Below, piece after piece: positions 1 through 44,339 of a stretch of DNA of 44,339 nt (positions within the stretch are counted from its first letter, which is position 1; each line of letters opens with the position of its first letter). The stretch spans positions 1 through 44,339 of the IMG/VR virus record IMGVR_UViG_3300017969_006784. One strand, written 5' to 3'. A program made the position numbers and the translations under genes. The notes beneath the pieces were generated by a model, which saw only the letters and a list, made by a program, of their open reading frames with translations, made no database searches and had not been told where the DNA came from. The DNA comes from a virus.

Positions 1-816
1 TAAAGTCACATCTCCAGTTAGTCCGCCACCAGTTAAACCTGCACCTGCAACAACGCTACTAATATCGCCACCTGCAGTAAACGATACACCATCGCCATTG
101 TACACAGTGCCAGAAACAACAAGGTCGCCAGAAATTAACGTGGTACCACGATTTTCACTATCCTTTGAGCCAGCGGAACCAGACAACATTATATTTACAT
201 CAGCACCATAACCGGTGACTGCAGCTGCATTTGCTGTTAATTCATCAGTAAACTCCTTATGGCCAAGTATTATAGAATTATCATTCGCATCTATGAAAAA
301 AAATCCTATTTCATCGTCAGTATTTACTAAAAAATCAAAATCCATATCTCCGGGATTGTGCACAAATCTACCCTGCGTACTAACACGTACGTCACCATGT
401 AAATTTAAATAGTCATTACCATCGACATTCAAGAAGGTACTTGCGCCAGAATATATAAAAGGATAAGCAACATCTTCCTGTCCGCGGAAATGTATATACT
501 CCTGAGCAATTATTTTTTGCGCAAACTGTACATCACCATCTTGAAATATTTTTAAAGCATTTATTTGGCCATCAGAATCTTGATTATCAGCCTCAATTAC
601 AAATGTGTTGTTATTTCCACTACCGCTTCCTGAATATACTAAATTAAAACCAAAACCATTACCTTGGCCACATCTATACAATATTGTATCATAGTTGTTA
701 GTGTCCATTTCAAAATTTAATAAAGTAGTATTACTTTCTGCAGCTATTAAATGTATTGACCCCGTTACACTAGCATCTCCGCTAACGTTTAATCCACTTG
801 CCTTAAAATTACTCAT
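1..816 (-). CDS. Tail-fibre-like structural protein (partial, C-terminus off the left edge)
   Basis: The reading frame is open for 272 codons from ATG at 816 to the window edge, with no stop, so only the N-terminus is present. It starts MSNFKASGLNVSGDASVTGS and is rich in Gly, Ser, Asn and Asp. Repeats of the type 'SGDLxVSGTVYNGDG' and 'GAGLTGGGLTGDVTL' near the edge are typical of trimeric beta-structured tail fibres of marine myoviruses. The SD is AGGAG, 9 bases before ATG. It is the last visible gene of a minus-strand virion operon, following two small beta-rich proteins. It has the same style as the plus-strand fibre at 22.5 kb. Fibre-type identity is secure; the exact fibre subunit is not. 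Confidence 0.75.
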   Translation of the reverse strand, partial: MSNFKASGLNVSGDASVTGSIHLIAAESNTTLLNFEMDTNNYDTILYRCGQGNGFGFNLVYSGSGSGNNNTFVIEADNQDSDGQINALKIFQDGDVQFAQKIIAQEYIHFRGQEDVAYPFIYSGASTFLNVDGNDYLNLHGDVRVSTQGRFVHNPGDMDFDFLVNTDDEIGFFFIDANDNSIILGHKEFTDELTANAAAVTGYGADVNIMLSGSAGSKDSENRGTTLISGDLVVSGTVYNGDGVSFTAGGDISSVVAGAGLTGGGLTGDVTL

Positions 817-826
817 CTTTGTTCTC

Positions 827-1024
827 CTAAACTACTCTGTAGTATACTTCGCCAGTAAATAGCTCTGATGTTCTTACATTCCCGGATTCATACCACACAT
901 TTACATTATCACCGTACACTGTTAAAATTAAAGTATTACTGCCTAAGCTTACCGGTAAAGCTTCACTGTTTGAATTAGTAAAGGTAATTTTACCTTCTGA
1001 TGTTATTGATGATTTTGTTGCCAT
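827..1024 (-). CDS. Small virion-like beta protein, 65 aa
   Basis: The 65-residue protein is rich in Ser, Thr, Val and Asn with no Cys. It ends SELFTGEVYYRVV, which resembles the end of the 100-aa protein just upstream (SESFTGNVYLQITAS), so the two look like related beta-sandwich modules. It lies 10 bases upstream of the tail-fibre gene and 4 bases after the 100-aa gene, so the three are probably co-transcribed. The ribosome binding site is weak. A fibre-tip, fibre-collar or fibre-assembly role is inferred from position and composition only; I do not recognise a named family. Confidence 0.6.
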   Translation of the reverse strand: MATKSSITSEGKITFTNSNSEALPVSLGSNTLILTVYGDNVNVWYESGNVRTSELFTGEVYYRVV

Positions 1025-1028
1025 ATTA

Positions 1029-1331
1029 CTAACTCGCGGTTATTTGCAAATAAACATTGCCAGTAAAAGATTCAGAAACTGATATTGTGACAGTACTAGT
1101 ATCTATAGCTGAAATATATACATTAATGTTGTTATCAGCTGTTGCAGTTACTATTGGTACCGCGCTGTAACTCTCAGTAAAAGTATATGTTTCACTGCTG
1201 CTGCTAGAAAAAGACACTGTTGCAGTTTCTATTTGAACACCAGCGACCGTCGAAGTTGCAACATATACGGGTGTTTTTCTATTAATTGGATATATTTTTC
1301 TGTGTCTGTTTTTGTCATATCTTATTGGCAT
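1029..1331 (-). CDS. Small virion-like beta protein, 100 aa
   Basis: A basic N-terminus (MPIRYDKNRHRKIYPINRK) is followed by a Ser/Thr-rich beta domain: a run of serines at about 43-48, 'YSAVPIVTATADNNINVY' in the middle and 'SESFTGNVYLQITAS' at the end. This pattern (aromatic strand, P-x-V-x-A, N-x-N-V-Y, then a final strand) is common in small phage adhesin or decoration domains and is loosely like H-type lectin folds. It is the first of three minus-strand genes leading into the tail fibre and sits 9 bases after phoH. A structural role is inferred; function is unknown. Confidence 0.6.
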   Translation of the reverse strand: MPIRYDKNRHRKIYPINRKTPVYVATSTVAGVQIETATVSFSSSSSETYTFTESYSAVPIVTATADNNINVYISAIDTSTVTISVSESFTGNVYLQITAS

Positions 1332-1340
1332 TTACTATCT

Positions 1341-2639
1341 CTACAATATTGTTGAAGCTACACTGGCCAAATCAGACCTTTGCCCTTTTGACAAATTAAC
1401 GTGCGCGGCAAGTGTGCTATCTTGAAATTTATCTATAACTATGCTCAAACCAGAACTTTGTCGATCAATATATGGTGTGTCGATTTGGTCGATGTCACCC
1501 AGTAATACTATTTTAGAACCTGTACCCATCCGTGTGATGATAGTCTTTAATTCATGTATTGTAGCGTTCTGTGCTTCATCTACTATCATGAAACTATTAT
1601 TAAATGTTCTACCACGTATGTAAGGAATAGGAGCAACCTCAATAACACCAGAAGCCATCTGCATTTTAAAAAAACTAGTGTCTTTAAAAGCAACTCGTAC
1701 GTTATCTAAGATAGGCATCATCCATGGGGCCATTTTTTCATCCATAGAACCAGGCAAATAACCTAAATCTTTTCCTACTGGTTGTAATGTTCTCGTAACT
1801 AACAATCTTTCATAATCACCCGATTTTCCATCTTTTACGCCTAACATACCAGCCATCAATGCTAAAAATGTTTTACCAGAACCAGCTAACCCAGTTAATG
1901 TCACTAGTGGTATTTGAGGATCAAGCAGGGCTTCTATAGCAAATCTTTGTTCAGAATTTCTTGGTTCAACTTGTATTAAAGAATCCATTTTGTATTTTAA
2001 TCTATTTACTTGGCCTTTTTTATATATGCCTAACATTGAGTTTTGAGATGATGTGCCAACGACAAAATGGTTTTCGTTTAGCTTGTGTTCTGTTTCAATA
2101 TGACCTTGTTTATAAAACTGATCTATTTGCTCACATGTCAAGTCTATGCTATTAAAGCCTTTAAATGTATCGACGTCAGTTGAAATTCTATCTTTTACGT
2201 AATCAGCAACATCAACACCTACGGCATCGCATTTTACACGAAGATTAATATCTTTAGTGATAACTCTTATAACATCATTGGTTGCACTATGCAGTTTTAG
2301 AAACAAAGCACAACCAATTATAACATTGTCATTATAACCATAGTCAAAACCTTCAGGTACTTGATCATGTATTTTTGGGTCTGTTTCAAACTTAAACCAA
2401 ATATCATGCACTTCATCTATCTTCCATCCTGTGCCATTTTTGGGTGCATGTCTCATTTGATCTAAAAATCTATTTACATATCTAGCATTATCACCAACTA
2501 GGCCTCTTCTGTCTTTAAACTTATCTAACTCTTCTAAAACAACTAATGGCAAAACAATATTGTTCCCAATAAAAGCGTGGATTGATTGCTTGTCATACAA
2601 CATTACTGATGTATCTAATATAAAAGTTTTTCTTGTCAT
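1341..2639 (-). CDS. phoH: PhoH-family ATPase with N-terminal PIN domain
   Basis: The 432-aa protein has two domains. Residues 1-150 form a PIN-type ribonuclease domain: it begins KTFILDTSVMLYD with acidic residues at D9, E36/E37, D113 and D130. Residues 230-432 form the PhoH helicase-like ATPase, with Walker A GLAGSGKT at 250-257 and Walker B VDEAQN at 363-368, then 'LLGDIDQID'. This PIN-PhoH architecture (PhoH2 type) is linked to RNA unwinding and cleavage, and phoH is one of the commonest auxiliary genes of marine phages. It is divergent from the sigma-like gene at 2706; the 66-base gap must hold promoters for both. Length and motifs are complete, so the gene is probably active. Confidence 0.95.
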   Translation of the reverse strand: MTRKTFILDTSVMLYDKQSIHAFIGNNIVLPLVVLEELDKFKDRRGLVGDNARYVNRFLDQMRHAPKNGTGWKIDEVHDIWFKFETDPKIHDQVPEGFDYGYNDNVIIGCALFLKLHSATNDVIRVITKDINLRVKCDAVGVDVADYVKDRISTDVDTFKGFNSIDLTCEQIDQFYKQGHIETEHKLNENHFVVGTSSQNSMLGIYKKGQVNRLKYKMDSLIQVEPRNSEQRFAIEALLDPQIPLVTLTGLAGSGKTFLALMAGMLGVKDGKSGDYERLLVTRTLQPVGKDLGYLPGSMDEKMAPWMMPILDNVRVAFKDTSFFKMQMASGVIEVAPIPYIRGRTFNNSFMIVDEAQNATIHELKTIITRMGTGSKIVLLGDIDQIDTPYIDRQSSGLSIVIDKFQDSTLAAHVNLSKGQRSDLASVASTIL

Positions 2640-2705
2640 TTTTTTACCTTTAGAAATATGTTAGGTTTATTGTATAATATAATATATTATTTTTATGGAG
2701 TTGTA

Positions 2706-2960
2706 ATGAGTCACAATAGAGAACAAAAAACATGTTTTTCTTCATGCGAAACATTAAACAAGGCCTGCGAAAACAAAAAGTGCAGGAACTGGTTAAATTG
2801 TAGTAGTAAATTAAATTGCGCAATAGTTGCGGCCAAAGATGGGCCTCGTACTTTACAGGAAATAGGGGATTTACATGGACTTACTAGAATGCGCATCTGT
2901 CAAATTGAAAAAAGTGCGATTAAAAAACTAACTCAAATATTTAAAAAATTTATTAGGTAA
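2706..2960 (+). CDS. Small Cys-rich sigma-70 region-4-like protein, 84 aa
   Basis: Translation most likely starts at ATG 2706 (MSHNREQK), which has GGAG at 2697-2700 and 5-base spacing; an in-frame upstream ATG at 2658 lacks a site. Residues 50-80 hold a helix-turn-helix like sigma-70 region 4: 'GPRTLQEIGDLHGLTRMRIC' followed by QIEKSAIKKL, matching the classic TL-x-E-[IV]-x8-T-x-x-R-[IV]-x-Q-I-E pattern that reads the -35 element. The N-terminal half has seven Cys (positions near 10-40), which could bind a metal. Similar stand-alone proteins occur, from memory, in T4-like marine phages. It is probably a DNA-binding transcription regulator or partial sigma factor. TATAAT at 2673-2678 is a possible -10. 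Confidence 0.75.
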   Translation: MSHNREQKTCFSSCETLNKACENKKCRNWLNCSSKLNCAIVAAKDGPRTLQEIGDLHGLTRMRICQIEKSAIKKLTQIFKKFIR

Positions 2961-2992
2961 ATTATCATACAATAATTATATCCAAAATAAAC

Positions 2993-3018
2993 AAAAGGCG
3001 GTAAAACCGCCTTTTTTT
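2993..3018. terminator. Bidirectional rho-independent terminator
   Basis: A perfect 9-bp stem, AAAAGGCGG (2993-3001) and CCGCCTTTT (3007-3015), with a 5-base loop is followed by T's on the plus strand and, because the stem begins with A's, also on the minus strand. It sits between the convergent sigma-like gene (ends 2960) and the histone-like gene (ends 3044), so it can stop transcription from both sides. Confidence 0.9.
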
Positions 3019-3043
3019 ATTATGTAAGCAAATAAAATGATGT

Positions 3044-3244
3044 TTATTTTTTGTCTTTTGAAGCTTTTTCTGCTTCAATAGTAATTTTTACTAGCTCAGC
3101 AGCTTCTTTTTTCAAAAGACGTAGACCTTTACGTGCACGAACACCAGCAGACGCGTTGCCATTAGCATTCTTTTGTACGTCAAGTTCAAGCGACTCTACG
3201 ATAACTTTAATTGCTTCCCATTTTTCTTTAATATCCATGGACAT
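3044..3244 (-). CDS. Histone H1-like (Hc1-type) DNA-binding protein, 66 aa
   Basis: The small protein has 14 lysines and two arginines among 66 residues. The centre reads NGNASAGVRARKGLRLLKKE, matching the G-N-x-x-A-G-x-R-x-R-K/T pattern of bacterial H1-like proteins (chlamydial Hc1 and Bacteroidota homologues), followed by an amphipathic helix. Such proteins bind DNA non-specifically and compact it. A phage copy could organise phage DNA or interfere with the host nucleoid. AGGAG lies 6 bases before the first ATG, supporting MSMDIKE over the ATG two codons later. It is the last gene of the minus-strand run that includes the three small genes upstream and ends at the terminator near 3 kb. Confidence 0.6.
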   Translation of the reverse strand: MSMDIKEKWEAIKVIVESLELDVQKNANGNASAGVRARKGLRLLKKEAAELVKITIEAEKASKDKK

Positions 3245-3245
3245 A

Positions 3246-3473
3246 TTACTCTCCTAATAAAATGCTAGATTTTTGACTAGCAACGTTTTTGTTTGATTTT
3301 ATATCGTTTATTATTTTTGTTATTGTTTTTACATGCTGTTGGTCTTCTAACTCCAAAGCAAACAGATATATTATCTGTAATATTTGATTATTGTTAACAC
3401 CATAATCTAAAACTGTTTGTACTATTTCTCTAGCTTTTATATTATCTTCTATTGCTTTTACATCATCACTCAT
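3246..3473 (-). CDS. Hypothetical helical protein, 75 aa
   Basis: Acidic, predicted mostly helical, no Cys and no recognised motif. Its start overlaps the stop of the 162-aa gene by 4 bases (ATGA), and its stop lies 1 base before the histone-like gene, so it is translationally coupled on both sides. The region 'NNNQILQIIYLFALELEDQQ' is an amphipathic helix suited to oligomerisation. Function unknown. Confidence 0.65.
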   Translation of the reverse strand: MSDDVKAIEDNIKAREIVQTVLDYGVNNNQILQIIYLFALELEDQQHVKTITKIINDIKSNKNVASQKSSILLGE

Positions 3474-3958
3474 TTTTTCACCATTGTATTATACATGTAA
3501 GGCTCAATTCTGAAAGCACTGGACCCAGTTATTCTTAATAGTTTTCCACTAACAGAATCTTCATCGCTTTCACGCGACAAAACTATAAAACAATCTTCTA
3601 CTATCCACAAATTGTTTTGAAAAATATGTAATACGTGTTCCCAGTCGTGTAACTCACAGTTGTAATTTTGCAGAACATTACTTATTTCTTTTGGTATCAT
3701 TAGCATAATATCTTCTTTTGATATTGTTGCTCCTACTTCTTTGCCACCATAAATTTCACTCTTGCAAATGTCAATAACGTTATGTATTACACCACAGTTG
3801 TTACATGCCGCATGTTTTGGTATAACAACATTTGAATCTAGATCAATCGTAGAGAAAACAATAAATTTATGATATATTATTTCTTTACGCTGACGCATTT
3901 GTGGTAAAACACAATGACATTCAACTAAATGTTTACACCATGATTTTTGACTAGTCAT
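3470..3958 (-). CDS. Conserved T4-like-phage protein with two Cys/His clusters, 162 aa
   Basis: The N-terminus carries CKHLVECHC (residues 8-16) and a second cluster, CNNCG, near residue 52, which together look like a structural zinc site. The rest is a compact mixed domain with 'HDWEHVLHIFQNNLWIVEDC'. From memory, proteins starting CKHFVECHC-VLP and continuing CNNCGV are common in T4-like marine phages; no function is known to me. It is coupled to both neighbours by overlaps (TAATG with the 85-aa gene upstream, ATGA with the 75-aa gene downstream). Likely a core, not accessory, gene of this phage group. Confidence 0.7.
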   Translation of the reverse strand: MTSQKSWCKHLVECHCVLPQMRQRKEIIYHKFIVFSTIDLDSNVVIPKHAACNNCGVIHNVIDICKSEIYGGKEVGATISKEDIMLMIPKEISNVLQNYNCELHDWEHVLHIFQNNLWIVEDCFIVLSRESDEDSVSGKLLRITGSSAFRIEPYMYNTMVKK

Positions 3959-4215
3959 TACTTTTTACTTTTTCCAGATCTGCCACCACTTTTTTTTGGT
4001 ACACTAGTCTCTTTGGGTACCGCAGATTGCATTACGTTATACATTTCATAACTTTTAGCATCAAAGCTTGCTTCTAATACTCTGATTAACTTGTCTCTTT
4101 CTTCAATGTTGATGTTAAAAGTGCCAGTGTTTGTACCATCGATAATAGTTTGTATTACGTCTTGTTTCAAAATAGACATTACTGATTTGTATGTTGACAA
4201 ATATTTATCACTCAT
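3958..4215 (-). CDS. Hypothetical protein with basic tail, 85 aa
   Basis: Residues 1-60 look helical; the C-terminus is disordered and basic, KKSGGRSGKSKK. It begins MSDKYLSTYKSVM with a GGGGAAC ribosome site 4 bases upstream. It is the first gene of the four-gene minus-strand run ending at the terminator near 3 kb. The 70-base leader between it and the chaperonin gene contains an inverted repeat (TTACAAT/ATTGTAA, 4246-4270) and AT-rich promoter-like sequence. A nucleic-acid-binding tail is plausible; no family is recognised. Confidence 0.6.
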   Translation of the reverse strand: MSDKYLSTYKSVMSILKQDVIQTIIDGTNTGTFNINIEERDKLIRVLEASFDAKSYEMYNVMQSAVPKETSVPKKSGGRSGKSKK

Positions 4216-4285
4216 CTTTGTTCCCCGTGTATATAAATATGCTATAATGAATAATTACAATATTTTTTTTAATTGTAAAACTATA

Positions 4286-5503
4286 TCAAGCAAAATTAAC
4301 AACACCACCAATAGTTTTTAATGTTTCAGTTAAGTTTTTAGCTACCTGTGCGCACACGTCATGCCATTTTTTAGGTATTACAATATTTTCACACTTAATA
4401 AAGCCTCCGCATGCTCCACTAACATAATATTTTACGGCCCAGTCGACTTCTTCTTTTATTAATGTGTCACTATTCCTTAATCTTATTTCACAAAGCTCAT
4501 TAGCTAAATTCGATACTCTCTCCGCATATACTTGTTGTAATGTTTCTTCTGCGCTTAACATTTTATTTATAAGTGATTTTTTATGCGCAGATATATCTTT
4601 ATCAGTGTTTAGGACTATGTTTTTATTATATATTTGTACTTTGTTAACAAAACCATACCGTTCTTCTTCATTACATGCAATAGCTATCACGTCGCCAAAC
4701 TGACAGTTAATACTCATTCCTCCAGTAATTTTAATTAAGTCTACTAACGCATTGATATTTTTGTATGATGTACCGTATTGCAATGGTACAACATTTAACT
4801 TTCTTTTAAGCCAGTTAGTACCCAGCGTAGCAATTAATTCTTCTGGGAAGCTTCTGCATATTAACAACCAATTTTGCTGAGTTTCATTTGCCTTAGTTAG
4901 AAATGTATTTATTTCGCTTACACTTGCTATGGCACCTTCAATTAAAAGTATACTAACATCATTTAAAACAATGTTGTTTGTACCTATCATTTTCGAAAAA
5001 TTCTTGTCTATTACTAAATCTGACCTGTATCCATTTTTTAATTCAATTACGTTTTCACTAGAATTGCTATCTATAACAGATATATGAGTTGTCGGACTTA
5101 TATTGTCAAAAACATTTTCAACTATAGTAGCTGCTTCTGCAGACACGTGTCTTTTAATATTTTTTATTATTTCTTTTGTTCCTAATCTAAAATCAGATTC
5201 TCTTTTTATTTTATTTGCTAAATAATAAAAAAGTAAAGATGAGCTGCCAGGTTCATATTTTTCAATAGCTTGACACGCATCTAATATTATCTTGGATATT
5301 TCATTATCAACTTCATTCTTCTCTAAAGATAAAAACCATCTAGATGCACTTGATACACCCAGATGGTAAATATTTGACTTAATCAAACCTTTTTTATTAT
5401 GCCACATGTCCGCAGTAGAAACCACGTGTGATATAACACTTTGTGACAGATTTTCAACCTTTAAGAACTTTGTCTTCTGATACTTTTTTGCTTTGTTTTT
5501 CAT
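4286..5503 (-). CDS. Divergent GroEL-like (cpn60) chaperonin, truncated
   Basis: The 405-aa product can be laid along GroEL. Visible matches are NGYRSDLVIDK (GroEL RGYLSPYFINK), VSILLIEGAIASVSEI (PFILLADKKISNIREM), 'LIKITGGM' (IATLTGGT), 'AERVSNLANELCEIRL' (QERVAKLAGGVAVIKV) and 'EEVDWAVKYYVSGACGGFI' ([22 protein letters not shown]). The Asp equivalent to catalytic D398 is kept. But the ATP-site signature DGTTT is replaced by PGSSS (near residues 85-89), the GPKGR loop is not visible, and the protein ends where GroEL still has about 100 equatorial residues. It may be an apical/intermediate-domain adaptor that works with host GroEL. The start is uncertain: ATG 5503 (or TTG 5509) lies inside the upstream gene and has no strong ribosome site. 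Confidence 0.8.
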   Translation of the reverse strand: MKNKAKKYQKTKFLKVENLSQSVISHVVSTADMWHNKKGLIKSNIYHLGVSSASRWFLSLEKNEVDNEISKIILDACQAIEKYEPGSSSLLFYYLANKIKRESDFRLGTKEIIKNIKRHVSAEAATIVENVFDNISPTTHISVIDSNSSENVIELKNGYRSDLVIDKNFSKMIGTNNIVLNDVSILLIEGAIASVSEINTFLTKANETQQNWLLICRSFPEELIATLGTNWLKRKLNVVPLQYGTSYKNINALVDLIKITGGMSINCQFGDVIAIACNEEERYGFVNKVQIYNKNIVLNTDKDISAHKKSLINKMLSAEETLQQVYAERVSNLANELCEIRLRNSDTLIKEEVDWAVKYYVSGACGGFIKCENIVIPKKWHDVCAQVAKNLTETLKTIGGVVNFA

Positions 5504-5705
5504 TTTCAAAATACTGCGTTAATTTTTCTATAGAATTAAATACTAATTTTTGTATTTCAGCAACCTTACTGTACTCTAGAGCATAATCAATAATCTTTGC
5601 TGCAATAGCAATTATGAAACAAAGGACAGAATATGTAAAAGAAACTTTGTAAAAAAGATAACTCAATACTAGCAAAATTTCTGGGAAGCCTAAATTAATT
5701 TTCAT
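5454..5705 (-). CDS. Small membrane protein with cytoplasmic helix, 83 aa
   Basis: Residues 1-43 contain two closely spaced hydrophobic stretches (FPEILLVLSYLFY and VLCFIIAIAAKIIDYAL), followed by a charged, coiled-coil-like tail. AGAGGTG lies upstream of ATG 5705. It overlaps the previous 61-aa membrane gene by 11 bases and the chaperonin by about 50 bases, so the three are one transcriptional unit. The arrangement resembles small paired membrane proteins such as spanin- or holin-like partners, but there is no lysin next to it, so that remains open. Confidence 0.6.
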   Translation of the reverse strand: MKINLGFPEILLVLSYLFYKVSFTYSVLCFIIAIAAKIIDYALEYSKVAEIQKLVFNSIEKLTQYFENEKQSKKVSEDKVLKG

Positions 5706-5880
5706 AACACACCTCTTCGTGACATATATCTAAAATAGTTTCTATTCTCTTAAATCTTTTCTCAATAGCTTTTCTTTCTTTAACTTCTACATATCCGCTA
5801 TACACAATCAACAATATTGCAAATGCTAATAAAAATCTATAGATGTTGTCCTCGCTAAATAATTCATTTATAATTTTCAT
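5695..5880 (-). CDS. Small single-span membrane protein, 61 aa
   Basis: One transmembrane helix (about residues 13-30, RFLLAFAILLIVYSGYV) is followed by a charged segment EVKERKAIEKRFKRIETIL and two Cys near the end. AAGAGGT lies 6 bases before ATG 5880. It is sandwiched between the ligase-like gene (9 bases upstream) and another membrane gene that it overlaps. The pair may form a membrane complex. No family recognised. Confidence 0.6.
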   Translation of the reverse strand: MKIINELFSEDNIYRFLLAFAILLIVYSGYVEVKERKAIEKRFKRIETILDICHEEVCYEN

Positions 5881-5889
5881 ATTGACCTC

Positions 5890-7161
5890 TTAAAAATGAT
5901 TTTTTAAAGTTTGTAGTAATATTTTTGCGTTAGCAGCAACTTCTAAAGTCACTTTTTTTTCTGCCATTTTAGCTGCTAATCTCCCATATTGTCCATCCAC
6001 AATAAAGTCGCCGGTAATTTTAAAAGGAAAATCACTGTAAGATTTATCACGAATAACTACGCCTTCATGTTGTCCATCATCACTGTAAACAATGTGTCCA
6101 AAGTCTTTTGTAGTCAAACCATTTAAAAAATCTTGCCCTAGTTCCTTTGTTGCATGAATTAAAACCATTCCATCAATAAAACTTCTTATATCATGATCTA
6201 TAACAATTTCATCTAAAAACCTGGTTTTGTCGATAACAGTTTCAGTATAAGTTTTCTTATGATAAGGGTTAATTTTCTTTCTGTCAGATGTCTCAAAAAA
6301 TACATCATAATTTCCACTATGATATTGAGCTGGTTTATTTTTCACGTGAAGCAACCAAGTTTTAAGTGATGAACCTTGTAAATGCCTAATTTCTTCATTT
6401 TTTCTTAAAAATCTTTCTGAGAAATTAATAGAAAATGGTTTTTTTAACGAAGTGTATTGTATCTCTCTTTCATCAAGATGCATAACATCAACTGGTCCTA
6501 CTACTTCGAAATTGCCTAAATCTCCAAAGCTTAAGTCTTTCGCTACGTTGTTTAACTTATTAATTAAACTGAATAAAGCATTTTTATCATATGGCAATTC
6601 AACGCTTTTGTCCTTAGTAGGTACATGTTTTTGCTTTTTTGGATCATAAACCAACGGTCTTTCCAAACCCGGTCTTTCTACGCCTCTATAAGATTTTTCA
6701 TAATAAGCATTGACGCCATGCACAAATAAATAATTTTTCTCATAATCAGTAGCATTCATTTTACCAGCAGGAACATATTCAACATTAATACAATAAAAAT
6801 TATTGTCAAGCAGCCCTAATGACTTAAGCTCATTTTGTATTTTTGGAAATGCTTTATTTAAAATACTAGTGCAAATTAAAGTTGCATCTCGCAAACCATG
6901 CCCTTCAGGGTATCTTTCAGCAGCATCCGTTAACGTCATACCATTAACATCTTCAGGTTTCATTGAACCTCTATCTACGACTAACTGATTGCCGCTTACT
7001 TTTAAAAGCACGTTCGTGCCATCAGATTTTAAGTTATAACTTTTTTGTCTATCAGACTGTATATCATTTTTTATGTTATAAAAGAAATTTAAAAGATCAG
7101 ATCCGTTTTTGATTTTAAATAAATCAAAAGGATGTCTCATGTGACCAGCACCACCACCCAT
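5890..7161 (-). CDS. Nucleotidyltransferase/ligase-fold protein of T4-like phages
   Basis: The 423-aa protein begins MGGGAGHMRHPFDLFKI. Residues 41-50 read SYNLKSDGTN, like the K-x-D-G adenylation motif I of RNA/DNA ligases, with K45 as candidate nucleophile. Residues 366-371, EGVVIR, resemble motif IV and FKITG at 380-384 resembles motif V. The same arrangement (GHM-HPF start, K-x-DG-x-N) is, from memory, found in uncharacterised proteins of T4-like marine phages. A covalent nucleotidyl-transfer role is therefore plausible, but substrate and true family are not known. The start has GGAG at good spacing. It is preceded by the strong terminator at 7172-7218, so it needs its own promoter or read-through. 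Confidence 0.55.
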   Translation of the reverse strand: MGGGAGHMRHPFDLFKIKNGSDLLNFFYNIKNDIQSDRQKSYNLKSDGTNVLLKVSGNQLVVDRGSMKPEDVNGMTLTDAAERYPEGHGLRDATLICTSILNKAFPKIQNELKSLGLLDNNFYCINVEYVPAGKMNATDYEKNYLFVHGVNAYYEKSYRGVERPGLERPLVYDPKKQKHVPTKDKSVELPYDKNALFSLINKLNNVAKDLSFGDLGNFEVVGPVDVMHLDEREIQYTSLKKPFSINFSERFLRKNEEIRHLQGSSLKTWLLHVKNKPAQYHSGNYDVFFETSDRKKINPYHKKTYTETVIDKTRFLDEIVIDHDIRSFIDGMVLIHATKELGQDFLNGLTTKDFGHIVYSDDGQHEGVVIRDKSYSDFPFKITGDFIVDGQYGRLAAKMAEKKVTLEVAANAKILLQTLKNHF

Positions 7162-7171
7162 AGTTTACTCC

Positions 7172-7218
7172 TAAAAAAGATAATGAATTATACCGCTATT
7201 AACAGTATAATTCATTAT
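7172..7218 (-). terminator. Terminator hairpin ending the PrkA transcription unit
   Basis: There is a perfect 14-bp inverted repeat, 7180-7193 and 7205-7218, with an 11-base loop. Read on the minus strand it is followed directly by CTTTTTTA, the layout of a rho-independent terminator, although the stem is AT-rich. It lies after the 35-aa gene and just before the ribosome site of the gene starting at 7161. The inner TATAAT could also act as a -10 for that gene. Confidence 0.65.
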
Positions 7219-7246
7219 ACAATGCACACATAATTTTTATAAAAAT

Positions 7247-7354
7247 TTATTTGTATTCATTAAACATTTCATAAAATATATAACCAAATATTAAGGCTAT
7301 AGGAAATGTATATATTAATAAACACAAATAATATACTAGATTAGCTAGTATCAT
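7247..7354 (-). CDS. 35-aa single-span membrane miniprotein
   Basis: ATG 7354 overlaps the TGA stop of prkA (ATGA), and the frame stays open for 35 codons to TAA at 7247. The translated peptide starts MILANLVYYLCLLIYTFPIA and continues as one hydrophobic helix with a short polar end (EMFNEYK). Translational coupling to PrkA and position before the terminator argue that it is real in spite of its size. It may tether or regulate the PrkA complex at the membrane; this is inference. Confidence 0.5.
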   Translation of the reverse strand: MILANLVYYLCLLIYTFPIALIFGYIFYEMFNEYK

Positions 7355-9273
7355 GAATCTCTCCAAAGGTTATTAGATGCATAAGTTAAAATTTCTTCAG
7401 CTGAAGTTTCATTGTAACCATATTCATCTATTAGTGTTTTTACCATATCAGAATATTTTGCTTTTTGTTCATCATCTCTGGTTTTAGACTTTGTAACAAT
7501 TCTAGCCATATCTTTTACTGAATTAATTAGGTAACTCTCAATTGCTTCTTTCAAAGGTTCATAGCTTTTATAATCTACTTTTTCGCCACGTCTCATTCTC
7601 GAGAACATATAAGCTGTCACATCAGATCTAAAACCCTGTCTAGAACTACCACTAATACCGATAACTTCTTCTATAGACTTCATAAATTGCTCATCAGCTG
7701 ATCTTTCTTCTTTAGTTACTTTGTCTTTAAGTTTTGTTTTAGTAGTATAAGCTTCAGCATTATCTAAATACGTATCAAATAATGACTGTGCTTGTTCTTC
7801 ATATGCTGTAATAAATGCTTTAGCAATCTCAGTCTCAAGTATTTTAAGATATTCTTCGCGTACAGTTTTTTGTATAATCTCCAAACACTTTTCTCTAAAA
7901 TCAGCATTAACTATTTGTTCTTTCACCATCTTGGTCACGGAATTAATAACACCCACCGGAGTAATACATTCATTTTCACTGTCACACAAAGCATTGTCAA
8001 TAGCTTTCATGATAAACCTTGTACTAATACCAGTCATGCCTTCATCACGTGATTCTTCTCGCAAATCTTTTATGTCTATTTTTTTAACTCGACCTTTTTC
8101 AATTACGTCTTCCCCATTATAAATTTTCATCTTTGTAAGCAAATCACACTTAGCAGATTCTTTAAGTCTACTCATAACAGAGAACATACTTGCAACCTTG
8201 ATTGTATGTGGTGCAATATGAGCATCAAAATCTGATTTTGCTAAAATCTTTTCATAAATTCTGGATTCTTGATCTAATTCTAAAACATATGGGACATTAA
8301 TCTTAACTACTCTGTCGAGGATTGCTTCGTTTGTGTGTTCTGATTTAAATCTATTCCATTCAGACTCGTTACAATGTGCCAAAATAACACCATCGAAAAA
8401 CACCATATCATGCTTACCAGGAGCAGGTACTCGTTTTTCTTGAGTTGCTGTAATAATCGTGTGAAGAAATTCAATTTCATTTTTAAACACCTCTATCAAC
8501 TCAACGATACCCCTGTTACCAACATTAAATGCGCCAGTAAGATTTAAAACACGGGGATCATCTTCACTAAATTTATCTAACTTACTTATATCTTCTGAAC
8601 CAATAAGCACAGAAACATCTTGACTATTAGCATCCATAGGTGGCACAGAAGCAATTCCACGACGTCCCCTTTGCGAAAAAGTACTTTTGACTACAGGGAA
8701 ATTTTCATATTTACCATCATGCTCTTCTAACAATTTATACCGAGCTATTGGCGATAAATCACCTTCAATCTTAACATCTAACATTTTTTCAAAGTCTTCT
8801 CTCAAAGATCTAGGCAACAGTTGCAATGGTTCTCCACGTTGAGGATCATCTTTTAAGTGATAATAAGGTTTGTCTTCTAATGCTGCTTTAATATGTTCCG
8901 TCAATGCTGATTTACCAGCACCAACTGGTCCCATTAAAAGCAACACTTGTCTAGATTCTTCACCTCTAAGTGCAGCTCCTTTTAAAAACCTCATAAGCTT
9001 TTCTATTACTCTTTCATTGCCATAGAAATGATCTTTGAAATAATCATAAATTTTAATGTTATCACCATTAAATATTTTATGCTTTCTGTCGTCATCAGCT
9101 GATATTGTGTTAATACCTTTTTCACATATCGCATTATACAATCTCTTGTGCGCATGTTGTGCTATGGACGGATCGCTTTCTAGTTCTTTCAGATAATCTA
9201 AAAAAGTACCTTCAAACTTATCAGACTTTTTGTCTTTTCTTTGTTTCTCAATAATTTCTAAATATTTTGACAT
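7351..9273 (-). CDS. prkA: PrkA/YeaG-family AAA+ serine protein kinase
   Basis: The 640-aa length is essentially that of bacterial YeaG/PrkA (about 640). The N-terminal AAA+ domain carries Walker A GPVGAGKS at 115-122 and family-typical segments such as 'FFDGVILAHCNESEWNRFKS' in the middle, and the C-terminal PrkA domain follows (GISTRFIMKAIDNAL onwards). In bacteria PrkA acts with a YeaH-type VWA protein and SpoVR/YcgB in stress, starvation or sporulation and has been described both as a kinase and as an ATP-dependent protease. Here it is last but one in a unit with both partners, 16 bases after spoVR. AGGAG precedes the ATG. The full length argues for a working enzyme. Confidence 0.93.
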   Translation of the reverse strand: MSKYLEIIEKQRKDKKSDKFEGTFLDYLKELESDPSIAQHAHKRLYNAICEKGINTISADDDRKHKIFNGDNIKIYDYFKDHFYGNERVIEKLMRFLKGAALRGEESRQVLLLMGPVGAGKSALTEHIKAALEDKPYYHLKDDPQRGEPLQLLPRSLREDFEKMLDVKIEGDLSPIARYKLLEEHDGKYENFPVVKSTFSQRGRRGIASVPPMDANSQDVSVLIGSEDISKLDKFSEDDPRVLNLTGAFNVGNRGIVELIEVFKNEIEFLHTIITATQEKRVPAPGKHDMVFFDGVILAHCNESEWNRFKSEHTNEAILDRVVKINVPYVLELDQESRIYEKILAKSDFDAHIAPHTIKVASMFSVMSRLKESAKCDLLTKMKIYNGEDVIEKGRVKKIDIKDLREESRDEGMTGISTRFIMKAIDNALCDSENECITPVGVINSVTKMVKEQIVNADFREKCLEIIQKTVREEYLKILETEIAKAFITAYEEQAQSLFDTYLDNAEAYTTKTKLKDKVTKEERSADEQFMKSIEEVIGISGSSRQGFRSDVTAYMFSRMRRGEKVDYKSYEPLKEAIESYLINSVKDMARIVTKSKTRDDEQKAKYSDMVKTLIDEYGYNETSAEEILTYASNNLWRDS

Positions 9274-9289
9274 ATTGTTATTCTCCTAA

Positions 9290-10579
9290 CTAAACTTCAT
9301 AAGGTGCATTGTCTATCATTGTAATTAGTGAAACATCATTTCCCCACAATTCTTGTATATGTCCAACAACTGCAGAAGCATGATTTAGATCCAATTCTCT
9401 ATGATCATGCTCATGATGTAAAATTAAATTTTTGTTTTTTTCTACTTCCTGAATGTATATGACGGGAATTTGATTGCCAGCTATTTGTTGCAACAGGCTG
9501 TTTTTGATTGTTTTCCAACCTTCTTCATCAGATACATCGCCAACATATAAGTCATCGCCTTGTTTCTTTATAGAAAATAGATTGAGTTCTTCGCAATCTT
9601 CTTGCGTTAAATATTGCCTAACAAATGATTCATCGTTATGCGCTTCTCTTGCTATAAAACACTCTTCTAAACCATGTCTTTCATGTATTTTATTAAATAA
9701 ATGAAACCCTAAATTGTAAGGATTTATTCCGCCTATGTGCGGCCTTACAACTTGGTTGTGAGATTTAAGAAAAGGTAAGTGATATTCTTGTGGCAAATCT
9801 AAATCATGTAGTATTTTGTAGTGCCAAAAACATGCCCATCCTTCATTCATAATCTTTGTTCTAATTTGTGGCATAAAATAATAAGCTTCATCTCTTACTA
9901 TTTCTATAATATCTTTTTTCCAATCTTCTTTTATTTCACCGAAACTAGAAATAAAACCCATTATGTCATATATTTTTTCATGTGGTAGTTGCTCTATATC
10001 AACATTTTTATTGTTTTTATTTTCTATCTGCCAAGCATTATAATCTTCACTAATAACTGATATTTTGCTAGGATGTCTCGGGATTTGATATGAAATAGCA
10101 TGACATGCATCAATTACTCTTTCTACTTTTTCAATTCCTATACTCGGATCTTCAATGTATGACTGTATTCTCTTTTTTGCATTACGCATTCTAGGTACAA
10201 CTGTATCAGCCCTTGTATATTTGAACATTCTGTTATTTTTAAAAAAATCAGAGTGACCTACACAATGTGCCATTATTAATATTTGCAAATAAAGTGGATT
10301 TTCTAACATTAAGTATGATATACATGGGTCACTATTAATGATTAACTCATAGGGAAGACCAGTCATCCCATGCTGATATTGACTATGTTGTAACTCAAAT
10401 GATTTACCATAAGACCAATGACCATAATGTGTAGGCATACCATGATATGACATATTTCCTAACATTTCATAGTAATCACATGTTTCATATGTTATAGGAT
10501 ACCAATCTAAATTATGCTTCTTTGCAATATCACATATTTTTTCATCCCACTCTTCTAAATCTTGTAATGTCCAACTCAT
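9290..10579 (-). CDS. spoVR: SpoVR/YcgB family protein
   Basis: The most likely start is ATG 10579 (MSWTLQDLEEWDEKI) with AAGGA upstream and a 4-base ATGA overlap with the stop of the preceding gene; a longer frame to 10609 has no such support. The 429-aa product has the SpoVR layout: N-terminal 'ICDIAKKHNLDWYPITYE', 'ANCFWHY'-type centre (here EGWACFWHYKILHDLDLP) and 'NPYNLGFHLFNKIHERHG'. It is somewhat shorter than E. coli YcgB (about 510). SpoVR works with PrkA and YeaH/YhbH, and both genes flank it here. Biochemical activity of the family is unknown. Confidence 0.92.
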   Translation of the reverse strand: MSWTLQDLEEWDEKICDIAKKHNLDWYPITYETCDYYEMLGNMSYHGMPTHYGHWSYGKSFELQHSQYQHGMTGLPYELIINSDPCISYLMLENPLYLQILIMAHCVGHSDFFKNNRMFKYTRADTVVPRMRNAKKRIQSYIEDPSIGIEKVERVIDACHAISYQIPRHPSKISVISEDYNAWQIENKNNKNVDIEQLPHEKIYDIMGFISSFGEIKEDWKKDIIEIVRDEAYYFMPQIRTKIMNEGWACFWHYKILHDLDLPQEYHLPFLKSHNQVVRPHIGGINPYNLGFHLFNKIHERHGLEECFIAREAHNDESFVRQYLTQEDCEELNLFSIKKQGDDLYVGDVSDEEGWKTIKNSLLQQIAGNQIPVIYIQEVEKNKNLILHHEHDHRELDLNHASAVVGHIQELWGNDVSLITMIDNAPYEV

Positions 10580-10899
10580 AACACTTTCCTTAAATTGTTG
10601 AAAGAACAAACATGCAACTCTTTGCCAAATAACACATTTGCAAAATCTTCACAATCATTAATATAATCAATTAAATAATCACCTGGTTTTTCTAACTCCA
10701 CCAATATCTCTGTAGAAATAATGTGTGATTGAAAACATTCGACAATTATACCGCCAAGTTTCTCAGTATCGTCTATCAAAACTGATGTTTCCGCGAGGTC
10801 ATAATCGTTATTACCTGGATTGTAATTGCCATCTTTGTCTGGTATGGATTTAAATATTTCCCATGTGTAATTAACTAAATCTCCAGGTTTAAATGACAT
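10576..10899 (-). CDS. SH3-like small protein inside the PrkA unit, 107 aa
   Basis: ATG 10899 has GGAGGT 4 bases upstream, and gives MSFKPGDLVNYTWE; the upstream extension to 10941 lacks a site. 'KPGDLV' at the start followed by short strands suggests an SH3/KOW-like barrel, as in at least nine other small proteins of this window. It overlaps the YeaH stop by 11 bases and the SpoVR start by 4, so it is embedded in the trio. It may be an adaptor specific to the phage version of the system. No named family. Confidence 0.7.
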   Translation of the reverse strand: MSFKPGDLVNYTWEIFKSIPDKDGNYNPGNNDYDLAETSVLIDDTEKLGGIIVECFQSHIISTEILVELEKPGDYLIDYINDCEDFANVLFGKELHVCSFNNLRKVL

Positions 10900-12073
10900 C
10901 AATACCTCCAAAAAATCCTGTAAAAGCTGGCCAAACATCATTTTTTGATTCTATATGCGATATTTTCATTTTCTCATCTTGCAAATGAGCTAAAGTATTT
11001 GAAAGAGACGCAGAATCTAACCATAACGATTTTTCATTGTCAGGCACTATTTCACAGTATCCTACAAATTGGCACTTTTCTTTTAATTTTTGCATGCATG
11101 TTAATACTTTTTCATTATCATTACCCCAATTGTCACCATCACTGCAATGAAATGTATACAAATTCCAACTATCAGAATTGTATCTAGATTCTATTGCATC
11201 GCAAACGTATTCGTAAGCTGGACTTACAATTGTTCCGCCACCGGAGCCTCTCTTAAAAAATTTGTCTTCATCAACTTCATATGGTTTAGTATCATGAGCA
11301 ATAAATATTATCTCTGTTTGTTCATATTTTGATCTGATAAAGTGATAAAGTAAGAAAAAGAATGATCTAGCTAAATACTTTTTATTAGTACTCATAGATC
11401 CACTAACATCCATTACGAAAAATATACAAGCATTACTAGCGTATTTATTTTTCTTACTAATATGTTTATATCTTAAATCAGCATCGTGGTATGAAAACGA
11501 CTCATCACTTTCAGGGTCATATGTACCTGATCTAATTGCTGCGTTCTTTCTTTTTATGCGTCTTTTCGCTGTTTCTTTTTTACTTAATCTGGGTCTTATA
11601 CCAGAATTCCTGTAACCTTTTCTTTTAAACCCAGATGAAATAATTTTTTTAAGATTTTTCTTTTGCAAGTCAGGCAAATTTAAATCAGCAAATAAGTAAT
11701 CAGCCAACTCTTCTAAAGTTATTTCAACGTCATAATATTCTTCGCCAGCTTTATCTCCTGCCTTATTATCTTTGCCTTTTTTACCTTTTTTTTGACCTTG
11801 TGAAATTTTTTGTCCACGCTTTACGTCTAAATCACCGCCTTCACCGACTTTTTGTGAGTTTTTTTGATTTGCTCCATAAACAAATTTGTATTCTTTTATA
11901 CCCCTTACTGGTATACGAATTTTTTTCTTTCCATCCTGACCTATTATACTTTCTTCTGCTACAATATTGTGTATGCCATCTTTTATTGCTTTTTCTATTT
12001 TTTGCTTATGTCGTCTTTTGTCGGAAGCAGATCTATCTGCTGTTGTTCTGTGATGACTAAAAACTGAGCTCAT
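10889..12073 (-). CDS. yeaH: YeaH/YhbH-type (DUF444) VWA-domain protein
   Basis: The 394-aa protein has the usual DUF444 layout: basic N-terminus (HHRTTADRSASDKRRHKQKI), a Lys/Gly-rich linker at 85-110, then a VWA domain with the metal-binding DVSGSMS at 222-228 and 'GSGGGTIVSPAYEYV' downstream. In bacteria YeaH is the partner of PrkA/YeaG and SpoVR. It is the first gene of this unit; the leader contains a sigma70-like promoter at 12093-12121 and GGAG before ATG. Length is close to the family's usual 420-430. Confidence 0.93.
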   Translation of the reverse strand: MSSVFSHHRTTADRSASDKRRHKQKIEKAIKDGIHNIVAEESIIGQDGKKKIRIPVRGIKEYKFVYGANQKNSQKVGEGGDLDVKRGQKISQGQKKGKKGKDNKAGDKAGEEYYDVEITLEELADYLFADLNLPDLQKKNLKKIISSGFKRKGYRNSGIRPRLSKKETAKRRIKRKNAAIRSGTYDPESDESFSYHDADLRYKHISKKNKYASNACIFFVMDVSGSMSTNKKYLARSFFFLLYHFIRSKYEQTEIIFIAHDTKPYEVDEDKFFKRGSGGGTIVSPAYEYVCDAIESRYNSDSWNLYTFHCSDGDNWGNDNEKVLTCMQKLKEKCQFVGYCEIVPDNEKSLWLDSASLSNTLAHLQDEKMKISHIESKNDVWPAFTGFFGGIDVI

Positions 12074-12092
12074 AATATCTCCATGTTAAATA

Positions 12093-12121
12093 ACTATACA
12101 TGGCTTATCAAAAATGTTCAA
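12093..12121 (-). promoter_or_regulatory. Candidate sigma70-type promoter for the YeaH-SpoVR-PrkA unit
   Basis: On the minus strand TTGAAC (12121-12116) and TATAGT (12098-12093) are separated by exactly 17 bases and lie about 20 bases before the YeaH start. It is a good match to a host-type -35/-10 pair, but the region is AT-rich, so chance matches are possible. Confidence 0.45.
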
Positions 12122-12134
12122 GTCTTTAATAATA

Positions 12135-12401
12135 TCAAATTATTGTTTCATAATCTGGGTATTTTTTTAATAACTTACGTCTTTTTGACCTTAAATTGCT
12201 CAATAAGCCATTGTAGTGCACTCTGTTAGCTGTACCTCTGTCATACCCATCTCTATGGTACAACATATCTTTTAATCTTTTTTCTACATCTATTAGACAT
12301 TCTATAGAATCATGATCAACTAAACTACCATCTAAGCATCGATGTTGTGCATATTTTGTTTCATTTAATATTTGACGAATAAAATTTCTTAAATTTTCCA
12401 A
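12135..12401 (-). CDS. Hypothetical protein with LxE-type N-terminal helix, 88 aa
   Basis: No in-frame ATG fits; the likely start is TTG 12401, with a GAG 7 bases upstream overlapping the Nudix stop. The N-terminus ENLRNFIRQILNET is an amphipathic helix ending in ILNE, like T4 capsid-targeting and prohead-protease sites ((L/I)-x-E). The C-terminal half is basic (LLSNLRSKRRKLLKKYP). It is the last gene of the operon starting at 16754. It may be a small internal head protein; this is inference. Confidence 0.55.
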   Translation of the reverse strand: MENLRNFIRQILNETKYAQHRCLDGSLVDHDSIECLIDVEKRLKDMLYHRDGYDRGTANRVHYNGLLSNLRSKRRKLLKKYPDYETII

Positions 12402-12404
12402 TGT

Positions 12405-12824
12405 TTATCTCAAGTTTGATAATTTTTTATTACATATCCTAATTATGGGTTTGAGATAATTATAACAATCTTTTTCTAATTCTTCTGGTGTTAACCACTT
12501 ATAACCTTGATGTTCTATTTCTTTAGTAACAGGGTTTCTTTTTATTTTACATGTCACAAAAGGCTCTGCAAAGCAAATAAATAACGTAAGATTTTTATGT
12601 ATAATTGGGCCATATTGTATATCACTTTGGTCGAACCAAATGCCAGCTTCTTCTAAGCATTCTCTTTTAGCACATTCCCAAACAGACTCGCCACCATCCA
12701 CATGACCTTTTGGCAGATCATATATACCTTTTTTGTCTTTGATAATATTATCAGGTCCTATCAGACCTAAAACTAATGGTTTATCATTTTTAAACTTAAC
12801 AACATATATGCCTGCACCAGTCAT
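12405..12824 (-). CDS. Nudix hydrolase
   Basis: 139 aa with a complete Nudix box at residues 40-62: G-x5-E-x7-R-E-x-x-E-E-x-G (GHVDGGE...RECLEEAG). The box follows 'GIYDLPKGHVDGG', an arrangement seen in diadenosine-polyphosphate and nucleoside-diphosphate hydrolases. It therefore hydrolyses a nucleoside diphosphate linked to another group, substrate unknown. In this operon a nucleotide-sugar or dinucleotide substrate is plausible. GAGAGGAA precedes the ATG. It lies 14 bases after the cupin gene. Confidence 0.88.
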   Translation of the reverse strand: MTGAGIYVVKFKNDKPLVLGLIGPDNIIKDKKGIYDLPKGHVDGGESVWECAKRECLEEAGIWFDQSDIQYGPIIHKNLTLFICFAEPFVTCKIKRNPVTKEIEHQGYKWLTPEELEKDCYNYLKPIIRICNKKLSNLR

Positions 12825-12838
12825 TATTCCTCTCTTGT

Positions 12839-13198
12839 TTATCTTTTGTAATCATCTTTTAATCTGACAACGTCATCCGGGTAATATGTAGAAATTTCGC
12901 AAAGCATTACGTCACCGCCATTTGAACAAAATCTATGTATTAAACCAGGCTTAATATGATACGTAAAACCTGGGCCTCCAGTCATAACTTGTTCCGGATT
13001 TCCGTCCGCATCTTCGCCTATTTCTAATCTTAACACACCTCTTACAACGTAGATTGCCTCTTCTTTTTTTTCATGATACTGTCTAGAAAGTCTTTCGCCC
13101 ATGTTGATAAATATACACTTGCCTATGCAAACACCATCAATATCACCCCAAATTTCTTCTCTACCCCAAGGTTTTTTTACTCTTTTAATATTACTCAT
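12839..13198 (-). CDS. Mannose-6-phosphate isomerase-type cupin
   Basis: 119 aa, a single cupin barrel. It begins KKPWGREEIWGD, then 'GERLSRQYHEKKEEAIYVVR' with metal ligands of the cupin-2 type (H42, E46/E47) and 'IKPGLIHRFC' (H88), and ends 'DDVVRLKDDYKR'. Those features are typical of the cupin (C-terminal) domain of phosphomannose isomerase/GDP-mannose pyrophosphorylase. It could interconvert fructose- and mannose-6-phosphate or epimerise a sugar. It overlaps the nucleotidyltransferase by 8 bases, and a phosphomannomutase lies upstream in the operon. Confidence 0.85.
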   Translation of the reverse strand: MSNIKRVKKPWGREEIWGDIDGVCIGKCIFINMGERLSRQYHEKKEEAIYVVRGVLRLEIGEDADGNPEQVMTGGPGFTYHIKPGLIHRFCSNGGDVMLCEISTYYPDDVVRLKDDYKR

Positions 13199-13730
13199 TT
13201 TTTTGATCCTTCTTAAATATTTGTTTTAATAGATTTTTTACCAAATCAGAAGATGATTGAATTTTTCCACCAGCCCCGACACCAGTCATTATTTCACAAC
13301 CTATTTTTTGACATGTTTCCCATTCCGGAATAGTACTAGCATCAAATCTATCTCCACCTTTTGTGAAATATTTTGGTTTTAGTATTTCAATTGGCTTGCA
13401 AACTGTAGTGTCATCTTTTGTGTTATCCCATGAAGTTACAAAATCTACGCCAGAAATAGCATCAATTATTTCCATTCTTTCATCTAGTGACATGAATGCA
13501 AAACCTTTTTTATTAATTAAAAAATTGTCAGAATTAACAACTACAACAACTATACCAGTATCATAATATGGATGCCTATGAGGGTTATTTGCTAAAGTGC
13601 CGGTGTGTTTAATGCACCTTACATGCCCCGGATGAATTGGGTCAAAACCACCTGACGTTAAATATATGGGTCTAAGATGGTTTGCGCTTTCTAGTTTCTT
13701 TTTTAACTCGTATATATCTTTTATAATCAT
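13191..13730 (-). CDS. HldE/TagD-type nucleotidyltransferase (cytidylyltransferase-like)
   Basis: 179 aa. The nucleotide-binding signature is GGFDPIHPGHV with HxGH at 33-36; downstream 'MSLDERMEIIDAISGVDFV' and 'KPKYFTKGGDR' match the HldE C-terminal domain, which makes ADP-heptose from heptose-1-phosphate. Residues 42-56 are an insertion (LANNPHRHPYYDTG) compared with HldE. It probably activates a sugar- or alditol-phosphate with a nucleotide. It is followed, overlapping, by the cupin. 'GAGGKIQSSS' near the end replaces the usual S-T-T loop. Confidence 0.85.
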   Translation of the reverse strand: MIIKDIYELKKKLESANHLRPIYLTSGGFDPIHPGHVRCIKHTGTLANNPHRHPYYDTGIVVVVVNSDNFLINKKGFAFMSLDERMEIIDAISGVDFVTSWDNTKDDTTVCKPIEILKPKYFTKGGDRFDASTIPEWETCQKIGCEIMTGVGAGGKIQSSSDLVKNLLKQIFKKDQKNE

Positions 13731-13738
13731 TTTTTACC

Positions 13739-15364
13739 TCACTTTAAAATTGCTTTTCGAAAATCAACTGGGAATATATCTTTATTCCTACCATAAAATT
13801 TGTTCCAATCACTGTCTAAAATATATGTTACTGCTTTGTCATCAGATGATCTAATACTTCTACCTACAGATTGTATGATTACTTTTACCGTTTGTAAAGG
13901 ATACCACCATGACCATTTATGCATGCGTTTCTTTACTAGTTTATCACCTAAATAAGGGTAAGGCACTTTACACAATATTTGAAATTCACTAGCTTTTCCT
14001 TTTAAATCAACACCTTCTTGCATCGATGGAGACAATAAAACAGTTGGTGCTTTCTCAAAAATATGTCTGTTTAAAACCTTTTCTCTATCCTCAGCAGTAT
14101 GTGTTAATAGTCTTTTTGTTTTTAACTTTTCCTTGAGATACTTAGCTATCTTATAATTGTGACAGTGAATTATGCCTTTTTGATTTTTATGATTTTGTAA
14201 TATTGTTTGAATTGCTACTGCCATTCTAGGTAGAGACGCATCAATATTATTTAAACTCATTGAACCAACACCACTAAACAATATTGGTCTATTTTCTACT
14301 GGGAAAGGACTAGGCACAGAAATAAATGCACATTCTTCTTTTTTAATTCCTAAAACTTCACAAAAAGCATCTTTGTTTATAATAGTTGCAGACATCATTA
14401 GTATTTTATCAGCTTTTGAAAATAAAACTTCGTTAGTGTAAGGACTTACATCAATAGGTTTAAATTCCCACTTAGTATAATTTTTCCTATCAGTTTTTAC
14501 AATATTCATAATCCAGTTGTCTTTATTGTATATAGTAAAAAACTTCTGTATTTTTTGCAAATGGCCATCAACCATTTTCCACTTTTTTTCTAACATGACA
14601 AATTCCGTTATACGATCTTTTATACCAGTCGACTCAATCATTTTTTCCATTTTGTTCCGAGTTTTTACTAGTGCTGGAAGATAATTTTCTTTAATCCATT
14701 TCAAAACTTGGAACTGGGTTTTTAATTCAGGCACTTTTAACTTTAATATTTTTTCAGCAAAATATTGCGTAAAAGTCATTTCTACAAACTTGCTTAACTC
14801 AGTTTCAACGTTATGACATTCATCAATAACCATTATTTGTTTATTAGAAAGCTTGCCACTATAATTCTTTTCAGTTAAAAAATAAGAAAAATTTGTGACA
14901 CCATTATTACTTTCATCAAACTCTTTCTTAGCATTAGAATAATTACAGTTAATGGCACAGCACATTTTAAAACTATCGTCTTTAGATACCTTTAGTTCAG
15001 GCAAAGACTCTGCACAAGTTTGATTTGTATAATATTTACAACGATAATTTGAAGCTGATTGTAAAGACTTCATTTTTACATAATCTACGGTAGCAAAATC
15101 TTTGATATACTGTTGTTGCAATACTTTTTGCGTAGTAAGATAGTAAGCGCCTTTTTTATTCATTGTCTCATCTGTTAAATGATCAATAAGATAATTGGCT
15201 ACTGTAACGCCAATAGCAGATTTACCAATACCAGTACCAGCTTCTACTATGACAAACTTTTTATTATTTTGCAAAAAATTATGTAACGCAAAATTTATAA
15301 TATTCCTTTGCTGTTCCCTGACAGTGTCATACGGGAAATATTTTTTAATATCGTAATTATTCAT
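13739..15364 (-). CDS. XPD/Rad3-DinG type superfamily 2 helicase with Fe-S cluster
   Basis: The 541-aa protein has Walker A GTGIGKS at 43-49, DECH box at 181-184, and motif VI QSVGRSIRSSDD near 498-509. Four Cys at about 109, 117, 135/136 and 140 lie between Walker A and DECH, where XPD/DinG helicases bind a 4Fe-4S cluster. Such helicases unwind DNA or R-loops 5'->3' and serve in repair or replication. ATG 15364 has AGGAG and overlaps the preceding gene by 8 bases. It sits in the middle of an operon of sugar/nucleotide genes; that may only reflect co-timing. Confidence 0.92.
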   Translation of the reverse strand: MNNYDIKKYFPYDTVREQQRNIINFALHNFLQNNKKFVIVEAGTGIGKSAIGVTVANYLIDHLTDETMNKKGAYYLTTQKVLQQQYIKDFATVDYVKMKSLQSASNYRCKYYTNQTCAESLPELKVSKDDSFKMCCAINCNYSNAKKEFDESNNGVTNFSYFLTEKNYSGKLSNKQIMVIDECHNVETELSKFVEMTFTQYFAEKILKLKVPELKTQFQVLKWIKENYLPALVKTRNKMEKMIESTGIKDRITEFVMLEKKWKMVDGHLQKIQKFFTIYNKDNWIMNIVKTDRKNYTKWEFKPIDVSPYTNEVLFSKADKILMMSATIINKDAFCEVLGIKKEECAFISVPSPFPVENRPILFSGVGSMSLNNIDASLPRMAVAIQTILQNHKNQKGIIHCHNYKIAKYLKEKLKTKRLLTHTAEDREKVLNRHIFEKAPTVLLSPSMQEGVDLKGKASEFQILCKVPYPYLGDKLVKKRMHKWSWWYPLQTVKVIIQSVGRSIRSSDDKAVTYILDSDWNKFYGRNKDIFPVDFRKAILK

Positions 15365-15644
15365 TATCGAATTCTCCTATAAGTGTGTAATTTATTATGT
15401 CTGCACGAAATATAATGTGATAAAAACACGATTCATTAACGCAAAAAACTGTTGATTGAAAAACGTCTTCGTTCAATATATCTCCCATAAACTTAGTTTC
15501 TAAAAAAAGTATTAATTTATGTTCACCAAACCCAAGTGATGTATCAAAAAAATAAGAATTGTCCATTACAAAAGTATTATCTAGTGTTGCGGTTGATTCT
15601 ATTGTTGAAAAATCAATACGACATAGGTCTCCTTCTTTAAACAT
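15357..15644 (-). CDS. SH3-like small protein, 95 aa
   Basis: ATG 15644 overlaps the upstream stop (TGATG) and gives MFKEGDLCRIDFSTIES; the upstream TTG is less likely. 'F-K-E-G-D-L' followed by short beta-strands resembles the SH3/KOW-like proteins seen elsewhere in this window (e.g. at 43.0-43.8 kb). Two Cys near the end. It is translationally coupled to the 101-aa gene and overlaps the helicase. Function unknown. Confidence 0.55.
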   Translation of the reverse strand: MFKEGDLCRIDFSTIESTATLDNTFVMDNSYFFDTSLGFGEHKLILFLETKFMGDILNEDVFQSTVFCVNESCFYHIIFRADIINYTLIGEFDNE

Positions 15645-15949
15645 CAATCATCTATCTGGGTGACAAAGTCATATAATACACTTGCGCAATCAACTATTTC
15701 TTTTGCATCTGGCAATTTTTTATATTCTTTATTTATCTCCCAGTGCATCTGAATGTTACTATATAGTATTTCTTTTGCTTGAGTAATAAGCTGTATTTTT
15801 AAATCTCTATTGGATGCAATTTTTTCTATATCCTCTCTTTTAATTAAACCCAAACTATCTAAAACATCATCTGTCAGCTCAAGTTGCATTTCACCTGCTT
15901 GTGTATTTTCAGATTCTGTTATTGTGCCTGTTTCATTTTCACTACTCAT
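15644..15949 (-). CDS. Acidic hypothetical protein, 101 aa
   Basis: ATG 15949 (MSSENETG) has GGAGGT at 6-base spacing, so the longer frame to 15991 is unlikely. The first 30 residues are acidic and disordered; the rest is helical (LTDDVLDSLGLIKREDIEKI, then AKEILYSNIQMHWEINKEYK). It overlaps the phosphomannomutase stop by 8 bases. No family is recognised. It may be a regulator or structural adaptor. Confidence 0.6.
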   Translation of the reverse strand: MSSENETGTITESENTQAGEMQLELTDDVLDSLGLIKREDIEKIASNRDLKIQLITQAKEILYSNIQMHWEINKEYKKLPDAKEIVDCASVLYDFVTQIDD

Positions 15950-16754
15950 CTTTACCTCCAATAATTTGTTCAATAATGTATGTTGTTTCAAAATAATTTC
16001 TTACTTTGTATGATTTTCCATTCTCTAATTTTTTACATGCGTCATAAATTTCTTTATCATTGCCATTGTCTTCACAACGGTCGCCCATAAAGATAATCTC
16101 TTCGTACTTAATATCACTGTTTAATTGATCATTTAAAGCGTAAGTTTTATCCCATCCCGTAGGGAATATATCAAAACTAGTATCACCACCTAACTTTACT
16201 GTGACACCTTTAAATAAATCTTTATAGTTTTTATCGATGTATTCTAAAATACTCATTCTTATGTTATACTTTTTATCAACTGCAACAAATCTCTCTCTAT
16301 CATTACTATCAGCATTTCTACCTATAGGTGACCAGTTTATCATAGATCCGCGCGAGACAATAAACGTAGAAGTCAACAATATTCCATCAGTACCTTCTAA
16401 TCTTAATAAATAACTTTGACAGTCAAATATTGCTTTAATCATATCGCTGTATCTTCCTCTTCCAACATGATGACACAAACTATGAGTATACTCGCAAGAA
16501 AACCTACCATTTGAAAAATTATATTTTTTCGTGCCATTGCAAGGATAGTATAGAATAGCTGTTGGATCAACAGGACTACCTATATCAAAAATTGGATCAC
16601 ATTGTTGCTCTATGTAATTTAAGTCGGAACCAGTCACAATAGCTATTTTATAACCGCTTTTTTGTAAGTTACCTAGCGCTGTCATCATTGACAAAGATAT
16701 TTGTTTTCTAGCATCAGTTAATGTGCCATCCATATCAAACATAACTAATTTCAT
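15942..16754 (-). CDS. Eukaryotic-type phosphomannomutase (HAD superfamily)
   Basis: 270 aa. The HAD nucleophile motif is FDMDGTLTDAR (D7, D9). 'SRGSMINWSPIGR' (144-156) aligns with human PMM2 'FRNGMLNVSPIGR', 'GGDTSFDIFPTGWDKTYAL' (189-207) with the PMM2 QISFDVFPDGWDK region, and 'MGDRCEDNGND' (233-243) with the last metal loop. PMM converts mannose-6-phosphate to mannose-1-phosphate for GDP-mannose. Most bacteria use an unrelated phosphomannomutase, so this eukaryote-type enzyme in a phage is unusual. GGAG precedes the ATG. It is the first gene of the 16.75-12.1 kb operon, divergent from the serine protease. Confidence 0.9.
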   Translation of the reverse strand: MKLVMFDMDGTLTDARKQISLSMMTALGNLQKSGYKIAIVTGSDLNYIEQQCDPIFDIGSPVDPTAILYYPCNGTKKYNFSNGRFSCEYTHSLCHHVGRGRYSDMIKAIFDCQSYLLRLEGTDGILLTSTFIVSRGSMINWSPIGRNADSNDRERFVAVDKKYNIRMSILEYIDKNYKDLFKGVTVKLGGDTSFDIFPTGWDKTYALNDQLNSDIKYEEIIFMGDRCEDNGNDKEIYDACKKLENGKSYKVRNYFETTYIIEQIIGGKDE

Positions 16755-16809
16755 ATTATCGACTCCATATTTTATTTTAAATAATACTTAATTAATAAGA
16801 AGTGTATAA

Positions 16810-17520
16810 ATGATTAGCGTTAATAAAATATTAAATAACATACTATTGTTCATAATTTTTTTAGTTTGTGTTTCAAGTTGCATGTCATGTAACGTGAAAA
16901 AAATCAGTAATAAAAAAGAGATTAAATTCGGTAGAGTTAACGAAACTACTGTGTTAATACAAACTACATTAATGTCAGCTGACTTAAGTGAAGAAGATGT
17001 TTCTCGAGGTACAGGTGTCATTATAAGTGATAAATACATATTAACTGCTGCTCATGTTTGTGAACCATGGAAATATATGGTTGATATTGAAAAAAGATAT
17101 GCTAGTATGACTATTGCAATTGATGTTTATGGCAACTATTGGACCGGTGAACCTATAAGTATAGATCACTTTTATGATATTTGTTTATTTGAAAGTGATT
17201 ACAATCTAGGTATAAAACCTTCAAAGCTTTCTAAAAAAGAACCAAATAGATCTGACTTATATTATTATATAGGATATCCTTTAGGCATAAAAGGCAAAAA
17301 TCTATCTAACAAACTGTTCGGTTATTATGCTGGTGAGTTAGATAATACATATTCAATATTTAATATACCTGCTGTTGGAGGATCATCTGGTGGTCCTATA
17401 TATGACAACAAAGGAGATTTTGTAGGTCTTCTAATAGCTACATATCCAGAATTTAACAATATGTCAATATCTATACAACACAAATATATCAAAAGATTTA
17501 TAAAAGAAAGCGTCCCTTAG
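16810..17520 (+). CDS. Trypsin-like serine protease with lipoprotein signal
   Basis: 236 aa. Residues 1-22 form a signal with a lipobox-like LVCVSSC (Cys22), so it would be lipidated and exported. The chymotrypsin-fold triad is visible: His in 'ILTAAHVCEP' (about residue 81), Asp in 'HFYDICLFE' and Ser in 'GGSSGGPIYD'. A lone plus-strand gene between two minus-strand operons, it has AAGAAG as a weak ribosome site. A phage-encoded surface protease might degrade envelope or extracellular proteins, protect the infected cell or serve in lysis; this is inference. The stop codon lies in the loop of the hairpin at 17508-17534. Confidence 0.85.
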   Translation: MISVNKILNNILLFIIFLVCVSSCMSCNVKKISNKKEIKFGRVNETTVLIQTTLMSADLSEEDVSRGTGVIISDKYILTAAHVCEPWKYMVDIEKRYASMTIAIDVYGNYWTGEPISIDHFYDICLFESDYNLGIKPSKLSKKEPNRSDLYYYIGYPLGIKGKNLSNKLFGYYAGELDNTYSIFNIPAVGGSSGGPIYDNKGDFVGLLIATYPEFNNMSISIQHKYIKRFIKESVP

Positions 17521-17534
17521 GGTAGAGGACGCTT
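17508..17534. terminator. Terminator-like hairpin, probably minus-strand
   Basis: An 8-bp GC-rich stem, AAGCGTCC (17508-17515) and GGACGCTT (17527-17534), encloses the stop codon of the protease. Read on the minus strand it is followed by TTTCTTTTATAAA, fitting termination of the 17.6 kb gene; there is no T-run on the plus strand. Confidence 0.6.
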
Positions 17535-17599
17535 ACTTATTAATCGATGTTGTTGAACTTTATTTTATAAAACCCTAAACGCGTTCTACGTCTATATTT

Positions 17600-19006
17600 T
17601 TATTCTTTCATTTCTATTAAGAAGTCTCTGTTCTTCTTTTTGAAAGCAAGTTTTCCGTCTGGTACAATAACCCAGCCTACCTTAAGGTTTGATTTAACTT
17701 GTGGTTTAGAAGCATAACCATCTGTTAATATAAGTATACCATCATACTTAGATTTGTTTAAATTAGCATGCTTAATAACGCAAGTAAAACATGTGCCACC
17801 GCATCTGGTACGCTTAATATCAATACGCTTACCTTTTTTGTATTCTTGTTCAGAGTCGACATCTACTTCAGTATCAAAGTTGTACATAGTAAATGTTACT
17901 CTTTTAGCAAGATTTTGAAGTTCGCCTGAAAGTAATTCTAAGTCACTATCTGAAACGGAACCAGACTGGTCTACGTATACAGCAATATTAGATTTGTAAT
18001 CACGAAAAGCTCCTGGGTGTATTCCAGGATACTTGCGATGTATGCGTCTAATAGATGATGCTCTATCAGCACGTCTAGACATTCCACAAAATTGCTTAAG
18101 CACTGATTGCCAAGGGATTTCACGTGAAACCAAGCTACGTAAAGTAGAGCGCATCGATGCACTAATGTTACCCCACTTATTTGTTCTATCACATTCCTTA
18201 ATAGACTTTTCAAGTGCGACCTTAATCTTACCTTCCATTTTTTGACGTTCTTCATCAGACATACTATCCCAACCTTCATGGCTATCCATAGAACCTTCGC
18301 CACCTTCTCCGGGAACAACTGTAACTGGATTACCATCTTGGTCAACGAGGTTGCCATCTTCGTCTATTTTGACAGTGCCATCTGCTAAAGCATCTTGCAA
18401 AGATTTTCCTTGCATTTTTTGCGCAGATTCTATAGCCTCTTTGACTTCAGGGTCTTCCATAAGTCTAGAGAAATACCATTCAGCATTTTTGTTTTTAGGA
18501 AAAGAAGCAATTTTGTTAGATATCATTTCATATCTATCAGCAGCTTGTTGACCCATTTGTTCAACTTGCTCTGCAGTAAGAGGTTTAAATTTTTTACTAG
18601 GTATTAAACCACCTTCCGGTAATTCATCTTCTGGTATCATACTATTAATAGCTAAATCAGTAGCATAATTCCAAACTATATGTGGGTCAAATCTACGTGT
18701 TGTAGTGTGACTGAAGATTAAGTGCATTGCTTCATGCTTAAGCAAGCCAAAAACTTCTTTTTTGCTTAAACCAGCGAGAAACTTTCTATTCCACATCATG
18801 TGTATTTCACTGTCTTTGACATACACACCCGCAGTAGGAATTTTAGTAGTTTCAGACTTGTTAATTTGTCTGATAATGTGCGCATAAAAAGGCTCATTCC
18901 ACATGAGAGAAATTAAATAATAGTCTAGATTGAAGTTATCCATTTGTTCTTGAGTAACTTCTTTAGAAATAAGAGATTTGTTTGTTTCAACAGTGTTTGC
19001 AGACAT
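17600..19006 (-). CDS. DUF2201-type metallopeptidase-like protein with VWA domain
   Basis: 468 aa. The N-terminal metallopeptidase-like domain has HEAMHLIFSH (91-100; HExxH), the middle (200-260) is a Gly/Asp/Glu-rich linker, and the C-terminal VWA-like domain has DQSGSVSD (346-353). This matches the DUF2201 N-terminal plus VWA-like layout that is usually encoded beside a MoxR-family AAA+ ATPase, as here (19318-20415). Such pairs are thought to remodel or assemble metalloproteins and complexes. Own promoter at 19039-19068 and GGAG ribosome site. HExxH is complete, so protease activity is possible but unproven. Confidence 0.9.
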   Translation of the reverse strand: MSANTVETNKSLISKEVTQEQMDNFNLDYYLISLMWNEPFYAHIIRQINKSETTKIPTAGVYVKDSEIHMMWNRKFLAGLSKKEVFGLLKHEAMHLIFSHTTTRRFDPHIVWNYATDLAINSMIPEDELPEGGLIPSKKFKPLTAEQVEQMGQQAADRYEMISNKIASFPKNKNAEWYFSRLMEDPEVKEAIESAQKMQGKSLQDALADGTVKIDEDGNLVDQDGNPVTVVPGEGGEGSMDSHEGWDSMSDEERQKMEGKIKVALEKSIKECDRTNKWGNISASMRSTLRSLVSREIPWQSVLKQFCGMSRRADRASSIRRIHRKYPGIHPGAFRDYKSNIAVYVDQSGSVSDSDLELLSGELQNLAKRVTFTMYNFDTEVDVDSEQEYKKGKRIDIKRTRCGGTCFTCVIKHANLNKSKYDGILILTDGYASKPQVKSNLKVGWVIVPDGKLAFKKKNRDFLIEMKE

Positions 19007-19038
19007 ATAAACTCCATAATTGTTAGTTGTTGTATTAG

Positions 19039-19068
19039 TAATATAACTAAGTAATATAAAAATTGCAA
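19039..19068 (-). promoter_or_regulatory. Shared phage promoter motif upstream of the VWA gene
   Basis: Minus-strand TTGCAA (19068-19063), 16 bases, TTATATTA (19046-19039). The same pair with the same 16-base spacing occurs upstream of the genes at 20415 and 20962. If TATATT is the -10, the spacer is 17. Confidence 0.6.
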
Positions 19069-19081
19069 AAAACGCCGGAAA

Positions 19082-19261
19082 TTATTCTATAATTTCTATT
19101 TCTCTTCGAAAAAAATGTCTAATTTCCCCATTAAACAAAACGTTGTACACGCTATATTCATCATTAGTATTATCAGTTAAGCCTCTAAGGAGACTTATTA
19201 CTAATGCAAACTGTGACTCATCACACTTATATTGTTTAATTTTAACTAATTTACCTACCAT
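19082..19261 (-). CDS. SH3-like small protein, 59 aa
   Basis: ATG 19261 gives MVGKLVKIKQYKCDESQF, preceded by TTGGAA; a TTG at 19273 is a poorer alternative. 'GKLVKIK' followed by alternating strands fits the small SH3-like family in this window. It is flanked upstream by a hairpin after the MoxR gene and downstream by the VWA gene's promoter. Function unknown. Confidence 0.5.
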   Translation of the reverse strand: MVGKLVKIKQYKCDESQFALVISLLRGLTDNTNDEYSVYNVLFNGEIRHFFRREIEIIE

Positions 19262-19273
19262 AATATATTCCAA

Positions 19274-19303
19274 GCAGGAGAGGCCAAAGAAAGACCTCTC
19301 TGC
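19274..19303 (-). terminator. Hairpin after the MoxR-like gene
   Basis: GAGAGG (19278-19283) pairs with CCTCTC (19295-19300), extended by GCA/TGC across a bulged G. It lacks a T-run, so it may be an RNA-processing or mRNA-stabilising hairpin instead of a strong terminator. Confidence 0.4.
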
Positions 19304-19317
19304 ACATGATACTAATA

Positions 19318-20415
19318 TTATTTCAAGTTTCTAGAAGTTTGTACAATCTTAGTTACTTTTGCACCAATAAGCTTGTGAATAGCACTAATATTTTTTAGAT
19401 TACCAGAAGATGAAATATTACCCCAAAGTGTAACAGTAAGCTCGTCTGAAATAACTTCAGAGAAGGCTGCTACATTAGCTGCTTCAGATGCATCCCAGTC
19501 GTTATCCATGCAATGTTCCTTAAGTTTGTCACATATACCAATAATAATGCCAGTTGAAACACCTTCTAGTTTAGTTAAATCATACCCAGCTAGAATGTCT
19601 TCAGCAGTAATATTTGCTTCAGCATTTTTGACAAAAGTGTTAAATGCAATACCAGCTTCTACACCTACCATACCAATTAATAAAGTGTATACATAATCAG
19701 GCATTTCCTTACCAGCATAGCTGCTAGGATTGACACCCATATGCTTAAGACAGGTATCAACTCTGTGCCAAGAAGCAGGGTTTGGACAAACAGTTCCAGG
19801 TTCAACAGTTGATGGATCGACTCTAAGATGAACAGGGTTTTGTTGAATAAATTCTACTAACAATTTATCTATAGAATTATTCTTAGCCCAAGAAACCCAA
19901 TCTTGTGTACTAGGTTCAAGATTAACTGCCCAAAAACGACGAAGAAGTGCAGGGTCCATTTCGTTGACATCATACTCTGAACCAACATTTACCGCAGCAA
20001 ATATTCTTGTATTTGGATGCAATTTATATGGAGCACCGTTTTTGTCGTTACCAAGAGCTCTATCTAAAACTAATTGGAAGAATGATTGTTGAACGCCAGG
20101 AAGAGAACGATTAAGCTCATCTAGCATTACAACACATGGCTCAGAACAAGCACGAATAAACCAAGAAGGCATGCAGAAAGTCATGACACCGGTTTCCTTC
20201 ATACTTTCAATATCTGGATAACCACCTACATCACCTTCAGACATAGTAGAACCAAAGACAGGGATAAATGGTAAATCTAAATCCTCAGCAACTTGTTTAG
20301 CTAAAAAAGATTTACCGATACCAGTAGGACCTTGCATTAAGACAGCAATTTCTGGTGGCAACTTAGATGCAACAGCAAGAAATGAAGAGATTGTTGTAGT
20401 TGTTTTTGTAGACAT
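19318..20415 (-). CDS. MoxR-like AAA+ ATPase
   Basis: 365 aa. Walker A GPTGIGKS at 29-36, Walker B MLDELNR at 97-103, and 'DPALLRRFWAVNLEP' with the arginine finger typical of the MoxR/RavA group. It would energise the VWA/metallopeptidase protein at 17.6-19.0 kb, its usual partner. The gene has its own promoter motif (20462-20491) and GGAG ribosome site, and is separated from its partner only by the small SH3-like gene. All ATPase motifs look intact. Confidence 0.93.
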   Translation of the reverse strand: MSTKTTTTISSFLAVASKLPPEIAVLMQGPTGIGKSFLAKQVAEDLDLPFIPVFGSTMSEGDVGGYPDIESMKETGVMTFCMPSWFIRACSEPCVVMLDELNRSLPGVQQSFFQLVLDRALGNDKNGAPYKLHPNTRIFAAVNVGSEYDVNEMDPALLRRFWAVNLEPSTQDWVSWAKNNSIDKLLVEFIQQNPVHLRVDPSTVEPGTVCPNPASWHRVDTCLKHMGVNPSSYAGKEMPDYVYTLLIGMVGVEAGIAFNTFVKNAEANITAEDILAGYDLTKLEGVSTGIIIGICDKLKEHCMDNDWDASEAANVAAFSEVISDELTVTLWGNISSSGNLKNISAIHKLIGAKVTKIVQTSRNLK

Positions 20416-20461
20416 AAAGACTCCGAAAAAATAAGTTAGTTGATTGGTTAAGTTGTATATA

Positions 20462-20491
20462 TAATATAATTGATTTTAGAAATATTTGCAG
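20462..20491 (-). promoter_or_regulatory. Shared phage promoter motif upstream of the MoxR-like gene
   Basis: CTGCAA (20491-20486), 16 bases, TTATATTA (20469-20462) on the minus strand, differing from the other two copies by one base in the -35-like hexamer. About 45 bases of leader precede the ATG. Confidence 0.6.
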
Positions 20492-20518
20492 ATTTTGCTT
20501 GAAAAAAAATAATTTTTT

Positions 20519-20962
20519 TTATATTTTTCTTAGCATTGAAACTTTTATCCAAACATTATGAACGCCACCAATGATGTTTGCAAACTCGGTCTTTTCATCA
20601 GAATGCATTCGGCCCCACATGTTATCAACGCTTTCACAAAGACCCCAGTTAATAGGATTACGTTTTGATTTAGCTATTACTATAAACACAGTGTTTTCAA
20701 TTTCTTCCAGTGGTGTGCCACCAAATTGCCATTCTGCGTTTTTTCCAGTTACTTTTATTTTTACTAAATCATTTTCCTTAATATCCCAATCGAATTCTGG
20801 TTTGCGTTTTTGACGGCGATCTTGTTTCCATTCAACACTGTGCTGAGCTTTTTGTTCTCTCATACTAGTATTAACACGCTTCTTTTTATAAGCAGCAAAT
20901 TCCTCTGGGTTGTTTTGCATAATCTGTTGTTTGATTGAATTGTATAATTTTTTTCTAGACAT
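20519..20962 (-). CDS. Basic protein with internal SH3-like domain, 147 aa
   Basis: The first 55 residues are strongly basic and helical (MSRKKLYNSIKQQIMQNNPE, then KKKRVNTSMREQK and RRQKRKPEFDW). From residue 60 the sequence reads IKENDLVKIKVTGK and continues as a beta-rich domain like the small SH3-like proteins here. The pairing suggests nucleic-acid or ribosome binding, by inference. AGGAGGT before ATG, own promoter motif at 20982-21011. The A8/T8 inverted run after the stop (20509-20530) may be a weak terminator. Confidence 0.65.
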   Translation of the reverse strand: MSRKKLYNSIKQQIMQNNPEEFAAYKKKRVNTSMREQKAQHSVEWKQDRRQKRKPEFDWDIKENDLVKIKVTGKNAEWQFGGTPLEEIENTVFIVIAKSKRNPINWGLCESVDNMWGRMHSDEKTEFANIIGGVHNVWIKVSMLRKI

Positions 20963-20981
20963 GTTGACCTCCTGATATATG

Positions 20982-21011
20982 TAATATAACTAGCTCAGAA
21001 TGTTTTTGCAA
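20982..21011 (-). promoter_or_regulatory. Shared phage promoter motif upstream of the 147-aa gene
   Basis: TTGCAA (21011-21006), 16 bases, TTATATTA (20989-20982) on the minus strand, followed by the AGGAGGT ribosome site. Third copy of the same pair with identical spacing. Confidence 0.6.
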
Positions 21012-21027
21012 TATTTGCAGAAAATAA

Positions 21028-21492
21028 TTATAAAAAATCAAAATATTTTTTGTTTTTACTTTTGTTAACGTTTTTTATGTATTTGTCAGCTAATTTTTTT
21101 ATTTCATTTGACTTATTAGGTTTTTTTGTTTTTTTTGGCTTTGTATCAACTGGATTTGATACTGCACCATCAACATATGTACCTAAAGTAAATGATTCAA
21201 AATGTGAAGCCAAAAGATGTTCTATATCTGATATATTATGATTAGTGATATCAAATCTGTAACTCGACACTAATACAAATCCTTTGTCTGTCCACTTTTC
21301 TAATTTTGCCCAGTATACAGACACATGTGTAGATCCATCAGCCTCCCATTCAGGCACTGTATCAATAGTAATTTGAAAACGGCCAGTAATTGCATCTCCT
21401 CCTGATCTTAAATAAACTGAGTATGCATACATACTTAAGTAATTTTCTTCTCCACTAAAAGAATATAAATTCTTATGTTTATAATTATTCAT
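21028..21492 (-). CDS. Hypothetical protein, 154 aa
   Basis: The N-terminal 105 residues look like a mixed alpha/beta domain (AITGRFQITIDTVPEWEADG, STHVSVYWAKLEKWTDKGFV). Residues 112-150 form a basic linker (PVDTKPKKTKKPNKSNEIKK) and a short helix. AGGAG lies upstream of ATG 21492. It is divergent from the 93-aa plus-strand gene with an inverted repeat between them. No recognised family. Confidence 0.6.
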   Translation of the reverse strand: MNNYKHKNLYSFSGEENYLSMYAYSVYLRSGGDAITGRFQITIDTVPEWEADGSTHVSVYWAKLEKWTDKGFVLVSSYRFDITNHNISDIEHLLASHFESFTLGTYVDGAVSNPVDTKPKKTKKPNKSNEIKKLADKYIKNVNKSKNKKYFDFL

Positions 21493-21520
21493 AATAGCTC
21501 CTATAAGTAAGTTAATAATT

Positions 21521-21557
21521 ATTAATTCAATTTAAGTCAGTAATTAATTGAATTAAT
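21521..21557. promoter_or_regulatory. Inverted repeat between divergent genes
   Basis: A perfect 12-bp inverted repeat, ATTAATTCAATT (21521-21532) and its complement (21546-21557), with 13 bases between, sits midway between the divergent starts at 21492 and 21581. It may be an operator or part of overlapping promoters. Confidence 0.35.
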
Positions 21558-21580
21558 TAAATTATAAAGGCAAATTTAAA

Positions 21581-21862
21581 ATGTATAAATTTAATTTAAA
21601 AAAATATATTAGATATATTATCTCAGAAGAAATTGGTCGTAATTATCATACAATAGAAACTGATCCATATAATTGGCAAGATCATCCGGATATTAACTCA
21701 GTTATATTTGCAAATGGTGATAAATACACATGCAAAATAGAATGTAAATCTAATCCTAGCTTAAGCACAGATTCATATTCATTTCCTACAGAGCAAGAAG
21801 CTCAGCACTGGATGAGAAAACAAGCAGAAGAAATTATTAACATATTACGAAACAAAAAATAA
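21581..21862 (+). CDS. Hypothetical protein with LxE-type N-terminal helix, 93 aa
   Basis: The N-terminus MYKFNLKKYIRYIISEE is an amphipathic helix ending in IISE, similar to those of the proteins at 12.4, 36.8, 41.7 and 43.0 kb. The remainder has 'NSVIFANGDKYTCKIECKSN' and a C-terminal helix with 'EQEAQHWMRKQAEEI'. AAGG precedes the ATG. A terminator hairpin overlaps its stop codon. It may be a head-internal protein (inference from the N-terminal signal). Confidence 0.55.
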   Translation: MYKFNLKKYIRYIISEEIGRNYHTIETDPYNWQDHPDINSVIFANGDKYTCKIECKSNPSLSTDSYSFPTEQEAQHWMRKQAEEIINILRNKK

Positions 21863-21886
21863 GAGGACATACGCCCTCTTATAATT
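21861..21886. terminator. Bidirectional terminator between the 93-aa gene and hsp20
   Basis: AAGAGG (21861-21866) and CCTCTT (21875-21880) form a stem with an 8-base loop. The plus-strand side is followed by ATAATTTTAA; on the minus strand the stem is followed by ATTTTTTG, the better T-run. It separates two convergent genes. Confidence 0.7.
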
Positions 21887-21906
21887 TTAATACTAACAGC
21901 TATTTC

Positions 21907-22350
21907 TTAATCAATATCAATGTTGAAAGATTTTGTTTTATTTTCAACGTTAAATGGCACATTTACTAGCAAAAGACCAGCTTCGTATTTTGCTGATATC
22001 ATTTCTAAATTAACAGTTTCTGGCAAGGTCCATGATCTGCTAAAGTTATTATATGAAAACTCTCTATGGATATACCCGCTGTCTTTATTCGAATCAGTGG
22101 AATTTTCAACGCGTACAGTAAGAACATTGTTTTCAACATTTAAGCTAAAATCATCTCGAGAAAATCCAGGCGCTGATAACTCTAATGTGTATCTGTCATC
22201 CAACTTTTTGACGTTGGCTAAAATTCCAGATGATTTTTGTTTGCTACTTTTGTAATTAGTTGGAAAAAAAAGATCCATTGCATCGAAAACACTTGACATG
22301 TCACGTGAAAAAGGATCAAAAGAATTCATTAAAGGATATAGTTTTGACAT
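21907..22350 (-). CDS. Small heat-shock protein, Hsp20/alpha-crystallin family
   Basis: ATG 22350 (MSKLYPLMNSFDPFS) follows GGAG by 7 bases; the longer frame begins at a TTG that lies in that site. In the 147-aa product the alpha-crystallin domain spans about 45-140, with 'RYTLELSAPGFSRDDFSL', 'NNVLTVRVEN', 'YIHREFSYNNFSRSWTLPE' and 'AKYEAGLLLVNVPF' (the A-x-x-x-n-G-L pattern). Hsp20 is a chaperone that holds unfolded proteins; hsp20 genes are common in T4-like marine phages. Complements the chaperonin at 4.3-5.5 kb. Confidence 0.93.
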   Translation of the reverse strand: MSKLYPLMNSFDPFSRDMSSVFDAMDLFFPTNYKSSKQKSSGILANVKKLDDRYTLELSAPGFSRDDFSLNVENNVLTVRVENSTDSNKDSGYIHREFSYNNFSRSWTLPETVNLEMISAKYEAGLLLVNVPFNVENKTKSFNIDID

Positions 22351-22468
22351 ATATTTATTCTCCAAAGTATAATTAATAATAAAATATAGATAAAAATGTA
22401 GACGTCATTTGCATGACTAGATTATTATAATCACCAAATTATGTTTTTATAAAAAAAAAGGACAAATT

Positions 22469-25400
22469 ATGGCAAAAATAAAAAATATGGGAACTGCTAC
22501 AATGCGTTTTAACGAGGGTATTGTTGTAAGCGGTTCTATAGATACAAGTTACGCATCACAAGATGGTGTTGCCATAGTTTGCACAGGATCTGTTGAGATA
22601 TCGGGCAATGGCACAAATGATGAAGTCTTGAGAGTTATCACCAACAGTCAGCAAAAAGACATTGTTTTTGTTACACAAGGAACAACTAGCACCCCTGCAG
22701 AAGCAGCATTTCTAAATGGAAATAGTAGCGGTGGTTTAAGACTCCAAGACCCATATTCAGCACCAGGAGATGGATCAACTTTCATACTTAACGACGGAAC
22801 AAGCTTTACATATTTTATCAAGGACGATATATCATCCCAAGGTCCTAATCTTGCAAATAAAGTTTTTATCAAAAGAGATGCATCAAGTTTCTCAACAATG
22901 AGAGATAGAATTATAGGTGCCATCAACGCATCGGGAGTTACCATATATGATGGGACTAATGGAGGGTCTGCTGAAGTACGTTATTACAACAATAGTATTG
23001 CCAATAGAGCAGATATAACTGCGATAGAAAACGGTTCTTTTAATGGGGGTATCAACCTTACAGCGACAACAGCAGGATCATCTGGAAACAGCTTTTATTT
23101 CAAAGCAAATTTTTCCACACTAACAAATGACAGCCCGCTAAATCAAGATCAAACATTTAGTGGAGGAACTGATGCTGTGACAGGTACAGCACAGTCGGTC
23201 AAAGGAACCCTTTATTTGGATTCTAGCGAAGATTTAAATTTAAGTGGGTCAAACAACACAGTTCTGGTAGGGGGTGAAAACGGGTATGTTCTGGTACCAA
23301 GTAATAGTGTAGGTATTGGTACCACTTCTCCTGAAACAGACTTACACGTGTCAGGTGCACTTTATACCACCATAACTGTTGGTGATGGTCTTAATAAAAG
23401 CACGTATTTTAGTTCAATCAGCACAAAAGCATTCTATGGAGATGAATCTGTCACTGGTTCATTCGGATCAGTAAGTACACAAGGTGGTGCTGGTTATGTA
23501 CAACTAGGATCTCTTTCAGATCATGATGTAAAATTTGTTGTTAACAACAGTGCAAAAATGATAGTATCAGCTTCCGGAGATATAGGAATTGGTACTTCTA
23601 CACCTGATTCTAGGCTTCACGTAAATGATACCTCTGGAACAACACAAATTATAATTGGCGATAATGCTACTCAAAACGAATTATCGGAAATAATTTTAAA
23701 ATCAAGTAATCAAAGCAATAATGTACAATCCTTTATAGCAAGCAGTGATACTTCCGGTGGCGGCAGCGTTGGAAGTGTTGGCACTATAGGCTCTCATGAT
23801 TTTCAAATCAAAACAAACTCAGCTATTAGGGCTGTAGTTGATGCAGGTGGAAACACAAGGGTTGAAAATGATGCTTATGTTTTAGGTGACTTATATGTGA
23901 CAGGTACATTTAGGCCAAATAAATTAGGGATTAATACAACCAAAAACATGTTTGATGGCCAAATGATTATTGAAAGAGTAGGAAGTGTACCAACTTTCAG
24001 TTATATAAGATCATCTTCTGCAGTAGCTTCATCTGACTTACCTGATGACAACAATACAATTTTTGGATCATTAGTTTGGAATAGCTCTGATGATAGTTAT
24101 GCCGGCACAGTGGCAGTAGCATCTATACAAGCAAAGGCAGATCGCGATACATGGAATTATGCATCTGATAAACCAACATCAATAGTTTTTAACACCGGGC
24201 AAGAAGATAGCTCCCTTGTTTCAGAAAGAATGAGAATAACATCGAGAGGGCGTTTAGGGATTGGCAACCCTGGTCCCGCATTTACTTTACACGTAGAACG
24301 AACAGGATCAGCTAGCACTTTTCCAGAGTTAGGCATCGTAAGACGAGGAAAAAATATCGACGCTGATAAAACATTAGGGATGATAAATTTTTCAATAAGG
24401 GGCGGCACAGATGACGAACTGCCTTATTTTACGCCGGCACAAATATTGGCTAGAAACATACAAATTGTACACATATCAGATGATGAAAATGAAGCATTTG
24501 TCAATCATGGTGTTGGTTCTGAATTAGTGTTTAGAACAACAGTTTCTGGTAGTACCACTGCAGCAAATGCAGCTATTCTTACTAGTGACAAAGAATGGGA
24601 ATGTGATACACTTCGTGGTCTAAGTACGGAAGTATCAAATCAAAGAATAAAATTTGACTTTGATAATATTGATGTGCCTATTGGACCAAACATTGATGTT
24701 CGAAAAAGAATTGACTTTTTTGGAGAAGGCGATACAAGTGGTGTTGTAAGATATGCAACATTTATGGCTAATTTTAACACATTTACAGAAGATCTTGTGG
24801 ATGGTGATATAGTATATCCCAGACAACCTAATAGAGCATATTTTAATCCGGATAGTAATGCAGATTTTCAATTTAGGTTTGACAGTGCGAATGGTGGTGC
24901 ACTATTGACTATGACATCATCTGCTACTACTACTGGTAATGATGGACAAATTAACATGGGGTCAAGTACTAATGCTGGCAATGGTTACGTTAACATATGG
25001 AAACCAGTAGCTTCAAGTTTAAGTGCTGATTTAGCATTTAACAATGTTTCTGACACATCAGCTGATAGAGACATGTTCATATCTTTTTACAACCAAACTA
25101 TTGAAAATGCACGTATTATAACTAAAAGAAATAGTGGTGATAGTTTTGATGCAGATTTCACTATTCGAACGAGGACATTTAACGGAGCAACGGCAACATC
25201 AAATTTTGCGGATAGGTTTATGATAACTAAATCTGGATCTATTTTATTGCATGAAAATGATCTTTCAAACACTGATGCCTCATCTATAGATACTTCGCTT
25301 TTCGTTTCTGGTACAATAGGGTTATCAGGAAACGCTGCTAAAAACTCTGTTTTTGGTGGAGACGTCATTGTAAGTGGTAGTTTAGATATTAAACAACAAG

Positions 25401-25777
25401 CAAGTTTTGAAGATTATATGATTATTTCCGTAACTGCAGACAATACAGATATTCAAGTTGGTGCAGCTCAAGCTGTTTTTAGAGCACCTTTTGCAATGGA
25501 ATTATACCAGCCGCCGAGAGCTAGTTTGACGACTGCAGCTACAACATTAACAACAGTTGATATACATGTTGATGGTACCACTATTATGGATGAAACAGCT
25601 TCAGGATCACGTTTACGTATTGACGGTAACGAATCAACATCTACAACAGCTTCAACTGCTTGTGTACTTACAAATACATCTATAAATGATGATGCGCAAA
25701 TTAGAATTGATGTCGACACAGCCGGCACCGGTGGCAGAGGTTTAAAAGTTACACTTTATTATCGGAGAGCATTGTGA
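22469..25777 (+). CDS. Long tail-fibre/adhesin protein, 1102 aa
   Basis: The protein is rich in Ser, Gly, Thr and Asn throughout. Three 'GIG-x-x-x-P-x-x-x-LHV' motifs occur, near residues 281, 371 and 594 (e.g. VGIGTTSPETDLHVSG), marking repeated fibre modules found in many marine phage fibres. Many 'SGDIGIG/VSGSLDI' units suggest a trimeric beta structure. The last 110 residues (TADNTDIQVGAAQAVFRAPF onward, ending DTAGTGGRGLKVTLYYRRAL) are a domain typical of receptor-binding tips. No C-terminal S74 peptidase motif was seen. AAGGA precedes the ATG. It is followed by an overlapping adhesin gene. Plus-strand, opposite to its flanks. Confidence 0.85.
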   Translation: MAKIKNMGTATMRFNEGIVVSGSIDTSYASQDGVAIVCTGSVEISGNGTNDEVLRVITNSQQKDIVFVTQGTTSTPAEAAFLNGNSSGGLRLQDPYSAPGDGSTFILNDGTSFTYFIKDDISSQGPNLANKVFIKRDASSFSTMRDRIIGAINASGVTIYDGTNGGSAEVRYYNNSIANRADITAIENGSFNGGINLTATTAGSSGNSFYFKANFSTLTNDSPLNQDQTFSGGTDAVTGTAQSVKGTLYLDSSEDLNLSGSNNTVLVGGENGYVLVPSNSVGIGTTSPETDLHVSGALYTTITVGDGLNKSTYFSSISTKAFYGDESVTGSFGSVSTQGGAGYVQLGSLSDHDVKFVVNNSAKMIVSASGDIGIGTSTPDSRLHVNDTSGTTQIIIGDNATQNELSEIILKSSNQSNNVQSFIASSDTSGGGSVGSVGTIGSHDFQIKTNSAIRAVVDAGGNTRVENDAYVLGDLYVTGTFRPNKLGINTTKNMFDGQMIIERVGSVPTFSYIRSSSAVASSDLPDDNNTIFGSLVWNSSDDSYAGTVAVASIQAKADRDTWNYASDKPTSIVFNTGQEDSSLVSERMRITSRGRLGIGNPGPAFTLHVERTGSASTFPELGIVRRGKNIDADKTLGMINFSIRGGTDDELPYFTPAQILARNIQIVHISDDENEAFVNHGVGSELVFRTTVSGSTTAANAAILTSDKEWECDTLRGLSTEVSNQRIKFDFDNIDVPIGPNIDVRKRIDFFGEGDTSGVVRYATFMANFNTFTEDLVDGDIVYPRQPNRAYFNPDSNADFQFRFDSANGGALLTMTSSATTTGNDGQINMGSSTNAGNGYVNIWKPVASSLSADLAFNNVSDTSADRDMFISFYNQTIENARIITKRNSGDSFDADFTIRTRTFNGATATSNFADRFMITKSGSILLHENDLSNTDASSIDTSLFVSGTIGLSGNAAKNSVFGGDVIVSGSLDIKQQASFEDYMIISVTADNTDIQVGAAQAVFRAPFAMELYQPPRASLTTAATTLTTVDIHVDGTTIMDETASGSRLRIDGNESTSTTASTACVLTNTSINDDAQIRIDVDTAGTGGRGLKVTLYYRRAL

Positions 25778-26337
25778 TAATTAATGATATACAAAACCCA
25801 GGGCAATTAAAAGTTTACACTTCGGGCTTATACAGGCAAGGCTGGGACGATGCTTATTATGCAGACCCTGCTGCAGTTGCAACTTCCGGTGGGGACCCTG
25901 TTTTCGAAACAACAAACACAAATATTTTCCAACTTTCAATAGGGACGACGGATGCCTTAATATGGCGTGGCTATTTTTTACCTGATGCATCATCGTCTAC
26001 ATGGCAATTCCGTACTGTTTCAGATGATGCTTCATTTCTCTGGATTAATAGACAAGATACAAACGAACCTCGAAATGCTGCGCAGCAAACAAATGCAAAT
26101 ATGGTTAATGCTGATGCAACTGTCAACAATGGTGGTCTTCACTCTGTGGTAACCGCGTCAAGTGGTAACATCACATTGAACGCCGGCGTGTACTACCCTA
26201 TCTGTATTTTTGCTGCAAATAACACAGGTCCAGGAACAATAACTGTACAGTTTAGACGTGATAGTGGCACATGGCAATCGGATGGTGCCGGGTTTTATTT
26301 TTATGATGCGGGTGCTGATGATGGATACCATTTATAA
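25774..26337 (+). CDS. PA14-like adhesin domain protein, 187 aa
   Basis: It starts at GTG 25774, which overlaps the fibre stop (GTGA), with GGAG 6 bases upstream. The body 'IWRGYFLPDASSSTWQFRTV', 'DASFLWINR', 'GLHSVVTASSGNITLNAGVY' and 'FAANNTGPGTITVQFRRD' is like a PA14-type carbohydrate-binding domain of surface adhesins. Together with the fibre upstream it probably forms the host-recognition tip. Its end overlaps the convergent thioredoxin gene by 6 bases. Function inferred. Confidence 0.65.
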   Translation: MIINDIQNPGQLKVYTSGLYRQGWDDAYYADPAAVATSGGDPVFETTNTNIFQLSIGTTDALIWRGYFLPDASSSTWQFRTVSDDASFLWINRQDTNEPRNAAQQTNANMVNADATVNNGGLHSVVTASSGNITLNAGVYYPICIFAANNTGPGTITVQFRRDSGTWQSDGAGFYFYDAGADDGYHL

Positions 26338-26865
26338 ATTACTAGCGTATTCACTTAAAATTTGTTTGTTGTATCCTCTTACGTAATCTATGACTGTTTT
26401 ATTTTCATCGAATACATAAAAAGTTGGCCATGCATCTAAGTATAATTTGTTTTCTACTTCTGTAGGGTTTGACGTCAAAATTTCTCTACTACTTGCCCAA
26501 ACTGGTGTATCAACTCCTAATGAGTTTTTCCACCCATCAATATCATTTGCATCTGGCGGATTACCTACGCCATCTTCAATAAGTAGTGTTAAAAAAGTAA
26601 CATCAGGATATTGATCGTGCAAATCTGACAAGTCCTGTGCAGCAGTTTGGCACGGTGCACACCACATTGCACTAAGGTCCATGACTACTGGTCCATCTAT
26701 GTCATGAAACCACACCGGCTGATCATATTCGTTTGTAGCCATAAAGTCGCAAATTTGCTTCCCTTTCAATGTTGCGCATTCTTCTGTGTAAACATACTGA
26801 ATTTCTTTTTCAACGCTTTCTGGTGCCATATCTGCGCATGCAAAAAACATAAACATATTTAACAT
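26332..26865 (-). CDS. Thioredoxin-fold (TlpA-like) lipoprotein
   Basis: 177 aa. MLNMFMFFAC is a very short, uncharged signal with the lipobox FFAC (Cys10). After a 60-residue linker the domain reads 'VMDLSAMWCAPC' (redox C-x-x-C), 'DVTFLTLLIEDG' and 'AWPTFYVFDENKTVIDYVRG' (cis-Pro loop WPTF). It is a TlpA/AhpC-like thiol-disulfide protein, anchored outside the inner membrane. AGGAG precedes ATG. It is the third gene of the secreted minus-strand cluster 28959-26332. The lack of positive charges in the signal is unusual. Confidence 0.85.
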   Translation of the reverse strand: MLNMFMFFACADMAPESVEKEIQYVYTEECATLKGKQICDFMATNEYDQPVWFHDIDGPVVMDLSAMWCAPCQTAAQDLSDLHDQYPDVTFLTLLIEDGVGNPPDANDIDGWKNSLGVDTPVWASSREILTSNPTEVENKLYLDAWPTFYVFDENKTVIDYVRGYNKQILSEYASNL

Positions 26866-26875
26866 AAACTTCTCC

Positions 26876-27418
26876 TTAAGGAACGTAAAAATTTGGACCC
26901 ATTAAAGAAAATGAAGGGTGCATTATGTGTCCGGCTTTTTTTACGTGCGCATAACCTAATGCATGTCCTAACTCATGTTCATTTAATAGATGTAATTTGT
27001 AATTTTCTTCTTTGTAATATATTATTGATGAAATAATATTTAAAAAACTAGTTTGCCTTATTGTAGCAGCTAACGCTGTTTCATTTATATGAACATCTCT
27101 CTTTTTAACTTTTTTTAAAATTATAAAACCCGGGATATATTTTTTATCACACAAGTTTTTAGGAGGTCTGTGTTCATAAAAACCAAACTTTTCACCTTTT
27201 CTAGTCCAATACGTCATTGCTCTTTTAATTGATTGCTCAGAAAATTCTTTGCCGTAACAGTTGACTATATTAGGTGGATTTTCCCAGCTGTACTGTTTAA
27301 AAGTATTTAATTCATATACTAATTTCATATTAAAACCAACAATCATACCCAAAACTAAAGACAAAAACAAAGCTGAAAAAATAACCACCATGTCTGTTTT
27401 TTCACTTTTTTCAATCAT
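26876..27418 (-). CDS. Matrixin-like zinc metalloprotease, membrane-anchored
   Basis: ATG 27418 overlaps the stop of the upstream gene (ATGA), giving MIEKSEKTDMVVIFSALFLS; the first 30 residues are a single hydrophobic anchor. The zinc motif HELGHALGYAH (148-158, HExxHxxGxxH) is followed by the Met-turn 'HIMHP' (166), as in matrixins. With 180 residues it is a minimal catalytic domain. It would act outside the cytoplasmic membrane. It is sandwiched between the ASH/VWA and thioredoxin-like lipoproteins, so it belongs to one secreted module. Confidence 0.8.
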   Translation of the reverse strand: MIEKSEKTDMVVIFSALFLSLVLGMIVGFNMKLVYELNTFKQYSWENPPNIVNCYGKEFSEQSIKRAMTYWTRKGEKFGFYEHRPPKNLCDKKYIPGFIILKKVKKRDVHINETALAATIRQTSFLNIISSIIYYKEENYKLHLLNEHELGHALGYAHVKKAGHIMHPSFSLMGPNFYVP

Positions 27419-28959
27419 TCTCCACACCCTCTGACAGCATATTTTACATTAATTGTTTGCCCTGGTTCCGGCACACTGTCTTCAAAAAATGAAACTTTGT
27501 TATCATCTTCAATGTATTCCCAATCAGCACTTATCTGACCGTTGACTGTAACTTCTATTGTTTCAATTAAAACATCATTTTCACTAAGCGGAAAAAATCT
27601 AGAAGTACTTACTTCTTCAGCTAAATCTTGCAATTGCATCCCCCAATCTTCCGCACAAATAGAGTACCATTTTCCTCCGTAATGATTGATTAATTCATGG
27701 TAACCATAACCTGGTTGAGCAACGTTATAACCCCAACTACTAAGTTGGCACCCGTTAGGTATATCACCTATTACACCGTACGGTATAAAATCACCAGCTG
27801 GTTTCAAACTATCAAAAAATGTAGTATATGTTTGCCAACCATTGTACGACCAATCTTGCTCATCAGAAACATATATTACAACTAGTTTAGAATCTGTTCT
27901 AAAAAATGGGCTCCCGGGACCACTGTATAAACCATTAGACAATGACTGAAAAGACATTTCTATACCCTGTTCTATACCACTTCCGCCTATTCCTGGCATT
28001 AAAAGCTGTGCCAATACATTTGAAGCATTTGGAGTACTATTACTTACGATCGTAGTAAATGAAGGATCATCAGTTGTGATAACTGCTATGTGAAAATCAG
28101 CACCAACATTAAAAAATGCATTTACGAAAACGCCAGTATTGTTAGCCAAATTAGTTTGAAAACGGTTCATTGAGCCTGAGTTATCAATTACCCACAATAT
28201 ATCTAAAACTGGTACCTCATCTTGGACCCAAGTTTCATCATACCATTGTTCAACTTCTCCATAACCCTTTTGAGTAATTTGGTATTCCGCTTTCTGTGGA
28301 TCATTACTGGTAATTTTTATAATACTTTCATCATTACCAATATCGTTTGGTATATAAGAAACTAAAAAGTCTAACTGGTGCGTAGGTTGTATTACCCACG
28401 GCGTAGATGGCAATGTGCCATTTTCTAAAATTATATCCACTGGTGAATTTACTAATTGATCTAGATCTTCAATTATCAAATCTAGATTGCCACTATTTTC
28501 TATCGTTATACGTTCTTCAATATCACAGCCGATTGTGATGTCTCCCCAATCAATAGTTTCTGGCTCTATATTTAGCACTGGGGCGTCGCCGTAACCTTCA
28601 AGTGTAACTTCTACAGTGGTCGTTTCCTCATCGCTGCTGATTATTCTTACTATTCCTCCATTTGCTTCATAAGTTTCAGGCGTATAGTCAACTTTTAATT
28701 CCACTATTTCATCGATGCCTATAACAAGTGGTATATTTGTATCAATAGAGAATCTACTATTACCAGAAATTAACTCGGGGGACAAGATTTCTAAATCAGA
28801 GTCCCCCGAATTTATAATATATATGTTTTCACTTGCGTTTTCATGCCCCGACAGCAAATGGCCAAAATCAATGTGCTGTGGATGAACTAATAATGTCGGT
28901 TGTTTTGGATCAGTTTTTATGACACCATAATCAACACAGCCTAACGCAAGAAATAACAT
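27415..28959 (-). CDS. Lipoprotein with two ASH-like domains and a VWA domain
   Basis: 514 aa from ATG 28959, which has GGGAGGTG at the ideal distance (a GTG at 28968 lies within the site). The signal MLFLALGC is only seven residues before the lipid Cys. Residues 15-120 and 122-232 are two repeats with the 'DFGHLLSG...IYIINSGDSDLEI' and 'DWGDITIGCDIEERITIENSG' pattern of ASPM-SPD2-Hydin/choice-of-anchor-D domains. A VWA domain follows with DNSGS (259-263). The architecture (lipid anchor, ASH, VWA) is typical of Myxococcota-like surface proteins. First gene of the secreted cluster. Possible host-derived moron or surface-modifying factor. Confidence 0.85.
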   Translation of the reverse strand: MLFLALGCVDYGVIKTDPKQPTLLVHPQHIDFGHLLSGHENASENIYIINSGDSDLEILSPELISGNSRFSIDTNIPLVIGIDEIVELKVDYTPETYEANGGIVRIISSDEETTTVEVTLEGYGDAPVLNIEPETIDWGDITIGCDIEERITIENSGNLDLIIEDLDQLVNSPVDIILENGTLPSTPWVIQPTHQLDFLVSYIPNDIGNDESIIKITSNDPQKAEYQITQKGYGEVEQWYDETWVQDEVPVLDILWVIDNSGSMNRFQTNLANNTGVFVNAFFNVGADFHIAVITTDDPSFTTIVSNSTPNASNVLAQLLMPGIGGSGIEQGIEMSFQSLSNGLYSGPGSPFFRTDSKLVVIYVSDEQDWSYNGWQTYTTFFDSLKPAGDFIPYGVIGDIPNGCQLSSWGYNVAQPGYGYHELINHYGGKWYSICAEDWGMQLQDLAEEVSTSRFFPLSENDVLIETIEVTVNGQISADWEYIEDDNKVSFFEDSVPEPGQTINVKYAVRGCGE

Positions 28960-29010
28960 ACATAACACCTCCCTTAAAAATAAGTCACTAATTATAAGTA
29001 TTGTGAAATA

Positions 29011-29232
29011 TTATTTAATTTGTAAAATGCAAGTCCGGTCAAAATGAAAATGGTTTTTTATGCTATTGACAAATTTTACCCACGTGTTTGTGTCATACTC
29101 AGGATACTCTAAATGTTTTTTATTTGCCCGTATACAACTTATAATATATTCTATTTCATCATAAAATATATTAATCTCAGTATCATAAATAGCAATTAGA
29201 AAATTAAAATAGTTTTTAATGTTTTTATTCAT
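29011..29232 (-). CDS. Hypothetical acidic/aromatic protein, 73 aa
   Basis: Rich in Tyr, Phe and Ile, with two Cys. It overlaps the stop of the SH3-like gene by 4 bases (ATGA), so it is translationally coupled. Helical segments 'NFLIAIYDTEINIFYDEIEY' and 'WVKFVNSIKNHFHFDR'. No domain recognised. Confidence 0.5.
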   Translation of the reverse strand: MNKNIKNYFNFLIAIYDTEINIFYDEIEYIISCIRANKKHLEYPEYDTNTWVKFVNSIKNHFHFDRTCILQIK

Positions 29233-29495
29233 TTATCACCCCATGTTTGCCATAGTAAATCTTCATTAGCGTTTCTATCAAACTTTCTTTCTATATCAGT
29301 TTCCCAATAACATAACTTTTGACGTTCACCGTTAATTTCTATAACGTAACATGGGCCTAAGCTGACAGTAGGTTTTACTTCTACTATCTTTGCTAAGTAT
29401 GGCTGTGTTTTCTTTCTTTTGATATGAGTTAAGTCGACTACAAATTTTTGTGTCAAAATAACCCAGTCATTTACTTTGTATGCTGGAGTTTGCAT
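29229..29495 (-). CDS. SH3-like small protein, 88 aa
   Basis: ATG 29495 (MQTPAYKVNDWVILTQKF) with GAGGTT 5 bases upstream. 'YKVNDWVIL' then alternating strands up to 'CYVIEINGERQKLCYWETDI' fit the small SH3-like family of this window. It overlaps its upstream neighbour by 29 bases and its downstream neighbour by 4. Function unknown. Confidence 0.6.
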   Translation of the reverse strand: MQTPAYKVNDWVILTQKFVVDLTHIKRKKTQPYLAKIVEVKPTVSLGPCYVIEINGERQKLCYWETDIERKFDRNANEDLLWQTWGDK

Positions 29496-30051
29496 GTTTA
29501 ACCTCGTTGTGTAAGTAAGTTTTTTGATTGTTAGGATTTGAACCTAAAACAAAATCTTTTATAGATCCTATGTTACCATTTACACCACAATCAATTTTTA
29601 TTTTATTTCTAAAATTTAATATTATGTTCTTATTATAGCAGTAAAAATCTTTACCATGCACATTAACTTGTTTGTTAATTTTACGTGCATAACTATTCCA
29701 TGATTTAGAATGCATTAGATACACATCATCATTTGACAACAGTTTAATTACATAGTATTTGTTATCACCAATAAAATTCTTAGTTTTTGAAACAGGGAAC
29801 AGCCCATCATCATTTAACAAAGTAAATAATTCAAAATGTGCAATAATATATTTTCGTTCATCAAATAAAAGTATATCACCATTTCTTAATTCTAATTTTG
29901 CTAAATCTACCTTTGTGTAATTTTTATTTTTTTGTTTAAAATAATCCCAAGTAGGAATAACATTTAACTTGTTTTCTAACATTAAATTATAAAATTCCGT
30001 TTGAAATTTTTTACCTCTTTTAGCACGATCAGTATTTTCATTATATAACAT
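29467..30051 (-). CDS. Possible PD-(D/E)XK nuclease-like protein, 194 aa
   Basis: Begins MLYNENTDRAKRGKKFQTEF; 'RGKKFQTEFYNLMLENK' is a helix of the type that opens many restriction-endonuclease-fold domains. 'LRNGDILLFDERKYIIAHFE' (near 55-75) could supply the D...ExK catalytic set. There is a strong GGAG upstream. It lies between the GT10-type gene and a small SH3-like gene, within a candidate transcription unit headed by repeat 30065-30099. A nuclease role is a tentative reading; the rest of the protein is unrecognised. Confidence 0.45.
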   Translation of the reverse strand: MLYNENTDRAKRGKKFQTEFYNLMLENKLNVIPTWDYFKQKNKNYTKVDLAKLELRNGDILLFDERKYIIAHFELFTLLNDDGLFPVSKTKNFIGDNKYYVIKLLSNDDVYLMHSKSWNSYARKINKQVNVHGKDFYCYNKNIILNFRNKIKIDCGVNGNIGSIKDFVLGSNPNNQKTYLHNEVKHANSSIQSK

Positions 30052-30064
30052 ATATTCTCCATAT

Positions 30065-30099
30065 ATGATTATATAATATAGTACAACATTTTATAGAAT
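30065..30099 (-). repeat. 35-bp dispersed repeat, copy 1 (promoter-like)
   Basis: 32 of 35 bases match the copy at 30994-31028. On the minus strand it reads TATAAAATGTTGTACTATAT and then TATAATCAT, giving a -10-like TATAAT before the 194-aa gene. It covers the stop codon of the GT10-type gene. Confidence 0.6.
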
Positions 30100-30975
30100 A
30101 TTTTTTAAAATATTGTTTATAAAATAATAATAAAAAGGATTTATTTTATCTTTACCCTTATCTAGGTTTTTTTCACAAATAATCATGTTATTAATTATTG
30201 ATTCAATATTACTCTTGTAAAAAGCATCAGTTGCAATATTATTAACGATATTTTCAAATTGACTTTCACTATCAAAAAACAAAACAGTTTTTGTATCAAA
30301 ATATTCTTGTATAACATCATTTGCACCCCAGTAAATTGGGATTGAGCCTCTTAATAAGCAGTCAACTATTTTTTCTGACATGTAACCTGGGGTATGTATG
30401 TTTTCTATTATTATTGAATATTGATTATTTTCAAATATGCTTTTTTTATCTTCCACCCACGTGCTAGATGGGTATAAAACAAAATTATTATTAATAACAT
30501 TTCTTCTGTTTTTTATTTTATCATATATGTGATGCCTTAACCTATGACCAATTAAAAAATTTTTTTTACCTGGCATGAAACTTATTTTATTTTGCTTTGT
30601 TAACAAATAATTTTCTTTTTTCTTTTCAATGGGTAATGGTTCACACCAATTTATAAAAACTGGTATATTGTATTTTTTTGTTGGTGGCACATTGGAAAAG
30701 GCTTCGTGCGCAAACATTCTTTTTTGAGTGCTGACAAAAAAATCAAAATCTTTTGATATTTGCTCATAAAATAAATTAATTTTACTTATTTCATGTACTT
30801 CTTTAGAAATATATATTTTGCAGTTACTTTCAATATATTTTAAATTATTTCTATATTGTTCCGGATATTCATCAATACATACAAATACAGCTGTTTGTTT
30901 TCCTAAATTTTCAATTACATTGGTTTCCCACGTATTTTGTTCGCTAAAACATATATTTGTATACGACGTAATCAT
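30091..30975 (-). CDS. GT10-type fucosyltransferase-like glycosyltransferase
   Basis: ATG 30975 (MITSYTNICF) has GGGGGTG upstream; a longer frame to 31008 begins inside the promoter-like repeat. In the 294-aa product the signature at about 187-220 reads 'SIIIENIHTPGYMSEKIVDC' then LLRGSIPIYWGA, which resembles the E-N-x-x-x-x-x-Y-x-[ST]-E-K...P-[IV]-Y-x-G-A motif of alpha-1,3-fucosyltransferases (GT10). Upstream, 'VFINWCEPLPIEK' and 'VLYPSSTWVEDKK' fill the GT10 fold. It would transfer fucose or a similar GDP-sugar to a glycan, such as LPS. The PMM and cupin at 12.8-16.8 kb could supply precursors. Confidence 0.8.
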   Translation of the reverse strand: MITSYTNICFSEQNTWETNVIENLGKQTAVFVCIDEYPEQYRNNLKYIESNCKIYISKEVHEISKINLFYEQISKDFDFFVSTQKRMFAHEAFSNVPPTKKYNIPVFINWCEPLPIEKKKENYLLTKQNKISFMPGKKNFLIGHRLRHHIYDKIKNRRNVINNNFVLYPSSTWVEDKKSIFENNQYSIIIENIHTPGYMSEKIVDCLLRGSIPIYWGANDVIQEYFDTKTVLFFDSESQFENIVNNIATDAFYKSNIESIINNMIICEKNLDKGKDKINPFYYYFINNILKNIL

Positions 30976-30993
30976 AGCACCCCCTAACTTTTT

Positions 30994-31028
30994 ATGATTA
31001 TATAACATAGTATAACATTTTATAAAAT
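30994..31028 (-). repeat. 35-bp dispersed repeat, copy 2 (promoter-like)
   Basis: Copy 2 of the 30065-30099 repeat, upstream of the GT10-type gene and covering the stop of the 270-aa gene. The positions that differ are single transitions. Same minus-strand TATAAT spacing to the following ribosome site. Confidence 0.6.
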
Positions 31029-31832
31029 TCTTTTCATTTGCAGTGCTGCAGGGTTTGCTATATCGCCTATTAATTCATATATTTCAGTTGGCGTTTCTGT
31101 CATATCTATTTCAAAACTACCACCAAATGCTGGGTGAAAAGTTTGAGGATGAATATCAAATGTTATTTTCCCTTTAGATTTAAGTGTTTTATCAGCTTTT
31201 TTAGTCAGCCCACCAGCTGCGTCATAAGGAATATTAAATGGTTTCATTTTCTTGTAAAATTTTCCTTTACGCCCGCCAAAAGAATCCCCCATGTCACTAG
31301 TTGCGCACAAACAACCTTGACAATTTGGTACTCTAACAATATATAATGGTGCTTTAAATCTTTTAGCATGCTGTTTACCAAACTCTAAAGCTGCTGCCAG
31401 TTCACCAGCAAATGATGCACCAAATTCTGACTCTGAATCTGGCGTCACAGCTCCTTTTGGCAACTTAGCTAATCCTTTTGTGCCTATTATTTTTTTAGTT
31501 TTCTTTATAGCTGCGTATTCAATTGAATCTATTATTCTATATAACTCAGCTTCACTCTCAACTACAGCTGCGTCCATTGGTAAAAAAGTATCTAGACCCA
31601 TTCTTTTACTTACTTCGCCACCAGGCAACATTCTTTTATCAATACTACATGTAATTTTAGTTGTATTAAATGGAAAATTTGCTGGAGTGTAAGTTTGACC
31701 AACAACTGTTCCAGTATTTTGAGGTACTGTTTTTGTTTTTCTCTTTCTTTTTGCTTCTGCTAATTGTTTTTTAAAAGCTTTGTAGTTTTTATTTCCAAAT
31801 ATTTGAATAATTCTACTTTTCGTTATTAACAT
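31020..31832 (-). CDS. Hypothetical phage protein, 270 aa
   Basis: A basic N-terminus (NYKAFKKQLAEAKRKRK) contains 'QLAE-A', a possible (L/I)-x-E processing site. Central segments 'FGASFAGELAAALEFGKQHA', 'APLYIVRVPNCQGCLCATSD' (three Cys) and 'HPQTFHPAFGGSFEIDMTET' are distinctive, but I do not recognise the family. AAGGTGAT precedes the ATG. It follows the giant genes and the 71-aa gene, probably in one operon. An ADP-ribosyltransferase reading was considered and not adopted. Confidence 0.55.
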   Translation of the reverse strand: MLITKSRIIQIFGNKNYKAFKKQLAEAKRKRKTKTVPQNTGTVVGQTYTPANFPFNTTKITCSIDKRMLPGGEVSKRMGLDTFLPMDAAVVESEAELYRIIDSIEYAAIKKTKKIIGTKGLAKLPKGAVTPDSESEFGASFAGELAAALEFGKQHAKRFKAPLYIVRVPNCQGCLCATSDMGDSFGGRKGKFYKKMKPFNIPYDAAGGLTKKADKTLKSKGKITFDIHPQTFHPAFGGSFEIDMTETPTEIYELIGDIANPAALQMKRIL

Positions 31833-31836
31833 AATA

Positions 31837-32052
31837 TCACCTTAACATGTTTAAATTGTGCATCCATTCTTCATAAAATTTATTTTCTGCAAAAAATACA
31901 ACTAGCATAGCATTACAATTCATACTCAAACACCATCTTTCTTCGCATCCAATAACTATACCAATTAAATTCTTTTTCCTAGTATAATCAGTAGCTACTA
32001 ACATTCCTTCAAAATAATGATCAACATGTATTTTGGTACTCTTTTCTTTCAT
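31837..32052 (-). CDS. SH3-like small protein, 71 aa
   Basis: 'FEGMLVATDYTRKKNLIGIV' and later strands fit the small SH3-like set here, with three Cys. It lies 1 base after the second giant gene and 4 bases before the 270-aa gene, so all are likely one transcript. Function unknown. Confidence 0.5.
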   Translation of the reverse strand: MKEKSTKIHVDHYFEGMLVATDYTRKKNLIGIVIGCEERWCLSMNCNAMLVVFFAENKFYEEWMHNLNMLR

Positions 32053-32053
32053 A

Positions 32054-35000
32054 TCAATTTTTTATTTTTATTTTAGGTATCAAAATATCAGTGTATGTAG
32101 AATTTGAAACTAAATTTGCCAAATCTTTTGCACTAACAGTTTCCTTTATATCAAAACTTACTGTGTTTAAAAATAATGAACGATACTGTGTATTTTTATA
32201 GGCAAAAGCATATAAAATAATAAAAGCATCTGAAAATAAATAAAATGGTAAATTCATAATATTTATGGTTTCATTAGGCTTAATTAACTCTATTGTTTTG
32301 TCTGTCGTAGGTTTTCTTCCGACAACTGACATTGGCGCAGCAGTATCAGATTCTTCAGTGCTCTCTGCATTATTAAAATTTTCTAAAGCAGCTCCATACA
32401 TTTTTTTGTATCTACTCGCAAATGAACCAGCAAAAACATCTGATGGGTGTCTTTTGTTTTGCCAGTGACCATCAATACCAGCATGTTTCCAATATTCTAT
32501 TTGCTTTTTAAAACTTTCAACTTCTACAGGATTGTTAAAAATACTTGAATATATTTTTTCTACGTGATTTGATATTCTATATGGCAATGGATTCTCAATA
32601 TCTTTTTGTAGACTGGCAGAATATTGAAAGTATTTATCCAATATATAACCATATCCTGTTATGTGATAACAGTAATTAATAAATATATTAATGCTTTCCT
32701 TCGCAAGTTTTGAGTTATCTACTATGTCCTGCACAAAATGCTTCCATTTAGCCGGCTGTTTTTTCGCCATTTCTTGATGAGCACCAGCGCCGACAAATTT
32801 AAAATATGCCCAGAAAAAATCCTCTGGTACTGCTTCCGTAAACATGTTTTTGTTGCTTAAATAAAAGTTTTTATAATCGTACATATAGTCAATAAAATTA
32901 ACCTTATCTACAAATTCATCGGAACCGTATACAGTAGACCAACTTTCAAATGCTCTTATTTTAGTTTCTGTGCCCGTAATAGTAGCTTTACCGCAAAGAT
33001 ATTCCCACATAGAAAACCCGTCATTCAAATAAGTATTACTATCAAACAATGGCATACGACTTGCTCCACTTGATTTAAAACCATACAAACCGTAATCTTT
33101 TAAATTATTATAAAATATTTTTCCATCATATGATATTAAATTAGCATATAGTTTTGCTCCGTGTTGATAATGCACCATAAAATCTTGAACTGCCTTTGGT
33201 TTTATTGCTAATGCATTAACAAGACCTAAAACTAAGAATCTAGATTCAAACGTAGTGTGATTTAATTTTACAAACTGATTATATATTTTTTCAGTAAAAA
33301 GAAAGACTTGCGTTAATATATCGTACAAAACTCTATCTTTGCTTTTTACATGATTTAAAAAATTAGAAATTGCTTCTATAATGCGACTTGTCTTTTCTAT
33401 TTCACTTGGATCGTCTGTTCTTCTTTGATAAAAATAACCTAACGCATTGATAAATCTAATACCAATTATCCCTTCTAACATGTAGTCATTAAAGTCATTG
33501 TATTCTGCATTTTGGCCATCATTAACTAGTCTAACAACCTTTTCTATCCCAAGCATAGATTTTGTTTTTTCATAAAACTGAATAAGGTTTTTAAATGAGC
33601 TTTCAGAATAAAAGCCTCCAGTAGTCCCAGTGTGGAATATAGACGACATTATTTTACTTATAAACACATTGTATGTTCTATCTTTATTTGTGTCTCCAAT
33701 CAGTGCTCGAGATGCATACATTTTTATTTCGCTATAGTCACCAAAAGCACTCAGTGTATCTAACATTTCAAATATTTCTTCCATCTCTTGTACATTAAAG
33801 TTTGGTTTTTTATACAAGTTTATTTTTTTATCTATGTTTAAATCCTTAACAGCGTCAGCTCCAAGTATACCTACGTATTTATTTAAAAAAGATTTATTTT
33901 CATTAAAATACCAACCAGAGTTATTTAAACCTCCGTCATTCGCTCGAGGATAAAATGATCTACTTGCATTAATGTGATTATACATATTCTCAAAGTACAA
34001 TATCCTGAAAGCACTGTTGTTTAAATTTTTGCTAAATGTTTTCTTAAAACTTTTCTCCGCTCCTTCCTCTTTCATTCTGTGCTTGTAAAATTTAACCATT
34101 AGTTCTTTTAATTCACCCCAGTAAACAGTGTTCCAATTAGCCATGTGTTCTTTATCTACTGAAGCTTTGAATAAGTTTCGTAATTTTTCTAAACTTTTGT
34201 CTCTTTCCTCGAAAAACTCTGCATTTTCCTCTGTTTCTTCTATTTCCACATTCTGGAGTCGTAAATCATGTAGAATATTCCCTTTTAAGGAATGTTTTCT
34301 TCCAGCACTTAAGTTATAAACATTAAACAATTCTATTTTTGGATGATCACTTATAAAATTATGTACTGATGCATCTTCATTTTCAGCAAAATATTTTTTA
34401 ATATAGTCACCAGTTACTTGTTTTGAAGATTGAGCTATGGAATTTGACATGTCAAATTTACGTTTGAAAGACTTCATAACTTGAGTATGAGCATATTGTA
34501 CCAAACTGGTATTGTCTGCACTAAATAATTGCGTATCATCTAATATACGTTCATCTATGAATGATCTATGTTTATTATCTTCTGCATATTTGTTGTTTAT
34601 TATTATATCAATGTTTTTATTTTTAAAAATATTTTCTAACATGTGTTCATATTTTTTTACAAACTTTCTAGAAAAACTAAGAATTTCGGCTGGCGCAAAA
34701 ACTGGTTTGTTATCGAGTTTCTTACACATAAAATACATCAAACTACCTAAAGACACAGACAAATTAATATCTTTACAATATGCTTTCGGCTGATCAGTTA
34801 AGACATAAATCTTATTCTTCGAAGCTTTTTTTGCTTGTTCCCAAGAACTAAAAGGGTCGATGCCTAAATGAATATTAATTAAATAATTTCCCTCTGTTGG
34901 CGCATTACCACCATCGAAGATAGCTGCCGGACCAATGTCTTTAGGATCCCATAGTTTTGTACTTTTGTCATATTTCAAAGTTAATTTCTTGACAGTTTCT

Positions 35001-36778
35001 TTGTTTTTGTCTAGTGAGCTTTCGCTTTCTATATTTTCTAATTTTTCATCGCTACTTTCTGGTACGAAAAAATCATTTATAAAATCAGTTACAGTATAAT
35101 CTGACTTTATGCCGTACGCCATTTTGTATTTGTTACATATTTTTTTAAGATGTGCAATTATCTTTTCTTTATCTTCTTTGCTAACTTGTTCGTTAAGAAA
35201 AACAAGGTTAAGAAAGGTAATACATCTATCAATATCTTCTGTTCTTAGTGCACTATTTAATTTAAACTTATTGCCAATAATATCTTGTTGAGCATTCCAT
35301 GGCAAAAATTCTCTAGTTCCAGCAGCATCATTTTCTATCCTTGTGCCTACACTATTTTTTAACAATGTTGATCTAGAAAAAACGTTTTCATTGATATTAA
35401 AACCAGTATTCAATATATCAAGAATAATAGCTCTTATTTTTTCACGTGCTATTTCCACACATTTATCATAACTCTCTGGTTTGCAATATGCTAAAAGGGT
35501 GCACACATACTCATTATAAAAATGCATAAAATCATCATTGTTATAACTACCCATGTCAAATTCATTATCATTGCTAGCATCAATTTCATGAAAAAAACTA
35601 GTTTTTTTAATATTTCTATCATTTAACAAGTCAGAAAATATTTTTTCGTCAATTGTCAAATAGTGACCCCTGTTGTTGGTTAACAAATTTAAATTTCTAT
35701 CTAGCTTAAAACCTTTGTGTGATTTTAACTTTTCATTACTTTGTAGTTTTGAAAAAGCTTCCTTGATATATTTTCCGTATACACCGCTTTGAATAGGATG
35801 TATTGGCCCCTTCATGTGAATAAATTTGTCATAATAACTAGCGTTTAACAGAAGTTTAAGTGAGTCAATTGATTCTGTGCCACTTTGATTTGAATAAAAT
35901 TTCATAAATACATCTGAATTAGTTCTTGCTTTCTCTATTTCTTTTTTTACTGGGTGTATCAATCGCCCTCGACTATCAGTCAAAGTGTCAACTTTATCAG
36001 TAAGTTTTCTTTGTATTGCATTCCACTTCGATGACCCAAGAATATCTAATAACCTACTTTCAGTTAAACCAACATTGTCACCATCAACACTAAGACTTCC
36101 ATTCGTGCCATCTAATAAAGCCTTCCCATTTCTATAACCAATAGATAAATAATCTTCTGGTCCACTAGCATTATCTTTAATTAAATAAAACAATACTATA
36201 TCTGCATCTTCTCGAGCTACATAATTGTAAAACAAGTTAGACCCATGAATTCTAGCAGTGCACCAAGTTGTTTTTGGGACATATGTCTTCTCATCATACC
36301 CCGCTATTACACAACTTGATGCTCGTGTTATAGGCATGTATACTTGCCAATCATCCACACGCCCAATTATTTCTTCTCTCTGGATTCTAGTATTGTCTAC
36401 GTCGATTAGTGGTTTTCTATAATCTAAAAGCTGGATTAAAATTAACATTTCATCAACTGATAATTTCATAAAATCATTTGGGTTTTCCCATGACTTGTTT
36501 GGCAAAGAATTATCGACGGCATCTTTGTATTCACCACCCGATTTGTATTTTGACTTTACACGAGATTCTTTGCGCAAATAATCGTCCAGGACAGAAAAAC
36601 AATCTTGTATAGGATGCACTTCTGTATAAGTGTCTTTAATAAATCTACTATTCAACCAATTAGATGCCTTATTAGGCAATGCATTAATTTCATTAGCGTA
36701 TTCAGGAAATGCACTAATTAACTTTTTCTTGTTTTCTAATAATAAAATTATTTTGTATGTTTCGTTTATTAAATTCAT
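32054..36778 (-). CDS. Giant WCTAR-motif protein B (paralogue of A), 1574 aa
   Basis: Start chosen at ATG 36778 (MNLINETYKIILLLENKK), 1 base after gene A ends, with GGTGGA upstream; the longer frame to 36805 lies within gene A. The N-terminal 250 residues match protein A clearly, including TTWCTARIHGSNLFYNYV (170-187), 'DADIVLFYLIKD' and 'LSVDGDNVGLTESRL'. The first 15 residues form a hydrophobic helix ending in LLLE, a possible T4-like prohead-protease site. The rest is long, helical, highly charged and unrecognised. The pair may be injected internal proteins; alternatively structural proteins. Confidence 0.85.
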   Translation of the reverse strand: MNLINETYKIILLLENKKKLISAFPEYANEINALPNKASNWLNSRFIKDTYTEVHPIQDCFSVLDDYLRKESRVKSKYKSGGEYKDAVDNSLPNKSWENPNDFMKLSVDEMLILIQLLDYRKPLIDVDNTRIQREEIIGRVDDWQVYMPITRASSCVIAGYDEKTYVPKTTWCTARIHGSNLFYNYVAREDADIVLFYLIKDNASGPEDYLSIGYRNGKALLDGTNGSLSVDGDNVGLTESRLLDILGSSKWNAIQRKLTDKVDTLTDSRGRLIHPVKKEIEKARTNSDVFMKFYSNQSGTESIDSLKLLLNASYYDKFIHMKGPIHPIQSGVYGKYIKEAFSKLQSNEKLKSHKGFKLDRNLNLLTNNRGHYLTIDEKIFSDLLNDRNIKKTSFFHEIDASNDNEFDMGSYNNDDFMHFYNEYVCTLLAYCKPESYDKCVEIAREKIRAIILDILNTGFNINENVFSRSTLLKNSVGTRIENDAAGTREFLPWNAQQDIIGNKFKLNSALRTEDIDRCITFLNLVFLNEQVSKEDKEKIIAHLKKICNKYKMAYGIKSDYTVTDFINDFFVPESSDEKLENIESESSLDKNKETVKKLTLKYDKSTKLWDPKDIGPAAIFDGGNAPTEGNYLINIHLGIDPFSSWEQAKKASKNKIYVLTDQPKAYCKDINLSVSLGSLMYFMCKKLDNKPVFAPAEILSFSRKFVKKYEHMLENIFKNKNIDIIINNKYAEDNKHRSFIDERILDDTQLFSADNTSLVQYAHTQVMKSFKRKFDMSNSIAQSSKQVTGDYIKKYFAENEDASVHNFISDHPKIELFNVYNLSAGRKHSLKGNILHDLRLQNVEIEETEENAEFFEERDKSLEKLRNLFKASVDKEHMANWNTVYWGELKELMVKFYKHRMKEEGAEKSFKKTFSKNLNNSAFRILYFENMYNHINASRSFYPRANDGGLNNSGWYFNENKSFLNKYVGILGADAVKDLNIDKKINLYKKPNFNVQEMEEIFEMLDTLSAFGDYSEIKMYASRALIGDTNKDRTYNVFISKIMSSIFHTGTTGGFYSESSFKNLIQFYEKTKSMLGIEKVVRLVNDGQNAEYNDFNDYMLEGIIGIRFINALGYFYQRRTDDPSEIEKTSRIIEAISNFLNHVKSKDRVLYDILTQVFLFTEKIYNQFVKLNHTTFESRFLVLGLVNALAIKPKAVQDFMVHYQHGAKLYANLISYDGKIFYNNLKDYGLYGFKSSGASRMPLFDSNTYLNDGFSMWEYLCGKATITGTETKIRAFESWSTVYGSDEFVDKVNFIDYMYDYKNFYLSNKNMFTEAVPEDFFWAYFKFVGAGAHQEMAKKQPAKWKHFVQDIVDNSKLAKESINIFINYCYHITGYGYILDKYFQYSASLQKDIENPLPYRISNHVEKIYSSIFNNPVEVESFKKQIEYWKHAGIDGHWQNKRHPSDVFAGSFASRYKKMYGAALENFNNAESTEESDTAAPMSVVGRKPTTDKTIELIKPNETINIMNLPFYLFSDAFIILYAFAYKNTQYRSLFLNTVSFDIKETVSAKDLANLVSNSTYTDILIPKIKIKN

Positions 36779-36779
36779 T

Positions 36780-39700
36780 TTAATTTCCACCATCGTGCAA
36801 GTCAAATATTTGTTTGATTAATATAACCTGGTCATTATGCGTATCGTTAATTTCTGAGCTAGTTTTACTCATGGCAGGTACACCCTTGCTGTTATCTGCA
36901 TAGTCAAAACCATATTTTTTAACTTGTTCTAAAAAAGCCTTACCATTGCTAGGCGTAATATTTTTTGTTATCCCCGGGCTACCAGTATTTGATTTATCAA
37001 AATATTTCTTTAACAGACAAAGAAGAAAGTATTCAAAAGGCATATCCAATATGTGCACATCATACATGCTGGTAGTTTTTCCCGGGTAAACTGCTGATAG
37101 AAGAGCTTTATAAAGCCTTTCTTTACCAATATCGCCCATGTTGTAACCGCGATGCATTTTAACAGCTTTAAACACAAAGTCAATAAAAAACATAGTGTGA
37201 CTGTCAGAAATTTTAAAATTGCTAGCAACAACAGGAATATCAGTGTTTTCTTTATTCAACCCAAAATGCCAACATATATAAAGTACTGTGTTTAGAGTTT
37301 GATAAAATTTATCATCAAGTCCGCTTAACATGTGGCCCTTAATTATATCACCACTGTTGTTGAATGTAACATTAGCTCTTTCATTATACATACTAGCAAC
37401 TTTCGTATAAAATTCTTGTTCATCTGCAGCAGACATTTCAAGAGGAGGGTATTCATCACCAATATCCTGCACATGTTTATGTATTTTTCCTCTTACTATA
37501 TGACTGGCAATATCTTGTAAAGTATCCGACTTTATTATTTTGAGACCGCCTGAATGATAAACTTTATTATTTATAGTTTTGTACAATTCTTTCCAAGCGT
37601 TATAAGCATGTATAACATAAGCAGCTGGTAATATTTGTGTAAGTAATGTGCTCAGCTTATGAAACGTTACAGACTGAATATCCTTTATAAAATTGTTTTT
37701 AGAAACTAGTTCAAGTAATTGTTTTATTGCAATTTCAGAAATATTGTGGTTTTCGACATGTATATCTTTATAGCCTATAGTTGATGCTGCGAATATAGCT
37801 GTGTTTATAAAACATGTTTTCTTAAGACCATCTGGCAGGTTTTTTGCGTGCAAGAGTAATGAAAATAAAATCTCAAATTTTTCTTTGCTTTCTTTCATGA
37901 AACTGCCGGCTTCAGCTGCATATTTTAACCGGTGAGAATTTTGGTTTAAACCAGCAGCTTCGTTTCTATCTTCTCCGCTTTCATACATTTTGTGCGTTAA
38001 TACAAACCCTAATGATTTAGGAAATTCTGCGTGGTCTTTAGCTTCCAGTAAAAAATCTAAGTATTTATCAAACACTTCCATAGATTGGTTGATTTCTGAT
38101 AATGATGTTGCATTATCAAACAAAGCAAGAATCATATCATTAGTGTATGTTTCATGCCTTGCTCTTGTGTGCACGTCAAAATATGCTTCTACATCAGGAT
38201 TTTCTTTAATATATTTTATATAAAAAGTTACTAATTTGTCAATATCAGAAACAGAATAATTTTTATAAATATTATTGACTTTCCCAACCCGGGTTTGATT
38301 CATTGCTTCTCTACCATACATAAAGTGCAATTCACCAATCATGCCTAAAAAATGATGTTCTATACATTTTTTATAAAACTGTTTTGACTTTTCATTCTTT
38401 AATTTTGAATAAAAGTTTCTAGATTTTTCGACCATATTAAAAAAATCATTAGGGTTTGTAATATATTCACCTTCACCGAAAATGTCTGCCAAACAACTTT
38501 TAATAATATTAGTGACATGTATTTGCAAAGGTATATTAAAATGTGACAATATTTCTATTACATTGTAATGCAACATGTTTAAAAAATCAACAGCATCTTC
38601 CTGTGCCCAATCCTGAGTGTTTTCGCCATTGTCAATGGCTTTATAATCTTTTTCAAATTTATCAGTATCTATTCTACCATTTTTAACATAGCATTGCACC
38701 ATTACCACTTGAGCTGTTTCTGTCTGTTTTTTCTCTTCGTATTTTTTAATTGATAAATAACTCAATGGTTTTTCATAAAGGCTATCAAAAGCATCTGAAC
38801 CATCTTTGTGTTTTAAAAACCTTAAATTGCTTGTTCTTAAAAATCTTTGGTTGTAAGCACGTGAAATGCATGGGAAATTATGGCTAATTTTAAAACCAAG
38901 CAAATCACACATTTCATTTAAATATTTCATATGACTTATTAACTTTTCTAAAATTTCATAACGCTTATTTAAATCTAATTCTAATGGCCATCCGCCCTCG
39001 TGATAACCTACTTCCTGATTTTCGCCTCTAGTAAATGGACTAGTAAAATTGTTTCTAGATATAAAGACTGATGATAAATAATTTTCACTGTAGGATCTAT
39101 TTACTCTTGCAAGAAAATCTCCTTCTGAGTACGTATCATTAGCTCGATCATGTCTTCCAATATGATTTATTTGTCCTATCTCAAAACTGTAACTTGTTTT
39201 AAAACCAGCAGCAACTTCTTTCTTAAATGTACTTATTTTTTCCGATGCTGTGTTATAATAATTGCCCTGCATTTCATGAATTGGTTTATCATTTGTAACA
39301 TTCTTGCTAGCAAATTTTTCGAAAAACTTATCAAAAATTTTTACTTTTCTGTCCAAATCTAAAGAAACAATTTGCAAATCAATGTTACCTATATTGCTAG
39401 AATCAGTATAGTCTGCAGAAACTGGATTATAACCCAAACTTTTTTGGAAAGCTTCATGTACATTTTCTGACGTCAGAAAAGATTCTTTTATGTCTTTTCC
39501 GCGGGCCACTTCCAACCTTGGACTATTTAAATTAATAGGCGGTGCATAATGATTTCTTTCACTATTTATTTGCCAACTTTTAGAATTACCACTAATCGGA
39601 TTATTCGCAATTAATGGCATTGCACTAACGGGAATTGATACAACTTCGACATTAGGGTTTCTAATCAGTGAAAATATTCTAGAATTTATATTACTTATTA

Positions 39701-41738
39701 ATTCATTTATTTTTTTTATGTATTCATTATATAAGTTGTTTTCCTTAACAGCGTGAAGAAACCTAGTCCCGCGACTGCCATGAGCTGCAGGGTCATCATT
39801 TAACAAATGGTATATTAAATCGTCAAAATACACAGAAGTATTTAAAATTGGTACATGGATTAATAATTTTCCGTGTAAAAATAAAACTTTTTTCTTTTTA
39901 GAACGAGTATCATTCGACCAGTTGAAATTGTCAGAAAAATTCATTTGCAACAACGTTGCTGGCATCGAACCTTCTGGCGTAGGCAAAATTTTGCTATTAT
40001 TTATTTTTTTATATTGATTAATCAAATCTAAGTCAGCTTTTCGAATGTTTGGCGCCAAACTCGTAGTCCCTCTACCTTTCGGACTAAATATGCTCTCATC
40101 AGCCTTGTAAGAAAACCATTTTATTTCATCATCTCTACGCTCATCATAATTCTTGCCGAATGTTAACATTCTATCCAACCCATACACTTTCGCAAATGTA
40201 GTATTTACCATAGTTTGATTTAAGGGTTTTTGATTTCCACCGACATGTTTGTTCAGGCTGGTTTGATCTTTAATCGCGGCTGCAAAGTTAATTGGTTTAT
40301 TAATTTCTTCTAATTTATCTCCCCCTTCTAAAGCATCATCAACTGCTGCCAATATATGAGCGCGTTTTATGTTTTCTAAATATTCAGCTGCATATAAGTT
40401 GTGCACAGCTCTGTTAAGCTTGCCATAAGCTACACTGTCACTGCCTACATCACCATTCTTTGAATTAAAGATGTCTGACATTTTATATAAATCAAAAACT
40501 GCATCATCACGTGATTTAATAATATTATCAATCAGATTAAAAATAAACTGACTTGTAACAATGCTAACAAAAGCATCTTCTTCTGCCTGCTTATCTGTGG
40601 GTAAATTAACGCCATAATTTCTTTGTTTTCTTAAAACTTTTCTAGCAATATCAGAATACATGTTAACAAAAGTGTTATGACTTTTATCCACCGGTGTAGA
40701 TATTGTATTACGCTGTGTCGGTGGGTTTTTTGTAACTGCATTAAAATATTTCTTATTGTTAAAAATATCTAGCCTAATTTCATTGGTACAGTCTCCATCT
40801 AAAACCATGTTAATAGCATCTTCAGTTTCACTAGCACTTAAGCCTCGAATAAAATTTTGAAGTTCTTTTCTGTCTGTTCTTGCTAATTTAACTTTTTGTT
40901 TAGCAGGGTGCACCAAGTTGCCGTCTTTGTCTTTCCATCTTTTAGCATCTTCTAATATTTTTGCTTCCACTTTAGACCACGTAGATGCACCAAATATTTT
41001 TTTAACTCTTTCAACTGTAAGTCCAATGTTGTCTCTATCAACGCTCAGTCCACCATTTTGGCCGTTAAGTCTTACTTTGCCATTATATAATCCAATTGAA
41101 AGAAAATCTTCAACGTCTTTTGCATCATCTTTTATTACATAATATAAAATAATATCGGCTTCTTCTCTTCCGACGTAATTATAAAAAAGATTTGAGCCAT
41201 GAATTCTAGCAGTACACCATGTAGTTTTTGGCATCATTGTCATTTCGTCATATTGAGCTATAACGCAGCTAGATTCGCGCGATAAAGGCACGTATATGTT
41301 CCAACCATCGATGTTACCTACTATTTCATCATTTTGTATTTCTACCGCTTCAATATCAAATGGTGGTTTCTTTCTTTCTCTTAAAACAATCAACATTTCC
41401 ATTTCGTCAATTGTCAACTTCATTATATCCCTAGGGTCGTTCCATTCTTTGTCAGGTAACATGCGATTTACTACATTAACAAATTGTTTATCTCTGAATT
41501 TTGCATTAACACTATTTTCTACTTTACTATATTTTTGTAGTGTTTCAAAACAATCTTCTATTGGATGTACTTCTTGCACTTTTTTAGAAACAAAGCGCGA
41601 GCTTAACCACATTAAATATTTATTTGGAAGTGTATTAATATCATCTGCATGTTGTGGATACAGCTTTATTAAATTTTTCTTATTTTCAACTAAAAGAAGT
41701 CTTTCTATTAATAGTTTTTGCACATTCTGATCTAACAT
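36780..41738 (-). CDS. Giant WCTAR-motif protein A, 1652 aa
   Basis: ATG 41738 (MLDQNVQKLLIERLLLVENK) with AGGAGC 7 bases upstream. The N-terminal helix ends LLVE (15-18). A conserved module (about 25-270) includes 'LPNKYLMWLSSRFV', 'TTWCTARIHGSNLFYNYVGR' (172-191) and 'VIKDDAKDVEDFLSIGLYNG', shared with protein B. No transmembrane segment and no enzyme motif were recognised in the rest. At 5 kb it is the largest gene of the window and starts a run with gene B and several small genes. From memory, W-C-T-A-x-x-x-x-N-x-F-x-x-Y proteins occur in other marine phages without known function. Confidence 0.85.
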   Translation of the reverse strand: MLDQNVQKLLIERLLLVENKKNLIKLYPQHADDINTLPNKYLMWLSSRFVSKKVQEVHPIEDCFETLQKYSKVENSVNAKFRDKQFVNVVNRMLPDKEWNDPRDIMKLTIDEMEMLIVLRERKKPPFDIEAVEIQNDEIVGNIDGWNIYVPLSRESSCVIAQYDEMTMMPKTTWCTARIHGSNLFYNYVGREEADIILYYVIKDDAKDVEDFLSIGLYNGKVRLNGQNGGLSVDRDNIGLTVERVKKIFGASTWSKVEAKILEDAKRWKDKDGNLVHPAKQKVKLARTDRKELQNFIRGLSASETEDAINMVLDGDCTNEIRLDIFNNKKYFNAVTKNPPTQRNTISTPVDKSHNTFVNMYSDIARKVLRKQRNYGVNLPTDKQAEEDAFVSIVTSQFIFNLIDNIIKSRDDAVFDLYKMSDIFNSKNGDVGSDSVAYGKLNRAVHNLYAAEYLENIKRAHILAAVDDALEGGDKLEEINKPINFAAAIKDQTSLNKHVGGNQKPLNQTMVNTTFAKVYGLDRMLTFGKNYDERRDDEIKWFSYKADESIFSPKGRGTTSLAPNIRKADLDLINQYKKINNSKILPTPEGSMPATLLQMNFSDNFNWSNDTRSKKKKVLFLHGKLLIHVPILNTSVYFDDLIYHLLNDDPAAHGSRGTRFLHAVKENNLYNEYIKKINELISNINSRIFSLIRNPNVEVVSIPVSAMPLIANNPISGNSKSWQINSERNHYAPPINLNSPRLEVARGKDIKESFLTSENVHEAFQKSLGYNPVSADYTDSSNIGNIDLQIVSLDLDRKVKIFDKFFEKFASKNVTNDKPIHEMQGNYYNTASEKISTFKKEVAAGFKTSYSFEIGQINHIGRHDRANDTYSEGDFLARVNRSYSENYLSSVFISRNNFTSPFTRGENQEVGYHEGGWPLELDLNKRYEILEKLISHMKYLNEMCDLLGFKISHNFPCISRAYNQRFLRTSNLRFLKHKDGSDAFDSLYEKPLSYLSIKKYEEKKQTETAQVVMVQCYVKNGRIDTDKFEKDYKAIDNGENTQDWAQEDAVDFLNMLHYNVIEILSHFNIPLQIHVTNIIKSCLADIFGEGEYITNPNDFFNMVEKSRNFYSKLKNEKSKQFYKKCIEHHFLGMIGELHFMYGREAMNQTRVGKVNNIYKNYSVSDIDKLVTFYIKYIKENPDVEAYFDVHTRARHETYTNDMILALFDNATSLSEINQSMEVFDKYLDFLLEAKDHAEFPKSLGFVLTHKMYESGEDRNEAAGLNQNSHRLKYAAEAGSFMKESKEKFEILFSLLLHAKNLPDGLKKTCFINTAIFAASTIGYKDIHVENHNISEIAIKQLLELVSKNNFIKDIQSVTFHKLSTLLTQILPAAYVIHAYNAWKELYKTINNKVYHSGGLKIIKSDTLQDIASHIVRGKIHKHVQDIGDEYPPLEMSAADEQEFYTKVASMYNERANVTFNNSGDIIKGHMLSGLDDKFYQTLNTVLYICWHFGLNKENTDIPVVASNFKISDSHTMFFIDFVFKAVKMHRGYNMGDIGKERLYKALLSAVYPGKTTSMYDVHILDMPFEYFLLCLLKKYFDKSNTGSPGITKNITPSNGKAFLEQVKKYGFDYADNSKGVPAMSKTSSEINDTHNDQVILIKQIFDLHDGGN

Positions 41739-41788
41739 TAACTAGCTCCTAAACTATATTAATTATGACAAAAATTTATTTAATTTGA

Positions 41789-42463
41789 TCATTCTTCATA
41801 TTTACGAAGTCTAACTTGACCATCTTTTATAATAACGTACGTGCAGTTGCCAACCCAATCCCCACTGTTTATATACGTTTTTATTTTCTCATTTTTGTCT
41901 ACCCATATCAACACTTCAGGTACATGTGTATGCCCCATAATTAATACATCAATATCTTTATTCCAAGATATTATATCCCAAATCCTAATTAGTTTCCTTT
42001 TTTTTAACTTCCAATTAGCATACAAAGTAGTCAAATCAATTTTAAACAATCTTTCAAATGCGTTTTGCGCAAATGAAACTAGTTGCATTAAATACTCTTT
42101 CTTAACTAAACCGGTGTCATACTCATCACCATGTACGACTCTATAAACTCTGCCGCAATATTTAAACACGTGTTCTTTCTTAAATTCAACATTCATTAAA
42201 GTCGTATTAACAAACGCATGAAAAGCAACGTCGTGATTACCAACAATATATATAATTTTCTTATCTTGAAGGTTGTGAATATACTCAAACAACTCTCGAG
42301 AAAAAGGTGTGAAGCTGGGGTTTCTTAAAAACTCTACTATATCACCAGCTAATATTAACTCATCAAAATACGTACTTTTTAAAAAGTTAATTAGTTTTTC
42401 TTCTTGTGAATACATCGAGCCAACATGCGTGTCAGAAACTATCAGCCTGATGTAATCATTCAT
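41789..42463 (-). CDS. Calcineurin-type metallophosphoesterase
   Basis: 224 aa from ATG 42463, which overlaps the preceding stop (TGATG). All metal motifs are present: SDTHVGS (10-16), LAGDIVEF (38-45), VGNHD (74-78), 'YRVVHGDEYD' and 'IMGHTHVPEV' (about 170-180). The layout is similar to UDP-2,3-diacylglucosamine hydrolase LpxH and related phosphoesterases, which suggests a phospho-lipid or nucleotide substrate, not determined. It is the last gene of the minus-strand run that begins with the SH3-like array. Motifs complete, so likely active. Confidence 0.9.
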   Translation of the reverse strand: MNDYIRLIVSDTHVGSMYSQEEKLINFLKSTYFDELILAGDIVEFLRNPSFTPFSRELFEYIHNLQDKKIIYIVGNHDVAFHAFVNTTLMNVEFKKEHVFKYCGRVYRVVHGDEYDTGLVKKEYLMQLVSFAQNAFERLFKIDLTTLYANWKLKKRKLIRIWDIISWNKDIDVLIMGHTHVPEVLIWVDKNEKIKTYINSGDWVGNCTYVIIKDGQVRLRKYEE

Positions 42464-42717
42464 CAACTCAATCCACTATTAGGAAAAAATGCTGCTAAAT
42501 AACCAGTGGGACAAGTTTTCTTAAGTAAACGCCATCCTTTAAAAGGACTAGACAACAATTCCTTTGCTTTAACTGGCACTTTCTCTTCAAACCAAACTTC
42601 CAAATGAGTACCACCATCATCAGAACGTACAAATACACGATACTCTTCCCCAATAGTGTCTATACAAATATCATGTATTATTTCCTTAACTGTGTCTTCG
42701 TTTTTCTTAATCCACAT
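42463..42717 (-). CDS. Hypothetical protein, 84 aa
   Basis: GGAG precedes ATG 42717, which overlaps the preceding stop (TAATG). A compact mixed domain: 'EEYRVFVRSDDGGTHLEVWF', then EEKVPVKAKELLSSPFKGWR. No family recognised. Coupled to the metallophosphoesterase by TGATG, so the two are probably made together. Confidence 0.6.
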   Translation of the reverse strand: MWIKKNEDTVKEIIHDICIDTIGEEYRVFVRSDDGGTHLEVWFEEKVPVKAKELLSSPFKGWRLLKKTCPTGYLAAFFPNSGLS

Positions 42718-43010
42718 TATAACTCCATTTCTATAATTTTATCTAACAATACGTGTGTAAAATTGCTTAAATCATTTAAACCAGCTTCATTTATCAGATC
42801 ACGAATACCTGAAATAAGACTTAATTCATATCTTACGTGTTCAAATAACTTATCAAACTCGGAAGTGCCTATAATTTCAGGTCTTATATGGTGTATAGCA
42901 TAATCAATTATTTTTTTCCCACCCTGCACATTCTTAACATTTTCTATCATGTTAATTTCATTATGTACTTCCTTTAAAAGTTTTCTAACTAGTTTTTTAT
43001 TAACTAACAT
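42717..43010 (-). CDS. Helical hypothetical protein with LxE-type N-terminus, 97 aa
   Basis: N-terminus MLVNKKLVRKLLKEVHNEIN is an amphipathic helix with LLKE at 11-14, resembling the N-terminal signals of the giant proteins and of the 88- and 93-aa proteins. The rest is all-helical and acidic. TTACCTCC-complement (GGAGGTAAAG) precedes ATG 43010. It overlaps the SH3-like gene by 11 bases. Confidence 0.55.
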   Translation of the reverse strand: MLVNKKLVRKLLKEVHNEINMIENVKNVQGGKKIIDYAIHHIRPEIIGTSEFDKLFEHVRYELSLISGIRDLINEAGLNDLSNFTHVLLDKIIEMEL

Positions 43011-43218
43011 CTTTACCTCCCAAGCTGAATATTCTACTTACAGCCAAATCACTTATCCAAAATAATGGCATACCAGGTACGTATATTAAATATGTTACGT
43101 AATTCCAATTTGTATCTGCACTAATAGTTTTTGTCCTCTGGTCAAGCACTAAACCAATTTTTCTATCTATGTTTTGATTTTTCCACGTGCCACGTAATAA
43201 TATTATATCCCCAACCAT
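43000..43218 (-). CDS. SH3-like small protein, 72 aa
   Basis: ATG 43218 (MVGDIILLRGTWKNQNID) is likely; no clear ribosome site is visible. A short frame beginning ATG 43246 overlaps the upstream stop (TAATG) and might deliver ribosomes to it. 'GDIILLRG...KIGLVLDQR' fits the SH3-like array. First-to-last order in the array: 43825, 43652, 43446, 43218. Confidence 0.5.
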   Translation of the reverse strand: MVGDIILLRGTWKNQNIDRKIGLVLDQRTKTISADTNWNYVTYLIYVPGMPLFWISDLAVSRIFSLGGKDVS

Positions 43219-43245
43219 GTTAATAAATATTAACACAGTCAAACA

Positions 43246-43446
43246 TTAATTTAATATTTCAAAAAAACTTCTTGACATAGTTGTGACAGTGTTTTGTATA
43301 TATACGTAATATACTATGTCATAATTTAAAAAATAATCCTTTCTACGACTTATTACAATACCTACACTCCCAGCTGGGATTTTATCTGTTGCTTTGCACG
43401 ACAAATCTCTATTTGTTACAAATAAATCACCTGGTTTTACCATCAT
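43246..43446 (-). CDS. SH3-like small protein, 66 aa
   Basis: Two adjacent ATGs (43446, 43443) follow GGAG; the second has the better spacing. 'VKPGDLFVTNRDL...GSVGIVISRRKDYF' is the classic pattern of the array: K-P-G-D-L then G-x-V-G-I-V. It overlaps the preceding stop. Function unknown; probably a small nucleic-acid or protein-binding barrel. Confidence 0.6.
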   Translation of the reverse strand: MMVKPGDLFVTNRDLSCKATDKIPAGSVGIVISRRKDYFLNYDIVYYVYIQNTVTTMSRSFFEILN

Positions 43447-43652
43447 TTTACTCCGTACGTAAGCATTGATATTCTAGTTATATCACAATAATAGAATTGC
43501 CTAGTTTTACCCAACTGGGGGAAAAATATTTCGTATTTTCCGTACGGCATTATTTCAGTTATTAGGCCATAGCCGTGTAACTTGTGAGCTGTAAAATCTT
43601 TTTTGCCGTCAGGGGTTATTTTAACTAAATCACCAATATAAAAATTATGCAT
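43443..43652 (-). CDS. SH3-like small protein, 69 aa
   Basis: MHNFYIGDLVKITPDGKKDF, then 'HGYGLITEIMPYGKYEIFFP' and 'FYYCDITRISM', a five-strand SH3-like arrangement. Starts 2 bases after the 56-aa gene ends and overlaps the next gene. Same family type as its neighbours. Confidence 0.6.
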   Translation of the reverse strand: MHNFYIGDLVKITPDGKKDFTAHKLHGYGLITEIMPYGKYEIFFPQLGKTRQFYYCDITRISMLTYGVK

Positions 43653-43654
43653 AT

Positions 43655-43825
43655 TTAATCCGGCAGTTTGTACATGAGTTGTAGGTTAAGATAAAATTCT
43701 ATTGATATATCATGATCATAATAAACGTAGTAACCATATTTATAATGCTTCAAAGGTGGTCGACCAACTACTATTCCTATTCTGTCTTTAGGTAATATTC
43801 TAACTAAATCTCCGCTTTCAAACAT
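43655..43825 (-). CDS. SH3-like small protein, 56 aa
   Basis: Short frame from ATG 43825: MFESGDLVRILPKDRIGIVV, then GRPPLKHYKYGYYVYYDHD and an end rich in Leu and Tyr. 'SGDLV' plus 'IGIVVGR' match the array pattern. TTAAGGAT lies upstream (AAGGAT, 6 bases). First gene of the array, 14 bases after the tmRNA 3' end. Below the usual size cutoff but well supported by coupling and pattern. Confidence 0.6.
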   Translation of the reverse strand: MFESGDLVRILPKDRIGIVVGRPPLKHYKYGYYVYYDHDISIEFYLNLQLMYKLPD

Positions 43826-43839
43826 ATTAATCCTTAAAA

Positions 43840-44187
43840 TGGTGGACCCGGCGAGAGTCGAACTCGCGTCCGCAATAGTCTTAGTTTAAGTCATTCACAA
43901 CTATAGTTAATTATATCGTCAACTAACAAACTATCCACAACATTTTAAATCTTTTATGTGGCCTCCAGATTTAGACTTATTTTATTCTTCTGTCGTTGCT
44001 AAAGTCATCACGCAATATATCCGTTATTGGACTGATGGTAAACGGAAACCACCCGATTAGGCTGCGATTGCTGCTGCTTCGAAATGCTTATTATTATTTG
44101 CAATTATTGTTTTTGAACTGTTAAGGCCGAATCTCACCTAGTTGCACTCTCCCCTTGATTCTACCCCGTCGATACCATTACGGGCCC
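43840..44187 (-). ncRNA. ssrA: tmRNA (ssrA), phage-encoded
   Basis: 348 nt on the minus strand. The 5' end GGGCCCG (44187-44181) pairs with the 3' CGGGTCC to give a 7-bp acceptor stem, followed by ACCA at 43843-43840. The T-arm is GCGAG-TTCGACT-CTCGC, preceded by GGAC. The 5' part reads GGTATCGACGGGG, as in bacterial tmRNA. The resume codon GCA at 44101-44099 opens a 14-residue tag, ANNNKHFEAAAIAA, ending at TAA 44059-44057. tmRNA frees stalled ribosomes and tags the unfinished protein for ClpXP. A -10-like TATAAT lies at 44208-44203. The tag ends IAA, not the usual LAA. Confidence 0.96.
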
Positions 44188-44202
44188 ATTATTTTAAAGA
44201 AC

Positions 44203-44230
44203 ATTATATACTTATATATATACTTATATA
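44203..44230 (-). promoter_or_regulatory. tmRNA promoter region with 12-bp tandem repeat
   Basis: TATAAT on the minus strand (44208-44203) lies 15 bases before the tmRNA 5' end. Directly upstream is an exact tandem duplication of a 12-bp unit (tatacttatata at 44207-44218 and 44219-44230). No good -35 is visible. Confidence 0.4.
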
Positions 44231-44339
44231 TTACTCCATGTCACGATAATGTATAAAATAATTATACAGCTGTAACATTAATGCAAAAATCATTAAAAAA
44301 ATAAACAAAGCTATTGACTGATTTTCATTAAGAAAATAA
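44231..44339 (-). CDS. Membrane protein, partial (C-terminus only)
   Basis: The minus-strand frame is open from the right edge to TAA 44233-44231 and ends YFIHYRDME. The visible part is one transmembrane helix (SIALFIFLMIFALMLQLYNY). The N-terminus lies outside the window. Only 35 residues can be read, so chance cannot be ruled out. Confidence 0.35.
   Translation of the reverse strand, partial: YFLNENQSIALFIFLMIFALMLQLYNYFIHYRDME

Follow-up and report, generated by a model that had tools for sequence, protein, structure and literature searches.

Genes for PrkA, DUF444 and SpoVR proteins are widespread in bacteria and haloarchaea. In Rhizobium etli, prkA, the DUF444 gene and spoVR are reported to form one operon (PMC3188799), and the three genes are described as linked in haloarchaea and many other microbes (PMC3102087). 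Among viruses, we compared a Thermus phage set of 11 records (phiYS40, TMA, YS40_Isch, Lalka8/27a/27b, phiLo, MN1), all of which carry PrkA and DUF444 as our locus does; the four inspected (phiYS40, Lalka8, phiLo and MN1) share with it the order DUF444-SpoVR-PrkA on one strand. The Ralstonia jumbo phage RsoM2USA likewise has SpoVR (ORF28) and PrkA (ORF30); its SpoVR is given as 56% identical to a Vibrio protein and is thus of the proteobacterial kind, while DUF444 is not named in the excerpted part of that report (PMC8504454). In an oxygen-minimum-zone virome, spoVR is reported as the most abundant sporulation-related viral gene (PMC8940887). The trio was thus already known in phages, and the original prediction, which knew of no described phage system of this form, has to be corrected on this point. 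New here are the conservation of the trio across related viral loci, its probable repeated recruitment by phages and the zincin-like SpoVR models.

In its general plan the trio resembles other AAA+/VWA machines, such as MoxR with its VWA partners and the chelatase I/D subunits, in which an AAA+ ATPase and a VWA protein are joined by a third partner; the third partner is SpoVR in the trio and the H subunit in the chelatases. We know of no structure of the PrkA-DUF444-SpoVR trio.

The window analysed here is the whole 44,339-nucleotide stretch of an IMG/VR virus record (IMGVR_UViG_3300017969_006784). The three genes form one tight minus-strand unit, DUF444 first, then SpoVR, then PrkA, with the following features:

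10889..12073, minus strand: DUF444 (YhbH-YeaH-type VWA) protein, 394 aa; Pfam DUF444 E 1e-107
10576..10899, minus strand: 107-aa protein with no family match; shares 11 nt with DUF444 and 4 nt (ATGA) with SpoVR
9290..10579, minus strand: SpoVR, 429 aa from its ATG; Pfam SpoVR E 5.2e-120, SpoVR_C E 2.5e-9
7351..9273, minus strand: PrkA, 640 aa; AAA_PrkA E 1.2e-136, PrkA C-terminal domain E 9e-81
7247..7354, minus strand: 35-aa hydrophobic peptide ORF after PrkA (ORF call)
7180..7218, minus strand: intrinsic terminator, 18-pair hairpin and T run (folding)

Profile searches placed the three large proteins in the predicted families, all over the Pfam cut-offs: DUF444 with 361.3 bits (cut-off 27), the SpoVR domain with 401.3 bits (cut-off 27), and full-length PrkA with 455.9 bits for AAA_PrkA and 271.7 bits for the C-terminal domain (cut-offs 25). 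The trio is therefore complete in one unit, as had been claimed, and the claimed ATGA and 11-base overlaps are those of the 107-aa ORF. The narrower models were not reached: PrkA scored 397 bits against PRK15455 (cut-off 576), which places it in the PrkA family outside this equivalog, and SpoVR 291 bits against PRK11767 (cut-off 679). For the VWA protein the best NCBIfam model was spore_yhbH (394 bits, under the cut-off of 468), and the protein is nearer to Bacillus YhbH. Residues D222-x-S-x-S, T281 and D312 were invariant in 11/11 aligned phage DUF444 proteins, a pattern that we take to be the VWA MIDAS motif, a putative metal site.

The cellular operons (Rhizobium etli, haloarchaea, Bdellovibrionota, Sphingobium, and yeaG-yeaH of E. 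coli) hold the same families, but the cells inspected have the order PrkA-DUF444-SpoVR instead of DUF444-SpoVR-PrkA, and among the matches listed cellular PrkA is at most 39% identical to the window protein over long matches. Thermus phage PrkA is 29-32% identical and forms a separate clade whose sisterhood with the window clade was rejected (p-AU 0.007), and phiYS40, unlike the window, has a 616-aa ORF between SpoVR and PrkA. Four huge phages (LR756502, LR745206, LR756504, LR756511) also carry all three genes; however, in the last three the gene order is cell-like and in LR756502 SpoVR lies about 244 kb away. In the PrkA tree, LR756511 grouped with Bdellovibrionota and the other three with Pseudomonadota. 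Because phage copies are thus scattered over several separate places, and a single phage PrkA clade was rejected by a topology test, phages have probably recruited the module repeatedly. If true, this repeated capture would imply a function useful during infection.

That the module sits on a phage, as originally claimed, follows from the IMG/VR source and from its long relatives, which carry T4-type capsid and terminase genes: Gp23 was over the cut-off in 8/30 relative records and terminase in 10/30, each in 5/6 records over 200 kb. A host chromosome mistaken for phage would fit the absence of a Gp23 or terminase match in the window itself and the bacterial MAG titles of three matches among genome contigs. 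Against this, one such MAG-titled contig of 305,838 bases carries the cassette together with a T4-type Gp23 capsid gene, one MAG has its own PrkA, 39% identical, on a separate contig, and only 3 relatives turned up among 84,980 species genomes versus 134 in IMG/VR, with query patterns that differed between the two. We regard a chromosomal origin as so improbable as to be nearly negligible.

The order DUF444-SpoVR-PrkA on one strand, with all three genes present, was found in 78/80 related viral loci, and the two loci without the full trio (L009 and L084) begin at a contig end. The trio forms one unit and is conserved far beyond chance. For 10/12 SpoVR or PrkA pairs dN/dS could be computed and was 0.014-0.041 (dS < 2 in 7 of these 10); selection is strongly purifying. 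That phages keep all three genes side by side, in a constant order and strongly selected, argues for a trio that functions as a unit, and its phage versions offer compact proteins for study.

The AlphaFold model of the window SpoVR (pLDDT 83.6) suggests a fold like that of zincin metallopeptidases. Among the best 50 of 121 structure rows with Z >= 2, 48 were zincins, as judged from their titles or families, with ACE/ACE2 accounting for 29, and two had titles naming no function, including the first-ranked 3o0y (Z 11.8, 181 residues aligned at 3.6 A); the next best were M1 aminopeptidases (Z 10.0 and 9.9), values of 9-12 being moderate for a largely helical protein. A second model, from a divergent phage (mean pLDDT 71.6, below 50 in residues 43-88), gave 22 zincins and 2 SnPolE in rows 1-24 (Z 9.5 to 4.3), and unrelated structures from Z 3.3 down. 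Since Foldseek alone returned no PDB match for the SpoVR model at E <= 0.001, and a SpoVR profile search of PDB sequences no peptidase, support for a zincin fold comes from the second-look aligner, limited to candidates that Foldseek supplies, and from motif conservation. H105-x3-H109 and E246, the predicted H, H, E metal triad, were conserved in 35/35 SpoVR rows.

An active HExxH zinc peptidase, for example of M1 type, was also considered for SpoVR and rejected. At position 106, where HExxH has its catalytic Glu, all 22 phage rows have Cys, and the remaining 13 rows have V (5), A (5) or C (3); with this Glu missing, we do not file SpoVR as a peptidase.

For PrkA, published accounts conflict, presenting it as a kinase, a protease or neither. 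In E. coli, yeaG and yeaH deletions are reported to share a common phenotype, and YeaG K116A, R232A and K426A each fail to complement, the authors invoking AAA+ plus kinase activity (PMC4664914). The window protein has a Walker A motif around K121; this Lys was conserved in 8/8 PrkA compared, and among 10 aligned phage PrkA the Walker A stretch was invariant except for A119. By position comparison, the residues matching R232 and K426 are not general across the family. It is most improbable, in our judgement, that PrkA acts as a Ser/Thr kinase phosphorylating host proteins, even though the YeaG K426A variant is reported to be inactive in E. coli (PMC4664914, PMC10954441) and the equivalent position, K423 in the window, is Lys in all three window-clade phages compared: B. 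licheniformis has Asn there and two Thermus phages have Asp, and B. anthracis PrkA is reported to show negligible kinase activity in vitro and undetectable autophosphorylation and to lack a kinase P-loop (PMC13001217). Hardly more credible is a Lon-like ATP-dependent protease for which the partners would pick substrates. B. subtilis PrkA has been reported as such a protease, as cited in PMC13001217, yet the B. anthracis protein, given there as 88% alike, had negligible protease activity in vitro, and the weak matches of window PrkA to Lon chains are limited to residues 71-138 of the AAA+ part.

The module here belongs to the phage, as a copy of the cellular one that is kept by a lineage of large T4-like phages. 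With moderate confidence, we propose that it joins an AAA+ ring, a VWA adaptor and a degenerate zincin partner. PrkA would be the ring that consumes ATP, and DUF444 would dock by its MIDAS-like site, bridging ring and SpoVR. Because its catalytic Glu is lost and its H, H, E metal ligands are kept, SpoVR would serve as a client or effector that binds metal, not as a classical protease. Remodelling driven by ATP might then act during infection as a switch for SpoVR activity on RNA or protein, and the switched SpoVR might help to hold a slowed or stressed host and the phage proteins in a usable state. B. subtilis SpoVR is reported to crosslink to RNA in vivo (PMC12456014).

The names and roles of these genes in Bacillus and E. 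coli invite another explanation, in which the trio are auxiliary sporulation or dormancy genes driving the host into a spore-like or dormant state, a role suggested by the original prediction and by the oxygen-minimum-zone virome study (PMC8940887). Apart from spoVR abundance in that virome, it draws on the E. coli pair YeaG/YeaH, which is reported to act as a 'metabolic brake' on starved cells (PMC10954441) and is the source of the quiescence role; in E. coli plasmid records, YeaG shares about 32% identity with phage PrkA. However, the module is common in bacteria without endospore formation. At E 1e-20, PrkA was found in 74/78 genomes of the phylum of the Halobacteriovorax MAG and in 49/200 of that of the Methylococcaceae MAG (each tally including the phage-copy MAG), phyla that we take to contain no endospore formers. 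SpoVR is therefore no marker of sporulation, and viral spoVR in metagenomes should not be read as evidence of it. The sporulation or dormancy role draws on what the genes are called and on starvation experiments in other bacteria; we consider it unlikely, although some reprogramming of host dormancy or protein turnover by the trio is possible.

Outside the trio, our preferred mechanism has to be set beside several other genes of the window:

4286..5509, minus strand: degenerate chaperonin (GroEL-like) protein, 407 aa; matches phrog_5725 (chaperonin groEL) with E 3.1e-10 over positions 143-391 of the 540 in that profile; no Pfam match
17600..19006, minus strand: DUF2201 protein, in which a VWA-like domain is fused to a metallopeptidase-like one (HEAMH, by eye); DUF2201_N E 5.8e-13, DUF2201 E 3.2e-9
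19318..20415, minus strand: MoxR-like (AAA_5) AAA+ ATPase next to DUF2201; Pfam AAA_5 E 1.1e-16
43840..44187, minus strand: tmRNA gene, tag ANNNKHFEAAAIAA; ARAGORN, RF00023 E 3.6e-42

The window also holds an Hsp20 gene at 21907-22365. DUF2201 and the AAA_5 ATPase look like a second AAA+/VWA/zincin pair in some of these phages. All these could instead make the trio part of a phage proteostasis machine that folds, remodels or rescues phage proteins (capsid, giant proteins) during a long infection: in 32/66 loci with enough sequence a member of the chaperonin-like family is found no more than 500 nt from the PrkA stop, DUF2201_N occurs in 15/30 relative records, tmRNA is over the cut-off in 18/30 relatives besides the window, and Hsp20 would join them. 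The argument is one of gene neighbourhood throughout, though, the adjoining chaperonin-like gene is missing in the other 34/66 loci, and two annotated cellular trios, on plasmids, have no chaperonin alongside, which leaves this explanation rather improbable. In the window a 423-aa ORF separates PrkA from the chaperonin-like gene, unlike in the relatives where the two adjoin.

A broader reading, which we offer tentatively and as somewhat more apt to fail than to hold, would combine these elements. SpoVR would be a degenerate zincin, fold kin of the M1 aminopeptidases with its predicted metal site kept; the split PrkA-DUF444-SpoVR set and the pair of MoxR-like ATPase and DUF2201, whose VWA and zincin parts are fused, would be two versions of one AAA+/VWA/zincin machine; and the lineage of large T4-like phages would carry both, along with a pseudo-chaperonin and a tmRNA of its own, in a phage-owned protein-quality package, the PrkA version having been recruited by phages at least three times.

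The two small proteins had been taken as built-in members of a self-contained five-gene unit. When the 80 viral loci were surveyed with tblastn (E 1e-3), L016 alone gave a match to the 107-aa protein, and only L009 and L016 gave one to the 35-aa peptide, both loci being near-identical to the window; L009 is uninformative on the 107-aa gene because it stops inside SpoVR. In 74/78 loci there is no room for such a gene, the DUF444-SpoVR gap being at most 30 nt, and L011 and L089 have a different small ORF there, related to each other. A hydrophobicity search of 74 loci for a short ORF at the PrkA end found only those of L009 and L016 and two unlike ORFs, and profile searches gave no family match for either protein. 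Both appear private to this phage, and the five-gene unit is therefore wrong.

The predicted sigma70-like promoter before the DUF444 gene was not confirmed, because promoter-like sites in the region were no more frequent than in shuffled sequence (33 versus 36.7 +/- 5.8). A terminator after the last gene had been described as a 14-bp hairpin; the terminator is there, but the hairpin is stronger, with 18 pairs at 7218-7180 followed by the T run (-18.4 kcal/mol, z -3.85), and 1/200 shuffles folded equally well.

The profile search placed DUF444 (a VWA protein of YeaH/YhbH type), SpoVR and PrkA each far above the Pfam cut-off, confirming the families named in the original prediction. In the window, which spans 44,339 bases and comes from IMG/VR as a virus record, the three genes lie with two small open reading frames and a hairpin, in this order of transcription:

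10889-12073, minus strand, DUF444 (first)
10576-10899, minus strand, 107-aa ORF (second)
9290-10579, minus strand, SpoVR (third)
7351-9273, minus strand, PrkA (fourth)
7247-7354, minus strand, 35-aa hydrophobic ORF (fifth)
7218-7180, minus strand, hairpin of 18 pairs with a T run, after the 35-aa ORF

All three proteins remained under the NCBI equivalog cut-offs, the best model for DUF444 being Bacillus YhbH, and for this reason they are treated as family members and are not filed as orthologs of the E. coli or Bacillus proteins. The terminator expected after the last gene was found as the 18-pair hairpin with its T run. The promoter expected ahead of DUF444 fared worse: the candidate at 12121-12093 matches 9/12 positions, and it carries no weight because the region holds 33 promoter-like sites against 36.7 ± 5.8 in shuffles, with no excess.

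In order to see how far this arrangement is conserved, we searched IMG/VR with SpoVR, which matched 134 stretches, and kept the best 80 of them. All three genes were found by tblastn in 78 of these 80 viral loci, always in the order DUF444-SpoVR-PrkA and on one strand; DUF444 is missing from L009 and L084, where the locus begins at the contig end. The gap between DUF444 and SpoVR is 30 nt or less in 74/78 loci, the exceptions being L011, L016, L042 and L057. Clustering at 70% identity reduced 74 PrkA sequences to 3 clusters, 80 SpoVR sequences to 21 and 74 DUF444 sequences to 24. For dN/dS no more than six pairs per gene were taken, the closest ones of near-equal length at 90-98.5% identity; values of 0.014-0.041 were obtained in 10 of the 12 SpoVR and PrkA pairs, the computable ones, with dS below 2 in seven of these ten and 2.2-2.95 in three, and the sole DUF444 pair was saturated.

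The two small proteins, which had been proposed as built-in parts of a five-gene unit, did not follow the trio. The 107-aa protein occurs in 1/80 loci and the 35-aa peptide in 2/80, all copies being near-identical to those of the window, and among 74 loci we found four with short hydrophobic ORFs at the PrkA end, of which only those of L009 and L016, near-identical relatives of the window, match its peptide. Both ORFs thus look private to the phage of the window and, since they are nearly absent from its relatives, the unit is the trio and not five genes; of the proposed gene order, the part covering the trio holds. Two further loci, L011 (7637-7981) and L089 (7742-7990), carry small ORFs at this site between DUF444 and SpoVR that resemble each other (E 5e-12) and are unlike the 107-aa protein by phmmer --max (107-aa protein versus L089, E 1.0-1.6). 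Small insert genes are apparently tolerated at the DUF444-SpoVR junction.

The phage trio is true and well conserved, and is a further instance of a known module. Its linkage in cells was noted in 2011 for R. etli (PMC3188799) and for haloarchaea (PMC3102087), as far as the available parts of these papers go. The idea that no such phage system had been described does not survive, as Thermus phage records and, from the accessible text of its report, phage RsoM2USA (PMC8504454) already annotate copies, wholly or in part. A survey of an oxygen minimum zone also tallied viral spoVR genes and interpreted them as a sign of sporulation, according to the part of that study at hand (PMC8940887). A conserved phage trio was not found in the literature on SpoVR with PrkA/DUF444, phage or sporulation, a body of sources in which subscription journals are thinly covered. 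The repeated capture by phages and the lead on the SpoVR fold set out below are the parts that may surprise specialists.

The window itself gave no match to the T4-type capsid (Gp23) and terminase models. Among its genes are a PhoH that has a PIN domain, a DNA helicase of phage type (phrog_2488, E 7e-114), a tRNA-Leu and a tmRNA. To decide between phage and host chromosome, phage genes were searched in 30 of the 80 viral records, hand-chosen with long ones preferred. Gp23 was above cut-off in 8/30 and terminase in 10/30; of the six records longer than 200 kb, five have Gp23 and five have terminase, and in the 361-kb record Gp23 was unmatched and terminase gave a sub-threshold match only. Gp23 was not found in five further short relative records. 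In control genomes Gp23 matched 0/14 and Terminase_6N 6/14, so terminase was taken as a phage or prophage marker only alongside Gp23. The relatives settle the question in favour of a phage, as predicted. Cassette and Gp23 also share one contig in L089 (NHDW01000006.1; 305,838 bases, PrkA 82% identical), which is labelled as a Methylococcaceae MAG and is very probably a mis-binned large T4-like phage. In a MAG labelled Halobacteriovorax, two PrkA genes sit on different contigs, one of phage type (75%) and one the cellular copy that belongs to the MAG (39%). A role as a defence system was considered and rejected, PADLOC having given weak AAA+ matches only (DolB, IetA, PDC-S49).

The origin of the phage copies was approached with a PrkA tree of 55 rows, i.e., the window and 54 of 150 PrkA-bearing loci chosen for spread: 17 other members of the window clade, four Thermus phages, four huge phages, Enterobacter phage LAU1, a Pseudomonadota sample of 13 (by MAG label), 10 Bdellovibrionota, and three Bacillota and two alphaproteobacterial plasmid copies. 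The window clade and the Thermus phages each form a group with an SH-aLRT of 100, three huge phages stand beside the Pseudomonadota YeaG (100) and the fourth is placed with the Bdellovibrionota (100). A single group of window clade and Thermus phages was rejected (p-AU 0.007) and a single group of all three phage groups strongly so (p-AU 3e-50), in a tree from a quick search with long branches, with an AU test that shares the weakness of the model and for groups picked after seeing the tree. From the separate groups and these rejections, we read PrkA as probably captured by phages at least three times; with the stray row L098 described below as well, the exact number is not fixed.

As to the donor, no sampled group encloses the window clade, the sampling being two phyla plus plasmids; among cellular rows the phage profile scores highest with two of the three Bacillota plasmid copies, at 557 and 525 bits against 323-464 for the remainder. 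The cell order PrkA-DUF444-SpoVR is found in the Bdellovibrionota loci, the Sphingobium and Pontibacillus plasmids and three huge phages, and the order DUF444-SpoVR-PrkA in the window's own clade and in those Thermus phages that were inspected; given the tree, the rotated order that the latter two share may have arisen by convergence, unless the tree is misleading. One PrkA of the Pseudomonadota sample (L098, G147:C51) joins the Thermus phages on a long branch (SH-aLRT 90), and next to it DUF444 and SpoVR are matched too, in a cell-like order. The LAU1 record (L007, MN688132.1) begins with a host-type yeaG-yeaH; as its PrkA groups with Pseudomonadota, these genes may be the host flank of a prophage.

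SpoVR was modelled with AlphaFold2 from 22 phage sequences (mean pLDDT 83.6, pTM 0.84). Sequence searches of the PDB gave no real relative for SpoVR, and likewise none for DUF444, and Foldseek alone returned no PDB match to the SpoVR model at E ≤ 0.001. A second-look aligner returned 121 chains at Z ≥ 2, and of the 50 entries listed 48 are zincin metallopeptidases by title or by the known nature of the protein, from the families M1, M2/ACE, M4, M13, M32, M49, M61, collagenase and MATCAP, a redundant list in that 29 are ACE/ACE2. The top row is a Colwellia 'putative lipoprotein' (Z 11.8 over 181 residues, 3.6 Å), whose title names no function, followed by M1 aminopeptidases at Z 10.0 and 9.9; an Aquifex protein in the list, again with no function in its title, we take to be YbeY-like. 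A second model, of the first 336 residues from the divergent phage L064 (mean pLDDT 71.6), gave 22 zincins and two entries of SnPolE, an Fe2+/pterin enzyme, in rows 1-24 (Z 9.5 to 4.3), and mixed matches from Z 3.3 down.

Independently of the fold, H105, H109 and E246 are invariant in 35/35 SpoVR rows. Of these, 22 were taken from the window clade; the 13 added to them comprise three further window-clade copies (L092-L094) and 10 from other lineages. In the model one helix bears H105-x3-H109 and a different helix bears E246. Where HExxH has its catalytic Glu, 22/22 window-clade rows have Cys, and the remaining rows have V, A or C. An N-E-G-W-A stretch resembles the NEGFA motif of M1 peptidases. 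On these models SpoVR would be a zincin that keeps a metal site and lacks the usual catalysis, which we regard as a good lead and not as proof; the SnPolE rows are a reminder that a zincin-like fold is able to serve other chemistry. No description of SpoVR as a metallopeptidase was found in the literature on the two terms, as far as the available text goes. In a viral structure library there was one good SpoVR match, an unnamed 617-aa viral protein (E 3.1e-9), taken to be a phage SpoVR because it has the same length as the SpoVR ORF of phiLo.

Regarding the mechanism, the Walker A lysine of PrkA is invariant and DUF444 keeps a MIDAS-like motif, the site by which VWA proteins that work with AAA+ proteins usually hold their clients. 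The K116A, R232A and K426A variants of E. coli YeaG fail to complement, from which its authors concluded, in the part of the paper available, that AAA+ and kinase functions are both needed (PMC4664914). In our alignment, which follows the residue numbers of LAU1 YeaG (K116, R232 and K426 are all present there), K116 is general; the window clade and B. licheniformis have Ser in place of R232, and K426 gives way to Asn in B. licheniformis and to Asp in two Thermus phages. PrkA of B. anthracis has negligible kinase and protease activity, according to the accessible part of its report (PMC13001217). Since R232 and K426 are not general and the B. anthracis protein has next to no kinase activity, AAA+ remodelling fits better than a kinase. 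The PrkA ring would remodel a client gripped by DUF444 through its MIDAS-like site, and SpoVR, an RNA-binding protein in B. subtilis (PMC12456014, as available in part), would be that client; we give the remodelling mechanism an even chance. By analogy with YeaG/YeaH, linked to quiescence in the available portion of PMC10954441, the benefit to the phage may be quiescence of the host, or else care of phage proteins.

Neighbouring ORFs were clustered over 82 loci (L010-L091), with flanks ending at 8 kb or less, so that the counts are lower bounds. Common to the window by way of L016 are a helicase (at least 29 loci), PhoH (at least 28), a ~160-aa protein (at least 36), an HldE-like nucleotidyltransferase (at least 22) and a Nudix protein (at least 18). 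The ORF at 4286-5509 of the window belongs to a family of at least 45 loci, placed 500 nt or less downstream of PrkA in 32 of the 66 loci with at least 1,700 nt there. Five short members scanned are chaperonin GroEL by PHROGs (window E 3e-10, L014 E 1e-21), and Pfam finds none of the short forms tried. Eight members are as long as full GroEL (537-546 aa) and occupy other positions in the flank; the only one tested (L027:2958-4589, minus strand) matches Cpn60 with an E of 8e-73. The window ORF aligns to the middle of the chaperonin profile only (positions 143-391 of 540), which makes it a degenerate GroEL relative. Two chaperone-like genes are:

L014:11510-12916, degenerate GroEL-like protein, of the kind that many phages have beside PrkA
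window 21907-22365, Hsp20/alpha-crystallin gene (Pfam E 1.1e-17)

At 17600-20415 of the window an AAA_5 (MoxR-like) ATPase adjoins DUF2201, a metallopeptidase-like domain (HEAMH, by eye) fused to a VWA domain; DUF2201_N is present in 15/30 relative records, and one phage may thus hold two AAA+/VWA/zincin sets. The tmRNA model RF00023 matched all 14 control genomes, archaea included, with only nine above cut-off, and for this reason only matches above the cut-off were counted: 19/31 records, including the window (43840-44187; further cases in L153-L166), so that a phage-encoded tmRNA is common in this lineage. ARAGORN read a tag from 14 of the 17 regions fetched; the tags are diverse, but every one finishes in AA and 10/14 in ALAA. 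It called no tmRNA in L167-L169 although RF00023 matched there.

Two adjacent giant proteins (1583 and 1652 aa; window 32054-41738) have similar N-terminal regions by eye; neither has a Pfam match, and the 1583-aa one is also without a PHROG match. Unusual for a phage, the run at 26332-28968 encodes probably secreted proteins, including a thioredoxin-like one and a VWA-like motif (both by eye), as well as a matrixin-like protein (Peptidase_M10, E 9e-6).
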